Positions 1 to 21,553 of a stretch of 21,553 nucleotides of DNA are shown piece by piece. Location of the stretch: IMG/VR virus record IMGVR_UViG_3300039106_000765, positions 1-21,553 of that record; one strand, 5' to 3'. Under the pieces are notes generated by a model. It saw only the letters and a program-made list of their open reading frames with translations, made no database searches and was not told the origin of the DNA. The translations under genes and the position numbers were made by a program. How positions within the stretch are numbered: position 1 is the first letter of the stretch; every line of letters starts with the position of its first letter. The stretch is from a virus.

Positions 1-531
1 GATTGATGGATATGCCGTTCCTGCTGGAACTGGTCCAATAGAAGTTACACCAAGCACAAAGTCTCCAACACTTGTACAGTTTCCTTGTGCTATGGTTTCC
101 GCTTGTGCTGCTGATGTAGAACTTTGTGCATATGTTGGATAGTAATTAATATTGTCTGTACAGCAGGCAGTTGCCAAATATACGTTGGATGGTGGTGGTG
201 GTGGAGGTGGTGGCGGTGGCGGTGCAACTGGTGTAGCAGAATTACTTGATGCAGATTCTAGTGATGTAGCAACACCATTTCCTAGTTTTACTTTAAATGT
301 ATAGGCTGTTCCATTTGACAAACCACTAACAGTAATTGGAGAAGTTGATGATGTTCCTGTTATGTCTGATGGAGTTGAAGTTGCAGTATAAGTTGTTCCC
401 GTTGGTTTTCCTAAATATGAGGGGGCTGTAAAAGTAACTGATGCACTGGCATTTCCTGCTGTTGCAGTTCCAATAGTTGGAGTTCCTGGCTGTATTCCTC
501 CACTACCTGAAGATATTGGTGGTAATGGCAT
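1..531 (-). CDS. Fibronectin type III / poly-proline tail protein (3' end outside window)
   Basis: The reading frame is open for 177 codons and runs off the left edge, so the C-terminus is missing. The start ATG overlaps the stop of the upstream gene (TAATG), which implies translational coupling. After a short Pro/Gly/Ser-rich N-terminus, residues about 15-100 read as one FN3-like beta-sandwich (a GTPTIGTAT strand, later ITVSGLSNGTAYTFKVKL, the usual 'L..GT.YTF.V' core). A run of 11 consecutive prolines follows at about residues 104-114, then a Cys-containing segment (ATACCTDN). FN3 domains are common on phage tails, where they are thought to bind carbohydrate on the host surface. Poly-proline probably acts as a stiff linker to a C-terminal domain. 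The tail role is inferred from the fold and from the adjoining fibre genes. Confidence 0.7.
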   Translation of the reverse strand, partial: MPLPPISSGSGGIQPGTPTIGTATAGNASASVTFTAPSYLGKPTGTTYTATSTPSDITGTSSTSPITVSGLSNGTAYTFKVKLGNGVATSLESASSNSATPVAPPPPPPPPPPPSNVYLATACCTDNINYYPTYAQSSTSAAQAETIAQGNCTSVGDFVLGVTSIGPVPAGTAYPSI

Positions 532-1343
532 TATGCACTCAGATCGCCGATTGCAATCCAAGTATTCTCTGCTCTTTTAATTAGTGTGCAAGATGAATAC
601 TGTGTTCTTAATTTTGCTGCATTTGAAGAAACTTGAGGTGTGCAATTTAATGTTACTCCTGCAGTTACTACTACAGTTGTTGCTCCAGTTCCAGTTTGAA
701 TAATTGTAATTTGTGAACCAGTTGCAAAGGCTTGTGTTGCATTGAGTGGAATTGTAACTGTGTTTGCAGTTGATGTTAAATTCATTTCAATAATTTTATA
801 TGCATCAGATAAGACCAATGAATGGTCTGCTGTTTTTTGTAAAATAGTAAAATCCAATGAAGACTTAGTATCTGCAACAGACTTTACTGCTGTTGGTGTT
901 GCTGCTTTAATCGATGAAGTTTCTGATGTAGAATCTGACAGTTGAACAACTCCAGATTGTGAAGTGCTTGCTGCTGTAGGTGCTGCCCATTCAAGTCCAG
1001 TTGCTGTAGCATCGTTTGCCTTAAGAAGATATCCATTGCTTCCAACTCCTAAGCGACTTACAGCATCGACTCCAGTACCAGCAATTAAATCACCTTTAGC
1101 ATTAACAATTGTATCTTCTATAACATTTAATAAGGTTGTATCGATTGCATCGATTCTATCGTCAAGTTCATCTAAATAATATGCAATACCTCCAGTTGGA
1201 GTTGCTCCAGTTGCGAGTGGTGTGTCTTGTCCATAATGATAATTTCTTAATGCAATTTGAATATCTGCTGCATCGGTTAGTGCAGGCATTTTTGCAAGGG
1301 GATATTGATGGGTTCCACTAGTTCCAATATTTGAGGCAGCCAT
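531..1343 (-). CDS. Tail fibre protein
   Basis: A 270-residue fibre-type protein. Residues about 80-120 carry the segment 'NAKGDLIAGTG..' followed by 'LGVGSNGYLLKANDA', which recurs in many phage fibres and tail proteins. It is followed by 'SGVVQLSDSTSE..AATPTAVKSV', the classic tail-fibre repeat (Phage_fiber_2-like). The C-terminal part (about 160-270) is Thr/Val-rich and probably beta-structured. The N-terminus (GTHQYPLAKMPALTDAADIQIAL) resembles attachment domains. A perfect TATAAT on the minus strand lies six bases before the ATG, so this gene may be transcribed separately as a leaderless mRNA as well as from upstream. It is coupled to the FN3 gene downstream. Likely role: host recognition at the tail tip. 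The family call is firm; receptor specificity is unknown. Confidence 0.8.
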   Translation of the reverse strand: MAASNIGTSGTHQYPLAKMPALTDAADIQIALRNYHYGQDTPLATGATPTGGIAYYLDELDDRIDAIDTTLLNVIEDTIVNAKGDLIAGTGVDAVSRLGVGSNGYLLKANDATATGLEWAAPTAASTSQSGVVQLSDSTSETSSIKAATPTAVKSVADTKSSLDFTILQKTADHSLVLSDAYKIIEMNLTSTANTVTIPLNATQAFATGSQITIIQTGTGATTVVVTAGVTLNCTPQVSSNAAKLRTQYSSCTLIKRAENTWIAIGDLSA

Positions 1344-1371
1344 ACAAACATTATAACATATTAATAAAAAA

Positions 1372-1521
1372 CTACTCTGTAACTATAATTGTGTTACTTG
1401 CTTGATTTACTTCAATTTCTTGATCAATTCCAGTTAAATTTGGAGCGGTATTTAAAACAACGCTTGTTATATCATCATAAACAAAAATATTAGAGGTTTC
1501 ATATACTATGACTTCTGGCAT
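1372..1521 (-). CDS. Small 49-aa protein linked to tail genes
   Basis: A 49-codon reading frame (MPEVIVYETSNIFVYDDITS...) whose ATG overlaps the stop of the 125-aa structural gene as TAATG. The same TGCATAATGCCA junction recurs between the fibre and FN3 genes at 531. The protein is acidic and rich in Val/Ile/Thr and ends TIIVTE, so it is probably an all-beta piece. I do not recognise a family. Its position between two tail genes and the tight coupling suggest a minor structural component or an assembly helper. Confidence 0.6.
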   Translation of the reverse strand: MPEVIVYETSNIFVYDDITSVVLNTAPNLTGIDQEIEVNQASNTIIVTE

Positions 1522-1898
1522 TATGCACCAGTTACATCATCAGTTACTGTAATTTCTCCTGTTAGAAGGGTATATCTTAATGAAGCGCCATTGAAAATTT
1601 CAACATCATAATAGTATGTGTTTTCACCGATAAGATCTTCTCTAGCATTTGGTTTAATTACACAAGCAATAACATCTGATGAAGTGTTAATGATTGAAGC
1701 AAGTTTGTCTGAGTCATCTACAGAGTTTATTGTCGTACTTGGAGAATCTCCTCTTGCACTTGATATTGTAAAAATTGCTCCAGAAGCAGCAAAAGCATCT
1801 AATGGAAAAGTTGCTCCAGTAGAAGTCTTTGGAGTGATTACAAACTGAAATGTGTCTCCACGATAATAGTCAAAGTTATATGTTCCTGGAAATGCCAT
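1521..1898 (-). CDS. Minor structural protein with 'YRGDTF' beta domain
   Basis: A 125-residue protein that opens 'MAFPGTYNFDYYRGDTFQFVI', then has 'PLDAFAASGAIFTIS', and ends with 'LLTGEITVTDDVTGA'. The pattern (R-G-D-T, aromatic/hydrophobic strand, then a D-L/A-x-G/S segment) matches small Ig-like or BppU-N-like domains seen in phage baseplate and minor tail proteins. The gene at 2755-3168 has the same plan. The RGD here is a beta-hairpin feature of the family and should not be read as an integrin ligand. TATAAT sits six bases before the ATG on the minus strand, and the gene is coupled to the 49-aa gene downstream. Exact place in the virion unknown. Confidence 0.65.
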   Translation of the reverse strand: MAFPGTYNFDYYRGDTFQFVITPKTSTGATFPLDAFAASGAIFTISSARGDSPSTTINSVDDSDKLASIINTSSDVIACVIKPNAREDLIGENTYYYDVEIFNGASLRYTLLTGEITVTDDVTGA

Positions 1899-1913
1899 GA
1901 TCTTATTATACCA

Positions 1914-2678
1914 CTAAGAAACATGGACTAAGATAGATTTTACTTTTATGTCCCCGTCAAAGTCTGCTCTAATTTGTGGATTGGCCCCATATCTTTTAAC
2001 TCTATCATTTATCACGTAAATAACTTGAGTAACTGAAAAATCATAAACATATTTATACTTTAAATTTGCTACAAACTGTGCTGAGTTTAAACCTGATTTT
2101 TCAGAGAATGCTCTTATCCAAATTTCAGTATTATTTCCATATGTTTCCAACTCAAAAGAATAGGTTACTTCAACCCTATCTCCTAAATCTAATCCTTTAA
2201 AATTTAATTGCTGGGTATCTGAGTTCCACAAACTTACATTACCTTCTGGTAAATATTTTTCATTTGTTTCTTCAGATTTTGCATCATTTAATATATTTAC
2301 CCAGCCATCGTCCCCACTAGAAAGTCCAACACGAATATTTGATTGATCTAAATTTTCATAATATGCCCAGCCAGATTTTTTATTTTGTGCAACTTCGCCA
2401 CTATTTGTAATAATTGTAGAAGTTCCAGGCTCTCCCTTTTGTCCTCTTTCACCTTTTGGACCTTGTGGGCCAGTATCCCCTTTATCGCCTTTTGGTCCTA
2501 TCTCTCCCTGTCTGCCAGCAATTCCTTGTGGTCCTGGTGGCCCTACAAGTATTTTATAGTCTATATCTGGCGCTGATGGATTATTTGTCTCTATGACTGT
2601 TTCGGCTGCTGCTTCTGCATATCCATATTTGGGTTTTGATTGCATACCTGGAATCTCAGATTTTTTGCTTATGCTCAC
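1914..2678 (-). CDS. Collagen-like repeat minor tail protein
   Basis: A 254-residue protein. Residues about 46-90 are a run of Gly-X-Y triplets (GPPGPQGIAG..., GPKGDKGDTGPQG..., GERGQKGEPG), which is diagnostic of a collagen-like triple helix. Phage collagen-like stalks are trimeric and appear in tail fibres. The C-terminal 160 residues form a globular domain with strands such as 'RVEVTYSFELETYGNNTEIWIRAF', resembling a carbohydrate-binding sandwich. The start is GTG (GTGAGCATA). It is chosen because the GTG overlaps the stop of the 27-aa gene (GTGA) and because TATAAT lies exactly six bases upstream. Likely role: trimeric receptor-binding or decoration fibre. The triple-helix call is certain from the repeats; the receptor role is inferred. 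Confidence 0.8.
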   Translation of the reverse strand: MSISKKSEIPGMQSKPKYGYAEAAAETVIETNNPSAPDIDYKILVGPPGPQGIAGRQGEIGPKGDKGDTGPQGPKGERGQKGEPGTSTIITNSGEVAQNKKSGWAYYENLDQSNIRVGLSSGDDGWVNILNDAKSEETNEKYLPEGNVSLWNSDTQQLNFKGLDLGDRVEVTYSFELETYGNNTEIWIRAFSEKSGLNSAQFVANLKYKYVYDFSVTQVIYVINDRVKRYGANPQIRADFDGDIKVKSILVHVS

Positions 2679-2758
2679 TTATCTATTATAAATGTTTTTG
2701 TGTTAATCTTTATTACTTTTGATGGAGTAACAGCAGGGGATGTAACTTTAATTATCAT
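2675..2758 (-). CDS. Tiny 27-aa gene bridging two tail genes
   Basis: A 27-codon frame (MIIKVTSPAVTPSKVIKINT...IIDK). Its ATG overlaps the stop of the gene at 2755-3168 (ATGA), and its own TGA overlaps the GTG of the collagen-like gene (GTGA). Exact stop/start overlaps at both ends argue for real translation. It may encode a peptide or serve only to carry ribosomes between the two flanking genes. The TATAAT for the collagen-like gene lies inside it. No family recognised. Confidence 0.5.
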   Translation of the reverse strand: MIIKVTSPAVTPSKVIKINTKTFIIDK

Positions 2759-3168
2759 AATCCAGTACCCGTAATATCACTAAGTACTACAATAGTTCCA
2801 ATAACTGGTGTCCAAGTAATTTCTGATTCAATTGCTCCAGATTCGTCATTTGGAATAACAATTTCTAAATCAAAAGGTAATTCTAAAACGGTATTTCTAT
2901 AACCAAGTCCCCAAAGTTTTGTAATTTCAGAAAGTGCAGTAATAACAACATAGCCAGTATATTTTTCAACGGTCAATTCATCTAAAGTATCACCAGAACT
3001 ATCGTAAGAAGAAGAAACAAATGTCCAGTCAGAGATATCGATAGGAGTAAGTTCATCATCTTCTAAAAATTCTATTTTAAGAGTTGCTGTATCTCCACGA
3101 ACTACTTTCCATTGTATATTTATTGGAGATGCTCCAACTTGATCAATGGAAGAAAGGGAAGAACTCAT
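2755..3168 (-). CDS. Minor structural protein with 'VRGDTATL' domain
   Basis: A 137-residue protein that contains 'IQWKVVRGDTATLKIEF', then 'DELTPIDISDWTF', the Ig-like or BppU-N-like plan also seen in the gene at 1521-1898. The second half ('LPFDLEIVIPNDES..SEITWTPVIGTIVVLSDITG') is beta-rich. It is the first gene of the left-hand structural cluster after the intergenic gap. A promoter reads into it (CTGTCA, 17 bp, TATAAT on the minus strand) with six bases from TATAAT to ATG, so the mRNA would begin at or next to the start codon. The gene overlaps the 27-aa gene downstream (ATGA). Baseplate or tail-tip role inferred from domain type and neighbours. Confidence 0.65.
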   Translation of the reverse strand: MSSSLSSIDQVGASPINIQWKVVRGDTATLKIEFLEDDELTPIDISDWTFVSSSYDSSGDTLDELTVEKYTGYVVITALSEITKLWGLGYRNTVLELPFDLEIVIPNDESGAIESEITWTPVIGTIVVLSDITGTGL

Positions 3169-3298
3169 AAAATTATTATATCATACCCTTTTCAATTTGA
3201 CAGATCAGGAAAGTTCGTGTATACTTAAAATATATAAGAAAAAAGATGTATCTTTAAGTTAAATATATAAAAGATATCTTATATATATAATATATATA
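3169..3298. other. AT-rich non-coding gap
   Basis: Between two minus-strand genes lies a stretch of almost pure A/T alternation (TATATATAATATATATATT near 3281-3300). It includes small palindromes such as AAGATATCTT (3270-3279). Reading the minus strand, AAAGA-TACA-TCTTT followed by T residues (around 3243-3259) could be a weak terminator for the holin-like gene. No open frame of note on either strand. Confidence 0.5.
3175..3203 (-). promoter_or_regulatory. Leaderless promoter of tail gene cluster
   Basis: On the minus strand CTGTCA (3203-3198), a 17-bp spacer and TATAAT (3180-3175) stand six bases before the ATG at 3168. Transcription would start at or within a base of the ATG, so no Shine-Dalgarno leader is expected. 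Confidence 0.6.
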
Positions 3299-3508
3299 TT
3301 ATTTATGGTTTTTCAAATGATCGATCATAAGGTCGAAAATTTTGTCAGTTTTTTCCTCAAGTCTATTAACCTGATCCTTCAAACTTGATCCAGAATTCGG
3401 GCGGAGTTCAGAAAGATAATGTTTTACGAGCCACTTGATTCCTCCAGCGATTAGTGCTACAATTGATAGCGCTGTAAGAGTTAATCCTAGCCAGTCTTGT
3501 GGATTCAT
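3299..3508 (-). CDS. Holin-like small membrane protein
   Basis: A 69-residue protein. One hydrophobic helix at about residues 7-28 (LGLTLTALSIVALIAGGIKWLV) is followed by 'KHYLSELRPNSGSSLKDQVNRLEEKTDKIFDLM', a polar amphipathic coiled coil. This layout (N-terminal TM, 'YL.ELRPN.GSS..DQVNRLE' tail) is typical of small membrane proteins near lysis or tail genes in actinobacteriophages, often annotated as holin or membrane protein. TATAAT on the minus strand lies nine bases before the ATG (AATAAT lies six before), so it may be leaderless or nearly so. It diverges from the DHH-like gene. No endolysin is visible in the window, so the holin function is tentative. Confidence 0.6.
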   Translation of the reverse strand: MNPQDWLGLTLTALSIVALIAGGIKWLVKHYLSELRPNSGSSLKDQVNRLEEKTDKIFDLMIDHLKNHK

Positions 3509-3525
3509 TGTAGGATTATTATATC
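3497..3525 (+). promoter_or_regulatory. Promoter for DHH-like gene (overlaps divergent promoter)
   Basis: TTGTGG (3497-3502), a 17-bp spacer and TATATC (3520-3525) read rightward. The same AT-rich core serves the divergent gene leftward (TATAAT on the minus strand at 3523-3518), so the two promoters overlap physically. Confidence 0.45.
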
Positions 3526-3542
3526 ATCATTTAGGGAGAGTT

Positions 3543-4316
3543 TTGAAAAAAGAAATACTCAGCACTCTGGAATATTCAAAAAATATAATCATATCTCCAG
3601 ATGTCGATGGTTTAATGAGCGCTACACTTCTTTCTCGAAATTTGGGACATCGAGTTGTCGGCACATATGACAAAAGTATTTTATGTTTGGCGGAAGGTAT
3701 AGATCCGTCGGAATGTTTGTTCGTCGACTGCGACATGAACACCCCAGAGTTCGCATCAATTGGAAATCATATGCGACTTATGGAAGATAATATCTGCATT
3801 GAGTCTTTTAATCCAAATGTTCACTTCGACGTCAAAAAGTATAACGAAAAGTTCCCTTACGCAACGTGTTACCTAATTGCGTTCGCAATAGAGGCACAAA
3901 CCACCACTTTAGACAAACAGCGCATGGCATATGCAGATTCGACATATAAAAATGCTGTCGATTATGCAGAGAATATGCGAAATTGGTCTACTAGGATGGA
4001 TGATGAGAATGTCCGATATGTTTTGTCTAATGAAGTAGATGTTTCTGAAGTAGCAAAGGAATATGAAGACAAACAAGGTTTGGTATCTCGTAGACTAGGG
4101 TTAGAAAAGTATTTGGTTGAGATGAATACCGCATTAAAAAAACAATCCGCATGGAACTTTGCATTTCCTGGAGAATTAACAACAGTTAAAAAATACAAAA
4201 CGGGATTGGTTGACAAAAATACTGCTATGAGGTACAATAAAGATATAATCTCCTATGCCGAGATCTATGGTGGAGAATATAGCGTTACCTACAAAGATTT
4301 GGATGACAATGGATGA
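3543..4316 (+). CDS. DHH-like phosphoesterase domain protein
   Basis: Start chosen as TTG at 3543 because AGGGAG (3533-3538) sits just upstream and the promoter lies inside the longer frame. The protein is then 257 residues. Residues 15-32 (IIISPDVDGLMSATLLSR) match motif I of DHH/RecJ phosphoesterases (Asp20, Asp22), and 'LFVDCDMN' (Asp62, Asp64) matches motif II. The motif that is normally DHH appears to be Asn75-His76-Met77, and 'ESFNPNVHFD' resembles the following family segment, as does 'FPYATCYLIAFAIE'. DHH proteins cleave phosphodiesters in ssDNA, nanoRNA or cyclic dinucleotides with Mn2+. With the DHH triad changed, activity may be altered or lost. It is followed directly by overlapping small genes. 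Family assignment is from motifs only. Confidence 0.55.
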   Translation: MKKEILSTLEYSKNIIISPDVDGLMSATLLSRNLGHRVVGTYDKSILCLAEGIDPSECLFVDCDMNTPEFASIGNHMRLMEDNICIESFNPNVHFDVKKYNEKFPYATCYLIAFAIEAQTTTLDKQRMAYADSTYKNAVDYAENMRNWSTRMDDENVRYVLSNEVDVSEVAKEYEDKQGLVSRRLGLEKYLVEMNTALKKQSAWNFAFPGELTTVKKYKTGLVDKNTAMRYNKDIISYAEIYGGEYSVTYKDLDDNG

Positions 4317-4506
4317 AGTTAAACCTTGGGATTTATTAAATCCTAATAAACCTAGGTCTTCTGAAGAACTTGCTGAATATCGTTTGGGAATTTGCAACTC
4401 TTGTGAATTTTTTAGACCTAGACCGCAAACATGTAGAAAGTGTGGATGTTTCATGAAACTTAAGTCAGCATTAGAACAGGCTAAATGCCCGATTGGAAAA
4501 TGGTAG
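4309..4506 (+). CDS. Zinc-ribbon protein (DUF6171-like)
   Basis: A 65-residue protein with CNSCEFF (first Cys pair), CRKCGCFMKLK (second) and a final 'AKCPIGKW'. The pattern CxxC...CxxCGC-hydrophobic-x-x-K...CPxxKW is a small zinc-binding family frequent in phages and annotated as DUF6171-like. ATG 4309 overlaps the stop of the DHH-like gene; ATG 4303 in the same frame is an alternative start. Probably a DNA- or protein-binding accessory factor. Function unknown. Confidence 0.75.
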   Translation: MDEVKPWDLLNPNKPRSSEELAEYRLGICNSCEFFRPRPQTCRKCGCFMKLKSALEQAKCPIGKW

Positions 4507-4508
4507 AT

Positions 4509-4700
4509 ATGACAAAAGAAGAATTTAAAGCAATTATTATTGAAGAAATGATTAGTTTGTATACAGAAGAAGGAAATGCAGTGAATATTCCTACAAAAAT
4601 GATTGAAAAGGGAGTTCGCATGTCGATTCCTGGTTGGGAAATAGTTGCAGAAAGACTATCTTCAAGGTTGGAAGATAAATTGTTACAAATAACAGAATAA
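4509..4700 (+). CDS. Small hypothetical protein
   Basis: A 63-residue protein (MTKEEFKAIIIEEMISLYTEEG...) of mostly helical, acidic character. ATG 4509 is favoured because GGA at 4496-4498 gives a sensible ribosome-binding distance; ATG 4500, which overlaps the preceding stop, is also in frame. It is the last gene of the unit before tRNA-Asn. No recognised domain. Confidence 0.6.
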   Translation: MTKEEFKAIIIEEMISLYTEEGNAVNIPTKMIEKGVRMSIPGWEIVAERLSSRLEDKLLQITE

Positions 4701-4704
4701 ACAA

Positions 4705-4777
4705 TGGTTTGTAGCACAATCGGCAGTGCAGTCGGCTGTTAACCGACAGGTTGTAGGTTCGAGTCCTACCAAACCAG
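4705..4777 (+). tRNA. tRNA-Asn (GTT)
   Basis: A full cloverleaf. Acceptor TGGTTTG pairs with CAAACCA, D arm GCAC...GTGC, anticodon stem GTCGG/CCGAC with loop CTGTTAA (anticodon GTT), T arm GTAGG-TTCGAGT-CCTAC, discriminator G as expected for Asn. The 3' CCA is not encoded (GCAA follows), unlike the tRNA-Asp in this window. Phage tRNAs often supplement host decoding or replace cleaved host tRNAs. Confidence 0.95.
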
Positions 4778-4781
4778 CAAC

Positions 4782-4810
4782 TTGACTTTTATATATATCC
4801 TAGATATACT
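4782..4810 (+). promoter_or_regulatory. Promoter of secreted-protein gene
   Basis: TTGACT (4782-4787), exactly 17 bp, TATACT (4805-4810). The transcript leader would contain AACAACTACGAAGGG, the same leader motif found before several genes between 7200 and 12000. Confidence 0.7.
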
Positions 4811-4836
4811 TGATATAACAACTACGAAGGGTTAAA

Positions 4837-5838
4837 ATGTTTAAACTCAAATCAATCATCGCCTCTGGATTAATTTCAATTCTATCAGTATTCCCTGCTC
4901 AAGCATATTGGGAAAGTATACAGGTTCCAGGACTTTACAATGGTTTTAAGATATCTGCAAACGAAATTGTTGAAACTCCAGAAAATGAAAAGGTTTATGC
5001 ATATGTTGAATATGGAGTAATTACAAAGATTGTTTATTGGGGAGCAAACTCACACAACTCTTATATTACCCACTATGTTCCAGCATCTCTAATGAGTTGG
5101 TATTTGCCAGAAGATGTTGTTTTTATGGCGGAACTACCTTCATCTTTAAAAGTCGGGGCCCAAGCGATTAATCATGGAGATTTTGTAACAGTAAGTGACA
5201 CAGTAACCGCAACTGAAGAGGCAATTTTTGTTCCAGCCAAGACTCAGGTAATTTCTTCGGCAGTTGCTGTTGATTACCACACTTCTATCACGGTAGCACC
5301 ATTAGTAAACAATGATCCAAACAAACAAATTGGTGTTGAGGTTATTTCCAACGGTATGGCAGTAACCGCCGTAACAACAGATAACACCTCTACTCCCATT
5401 ACATTTAATCAACTTCCATCAAATGAGTATGTAACTGTTCAAACCACGATTACTGACAAAACAACAGGAGCGGTAGAAGTTTTTCAAGAAACACCAGTTC
5501 TTACGCCTAACTCTAATATACCAGTAGTTGCCAATAGTAGAGATATTATTCAAGATAGGGCTACGATTGCATCCCCGCAAAATCAGGTAATCGTTAACGG
5601 AGATACCAAATCTGTAACCGTATCTTTTGATTCAATTGCAAACTTTGATCCATCTAAAACTTCAGTATCTATTGAGGTCGTAGGCCCAGGAGGATCAACA
5701 ACTTCAATTGGTGTTGGTGGAGATGGCGGATCGGTAACTGTTGATAATCTTGGGGCTGTTTTGGGATATACCGTCAAAATGGTTATTAGAGATTTGGCTA
5801 CTTCTCAAGAAACTATTGTACTAGGGTCAAACCTATAA
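4837..5838 (+). CDS. Secreted beta-rich protein with Sec signal peptide
   Basis: A 333-residue protein that begins MFKLKSIIASGLISILSVF and then PAQA-YW, a textbook signal peptide (basic n-region, hydrophobic core, A-x-A cleavage near residue 23). The mature part is Thr/Val/Ser-rich. The first 100 residues contain many aromatics (YAYVEYGVITKIVYWG), and the rest reads as tandem beta-sandwich domains; the last (about 255-333) is Ig/FN3-like with a Gly-rich hairpin (GPGGSTTSIGVGGDGG). A strong promoter and a GAAGGG ribosome site precede it, and tRNA-Asn lies upstream. Signal peptides are unusual in phage genes. The product probably acts outside the cell membrane, perhaps on adsorption, superinfection or lysis. 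Function unknown. Its 3' end overlaps the converging gene by six bases. Confidence 0.75.
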   Translation: MFKLKSIIASGLISILSVFPAQAYWESIQVPGLYNGFKISANEIVETPENEKVYAYVEYGVITKIVYWGANSHNSYITHYVPASLMSWYLPEDVVFMAELPSSLKVGAQAINHGDFVTVSDTVTATEEAIFVPAKTQVISSAVAVDYHTSITVAPLVNNDPNKQIGVEVISNGMAVTAVTTDNTSTPITFNQLPSNEYVTVQTTITDKTTGAVEVFQETPVLTPNSNIPVVANSRDIIQDRATIASPQNQVIVNGDTKSVTVSFDSIANFDPSKTSVSIEVVGPGGSTTSIGVGGDGGSVTVDNLGAVLGYTVKMVIRDLATSQETIVLGSNL

Positions 5839-6063
5839 CTGTTTAACAAGTTCTTGCATTAGCAGTTTTATCTTTTCGATCTTTTTTTGGTACTTTTCTA
5901 TTTCTTCCCCAAACCATAAATTATCATAAGCGTCTTCATTGATGCGTTGGGCTGCATGCAATTCTGAAAGTCTTACTTCATATGAGTCAAGAGTTTTAAG
6001 TAGGTAGTATATCTGTGCTATTAAACTAATTTTTACACCCGCAATTATTGCAAACCTCTTCAT
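5833..6063 (-). CDS. Small membrane-anchored coiled-coil protein
   Basis: A 76-residue protein. A hydrophobic N-terminal helix (residues about 3-22, FAIIAGVKISLIAQIYYLL) is followed by a charged helical region that ends in a Lys/Glu-rich coiled coil (EEIEKYQKKIEKIKLLMQELVKQL). The start overlaps the 3' part of the upstream 47-aa gene in another frame. It is the last gene of a three-gene minus-strand unit and its stop overlaps the end of the secreted-protein gene. Family not recognised. Confidence 0.55.
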   Translation of the reverse strand: MKRFAIIAGVKISLIAQIYYLLKTLDSYEVRLSELHAAQRINEDAYDNLWFGEEIEKYQKKIEKIKLLMQELVKQL

Positions 6064-6169
6064 GAAATATTTTAGTTGGCCATTTAGGATCTTCTAGCCA
6101 TAAAGGGTTTGGAGGAGTGTGTGGTTTATCAAGATCAACCCACTCTTCAAAATTGTCTAATATGCCCAT
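6026..6169 (-). CDS. Small zinc-knuckle-like protein
   Basis: A 47-residue protein with an acidic N-terminus (MGILDNFEEWVDLD), a Pro-rich middle (KPHTPPNPLW) and a C-terminal 'HEEVCNNCGCKN' with three clustered cysteines plus a nearby histidine, able to hold a metal ion. Its ATG overlaps the stop of the 28-aa gene (TAATG), and its 3' end overlaps the start of the next gene by 38 bases. Function unknown. Confidence 0.6.
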   Translation of the reverse strand: MGILDNFEEWVDLDKPHTPPNPLWLEDPKWPTKIFHEEVCNNCGCKN

Positions 6170-6255
6170 TAGTTTTTATTTTCTTTATTGGGCCACATCA
6201 AAACTGCAAACATTGCTATTGACATTAGTACCGCTAAAGTATTTGTAATTATCAT
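6169..6255 (-). CDS. 28-aa single-pass membrane peptide
   Basis: MIITNTLAVLMSIAMFAVLMWPNKENKN: one transmembrane helix with a short polar tail. On the minus strand TATAAT (6267-6262) lies exactly six bases before the ATG, the leaderless arrangement shared by many genes here. The stop overlaps the ATG of the next gene. Possibly an inhibitor or regulator of a membrane function. Confidence 0.6.
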   Translation of the reverse strand: MIITNTLAVLMSIAMFAVLMWPNKENKN

Positions 6256-6354
6256 GAATTTATTATACCGCAAAATCTGAAAAAATTTATAAAATGGTTT
6301 TTGCCATTTCTGAATATTTTTTGATTATGTACGATACATGTATATAAAAAAATA

Positions 6355-6396
6355 AAACAAAAAAATTAGTGAGCACACCATCAAGCATGTGCCCAC
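6355..6396 (-). terminator. Rho-independent terminator of the 6939-6411 operon
   Basis: Reading the minus strand: GTGGGCACA, a 10-base loop, TGTGCTCAC (nine pairs with one G-U), followed within three bases by a run of seven T. It lies just after the stop of the 58-aa gene and closes the leftward early unit. Confidence 0.8.
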
Positions 6397-6410
6397 CGTA
6401 TTTATTCGAT

Positions 6411-6587
6411 CTACTGTGTACCTTGCACCCACCCATTCAATCCTAATAAATCACAATCAACTCTCACCCGTGTTGATTTATTTAATCGCTTAGGCAAGTT
6501 ATCAACGAATACATGCGCCTTAGCAATCTCATCAAAGGACATAATTTTTTCTGTACCTTGTGTCGTAGTTAGTTTAACTGTTACCAT
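6411..6587 (-). CDS. Small hypothetical protein
   Basis: A 58-residue protein (MVTVKLTTTQGTEKIMSFDE...NGWVQGTQ). GAGGGA upstream is a clear ribosome site. The short alpha/beta pattern with Lys/Arg (KRLNKSTRVRVD) suggests a compact globular domain. Third and last gene of the leftward unit, immediately before its terminator. No family recognised. Confidence 0.65.
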   Translation of the reverse strand: MVTVKLTTTQGTEKIMSFDEIAKAHVFVDNLPKRLNKSTRVRVDCDLLGLNGWVQGTQ

Positions 6588-6589
6588 TT

Positions 6590-6703
6590 TTATCCCTCAC
6601 ATTCGCAAGGCATGACCATCATGCCCTCATCACCATAAAATACAAATCCTGCACTATTGCATGAATCGCAATCAACCGCAATAACATCTAATAAATTACC
6701 CAT
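6590..6703 (-). CDS. 37-aa cysteine-motif peptide
   Basis: A 37-residue protein with CDSC near residues 12-15 and CEC near the C-terminus, the spacing of a small zinc knuckle. Acidic overall. It begins two bases after the stop of the 77-aa gene and ends just before the next start, so it belongs to the same leftward unit. Function unknown. Confidence 0.6.
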   Translation of the reverse strand: MGNLLDVIAVDCDSCNSAGFVFYGDEGMMVMPCECEG

Positions 6704-6705
6704 AA

Positions 6706-6939
6706 TTACAGGCTCCAATCTATCGAAGGATTTAGTCTAGAGTTGCGTAGTGCTAACTCTGTTTTTTCTATCTCGCTTAGTGTAGCGAGTTTTGCTTTTG
6801 CTTTAGCAATACCCTCTCGGATTTCTTGCTTTCTTTCATCAGGGAGCATATCTCCTCTGTATCTAGGTGTAGCACTATAGATTTTGCTACCCATTTGAGG
6901 TTCATTAGCACCAAATACTGGTTTGTTAGGGTTTCTCAT
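6706..6939 (-). CDS. First gene of leftward early unit, hypothetical
   Basis: A 77-residue protein (MRNPNKPVFGANEPQ...SRLNPSIDWSL). The centre is a Lys/Glu/Ala-rich helix (PDERKQEIREGIAKAKAKLATLSEIEKTELALRNS). The start at 6939 is preceded by AGAAAGGC and by a promoter at 7018-6990. As the promoter-proximal gene opposite the rightward early genes it could be a regulator, but no DNA-binding motif is evident. Confidence 0.6.
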   Translation of the reverse strand: MRNPNKPVFGANEPQMGSKIYSATPRYRGDMLPDERKQEIREGIAKAKAKLATLSEIEKTELALRNSRLNPSIDWSL

Positions 6940-6989
6940 TGTCTTGCCTTTCTAGTGTTGAGAGTTTCTCAACCTTTCTTATACCCTGA

Positions 6990-7222
6990 ATTATACACGA
7001 GCCTACTGACAAAATCAAATCTAAAATAGGGTGATTCTGGACATTTTGAAAAATACTTTTGTTGCGTACATCACATAGACAAATAGGGCAAAACGGACAC
7101 ACCCCATGGGCCCCGCCCGAAATGTCCGATTTGTACTGTGACGCACCTAACAAAAATACTTTTGAAAATGTCCGATTTGTGTGCATGTCTAATTTGATTA
7201 TAGGCTTAGATTTTGGTAAAAT
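6990..7222. promoter_or_regulatory. Symmetric divergent promoter/operator region
   Basis: Leftward: TTGATT (7018-7013), 17 bp, TATAAT (6995-6990). Rightward: TTGATT (7194-7199), 17 bp, TAAAAT (7217-7222). Both halves carry mirrored elements. ATGTCC occurs at 7168-7173 (+) and 7044-7039 (-), ATTTGT at 7129-7134 (+) and 7084-7079 (-), TGTGA at 7137-7141 (+) and 7075-7071 (-). All share a centre at 7106-7107, the middle of the palindrome CCCATGGG (7103-7110). Additional ATGTCYRATTT sites lie at 7122 and 7185; the latter overlaps the rightward -35. The rest of this 315-base gap (6940-7254) holds only the leaders. Confidence 0.75.
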
Positions 7223-7254
7223 TGCCTATAACAACAACAAGAAAGGTGGTCAAA

Positions 7255-7461
7255 ATGACTACACTAGTACTAAATAAATCCCTATGCGTTGAGGGTGCGC
7301 TTCATACACCTAACAAGCAAGCAATTTCTGTGGTTGCTTACTCTTTCGCTGAGGCTGATTACTTTACTTTCTGTGAGGTATGTGAGCAGAATATCGAATC
7401 TTTTTCATTCTATGAGGACGACAGAGGAACCGTCTATTCAAAATGGACGGTGAGCGTATGA
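7255..7461 (+). CDS. First gene of rightward early unit, hypothetical
   Basis: A 68-residue protein (MTTLVLNKSLCVEG...YSKWTVSV) with a CEVCEQ segment and several aromatics. ATG 7255 is chosen because GAAAGGTGG precedes it and the leader AACAACAACAAGAAAGG is the shared one. A longer frame from 7213 would start inside the promoter. The stop overlaps the next ATG (ATGA). Function unknown. Confidence 0.65.
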   Translation: MTTLVLNKSLCVEGALHTPNKQAISVVAYSFAEADYFTFCEVCEQNIESFSFYEDDRGTVYSKWTVSV

Positions 7462-7571
7462 TAAAAAAATGTATGTGTTGCGATTCCCCTGCGTGGGTAT
7501 CTAAGAGAAATATTCCTGCTATGTGTGATAACTGTATCGCTAAGAATATAAATAGAATGAGGTCAATGTGA
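7458..7571 (+). CDS. 37-aa zinc-finger peptide
   Basis: MIKKCMCCDSPAW...MCDNCIAKNINRMRSM: two CxxC pairs about 15 residues apart and a basic C-terminal helix, a treble-clef or zinc-knuckle layout. Its start overlaps the previous stop (ATGA) and its own stop overlaps the next GTG (GTGA). Likely nucleic-acid or protein binder. Confidence 0.65.
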   Translation: MIKKCMCCDSPAWVSKRNIPAMCDNCIAKNINRMRSM

Positions 7572-7678
7572 ACTATTGGGCGCTAATATCTTTCATATCT
7601 GCTGGCATTGTTGCGATCTGTGGCGTGTTAGCCTTTGGCTTATTGCTAAGGGCTGAACGCTATGGATGGGATGAATAA
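7568..7678 (+). CDS. 36-aa membrane peptide
   Basis: GTG start overlaps the preceding stop (GTGA). VNYWALISFISAGIVAICGV then LAFGLLLRAERYGWDE: a single transmembrane helix and a short charged tail. Third gene of the first rightward unit. Function unknown. Confidence 0.55.
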   Translation: MNYWALISFISAGIVAICGVLAFGLLLRAERYGWDE

Positions 7679-7696
7679 AACCCTTATATTTCAATG

Positions 7697-7847
7697 TAAC
7701 GCACTCGGGCGTGTCGTTACCCCTTGGGGTCTGTGGATAACTTGTGGATAACTTATGTGGGCTATCTCACAAAATTAATTTAAGAGATGTCCGATTTATC
7801 CGCATTTTGGATTAGGTAATGTCAGCCCGTCATGCTAGGATTATCTT
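7697..7847 (+). promoter_or_regulatory. Intergenic region: hairpin, two DnaA boxes, operator, promoter
   Basis: GTAACG...CGTTAC hairpin (7697-7720), then CCCCTTGGGG (7721-7730), then two perfect DnaA boxes in tandem (TGTGGATAA at 7732-7740 and 7743-7751, starts 11 bp apart, reverse complement TTATCCACA). The ATGTCCGATTTAT site is at 7787-7799. The promoter is ATGTCA (7819-7824), 17 bp, TATCTT (7842-7847), followed by the leader ATAACAACAACGAAGGG. Confidence 0.55.
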
Positions 7848-7873
7848 ATAACAACAACGAAGGGAAAACCTAA

Positions 7874-8074
7874 ATGATGACAAGAAAAGACTATGTAAAT
7901 GTATCGGATATTTTGAGGGCTTATATTGACGAGATTCCTCAGACGACTTTCGAAGATTTGATTTTGGATTTTGCCGATTTCTTTCAGGCAGACAATGAGA
8001 ACTTTGACCCTCAGAAATTTGAGTATGCGTGTTTCAACGCTACTAATAAACTATATGAAAAGGTAGGTGCGTAA
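7874..8074 (+). CDS. Hypothetical phage protein
   Basis: A 66-residue acidic helical protein (MMTRKDYVNVSDILRAYIDEI...FADFFQADNENFDPQKFEYAC). This FADFF-QADN-P-NFD pattern recurs in small proteins of actinobacterial phages; function unknown. GAAGGG precedes the start; ATG 7877 is an alternative. The stop overlaps the next ATG (TAATG), and it heads a unit running to 9029. Confidence 0.65.
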   Translation: MMTRKDYVNVSDILRAYIDEIPQTTFEDLILDFADFFQADNENFDPQKFEYACFNATNKLYEKVGA

Positions 8075-8283
8075 TGAGTTATATTTATTCTTTCGAAAAA
8101 GTTACACCAGAAACTGACGGGTATGGAGATACAATTTTCGATACCCCAGAAATTGACAATGACCCAACAGATTTATTTTCTGATTGGACAGATGAGGACT
8201 TAGCACAATATGAGGCCTACTATGATGAACAATATAACGAAGAAGAAGAACTACAACAGGAAGCGAGAAGCAATAATGAATAA
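8074..8283 (+). CDS. Very acidic small protein
   Basis: A 69-residue protein with an extreme Asp/Glu content (PEIDNDPTDLFSDWTDEDLAQYEAYYDEQYNEEEELQQEA). Net charge is strongly negative, as in DNA-mimic or anti-restriction proteins and in many phage takeover peptides. No motif decides between these. The start overlaps the preceding stop and the end overlaps the next gene by eight bases. Confidence 0.6.
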   Translation: MSYIYSFEKVTPETDGYGDTIFDTPEIDNDPTDLFSDWTDEDLAQYEAYYDEQYNEEEELQQEARSNNE

Positions 8284-8485
8284 CAAAATGATAAAAAGAA
8301 CAGTAGTAGTCTTTGAGCATGAAATGAGTCTGGATGAGTTTCCAGAATTGCTAAGAATGCCTGAAGCAGAATTGACGAAATTCTTAAATGACGCAGTTGT
8401 TGGATTGTTTGAGTTGCGTAAGAAAGAAGAAGAACTAAATAAATACGGAACCCACTCGTTCATCCGTATCAAGGATGTGATTTAA
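8276..8485 (+). CDS. Small helical hypothetical protein
   Basis: A 69-residue protein (MNNKMIKRTVVVFEHEMSLDEFPELLRM...IRIKDVI). ATG 8276 is used because AGGAAGCGAG precedes it; the longer frame from 8210 would overlap the acidic gene almost entirely. A strand-helix pattern ('TVVVFEHEM', 'ELTKFLNDAVVGLFELRKKEEEL'). Family not recognised. Confidence 0.6.
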   Translation: MNNKMIKRTVVVFEHEMSLDEFPELLRMPEAELTKFLNDAVVGLFELRKKEEELNKYGTHSFIRIKDVI

Positions 8486-8794
8486 TTGGGTAGAATGTTA
8501 TCTAGTGAGTTGGCTAGTGGGGATTTTGGTATCCCCCTAGAAAGTGCAATGACTTATCACTTGCGGAATAATCACTACCCGCCAGTGCCTCACTCTATGG
8601 TGTCGGTATGTATTGAAGCAATAGAGGCATACAGTGACGGACTAACAGAAAAACTAATCGCATTACCTTGCGACGGATTAGATAGAAACGGGGAGCCCTT
8701 CCAGATTACTTGGAGAGGCGAGAAGTTTGCTCCCGCTAATGCAATTATTGAAGCAAACCACTTATGGGAATGGGTAACAGATGACAACGACTAA
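8486..8794 (+). CDS. Hypothetical phage protein
   Basis: 102 residues from TTG 8486 (AAGGA at 8471-8475), or 99 from ATG 8495; the sequence cannot separate these firmly. It contains 'LASGDFGIPLESAMTYHLRNNHYPPVPHSMVSVCIEAIEA' and 'FQITWRGEKFAPANAIIEANHLWEWV'. Conserved-looking aromatics suggest a compact enzyme-like or binding domain, but I do not recognise one. Confidence 0.6.
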   Translation: MGRMLSSELASGDFGIPLESAMTYHLRNNHYPPVPHSMVSVCIEAIEAYSDGLTEKLIALPCDGLDRNGEPFQITWRGEKFAPANAIIEANHLWEWVTDDND

Positions 8795-8879
8795 AACACT
8801 ACAAGAAAAATTAGACGCTATGGCAAAAGATGTTCAAGTTGTATTCGATGAAATACTAAACGAAATTGAGGAGAACTAA
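8781..8879 (+). CDS. 32-aa helical peptide
   Basis: MTTTKTLQEKLDAMAKDVQVVFDEILNEIEEN: a single amphipathic helix. It overlaps the preceding gene by 14 bases and is followed one base later by the ATG of the next gene, whose GAGGAG ribosome site lies inside its last codons. The arrangement supports translation. Function unknown. Confidence 0.5.
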   Translation: MTTTKTLQEKLDAMAKDVQVVFDEILNEIEEN

Positions 8880-9029
8880 ATGATAACAAACACCGATTTA
8901 ATTGCAGTAACAATTGCACTTGCAGGATCTTGCCTAGTAATGATTTTGCAATTTAATTATATTAGAAAACAAAAAGATAGTATTTATATTTTGCAAACTT
9001 TAAATAAAAAACTTATGTCTAAAAAATAA
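8880..9029 (+). CDS. 49-aa single-pass membrane protein
   Basis: MITNTDLIAVTIALAGSCLVMILQF then a Lys-rich tail (NYIRKQKDSIYILQTLNKK). One transmembrane helix at about residues 6-25. GAGGAG lies at ideal distance upstream. Last gene of the unit that begins at 7874. Function unknown. Confidence 0.6.
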   Translation: MITNTDLIAVTIALAGSCLVMILQFNYIRKQKDSIYILQTLNKKLMSKK

Positions 9030-9045
9030 CAAAAGCCCGTAAGGG

Positions 9046-9115
9046 CCCATGGGCCAATGTCTGATTTGCGTAGAATCTCCCACGATTTGACTTGGGCCCT
9101 ACTAAATGATAAAAT
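9046..9115 (+). promoter_or_regulatory. CCCATGGG palindrome, operator and leaderless promoter
   Basis: GGCCCATGGGCC is a 12-bp perfect palindrome (core 9046-9053). It is followed after three bases by ATGTCTGATTTGC (9057-9069), then TTGACT (9087-9092), 17 bp, TAAAAT (9110-9115), and six bases to the ATG at 9122. A short GCCC-GTAA-GGGC stem (9035-9046) lies before it but lacks a T tract. Confidence 0.65.
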
Positions 9116-9121
9116 TATTTT

Positions 9122-9268
9122 ATGAGGAAGAAAACAGATGAGGAGTTACGTATCCTAATGGAGTTACGTAGATCTAACGCTGCCTCCTATGTCCCGTCAA
9201 AAAAAGTTTACGTACGCAAGAAAAAATATCCCCAATTGTCAGTGCAGGAAGGTATAATAGAAGAATGA
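9122..9268 (+). CDS. 48-aa basic protein, leaderless
   Basis: MRKKTDEELRILMELRRSNAA then VPSKKVYVRKKKYPQLS: very basic, helical at the N-terminus, which suggests nucleic-acid binding. TTGACT-17-TAAAAT and then six bases to ATG make it a clear leaderless candidate. The stop overlaps the ATG of the Gp88 gene (ATGA). No family recognised. Confidence 0.65.
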   Translation: MRKKTDEELRILMELRRSNAASYVPSKKVYVRKKKYPQLSVQEGIIEE

Positions 9269-9987
9269 ACCCCAAACTAAAACGCTCTAACGATAGGAAA
9301 GTAACCAATGCTGTCAGTCCTAATGGTAAGACTCCGACAATTGCTAACACCTTTGGCCTCCCCGCAGGGAAAGAGTACTCCTGTCCTGGAGAAACCCCTA
9401 CCTGCAAAAAAGTCTGCTACGCAGGAAAACTTGAAAAGATCTACAAGGGAGTAAGAGATAGCCTCCTACACAATTGGGACCTATTAAAAGACGCTGATCA
9501 AGATACAATGCAATTGTTATTAATGGATATGATTGCAGACTTTAAAAAAGATTGTGACAAGCGCAATGCAGAAAAACTATTCCGCATTCACTGGGATGGA
9601 GATTTTTTCAATGATACTTACACCAACGCCTGGAAGACAACTATTCTTAATCATCCAGATGTACAATTCTGGGTCTACACAAGAGTAGAAAGCGCTGCAG
9701 GCATTCTAAAAGATATTACAAACTTATCTTTATATTACTCTACCGACGACGACAATAAAAATATTGCACAAGGTCTCTCTAGTCAAGGAATAAAACTAGC
9801 GTATCTTTCCCAAACCTTTGCACAAGGTAAAGAGGATATGCTAAACCTTATTGGCAAGAGTGGCGTCAAGTGTCCTGAGAACAATAAGAAAATTCCTCTC
9901 ATCTCTAAAGCAGGATCTGCATGCGTTACCTGTGGCCAATGCGTATATGAAAGAAATGATATTCTATTCTCTGCTAGTAAAAAGTGA
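9265..9987 (+). CDS. Gp88-family cysteine-rich phage protein
   Basis: A 240-residue protein. Residues 38-70 (C40, C47, C51, then YAG and 'VRDSLLHNW') and 'LFRIHWDGDFFNDTYTNAW' match the phage 'gene product 88' family known from mycobacteriophages and other actinophages. The C-terminal part has C203 and then C220, C223, C226 (ACVTCGQCV). Six or seven conserved-looking cysteines suggest a metal or Fe-S centre. The middle (HWDGDFF, VQFWVYTR, LSLYYSTDD, KLAYLSQ) alternates strands and helices as a TIM-barrel-like fold would. The biochemical role of the family is not established to my knowledge. It is coupled to the 48-aa gene and also has TATAAT (9253-9258) six bases before its own ATG. Length looks complete. 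Confidence 0.8.
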   Translation: MNPKLKRSNDRKVTNAVSPNGKTPTIANTFGLPAGKEYSCPGETPTCKKVCYAGKLEKIYKGVRDSLLHNWDLLKDADQDTMQLLLMDMIADFKKDCDKRNAEKLFRIHWDGDFFNDTYTNAWKTTILNHPDVQFWVYTRVESAAGILKDITNLSLYYSTDDDNKNIAQGLSSQGIKLAYLSQTFAQGKEDMLNLIGKSGVKCPENNKKIPLISKAGSACVTCGQCVYERNDILFSASKK

Positions 9988-9988
9988 T

Positions 9989-10017
9989 TTGACTATCCCC
10001 CGCCAAAACGATATAAT
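9989..10017 (+). promoter_or_regulatory. Promoter of 21-aa peptide gene
   Basis: TTGACT (9989-9994), 17 bp, TATAAT (10012-10017), just after the Gp88 stop. The leader holds CCGAAAGGA. Confidence 0.75.
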
Positions 10018-10040
10018 TGAACTGTCCGAAAGGAAAAACT

Positions 10041-10106
10041 ATGGAAGTCCTAATTGTCCTAATTGCCCTAAGTATCCTAGCCATATTTGGATTAGGGCAT
10101 GAGTGA
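10041..10106 (+). CDS. 21-aa hydrophobic peptide
   Basis: MEVLIVLIALSILAIFGLGHE: essentially one membrane helix. It has its own strong promoter and a good ribosome site (GAAAGGA, eight bases before ATG), which is why a frame this short is kept. Small holin-, inhibitor- or toxin-like membrane peptides look like this, but nothing decides the function. Confidence 0.55.
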   Translation: MEVLIVLIALSILAIFGLGHE

Positions 10107-10127
10107 TGTATCTCACACCTCTAGGAT

Positions 10128-10156
10128 TTGATATTTTCTAGCGACTCTGCTAGAAT
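10128..10156 (+). promoter_or_regulatory. Promoter with shared AACAAC leader
   Basis: TTGATA (10128-10133), 17 bp, TAGAAT (10151-10156), followed by TAATAACAACAAAACGAAAGGA. This unit lacks the upstream ATGTCCGATTT site seen at other units. Confidence 0.65.
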
Positions 10157-10187
10157 TGTAATAACAACAAAACGAAAGGAAGCAAAA

Positions 10188-10340
10188 ATGGGAAACTACC
10201 AAATCGGTGATAATTTCACTACCCTAACAAGTGGGGTAACAGGAGTTATCAAAGAAATCCACCCACAAGCATCTGGCTCGGTGCGTATTCTCCTTGATGT
10301 TCAGGGAAACGAGCGTTGGACAACTTGGTCTGCTAAGTAA
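10188..10340 (+). CDS. 50-aa beta-barrel-like phage protein
   Basis: MGNYQIGDNFTTLTSGVTGVIKEI...GSVRILLDVQGNERWTTWSAK. ATG 10188 is chosen from GAAAGGA upstream; the longer frame would include the promoter. The pattern 'G..FTTL.SGVTG.I.EI.PQ..GSVRI.LDV.G..RWTT' is a recurrent small protein in actinobacterial phages and reads like a KOW/SH3-type barrel. Function unknown. A pseudoknot element follows its stop. Confidence 0.65.
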   Translation: MGNYQIGDNFTTLTSGVTGVIKEIHPQASGSVRILLDVQGNERWTTWSAK

Positions 10341-10350
10341 GCAAACCAAA

Positions 10351-10383
10351 CCTCACCTGAGCAAGTGAAGGCTAAACTGCTCA
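10351..10383 (+). ncRNA. Pseudoknot element, copy 1
   Basis: Stem 1 CCTCAC (10351-10356) pairs with GTGAAGG (10365-10371, one bulged A). Loop C-TGAGCA-A. The A-rich linker ends in CTAAAC. TGCTCA (10378-10383) pairs with TGAGCA (10358-10363), giving an H-type pseudoknot. It lies ten bases after a stop codon. Confidence 0.65.
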
Positions 10384-10414
10384 CCCAAACCCCTAAATGT
10401 AAAGGAACCCGAAT

Positions 10415-10846
10415 ATGTCAAGGTATCAAAAATCAAAAGCCATCTCAGTAAAAATCGCAACAACAAAAGTAATTAAAGCGTTAGAGGAAAAACTAACACA
10501 ATTCAAGAAAGATTACTCAGCGCAAGAAGCGTTAGAAAAAAAGTTCGAGAAAGAACAAGAGGCGTATAGAAAAGCACTTATCGAATACGCTCTTGCCAAT
10601 GCTAAGTTAGCGACAAACTTTCGCACAAGTTATCGCTCTTGGAATAAAGTCCTAAACATTGACTTTGACATCTCAGTTGATGAATCAAAACTACCAAAAG
10701 AACCTGTTAGAAATTACAATGTCATAGGTTCACACGAATACAGCGAAACAGTAACAGAAATTGAGAACGCTGTTCGTATTCTTAAAATGACAGATGAGGA
10801 AGTTGTTAGCACTAGCACTTACAATGCTATTGCTCGTTATCTGTAA
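10415..10846 (+). CDS. Coiled-coil hypothetical protein
   Basis: A 143-residue protein. Residues about 18-65 form a long charged helix (VIKALEEKLTQFKKDYSAQEALEKKFEKEQEAYRKALIEYAL) with heptad character, probably an oligomerising coiled coil. The rest is mixed (RSWNKVLNIDFDISVDESK, ..YSETVTEIENAVRILKMTDEEV). Ribosome site AAAGGAACCC upstream. It is flanked on both sides by pseudoknot elements. Family not recognised; a structural or scaffold-type role is possible. Confidence 0.65.
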   Translation: MSRYQKSKAISVKIATTKVIKALEEKLTQFKKDYSAQEALEKKFEKEQEAYRKALIEYALANAKLATNFRTSYRSWNKVLNIDFDISVDESKLPKEPVRNYNVIGSHEYSETVTEIENAVRILKMTDEEVVSTSTYNAIARYL

Positions 10847-10879
10847 ATAGACGGGCAAGCAAACGCCCTGATACTACTA

Positions 10880-10908
10880 ACACCCTGAGCAAGGTGTAAA
10901 ACTGCTCA
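10880..10908 (+). ncRNA. Pseudoknot element, copy 2
   Basis: Stem 1 ACACC (10880-10884) pairs with GGTGT (10893-10897). Loop C-TGAGCA-A (10885-10892). Linker AAAAC. TGCTCA (10903-10908) pairs with the loop's TGAGCA (10886-10891). About 35 bases after the stop of the coiled-coil gene. Confidence 0.7.
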
Positions 10909-10916
10909 CTAAGTTT

Positions 10917-10963
10917 CATCTCTGCTAAGCCCCATGCCATGATGCGTGGGTATGCCTGAGATG
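10917..10963 (+). ncRNA. Two-stem RNA structure between pseudoknots
   Basis: Outer stem CATCTC (10917-10922) with GAGATG (10958-10963). Inner stem CCCATGC (10931-10937) with GCGTGGG (10944-10950), loop CATGAT. It sits exactly between pseudoknot copies 2 and 3 in non-coding sequence. Could be a terminator-like or regulatory fold; no T tract. Confidence 0.4.
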
Positions 10964-10965
10964 AT

Positions 10966-10993
10966 CTTCCTGAGCAAGAAGTAAAACTGCTCA
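10966..10993 (+). ncRNA. Pseudoknot element, copy 3
   Basis: Stem 1 CTTC (10966-10969) with GAAG (10978-10981). Loop C-TGAGCA-A. Linker TAAAAC. TGCTCA (10988-10993) pairs with TGAGCA (10971-10976). Followed by TTAATTTTTG, so this copy might also act in termination. Confidence 0.7.
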
Positions 10994-11004
10994 CTTAATT
11001 TTTG

Positions 11005-11091
11005 CCCATGGGCCGATGTGAGGTCCATCACAATGTCCAATTTATACTGTTTAAGATTGGTGTTTGTCAGCCCTATCTGCTAAGATAGTAT
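11005..11091 (+). promoter_or_regulatory. CCCATGGG palindrome, operator and promoter
   Basis: CCCATGGG (11005-11012), a partial ATGTG half-site, ATGTCCAATTTAT (11033-11045), then TTGTCA (11064-11069), 16 bp, TAGTAT (11086-11091) and the leader TTACAACAACGAAAGGA. Confidence 0.55.
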
Positions 11092-11114
11092 TACAACAAC
11101 GAAAGGAAGCCCTT

Positions 11115-11417
11115 ATGGAAAAAGAAAATATGTTTGCGGTTTTTATGGAAGCCTCAACAGAAGCAATAATGACAGATGAAATTGTCGATGAAGCGTCAGG
11201 CTTACTAGCAACTATTGGCGAAGGAGTAGACTTAGAAACTATCACTAGAGAACTATTCAATTATTCTCAATCGGTTACTGCTATGACTTTGACTAAGATT
11301 CTACACACCTTGTATTCACCAAAACAAATAGATGAGATGATGAACGAATATACAGATTCTTTATCTAAGGACTTAGTATCAGATATTTCACTATTCTTAG
11401 AAAAGGAAGGAAACTAA
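11115..11417 (+). CDS. Acidic helical hypothetical protein
   Basis: A 100-residue protein (MEKENMFAVFMEASTEAIMTDEIVDEASG...). ATG 11115 follows GAAAGGAAG and the shared leader; the longer frame begins inside the promoter. All-helical look with many Glu/Asp/Met and a C-terminal 'SKDLVSDISLFLEKEGN'. One base separates its stop from the next ATG, so the two genes are co-transcribed. Not recognised. Confidence 0.65.
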   Translation: MEKENMFAVFMEASTEAIMTDEIVDEASGLLATIGEGVDLETITRELFNYSQSVTAMTLTKILHTLYSPKQIDEMMNEYTDSLSKDLVSDISLFLEKEGN

Positions 11418-11418
11418 T

Positions 11419-11820
11419 ATGACTATTCCAGATTATTCACATCAAGTAATTATCAACTCACTACATGAGGAAATTGCTTTACTAAAATCACAACTAGCAG
11501 ATGTTCTTAGTAATTCAAAAAGAAACTATGAACACTATGAAATGCTACAAAAATCTATTCGTCATTTCTTTGAAAGCAATCGTAATGATGATACTTTTGA
11601 GTTTGACATTGATGAGGTAAATACTTTCCTTACCGCTCATGATATTGAAGCACTTAAGCGTGAGTATCGTGTTGAGTTCCGTATCGAAGGCACTATCGTT
11701 GTCGAAGCAGAAAACGAAGATGAAGCACAAGATATAGTAAATGAACTTGATGTAACACATTGGTCTGCTGAAGTTGAACACTTTGAAGCAGAAGCAACTA
11801 ATATAGAAGCAACCTTCTAA
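11419..11820 (+). CDS. Hypothetical protein with C-terminal 'eaen-DEAqdI' domain
   Basis: A 133-residue protein. Residues about 10-50 form a helix or coiled coil (INSLHEEIALLKSQLADVL). The last 50 residues (YRVEFRIEGTIVVEAENEDEAQDIVNEL) show the strand plus 'EAEN-EDEA' helix plan of small DpnD/PcfM-type domains found on phages and plasmids. AAGGAAGG precedes the start. A pseudoknot element follows the stop. Function unknown. Confidence 0.65.
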   Translation: MTIPDYSHQVIINSLHEEIALLKSQLADVLSNSKRNYEHYEMLQKSIRHFFESNRNDDTFEFDIDEVNTFLTAHDIEALKREYRVEFRIEGTIVVEAENEDEAQDIVNELDVTHWSAEVEHFEAEATNIEATF

Positions 11821-11836
11821 CTTTCCATAAGGGGAA

Positions 11837-11864
11837 ACTACCTGAGCATGTAGTAAAACTGCTC
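11837..11864 (+). ncRNA. Pseudoknot element, copy 4
   Basis: Stem 1 ACTAC (11837-11841) with GTAGT (11850-11854). Loop C-TGAGCA-T. Linker AAAAC. TGCTC (11860-11864) pairs with GAGCA (11844-11848). Sits 17 bases after the stop of the 133-aa gene. Confidence 0.7.
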
Positions 11865-11867
11865 GCA

Positions 11868-11949
11868 CCCCATGGGGCGATGTCCGATTTATACCATTTA
11901 GAATCTTTTAGTCTTAGGATTTGACTTTTGGTTATTCATCCTGTAAAAT
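11868..11949 (+). promoter_or_regulatory. CCCCATGGGG palindrome, operator and promoter of DUF932 gene
   Basis: CCCCATGGGG (11868-11877), ATGTCCGATTTAT (11880-11892), then TTGACT (11921-11926), 17 bp, TAAAAT (11944-11949), leader ATATCAACAAAACGAAAGGA. Confidence 0.65.
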
Positions 11950-11978
11950 TAAAATATCAACAAAACGAAAGGACAAAA

Positions 11979-12953
11979 ATGGCTCATGAGTTAGAAAGCG
12001 ATAAATCATTCGCTTCATTTAGACAACCTGCTTGGCATGGTTTAGGTACTGTGTTCAATGAGGAAGTTACTACAACCGAAATGTTAGAGTTAGCAAATCT
12101 TCATAAGTGGGATGTTCGCTTAGAGGAAGTTGTTATGCCTACACCGCTAGTATGCGATAAGAATTATTTTTTCGTTACCCGAACGAATCCATTTATCGAA
12201 GGACAAAATGATGTGCTTGGCGTAGTTGGCGAACGCTATCACACTCTACAAAATGAAGATTTATTTTCATTTGCTGACGCTATGCTTGATGGTGGTCGTT
12301 GGGAAACTGCTGGTTCAATCAAGGGTGGTCGTGTAGTATTTGGTTCTATTGCACTCAATCGCTCAATCGTGTTAGACCCTAATGGTGTAGCAGATAAGAT
12401 TGATAACTATCTATTGGTTCACACCTCACATGATGGTTCTGTATCTATTCAAGCAAGTGTTACACCTGTGCGTGTGGTATGCGCTAACACTCTCAATATG
12501 GCGTTGCGCTCTACTAAGCAATCATTCAAGATTCGCCATACTCAAACTGCTAATGGTAAAGTTCAAGCAGCCCGTACTGCTCTTGGATTAGCCAATGCGT
12601 ATCTTGATGACTTTAGCAAAATGGCTAATACCATGATTGAAAAAGAAATCAACGCTAAGCAATTCAACGATGTTCTACTCGCTGTCTACCCTAAGCCTAA
12701 TGATGATTCCAAAAAGGCTATGACAATGTGGAAAACAAAAATTGATGTTATCAATGACTTATATGTTGGCGATAACAATCACATGATTGCTGGTAATGCG
12801 TGGGGTGCATTTAACGCTATCACCGAACGACTAGATTGGTATCGTGGTTCTGGTGAATCTAAGTTAGCAGCAGCAAGTGGATTTGATTCTGCAATGAACG
12901 CAGAAAAGAATCGTATTCTTAAAACTGTTAATAGTGTGCTTCAAGTAGCATAA
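11979..12953 (+). CDS. DUF932 / TIGR03299-type phage-plasmid protein
   Basis: A 324-residue protein. The start at 11979 is preceded by CGAAAGGA; the longer frame runs into the promoter. The N-terminus 'MAHELESDKSFASFRQPAWHGLG', then 'VVGERYHTLQNEDLFSFADAML', 'GRWETAGSIKGGRVVFGS' and 'VRVVCANTLNMAL' are the signature segments of DUF932 (TIGR03299, phage/plasmid-like protein). The family is widespread on phages and plasmids and has no settled function; a role in DNA metabolism is often supposed. Length is normal for the family, and no frameshift is seen. It is a single-gene unit with its own palindrome, operator site and promoter, and it ends in a pseudoknot and then tRNA-Asp. Confidence 0.85.
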   Translation: MAHELESDKSFASFRQPAWHGLGTVFNEEVTTTEMLELANLHKWDVRLEEVVMPTPLVCDKNYFFVTRTNPFIEGQNDVLGVVGERYHTLQNEDLFSFADAMLDGGRWETAGSIKGGRVVFGSIALNRSIVLDPNGVADKIDNYLLVHTSHDGSVSIQASVTPVRVVCANTLNMALRSTKQSFKIRHTQTANGKVQAARTALGLANAYLDDFSKMANTMIEKEINAKQFNDVLLAVYPKPNDDSKKAMTMWKTKIDVINDLYVGDNNHMIAGNAWGAFNAITERLDWYRGSGESKLAAASGFDSAMNAEKNRILKTVNSVLQVA

Positions 12954-12959
12954 CAAAAT

Positions 12960-12986
12960 AATCCTGAGCATGATTTAAAACTGCTC
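12960..12986 (+). ncRNA. Pseudoknot element, copy 5
   Basis: Stem 1 AATC (12960-12963) with GATT (12972-12975). Loop C-TGAGCA-T. Linker TAAAAC. TGCTC (12982-12986) pairs with GAGCA (12966-12970). It ends three bases before the tRNA-Asp. Confidence 0.65.
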
Positions 12987-12989
12987 TTT

Positions 12990-13066
12990 GGTTCCGTAGC
13001 ATAGTTGGTTAATGCGCTACCCTGTCACGGTAGAGATCGTGGGTTCAAGTCCCATCGGAATCGCCA
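12990..13066 (+). tRNA. tRNA-Asp (GTC)
   Basis: Acceptor GGTTCCG with CGGAATC, D arm GCATAGTTGGTTAATGC, anticodon stem CTACC/GGTAG with loop CTGTCAC (anticodon GTC), T arm GTGGG-TTCAAGT-CCCAT, discriminator G and an encoded CCA (13064-13066). It lies directly behind the pseudoknot of the DUF932 unit and may be processed from that transcript. CCCATGGG follows at 13068-13075. Confidence 0.95.
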
Positions 13067-13084
13067 GCCCATGGGCAATCATAT

Positions 13085-13139
13085 CAAACCATACCAAACC
13101 ACCATATATCAAACCTCTATCTTATTTTATCTTCAAACC
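13085..13139 (+). repeat. CAAACC repeat cluster
   Basis: Four CAAACC copies (13085, 13095, 13110, 13134) in AT-rich non-coding DNA. The inverted form (GGTTTG) is clustered at 16336-16364 in the origin-like region. Confidence 0.5.
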
Positions 13140-13155
13140 TTTATTAAGAAATGAT

Positions 13156-13184
13156 TTGCTTTTTCCCCAATCTAGGAGTACAAT
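13156..13184 (+). promoter_or_regulatory. Leaderless promoter
   Basis: TTGCTT (13156-13161), 17 bp, TACAAT (13179-13184), six bases to the ATG at 13191. Confidence 0.6.
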
Positions 13185-13190
13185 TAAGAT

Positions 13191-13340
13191 ATGAACCCAC
13201 ATACAATCCAACAGTTAGTTAATGTTATATATGAGGATAATCTTTATCACTTTGAATTCCAGGAAAATATGGGGGGACCAGAGTGTGATTGCCACCTACA
13301 CCAAACCATGAACACTATCGTTAAATATTGGGGGGAATAA
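13191..13340 (+). CDS. 49-aa hypothetical protein, leaderless
   Basis: MNPHTIQQLVNVIYEDNLYHFEFQE..GGPECDCHLHQTMNTIVKYWGE. One CDC motif with neighbouring His residues could bind a metal. The leaderless promoter lies directly upstream and the stop overlaps the next ATG (TAATG). First of a chain of overlapping small genes up to 14724. Confidence 0.6.
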   Translation: MNPHTIQQLVNVIYEDNLYHFEFQENMGGPECDCHLHQTMNTIVKYWGE

Positions 13341-13489
13341 TGGACCTAGAAACATTAAGAGAGTATATCCGTCTTCACATAATTTCTTTGGAGCAAGACC
13401 TAGAGTCAAACCCTGAATCTATTAATGTTGTAGATATAGCAGGGCAGATAGAAGGATGTAAGCATATACTAGGAGTAATCAATGACTGA
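13340..13489 (+). CDS. 49-aa helical hypothetical protein
   Basis: MDLETLREYIRLHIISLEQDLESNPESINVVDIAGQIEGCKHILGVIND: two amphipathic helices, probably a helical hairpin. Overlaps its neighbours at both ends (TAATG before, eight bases after). Function unknown. Confidence 0.6.
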   Translation: MDLETLREYIRLHIISLEQDLESNPESINVVDIAGQIEGCKHILGVIND

Positions 13490-13709
13490 GAAGTATCCCC
13501 TTATCCCGTCGCATTTAGTCAAAGCACTTGAAGATAAGACTATTCCATTAATTGATCTTATGCACGGCCACCTCAAAGTTGAAATGCTGGACTGCGAGGA
13601 AGCCATGAAGGATAACCCTGACCGATTTTTGCAGGGATATATGGAGGCCTTGACAAACCTATACTGCATGACCTATAATTTAAGTATAGAAAGAGAGGCC
13701 CTACTGTAA
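13482..13709 (+). CDS. 75-aa hypothetical protein
   Basis: MTEKYPLIPSHLVKALEDKTIPLIDLMHGHLKVEMLDCEEAMKDN...: mainly helical with a conserved-looking 'RFLQGYMEALTNLYCMTYNLSIE' segment. AGGAGT within the preceding gene serves as ribosome site. Chained by overlap to both neighbours. Not recognised. Confidence 0.6.
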   Translation: MTEKYPLIPSHLVKALEDKTIPLIDLMHGHLKVEMLDCEEAMKDNPDRFLQGYMEALTNLYCMTYNLSIEREALL

Positions 13710-13882
13710 TGGCACGATATTCATTTATTACTGGTGAGACATATTCATTTGAATTCCCTGACGAAAAAGAGGGGACAGAAGGCTACGACCCTGAAGATTT
13801 ATACGATGCATACTGGAACGATGAACTTCCTGAAGATGTAGAGGTAGAAGAAAATGGGACGGGCCACGAATGGATAGACTAG
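13709..13882 (+). CDS. 57-aa very acidic protein
   Basis: MARYSFITGETYSFEFPDEKEGTEGYDPEDLYDAYWNDELPEDVEVEENG...: strongly acidic second half, comparable in character to the protein at 8074-8283. The start overlaps the preceding stop (TAATG). DNA mimicry or simple takeover-peptide roles are both open. Confidence 0.6.
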   Translation: MARYSFITGETYSFEFPDEKEGTEGYDPEDLYDAYWNDELPEDVEVEENGTGHEWID

Positions 13883-13938
13883 ATTTATTGTCAGTGGCCA
13901 ACGGTATACTAAATGGTGGAGAGGATGACAATGGGTAA
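13870..13938 (+). CDS. Possible 22-aa coupling peptide
   Basis: MDRLDLLSVANGILNGGEDDNG, overlapping the previous gene's end by 13 bases and the next gene's start by eight. It would keep the overlap chain unbroken and carry the next gene's GGAGAGGA ribosome site. Very short, so only a weak call. Confidence 0.3.
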   Translation: MDRLDLLSVANGILNGGEDDNG

Positions 13939-14362
13939 TTTTGTAGAATTGGATTATGATGAATGGTTTGATACCTATAAACCTATTAAGAACCATTTAG
14001 ACCCTACCGCCAGTTTTGACGGATGCATGTTTGAAACATATGATTCAGAATTAGAATTTGTTAAGTCTCAACGTCCCGACCATATTTGGATGTATGGTGA
14101 AGGGGATGACGGAGGTACCTATGTCTGGAGCGGATGGGGTTTTGTAAATCGTCTTGGTTATTTTATAACTGAAGTTCCTTGCCCGCCAACTGATACTATT
14201 CAGGTACTAGTATCTCATAACTGGTATTACTGTGAGAACTGCGACGCAGAGATGGAAGACCCTGATAATCTTATCCGTGACGCATTTCAAGAGCAGGATT
14301 TGGAAAAATGCCCTAAGTGTGCTACGATTGAAGAATTAACCCTAGTAGGATTGGAGAAGTAA
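13931..14362 (+). CDS. Hypothetical phage protein with zinc ribbon
   Basis: A 143-residue protein. ATG 13931 is chosen because GGAGAGGA ends five bases upstream; ATGs at 13913 and 13925 are in frame. It carries 'VELDYDEWFDTYKPIKNHLD', 'IWMYGEGDDGGTYVWSGWGFVNRLGYFITEVP' and a C-terminal zinc site (YCENCDAEM, then CPKCATIEE). The central Gly/Trp-rich block is a recurring feature of unnamed phage proteins. The stop overlaps the next ATG (TAATG). Function unknown. Confidence 0.65.
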   Translation: MGNFVELDYDEWFDTYKPIKNHLDPTASFDGCMFETYDSELEFVKSQRPDHIWMYGEGDDGGTYVWSGWGFVNRLGYFITEVPCPPTDTIQVLVSHNWYYCENCDAEMEDPDNLIRDAFQEQDLEKCPKCATIEELTLVGLEK

Positions 14363-14724
14363 TGGGAGCACGTACTAACTTTCATTTCAAGACTAATGAG
14401 GATACTTTAACCTTATACAGTCATTGGGGTGGAGATTCACGGAAAGAAGACTTGGCTCGTGCAATGAAGGCAGCACTACCAAGAAAGGGAGATGACTCAT
14501 ATGCATTGCGGATCATGGTATCGCAATTAATTGGGACCTCCTGGGATGAGCAGACAGGCTATGGCCTATTTGTAAACAATCCAGATGGAGCAGAAGAATC
14601 ATATGGACATCTTGAAATCAATCTAAACAATTGGACTGTAAACGATGACGGACATATTGTCACAATCGAACAGTTCATAGAGTACCACTTGACATCAGTG
14701 ACCGCCACTGGTATAATTAAATAG
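14362..14724 (+). CDS. Conserved hypothetical phage protein
   Basis: A 120-residue protein of the 'MGARTNFHFKT...TLYSHWGGD...ARAMKAALPR...SQLIGTSWDEQTGYGLFV' type, seen repeatedly in unrelated phages without an assigned role. The His/Trp-Gly-Gly segment and mixed alpha/beta pattern suggest a small globular fold. Its last 36 bases contain the strong promoter of the next gene, so the coding and control functions overlap there. Confidence 0.65.
   Translation: MGARTNFHFKTNEDTLTLYSHWGGDSRKEDLARAMKAALPRKGDDSYALRIMVSQLIGTSWDEQTGYGLFVNNPDGAEESYGHLEINLNNWTVNDDGHIVTIEQFIEYHLTSVTATGIIK
14689..14717 (+). promoter_or_regulatory. Perfect consensus sigma-70-type promoter
   Basis: TTGACA (14689-14694), 17 bp, TATAAT (14712-14717): both hexamers and spacer exactly consensus. 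It lies within the 3' end of the preceding gene and drives the isolated 52-aa gene. Confidence 0.85.
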
Positions 14725-14755
14725 TCAAACCTAACCCTAACCGAAAGGCAATACA

Positions 14756-14914
14756 ATGGCAAAAGCAACTAAAGCAAAAACATACCCCTACCTAGAGACT
14801 TGGGATACACGCTACGGCACCTCAGAGCGAGTTGTTCTTCGTAAGAATGGCAAGTTCGTAGACAACGTATCTCTAACTGCTCTTAAGCGAGGCCAACGGG
14901 TAGGCTCTCGCTAA
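14756..14914 (+). CDS. 52-aa basic protein in a one-gene strong unit
   Basis: MAKATKAKTYPYLETWDTRYGTSERVVLRKNGKFVDNVSLTALKRGQRVGSR. A Lys-rich N-terminal tail precedes what looks like a small beta fold; net basic. CCGAAAGG provides a ribosome site. A perfect consensus promoter upstream and a strong terminator downstream isolate it, so it is probably made in large amounts, for example as a nucleoid-, ribosome- or polymerase-binding takeover protein. Function inferred only from charge and context. Confidence 0.65.
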   Translation: MAKATKAKTYPYLETWDTRYGTSERVVLRKNGKFVDNVSLTALKRGQRVGSR

Positions 14915-14920
14915 CATAAG

Positions 14921-14990
14921 ATAAGGAGAAGGGGTTCTCCCTTATCACTAGGGCACTTGTGACTCATCCACTTGTGCCCTTTATCTTTTT
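14921..14990 (+). terminator. Hairpin plus rho-independent terminator
   Basis: First ATAAGGAGAA...TTCTCCCTTAT (14921-14945). Then AGGGCAC (14950-14956) pairs with GTGCCCT (14974-14980) with an inner GTG/CAC extension across a TT/TT internal loop, followed by TTATCTTTTT. The right arm may double as -35 (TTGTGC) for TACAAT at 14994-14999. Confidence 0.8.
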
Positions 14991-15018
14991 CTGATACAAT
15001 TAAATAGACTGGAGTGAT

Positions 15019-15249
15019 ATGAGTAGGTACGTCAGACATACAGAATCAAATGAAGAAAAAGTAGCAACCAAAATGGGCTCATTACTTTCAGATTTTACTT
15101 TAGATTTAGAATCTATTGGATATTATCTATCTAGGATATTACCATTTACAATCTTTGAAAGAGTAATGATTACAATGGACGCAGCAGATTTCTACCGTGC
15201 TGGTGGAAATGTAGATAAACTTGATACAGAAAGCGAGTACAGGGTATGA
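15019..15249 (+). CDS. 76-aa hypothetical protein
   Basis: MSRYVRHTESNEEKVATKMGSLLSDFTLDLESIGYYLSRILPFTIFERVMITMDAADFYRAG...: helical, with an amphipathic middle. GGAG seven bases before ATG. First gene after the terminator; its stop overlaps the next ATG (ATGA). Not recognised. Confidence 0.6.
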   Translation: MSRYVRHTESNEEKVATKMGSLLSDFTLDLESIGYYLSRILPFTIFERVMITMDAADFYRAGGNVDKLDTESEYRV

Positions 15250-15539
15250 AACCTCCAAGCATAGAAGATATGGAACTACAACTAAGCGACTCCAGATTAA
15301 TGGCAAATGGCATTAAAGAGTATATCTTCCTAATAGAAAACCTACAAGAGGGTGAGTTTGTTGATGACCCATTTGTTGAGATAATCGTAGACTCTATAAA
15401 AAGTGATAATGAAAGTTATGGAACATTTGATAATTCAGAAATATATACAAACCTTGACTATCTTCGTGGTATGCTAGATGTATATGAGAAGCAGGTAGAA
15501 TACCTGTCAGAGTTATTTGGAGAGGATACAAATGAGTAG
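15246..15539 (+). CDS. 97-aa acidic helical protein
   Basis: MKPPSIEDMELQLSDSRLMANGIKEYIFLIENLQEG...DYLRGMLDVYEKQVEYLSELFGEDTNE. Helical with a coiled-coil-like end. It overlaps the previous stop by four bases and the next gene by eight. Not recognised. Confidence 0.6.
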   Translation: MKPPSIEDMELQLSDSRLMANGIKEYIFLIENLQEGEFVDDPFVEIIVDSIKSDNESYGTFDNSEIYTNLDYLRGMLDVYEKQVEYLSELFGEDTNE

Positions 15540-15819
15540 CATGAATGCATATACATTAAAGATTGCGGTACTAAGTGATTTATATTATAACTACCGTGAC
15601 CAAGATCCATACAAGGAGTTTGCAGAGTACAACGATATCGGGCTACCACTTGCCTATGTCGTGCACAACAACCTGGCTGAGATAGGCCCAGAGGGCAGGG
15701 TATTTATAGAGGAAACCTATGACCTACTATGCTCTGCTATGGATATAGACCCAGAAGAGGAATACCATTCTTTCGAAGATATGCTAAATGAGCATAGCAT
15801 GAAAACCGAAGAAGAGTAA
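15532..15819 (+). CDS. 95-aa hypothetical protein
   Basis: MSSMNAYTLKIAVLSDLYYNYRDQDPYKEFAEYNDIGLPLAYVVHNNLAEIGPEGRVFIEETYDLLCSAMDI...: helical, Tyr-rich and acidic. ATG 15532 follows GGAGAGG, the same ribosome-site form used at 13931. 'DIGLPLAYVVHNNLAE' is typical of unnamed phage proteins near early regions. Last of a three-gene chain. Confidence 0.65.
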   Translation: MSSMNAYTLKIAVLSDLYYNYRDQDPYKEFAEYNDIGLPLAYVVHNNLAEIGPEGRVFIEETYDLLCSAMDIDPEEEYHSFEDMLNEHSMKTEEE

Positions 15820-15890
15820 CAAACCCTAAAACCCTTTTACGATCCTCTTAAAAAATATCGCCAAAGTTTTAGCCATGTTATAATATATTT

Positions 15891-16067
15891 ATGAGTCCAA
15901 GACATCAAGCCAAATACCAATTAGGTTCTCATTTTCTTTCTAGTTGGCATTACGATAGAAATGACAAACCTCATATCCATTTAACACCAAAGGAAAAGGT
16001 TTTGAAGTATAGTGGCATTGCTTATATAGTTTCTTTCTTTAAGTCCCGTCGGGCAAACAAAAAATAA
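15891..16067 (+). CDS. 58-aa basic protein, leaderless
   Basis: MSPRHQAKYQLGSHFLSSWHYDRNDKPHIHLTPKEKVLKYSGIAYIVSFFKSRRANKK. His- and Lys-rich with a hydrophobic patch (YIVSFF) near the end. TATAAT (15879-15884) stands exactly six bases before the ATG. Isolated gene just left of the repeat-rich region. Function unknown. Confidence 0.55.
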   Translation: MSPRHQAKYQLGSHFLSSWHYDRNDKPHIHLTPKEKVLKYSGIAYIVSFFKSRRANKK

Positions 16068-16080
16068 TCCTATAAGTTCC

Positions 16081-16134
16081 TTTACGAAGGGGCCAAAAAT
16101 TTCCCCGAAGTTTACGAAGGGGACAAAAATTTCA
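16081..16134 (+). repeat. Tandem 30-bp-period repeat, two copies
   Basis: TTTACGAAGGGG-N-CAAAAATTTC occurs at 16081 and again at 16111, with differences at only two of 24 positions. It marks the left edge of the long non-coding region. Confidence 0.7.
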
Positions 16135-16550
16135 CGGGATCTATCAAACCACCTATCATAAATACCCCTATATAAAACATTACGAAATATATAATATTTT
16201 CCTGGATTCTTTTTATTTATATAATTTTATTACGAAATACTTTAAAAAATCCCCAAATTTGTTATCAAATTGTTACACATATTTGGTGACTTGACAAACC
16301 TTTATATCTGTGATATGGGGGATATGGGGATATATGGTTTGATGGTTTGGAGGTTTGGGGTTTGGTAAAAGATATTACGATTTTATATTAAAATGTTCTA
16401 TACTCCATTTCCCTCCACTTCACTCCACTACAAAACCTTAATTTATTACTTAGTAAGATTTAATTGTGGATAAACCTGTGGATAACTATCATATTAAACC
16501 ATATTTCCAACGGTATTGATCTGTGGATAACTATGTGATACCATAGATAA
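16135..16550. other. AT-rich, repeat-rich non-coding region with DnaA boxes (possible origin)
   Basis: No credible gene. It holds TATTACGA copies near 16181, 16230 and 16373, two GATATGGGG copies back to back (16312-16329), and four GGTTTG units seven or eight bases apart (16336, 16344, 16352, 16359). There are three perfect DnaA boxes on one strand (TGTGGATAA at 16465, 16477 and 16522) and long A/T stretches. Clustered boxes next to AT-rich DNA and short repeats resemble a replication origin. The last box lies in the spacer of the next gene's promoter (TTGATC 16516-16521, 17 bp, TACCAT 16539-16544). Confidence 0.5.
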
Positions 16551-17168
16551 ATGAGTGATAACCAACTGGTCTTTAACTCTTTTCCACGATCAGGCAATGT
16601 CTACTCCTTAAACATATCTAAAGCATTTTTTCCTTCTATAATTTCAACAGCACATATGCCTCAAATCTTTTTTGTAAAAGATATAGACAATGTAACATTA
16701 TTTCGAAAACCTGAAGATGCTATATCTTCTTTAGTTTATATGCAATATATCCCTTATGCACTTTCCTTAAACAACTTTGATGAAAAGCAACCAAAGCAAA
16801 GTTTAATTACGGAAATAGCAAAAAATGAAACAAAATTATATAAAGTCTTTATAAAATATGCAATAGAAAGCGCTGATCTTATCTATATAGGCAAGTTTGA
16901 TGATTTAGTTAATAATCCTGTTAATCATTTTAAAAATATTGCAAAGAAATTTAACAGACCCTTATTTCCTGACCATAAACAAAGGTTTGTAGAGGTTAAA
17001 TCACAATTAGTAGGCACTCTTTGGGAGGATAAGCATGATGGTCATATCCCTAGAGAAAAATCAAATGAAAGAAAGCATATAGAACAAGTCGTTAACTCTT
17101 TGCCATTTATTCAAGAACTAAACCAAGAATACGAAGAGTTTATTCTTAAGTATAAGACTATTGTATAA
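16551..17168 (+). CDS. Sulfotransferase-family protein
   Basis: A 205-residue protein. Residues 8-20 (FNSFPRSGNVYSL) match the 5'-phosphosulfate loop of PAPS-dependent sulfotransferases, with Arg13-Ser14-Gly15 in the loop. 'VTLFRKPEDAISSLVY' (Arg52, Ser59/Ser60) matches the 3'-phosphate-binding segment. 'ADLIYIGKFDDLVNNPVNHFKNIAKKF' corresponds to the family's Y-E/D-D-L region. Such enzymes move sulfate from PAPS to hydroxyl or amine groups. The protein is shorter than typical sulfotransferases, so the acceptor domain is reduced. TACCAT six bases before ATG indicates a leaderless transcript. First gene of the right-hand cargo region. Substrate unknown. Confidence 0.65.
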   Translation: MSDNQLVFNSFPRSGNVYSLNISKAFFPSIISTAHMPQIFFVKDIDNVTLFRKPEDAISSLVYMQYIPYALSLNNFDEKQPKQSLITEIAKNETKLYKVFIKYAIESADLIYIGKFDDLVNNPVNHFKNIAKKFNRPLFPDHKQRFVEVKSQLVGTLWEDKHDGHIPREKSNERKHIEQVVNSLPFIQELNQEYEEFILKYKTIV

Positions 17169-17204
17169 CTAGGTATGTTCTTATAGGGGTAATAGTGGTC
17201 TTTC

Positions 17205-17233
17205 TTGACTTCCCCCCGAAATTTTGATATGAT
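17205..17233 (+). promoter_or_regulatory. Leaderless promoter
   Basis: TTGACT (17205-17210), 17 bp, TATGAT (17228-17233), six bases to the ATG at 17240. Confidence 0.75.
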
Positions 17234-17239
17234 TAAATT

Positions 17240-17464
17240 ATGATAACTAAAAAAAATAAAAAGCAAATGCACCAATACGAAGAGGATTTCATGTTTGCAT
17301 TAGAAAACCTCAAAAACGACATATCCAGATACCTGGAAGTTGCCAAGTCAGAGTACGCATCTCATAATGACATTACCAGAACTATCGCTCTTATTAATTG
17401 GACTTCTCGAACTGTAGCAGAAAATAAGGATGAATTAGAGATTAAGATCTTGGCAGCAGAGTGA
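17240..17464 (+). CDS. 74-aa helical hypothetical protein
   Basis: MITKKNKKQMHQYEEDFMFALENLKNDISRYLEVAKSEYASHNDITRT...: basic start, then amphipathic helices, ending ENKDELEIKILAAE. Clear leaderless promoter. The stop is followed one base later by the next ATG. Not recognised. Confidence 0.65.
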   Translation: MITKKNKKQMHQYEEDFMFALENLKNDISRYLEVAKSEYASHNDITRTIALINWTSRTVAENKDELEIKILAAE

Positions 17465-17465
17465 T

Positions 17466-17933
17466 ATGATTAAGCAGGTCAGAACAAAGAGCAATGCCTA
17501 TAGTACTGTAAAGTATGACAAATATGGAAACATACTAACTCCATCTAGGAAAAGGGAACTTAAGAAAGCAAAAGAGGAACCTATAAAGGGTCCTGAGTCC
17601 ATTAAAATTATAAGCCAGTATCCTAATATCTGCTCTGTTTGTAATGTTAAAATATCAGTTGGTACACAAATCTTGTGGAACAAAAAAAATAAAAACACAA
17701 AGCATGTAAATTGCTCCATGTTTAAGATAGTAATTGAAAAGTATGTCCATAAGCCAAAAATTTATAAAGGCAAAGACATGACTAAGGATATGTTCCTTCT
17801 TCCTGTGATACCTTGGAAGTGGACTCTCTATGCTGATTCAAATATTGTTTCATATGGTTATACCCATACTGAAGAAGATGCTAACATATCGGCAAATCAG
17901 GCTATTAACCAATATCGCCCTTTTAGGGCGTAG
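17466..17933 (+). CDS. Zinc-finger protein
   Basis: A 155-residue protein. Residues 1-45 are basic and probably disordered (TPSRKRELKKAKEEP). A C-x2-C...H-x2-C site (Cys56, Cys59, His80, Cys83; 'CSVCNVKISVGTQILWNKKNKNTKHVNC') resembles small nucleic-acid-binding zinc fingers, a C..C...I..G..I.W pattern also found in HNH- or PARP-type fingers. The C-terminal 50 residues (WTLYADSNIVSYGYTHTEEDANISANQAINQY) look like a small alpha/beta add-on. Second gene of its unit. Likely a DNA or RNA binder; no catalytic motif seen. Confidence 0.6.
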   Translation: MIKQVRTKSNAYSTVKYDKYGNILTPSRKRELKKAKEEPIKGPESIKIISQYPNICSVCNVKISVGTQILWNKKNKNTKHVNCSMFKIVIEKYVHKPKIYKGKDMTKDMFLLPVIPWKWTLYADSNIVSYGYTHTEEDANISANQAINQYRPFRA

Positions 17934-17990
17934 GAAGGTTTGTTACTTCTACTTTGCGCCGAACTTTAAAGAAATTGGTATACTTAATAC

Positions 17991-18074
17991 ATGAAACTAA
18001 TGATCAGCATTTTAGCCATAGCCCTAGTCACAACCATAGTTGGCATTACTCTACAGATAGTGGTGTTTAAATGA
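17991..18074 (+). CDS. 27-aa membrane peptide, leaderless
   Basis: MKLMISILAIALVTTIVGIT then LQIVVFK: one transmembrane helix. TATACT (17979-17984) lies six bases before ATG, and the stop overlaps the next ATG (ATGA). It leads the unit that includes the halogenase. Confidence 0.55.
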   Translation: MKLMISILAIALVTTIVGITLQIVVFK

Positions 18075-18199
18075 TAACTGGCGTAGCCTGTAAGTTCTGT
18101 AATGAACCTAATGCCACACAAGTAACTGTTAAAGGTGCTTATTGCGTTAATTGTTATATAGGGATTACGAAGGCTTCTATAAATTCCCTGGAAAATTGA
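18071..18199 (+). CDS. 42-aa zinc-knuckle protein upstream of halogenase
   Basis: MITGVACKFCNEPNATQVTVKGAYCVNCYIGITKASINSLEN: CxxC...CxxC spaced like a small zinc ribbon. It overlaps the 27-aa gene (ATGA), and its stop TGA overlaps the ATG of the halogenase (TGATG), so the three are translated as a chain. Function unknown. Confidence 0.6.
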   Translation: MITGVACKFCNEPNATQVTVKGAYCVNCYIGITKASINSLEN

Positions 18200-19791
18200 T
18201 GAAAACAAACAAAATAGTCATTGTTGGTGGAGGATCTGCAGGTTGGATGACTGCCACAACTTTAATTAAAGAATTTCCTACAAAAGAAATTGTGCTAATT
18301 GAATCTAAAGATGTTCCAACTGTTGGTGTTGGAGAGTCAACAATTGCAGGTATTAGACAATGGGCACAATTTATAGGATTAAAAGAAGAATCTTTCTTTA
18401 AAGAAACAGATGCTACTATTAAAATGAGCATTAAGTTTACAGACTTTTATAAAGAAGATTCGGGTAGTTTTCATTACCCATTTGGTGCTCCAGTAGTAGA
18501 TGGTAATAGAAATCCTTTTGCTGATTGGCATTTAAAAAAGTATTTAAACCCAGAAACTCCTGTAGAAGATTTTGTAAATTGTTTGTTTCCATCTGCTGCA
18601 TTATTCAATAATGATAAATATTCAGAAAACTTGTATAGTGAATTTCATAATTTTAACCCTAAGAATGACATCGCATACCATTTTGATTCCACTAAATTTG
18701 CTATATGGCTTAGGGATACATACTGCAAGCCTGCTGGTGTAACCCATATAATTTCAACTGTTATATCTGTTAATAAAGATAAAGATGGAATTAAAGATTT
18801 AGTTTTAGAAGATGGAAGTTTAATTGAAGCAGACTTGTTTATTGACTGTACTGGTTTTAAAAGTTTATTATTGTCAGAGTCATTGCTAGAGCCTTTTATA
18901 TCATACTCTGATATGTTGCCAAATAATCGTGCATGGGCTACTAGAGTTCCGTATATTAATGATGATGTAGAGATTCAAGGGTACACAAATTGCACTGCAA
19001 TATCTAATGGTTGGTGTTGGAATATCCCATTGTTCTCAAGACTAGGGGCTGGATATGTATATTCAGATAAATATATTACTCCAGAAGATGCTAAAGAAGA
19101 ATTCAAACAGTATTTAATGTCTAATAAAATGACTATACCTAGATCTAGAGAAGATGTTGAAAAATTAGAATTTAAAGATATTGAAATGAAAGTTGGCATC
19201 CATGAAAGAACATTTGTTAAAAATGTAGTAGCAATAGGTTTGTCTGCTGGTTTTATAGAGCCATTAGAAAGCAATGGTCTTTTTACTGTTCATGAATTTC
19301 TTTTTAAACTTATAGATATTCTTCAAAGAGGCAGTATTTCTCAATTTGATAGAGATATGTACAATGTTTCAGTAAAAGATTTATTTGATAGATTTGCTAA
19401 ATTTGTTGCCTTGCATTACGCACTTTCTCATAGAGAGGATAGTGAGTATTGGAAAGAAATAAATGATAAGGTTTTTAAAGATAGAAGTGGCGATCCATAC
19501 AATCAGTATCATGGTCGTACTGATACATTTTATGACATAATGTGGCGATATATGGAAAACAAAGGGCATACGTTGGGACCTTCAGGTATTACATATATTG
19601 CAACTGGAATGAATCTTAACATGATAAATGACTATAGATTTATAGATATTAAAAATAGAATTAATCCTACAATAGTAGAAGAAATAAACAAAGTTATTTG
19701 TTTATGGGAAGAAAGAAAATTAAAGTGGAATATGGCTTCAAGTAACTCTAAAACAATGAAGCAATACTTATTAGAAAAGTATCATCAATAA
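18199..19791 (+). CDS. Flavin-dependent halogenase (tryptophan halogenase family)
   Basis: A 530-residue protein, full length for the family. Start 18199 (MKTNKIVIVGGGSAGW) is chosen because the ATG overlaps the preceding stop; the 16 extra upstream codons belong to the other gene. FAD-binding GGGSAGW at residues 10-16 and GVGEST at 43-48. Lys75 in 'ATIKMSIKF' aligns with the catalytic Lys79 of PrnA/RebH. WCWNIP at 272-277 is the diagnostic WxWxIP motif, and 'FIEPLESNG' gives Glu357, equivalent to PrnA Glu346/RebH Glu357. 'LFIDCTGF' is the usual C-terminal flavin segment. These enzymes use FADH2, O2 and halide to form HOCl/HOBr, which a lysine relays to an activated substrate. Cyanophages carry such genes (VirX1 is a characterised viral iodinase). 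A separate flavin reductase is needed; none is visible. Substrate unknown. Confidence 0.92.
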   Translation: MKTNKIVIVGGGSAGWMTATTLIKEFPTKEIVLIESKDVPTVGVGESTIAGIRQWAQFIGLKEESFFKETDATIKMSIKFTDFYKEDSGSFHYPFGAPVVDGNRNPFADWHLKKYLNPETPVEDFVNCLFPSAALFNNDKYSENLYSEFHNFNPKNDIAYHFDSTKFAIWLRDTYCKPAGVTHIISTVISVNKDKDGIKDLVLEDGSLIEADLFIDCTGFKSLLLSESLLEPFISYSDMLPNNRAWATRVPYINDDVEIQGYTNCTAISNGWCWNIPLFSRLGAGYVYSDKYITPEDAKEEFKQYLMSNKMTIPRSREDVEKLEFKDIEMKVGIHERTFVKNVVAIGLSAGFIEPLESNGLFTVHEFLFKLIDILQRGSISQFDRDMYNVSVKDLFDRFAKFVALHYALSHREDSEYWKEINDKVFKDRSGDPYNQYHGRTDTFYDIMWRYMENKGHTLGPSGITYIATGMNLNMINDYRFIDIKNRINPTIVEEINKVICLWEERKLKWNMASSNSKTMKQYLLEKYHQ

Positions 19792-20063
19792 TGCAATGGG
19801 TTTTAGCAATTAAAACCATGTTTCATAAAGAGTATTGGAATAAAGCGAATACTATTGAGTTTTTTGCGTTTATGGTTAAGTTAATGATTATATTCCCAGG
19901 TTTAATATTTGGAAAACAATTTTGGTGGCTATACATATTTGCCTTATTTTCTAGTCTATCTTTAATTTGGTCATCAACAGTAAAAACTCTGCCTACTATA
20001 ATTTGGTTTAATATAGGATGGTCTATTCTTGCTACTATTGCGATATTAAAATATTGGATTTAA
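19791..20063 (+). CDS. Three-helix membrane protein coupled to halogenase
   Basis: A 90-residue protein with hydrophobic segments at about residues 23-43, 45-62 and 68-88 and many Trp/Phe. Its ATG shares a base with the halogenase stop (TAATG), so the two are translated together. The link suggests a membrane partner: halide or product transport, or anchoring of the enzyme. No family recognised. Strongly AT-rich like its neighbours. Confidence 0.6.
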   Translation: MQWVLAIKTMFHKEYWNKANTIEFFAFMVKLMIIFPGLIFGKQFWWLYIFALFSSLSLIWSSTVKTLPTIIWFNIGWSILATIAILKYWI

Positions 20064-20109
20064 ATTCATCCCAAATACATTCTGTTGGAAATTAGGGTAT
20101 AATAGATTT

Positions 20110-20718
20110 ATGCCATATATTGTCAACAATCAATCTGTAGGTCATAATCCAGTTGAAATAGAAAGAGCACCCTCTTATGTTGAGTTTTTTGAAAAAATTG
20201 GAAAATCTAGAGACAATATAATAGTTATTCCAAATTTTCTTTCTGACGAACAAATAAAATATTTAGTTGATCAAATAGATGAAAGAAAATTATTTAGTTT
20301 TGTTTCTCAAAAAGATCATGAAGGAAATCCTACATCATGGATGCATACTTATAAAGAAATTGCAGATAAAGATAAAATTACTAAAAAAGTTTTAGATGAA
20401 GTTAAAAAAGCATATGACTATCAAAACATAAAACCAAAAGACAATACGCTCACAATAACAAAATGGGAGACTGGAAGTAAATTAAGTTTGCATGTTGATG
20501 ATCTTGGGTATGTTACAGATAATCATCTACCAACACTAATCTATTTAAATGATGATTATGAGGGTGGAGAGTTAGGTTTTGCTACACATAATCTTATCAT
20601 TAAGCCTAAGAAGGGCGACCTTATTATATTCCCTGGAAATATGCACTACGCACATGAAGTATTTGAGGTTTTGTCTGGCACAAGGTATACCCTTCCTATC
20701 TGGTTTACAATACCATAG
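20110..20718 (+). CDS. 2-oxoglutarate/Fe(II)-dependent oxygenase (prolyl 4-hydroxylase-like)
   Basis: A 202-residue protein. The C-terminal half holds the double-stranded beta-helix: iron ligands His128 and Asp130 (LSLHVDD), 'PTLIYLNDDYEGGELGF' as the family's Y-LN-d-y-GGeL strand, distal ligand His182 (HYAHEV) and Arg192 (GTRYTLPIWF), which would hold 2-oxoglutarate. This is the P4Hc/PKHD type common in phages, where the targets are rarely known; candidates are proteins, nucleotides and small molecules. The N-terminal 100 residues are helical and include 'IIVIPNFLSDEQIKYLV', the usual entry of such enzymes. TATAAT (20098-20103) stands six bases before ATG (leaderless). All active-site residues are present. 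Confidence 0.88.
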   Translation: MPYIVNNQSVGHNPVEIERAPSYVEFFEKIGKSRDNIIVIPNFLSDEQIKYLVDQIDERKLFSFVSQKDHEGNPTSWMHTYKEIADKDKITKKVLDEVKKAYDYQNIKPKDNTLTITKWETGSKLSLHVDDLGYVTDNHLPTLIYLNDDYEGGELGFATHNLIIKPKKGDLIIFPGNMHYAHEVFEVLSGTRYTLPIWFTIP

Positions 20719-20732
20719 GGTATAATTAATTA

Positions 20733-20999
20733 ATGACAAACAAAAATTCAGAAATTCATCAAAAGAAAAGAAAACTATTAGATGGATCTGAAGTAGACGA
20801 TTACGATTATCCTATTGACCTAATATTGCATACAAGAGCACCAGGAAAATGGAAACTAATTGATCTTGAAACAGGTCAAGAGTATCTTGGATCAGAAATA
20901 TCTCATGAAACATTTGGCGAAGTTTTACGTAGTAAGGTAGCAAAATCTAAAATAGGATCTTGGTTTAAAACAAAAGGAAGAGTAATAAAAAATGGATAA
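20733..20999 (+). CDS. 88-aa unknown protein between two oxygenases
   Basis: A Lys-rich protein. The N-terminus (MTNKNSEIHQKKRKLLDGSEVDDYDYPIDLIL) is polar, and the centre reads 'RAPGKWKLIDLETGQEYLGSE', a small beta-fold segment. TATAAT (20721-20726) is six bases before ATG (leaderless). The last eight bases overlap the next gene's start, so it is co-translated with the flavin monooxygenase. Not recognised. Confidence 0.6.
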   Translation: MTNKNSEIHQKKRKLLDGSEVDDYDYPIDLILHTRAPGKWKLIDLETGQEYLGSEISHETFGEVLRSKVAKSKIGSWFKTKGRVIKNG

Positions 21000-21553
21000 T
21001 ACTAACAAGCCTATAACATTTCATTGGATGTGGAGAAGGCATTGGCAAATAACTGACAGCATTGAACACTTAGACCTTAATGGAATTATGCAAATGGCAA
21101 AAGAGTTAGATGGTGCTGGAGTAAAATCTGTTTTGCTTCCATATGGTCCAGGTGGTATAGATTTTTCCTTAGTTATTTCAGACGCATTAAAGGCAACAGA
21201 TCAATTAATTATGACAATTGCCTTACCAGCCTATGGAGTAAGTCCAGATTATGCTGCTAAGATTTGTGAAACATTAAATCGTTTTTCACCTGGAAGAATT
21301 GGTGTAAATCTTGTTGCTGGAAGATGGGGAGATGAAGGAAATGGCCATTCTGAAAAGTTGGTCATAGATCATTATATGCATAATCCATCACTCATAGATA
21401 CCCTTGAAAAAAGGGTAGGAATATCTGCAGTTTGGATGGATAAAACTATGGATTTAATGAAACGTCATCAGCACAAAACACATATGGCAGTTGTTGGTTC
21501 TTCAGACACAACAATTGGGATAGCAAACAAACATTGCGAATATATATATGTAG
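20992..21553 (+). CDS. Luciferase-like flavin monooxygenase, SsuD-like (3' end outside window)
   Basis: 187 codons are visible and the frame is open to the right edge. 'FHWMWRRHW..TDS', 'MAKELDGAGVKSVLLPYGPGG', 'TDQLIMTIALPAYGVSPDYAAKICETLNRFSPGRIGVNLVAG' and 'HMAVVGSSDTTIGIANKHCEYIYV' follow, in order, the TIM-barrel segments of bacterial-luciferase-type enzymes. They are closest in plan to alkanesulfonate monooxygenase SsuD (TLDRLS-GR-FNLVTG, then GGSSD.A.ELAAEHVDLYL). Such enzymes use reduced FMN and O2 to oxidise small molecules; SsuD releases sulfite from alkanesulfonates. ATG 20992 overlaps the previous stop. The active-site C-terminal part lies outside the window, so substrate class is a guess. 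Confidence 0.8.
   Translation, partial: MDNTNKPITFHWMWRRHWQITDSIEHLDLNGIMQMAKELDGAGVKSVLLPYGPGGIDFSLVISDALKATDQLIMTIALPAYGVSPDYAAKICETLNRFSPGRIGVNLVAGRWGDEGNGHSEKLVIDHYMHNPSLIDTLEKRVGISAVWMDKTMDLMKRHQHKTHMAVVGSSDTTIGIANKHCEYIYV

Follow-up and report, generated by a model that had tools for sequence, protein, structure and literature searches.

The enzyme genes at the right-hand end of the stretch analyzed here, which the sequence-only reading had taken for one cassette of four cargo genes, are three units with different histories: a 2OG oxygenase-o88-luciferase-like monooxygenase (LLM) triad, a pair made up of a halogenase and a membrane protein (MEM), and a sulfotransferase. The single cassette is unsupported on two counts, the sulfotransferase having been inserted and being absent from the closest relatives, and a halogenase lying close upstream of LLM in only 5 of the 41 LLM loci whose upstream sequence is long enough to tell. 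Gene sets that travel together and the same enzyme types in unrelated viruses suggest that these phages chemically alter a host molecule. The window comprises 21,553 nt (virus record IMGVR_UViG_3300039106_000765, positions 1 to 21,553), and our focus was 16551-21553, where we observed the gene order, conservation, folds and motifs laid out below (Table 1).

Table 1. Features between 16551 and the end of the window
Feature	Position	Strand	Basis or remark
Predicted divergent sulfotransferase, 205 aa, variable gene	16551..17168	+	Motifs, AlphaFold model, homologue
o74, small protein	17240..17464	+	97% conserved in halogenase-bearing relatives
o155	17466..17933	+	N-terminal part kept in relatives
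Predicted flavin-dependent halogenase, Trp_halogenase/VirX1 type, 530 aa	18199..19791	+	Pfam, phrog_2928, VirX1
MEM, 90-aa membrane protein	19791..20063	+	Partner of phage halogenases
TATAAT, leaderless-type start of 2OG gene	20098..20103	+	6 nt before ATG (20110)
Fe(II)/2OG oxygenase, prolyl-4-hydroxylase-like, motif intact	20110..20718	+	PF13640, HxD...H...R
TATAAT, leaderless-type start of o88	20721..20726	+	6 nt before ATG (20733)
o88, 88-aa LLM companion	20733..20999	+	Adjoins LLM in relatives
LLM, cut at 187 codons by contig end	20992..21553	+	SsuD/MsuD match, barrel model

The region is a piece of a freshwater actinophage, a virus of Actinobacteria, of lake origin. WhiB was found above cut-off in 22 of 27 LLM contigs, and these viruses are therefore read as actinophages; the Nanopelagicales phage isolates (PMC10202952; ~39 kb) were considered as members of the same lineage and dismissed. 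Comparison of the window with a 112.9-kb relative (G001) showed 18096-21553 to be collinear at 85%, so the end of the window, for which mis-assembly had been raised as a concern, is not mis-assembled. All of the genes called from the sequence are present, and families, folds and motifs bear out a phage locus with tailoring-type enzymes. The A/T richness noted earlier was also confirmed, with a GC content of 32.0% at 16551-21553 vs 38.9% at 7001-16000. The leaderless-type TATAAT starts are real as well; their use as a mark of separate acquisition was dropped, since they also precede tail-type genes and hence do not mark acquired cargo. Family searches including Pfam and PHROG gave no family above cut-off for o74 and no family for o155.

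The order 2OG oxygenase-o88-LLM was kept in all 84 fetched LLM loci, o88 adjoining LLM and the 2OG gene lying upstream in each, which upholds the proposed coupling of the small gene to the monooxygenase. The o88 and LLM genes overlap by 8 bases, and a TATAAT-like box stands 5-8 nt 5' of the ATG of the 2OG gene in 71 of 75 relatives. The 2OG oxygenase matches PF13640 (3e-12), and its HxD...H...R motif is present in the window and in 76 of 76 orthologues. The o88 protein matches phrog_4098 (1e-8) and, across 51 residues, shares 47% identity with the tail of a Klebsiella phage protein. The nearest PDB sequences to LLM are the SsuD/MsuD alkanesulfonate monooxygenases (1.5e-8), and the fragment in the window scores 27.6 bits vs the Pfam Bac_luciferase cut-off of 27.9. 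Relatives supplied the remainder of the truncated gene, as had been hoped of a longer sequence: complete LLM is ~285 aa and in 69 loci is fused to a second 2OG domain (464-494 aa in total), while in 10 loci the two are separate genes with the 2OG gene after LLM, so that fusion links LLM to 2OG. LLM relatives were found neither among phage isolates nor in 84,980 prokaryotic genomes screened with short peptide patterns, which distant relatives could escape.

The fused C-terminal 2OG domain is degenerate and predicted to be catalytically dead, about 40 of 42 distinct sequences lacking the iron-binding histidines. In aligned columns the first iron-ligand His is P, S or A in 40 of the 42 and the second is Y in 39, and the residues around the lost histidines are invariant. 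A regular-expression count, by which 44 of 69 fusion C-domains keep HxD...H...R, was set aside in favor of the aligned columns because the pattern catches a variable HKD six residues downstream. An AlphaFold model of one fusion, of moderate confidence (pLDDT 74), shows a luciferase-type barrel at residues 4-289 (Z 17.6 to CmoJ and SfnG), with structural matches spread broadly over the LLM family, F420 enzymes included; these matches mostly cover residues 5-287, and the fold of the C-terminal domain is consequently assigned from Pfam and PHROG.

The product of the gene at 18199-19791 is a predicted Trp-type flavin-dependent halogenase, matching Pfam Trp_halogenase (8e-102; 342 bits vs a cut-off of 21) and phrog_2928 (8e-144), with VirX1 as the nearest solved structure (6qgm, 1e-89). 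Its GxGxxG (GGGSAGW), catalytic Lys (DATIK, within DATIKMSIKF) and WxWxIP (GWCWNIP) motifs, together with FIEPLES, align with those of VirX1. The MEM gene starts at the last base of the halogenase gene, and a halogenase adjoins MEM in 72 of 80 MEM loci, in agreement with the suggested coupling of the two. These loci include phages in which MEM is 76% identical although the halogenase beside it is only 31% identical. MEM belongs to no Pfam or PHROG family, and nothing among 50,697 phage records matches it.

The closest relatives do not carry the sulfotransferase gene, which is a clean insertion; three of them (L002-L004) lack ~500 bp exactly at its position. Its product is a predicted PAPS sulfotransferase whose fold is supported by modeling: the AlphaFold model (pLDDT 85) aligns best with STF9 (Z 13.5, 4.1 A over 185 residues), and sulfotransferases make up the 50 PDB entries that align best with it. 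The protein has no Pfam match itself; the profile of a sister family, one member of which is above the Pfam Sulfotransfer_1 cut-off, matches it at 30 bits. A 5'-phosphosulfate loop (PRSGN) and a 3'-phosphate R(x7)S motif are present, with P12, R13, R52 and S60 invariant in an alignment of 24 sequences (A3), and L355, a phage with the halogenase-MEM pair, carries a 46% identical homologue.

The same enzyme classes do occur together in other actinophages, a point in favor of the sequence-only reading. Other WhiB phages carry an operon of LLM, a sulfotransferase (Sulfotransfer_2), an Asp-hydroxylase-type 2OG oxygenase (Asp_Arg_Hydrox), an APS kinase-like gene (APS_kinase), a DUF2061 gene, a halogenase (Trp_halogenase) and MEM, in that order, with genes that overlap or nearly abut; in phage L356 it runs from 4122 to 9144. 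The recurrence of these classes from different families is the best evidence for a common function. In 47 of 56 loci a sulfotransferase gene is found no more than 6 kb downstream of LLM, the contigs being related to one another and locus counts thus not independent. An APS kinase is encoded in 6 of 7 LLM records of 98-119 kb, the exception being G001, which has neither an APS kinase nor a sulfotransferase of the tested families; relatives of the APS kinase-like protein in phages are annotated only as kinase or hypothetical. A flavin reductase, for which a search had been proposed, did not turn up in 20 phage records of relatives for the two families covered (PF01613 and PF03358). Additionally, no scaffold-forming enzyme or precursor gene was present among the scanned genes of the window and its relatives, and the set is therefore not classed as a natural-product biosynthetic gene cluster.

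Our best reading, held with slightly less than even confidence, is an oxidation and sulfation module that acts during phage infection and in which halogenation is optional. The conserved oxidation module would consist of an active Fe(II)/2OG hydroxylase, an adaptor-like o88 and LLM with its dead 2OG copy. Pairing between the dead domain and the active enzyme would bring the hydroxylase and the flavin (or F420) monooxygenase together in one complex with one target, either a small molecule or a surface group, and host reductases would supply the reduced flavin. The variably placed sulfotransferase would sulfate the oxidized product, drawing PAPS from the phage APS kinase where present, whose role in making PAPS is putative. 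The halogenase-MEM pair would be an optional extension, the halogenase acting on an electron-rich ring and MEM serving its reaction or product at the membrane. We infer that a complex forms, that the enzymes have one substrate in common, in which order the steps run and that they take place during infection; since a halogenase is near so few LLM loci and the sulfotransferase gene has simply been inserted in the window, those two enzymes may have other substrates. We regard as unlikely a bolder proposal: that freshwater actinophages have repeatedly built, from non-homologous genes, one pathway by which one and the same compound from the host is oxidized, sulfated and halogenated in the course of infection. 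On this view MEM would be devoted to viral halogenases as their membrane partner, and the fusion of LLM with the dead 2OG domain would represent a two-oxygenase complex of a new type.

In one unlikely alternative, a glycan of the host envelope or of virion proteins would be decorated by the hydroxylases, sulfotransferases, methyltransferase and carbamoyltransferase, which would prevent superinfection or protect the virion. In its favor, G001 has genes for glycosyltransferases, a carbamoyltransferase and a methyltransferase of the FkbM type, and 50 of 56 loci have SGNH/GDSL-like genes on the downstream side of LLM. However, the LLM module of G001 is several kb away from the glycosyltransferases, the gene-order tables place no sugar transferases beside LLM, and the substrates of flavin halogenases are, to our knowledge, aromatic rings rather than sugars. 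It is rather improbable that each gene is independent cargo, gathered at a variable site and acting alone, with a hot spot and abundance in aquatic phages producing the co-occurrence. The low GC, the clean insertion of OMT as well as of the sulfotransferase between relatives, the absence of a halogenase from most LLM loci and the second halogenases found elsewhere in several genomes fit such a view, and the richness of these phages in 2OG oxygenases and sulfotransferases makes chance co-occurrence likelier. Against it stand the invariant triad, the LLM-2OG fusion, the halogenase-MEM pairing, the tightly packed operons of other phages, and LLM genes in 11 of 24 MEM contigs vs 1 of 18 major-head-protein control contigs, which are not phylogenetically independent.

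DNA or nucleotide modification, in which o88 would be the sign of a pathway for nucleotide sugars or base modification like that of the arabinosylating T-even phages, is very improbable. The o88 protein is related to the C-terminal tail of a T-even protein, named ORF53_52c in RB69 and a candidate for UDP-arabinose formation (PMC6024577). An o88-like domain also turns up by itself, as a protein of 57 aa, and the thymidylate synthase/hydroxymethylase family is absent in 12 of these phages; moreover, we know of no part played by LLM, sulfotransferase or halogenase in DNA modification. Equally remote is sulfur scavenging, in which an SsuD-like LLM and TauD-like 2OG enzymes would free sulfite from sulfonates, in line with the SsuD/MsuD sequence matches and the view of APS kinase genes as sulfate assimilation (PMC10914622), but the 2OG gene is prolyl-hydroxylase-like rather than TauD-like, the phages carry PAPS-using sulfotransferases and the structural matches of LLM are family-wide.

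The oxidation and sulfation module we favor has parts with known counterparts, and no report of the gene set was found in open-licence papers. The halogenase shares its Pfam and PHROG families and a phage-borne setting with VirX1 of cyanophage Syn10 and the cyanophage tryptophan halogenases, whereas here the lineage is actinophage, MEM follows, and identity to phage-collection halogenases is at most ~46%. LLM has the fold of SsuD/MsuD and other LLM oxidoreductases (Z 16-18, ~250 residues), but is shorter and usually fused to the degenerate domain. Cyanophage 2OG-Fe(II) oxygenases (phrog_61, phrog_2297) share family and motif; here, the gene is locked to o88 and LLM, with a second copy predicted dead. 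The cysC-encoding freshwater phages of the COBRA study, also WhiB phages with APS kinase genes, were interpreted in terms of assimilatory sulfate reduction (PMC10914622), whereas the operon of the other WhiB phages has its APS kinase-like gene directly between a 2OG oxygenase gene and the DUF2061-halogenase-MEM genes and also includes a sulfotransferase.

Halogenases and 2OG oxygenases of phages have for years been on record with no role assigned to them. Their fixed partners provide testable complexes, namely MEM with the halogenase, o88 with LLM and the 2OG oxygenase and, in the operon of other phages, the APS kinase with the sulfotransferase, and offer a chemical logic in which PAPS-dependent sulfation would be joined with oxidation and halogenation. 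At least within the WhiB-phage operon, this may give phage cysC an alternative reading to sulfate assimilation.

The halogenase belongs to the Trp_halogenase family, is full-length and has the family motifs, the 2OG oxygenase carries HxD...H...R, and the luciferase-like monooxygenase (LLM), cut by the contig end, has a weak but significant likeness to SsuD. A Pfam search with the window sulfotransferase gave no match; its family was recovered by two routes, a profile from a neighbouring Pfam-recognised family (Sulfotransfer_1; 30 bits) and an AlphaFold model (pLDDT 85) whose best alignments are sulfotransferases.

Positions of features in the window and in related viral loci
Feature	Record or locus	Position	Strand
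tRNA-Asn	window	4705-4778	
tRNA-Asp	window	12990-13066	
Sulfotransferase	window	16551-17168	+
Second variable site	window	17714-17894	
Halogenase	window	18199-19791	+
MEM (membrane protein)	window	19791-20063	+
2OG oxygenase	window	20110-20718	+
o88	window	20733-20999	+
LLM	window	20992-21553	+
TATAAT exactly 6 nt upstream of ATG/GTG	window	9265, 15891, 20110, 20733	+
TATAAT exactly 6 nt upstream of ATG/GTG	window	1343, 1898, 2678, 3168	-
PstS-like gene	L095	9752-10795	
PstS-like gene	L351	17875-18966	
PstS-like gene	L353	8143-9186	
Carbamoyltransferase, glycosyltransferase, FkbM methyltransferase genes (G001)	L095	12806-14242, 16087-19357	
Second halogenase (G001)	L097	10006-11631	

The window is an entire IMG/VR record (21,553 bases), classed as linear; seven related records with LLM measure 98-119 kb. 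The sequence-only reading had allowed that the right-hand end might be mis-assembled or host DNA. It is neither, because almost all of the window aligns collinearly with the related record G001 (112.9 kb): most blocks share ~80-88% nucleotide identity, with 85% across 18096-21553. WhiB occurs only in Actinobacteria and serves to identify actinophages (PMC10202952); it scored above cut-off in 22 of 27 LLM contigs, including all 6 tested records of 98-119 kb, with no match in the window itself. Since the window's DUF932-like protein (our name) is also nearest to Streptomyces phages, these viruses are most likely actinophages. The leaderless promoters described previously are present, but are no mark of separately acquired cargo, since tail-type and early genes have them alike.

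Scanning with the LLM fragment yielded 129 relatives, 80 of which were fetched; here and below, scans used peptide patterns biased to close relatives, ORF calling was mechanical, and counts are of contigs, many near-identical. In all 84 loci with LLM, o88 adjoins it, and no more than 2.5 kb upstream there is a 2OG gene. In 69 loci a second 2OG domain follows LLM in frame (464-494 aa in total), and in 10 it is a separate gene directly 3' of LLM. Of 42 distinct sequences of the fused domain, 40 have P, S or A at the position of the first iron histidine and 39 have Y at that of the second, while I403, D405, G407, D410, N412 and R465 are invariant; we therefore read it as a dead yet conserved oxygenase domain. 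The divergent fusions of L076 and L089 keep both histidines, with HxN in place of HxD. Downstream of LLM lie sulfotransferases (47/56 loci) and GDSL/SGNH-like genes (50/56). Additionally, several phages carry genes for PstS-like phosphate-binding proteins near LLM, and G001 has genes for carbamoyltransferase, glycosyltransferase and FkbM methyltransferase at 8-15 kb downstream of LLM.

Over its central 50 residues o88 matches the C-terminal tail of a protein of T-even phages. The gene for that protein adjoins a phosphoheptose-isomerase-type gene, and the RB69 version, ORF53_52c, has a candidate role in forming UDP-arabinose (PMC6024577). Because the domain also stands alone as a protein, and none of the 12 of these phages searched has a thymidylate synthase family gene, we take this likeness to reflect a common small domain.

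MEM has no family assignment in Pfam or PHROG, and among 50,697 phage records nothing matched it. An IMG/VR scan found 228 relatives; in 72 of the 80 fetched a halogenase adjoins MEM (63 upstream, 9 downstream), and one of the other eight loci begins 42 bases into its contig. By comparison with L356, MEM (76% identical) is better conserved than its accompanying halogenase (31%). Halogenase was not detected with MEM in L295, L298, L301, L304, L306 and L315. In L295, L301 and L315 MEM sits between primase-type and polymerase-type genes, a site holding MEM plus halogenase in L297, L299 and L329; halogenase loss at the former three is possible. A second halogenase, 26% identical to the window's, occurs in G001, between DNA polymerase III and primase genes, and in G003, G004 and G005.

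The same enzyme classes recur elsewhere, drawn from other gene families. L351, L354 and L356 share the order LLM, Sulfotransfer_2, Asp_Arg_Hydrox (2OG superfamily), APS_kinase (cytidylyltransferase-like end), DUF2061, Trp_halogenase and MEM (Pfam domains from L356), in genes that overlap or nearly abut, followed by WhiB and a second LLM within 4 kb; L352 and L355 carry variants. Halogenase, LLM and APS kinase occur together in 23 of 80 MEM loci, and G030, without the window-type LLM, encodes a different LLM together with a 2OG gene and a sulfotransferase-like one, all within 4 kb. LLM (PF00296) was found in 11/24 MEM contigs versus 1/18 controls picked by major head protein (Fisher p 0.005, a guide rather than a test, the contigs being related and of unequal length). 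The alignment of L002-L004 to the window ends at base 16553 and resumes at 17174, with ~120 bases between; the sulfotransferase gene has therefore been cleanly inserted or deleted. At the second variable site, L002-L005 have ~750 extra bases including an O-methyltransferase-like gene. L355 has a 46% identical sulfotransferase homologue ~5 kb upstream of its APS kinase-DUF2061-halogenase-MEM operon. APS kinase is present in 6 of 7 large LLM records, the exception being G001, which gave no match to the sulfotransferase families tested; across these few genomes, this distribution fits PAPS supply for sulfotransferases. In freshwater phages cysC is described as part of assimilatory sulfate reduction, with sulfotransferases unmentioned in the main text (PMC10914622).

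The flavin reductase sought since the sequence-only reading did not appear: neither of two families tested is encoded in 20 phage records, so reduced flavin would be supplied by host reductases. F420 is a possible LLM cofactor, given that the structural matches include F420 enzymes; the model of the LLM-2OG fusion is of moderate quality. Taken together, the fusion and the unbroken triad lead us to argue that hydroxylase and monooxygenase act jointly, with the dead 2OG domain as their putative contact surface.
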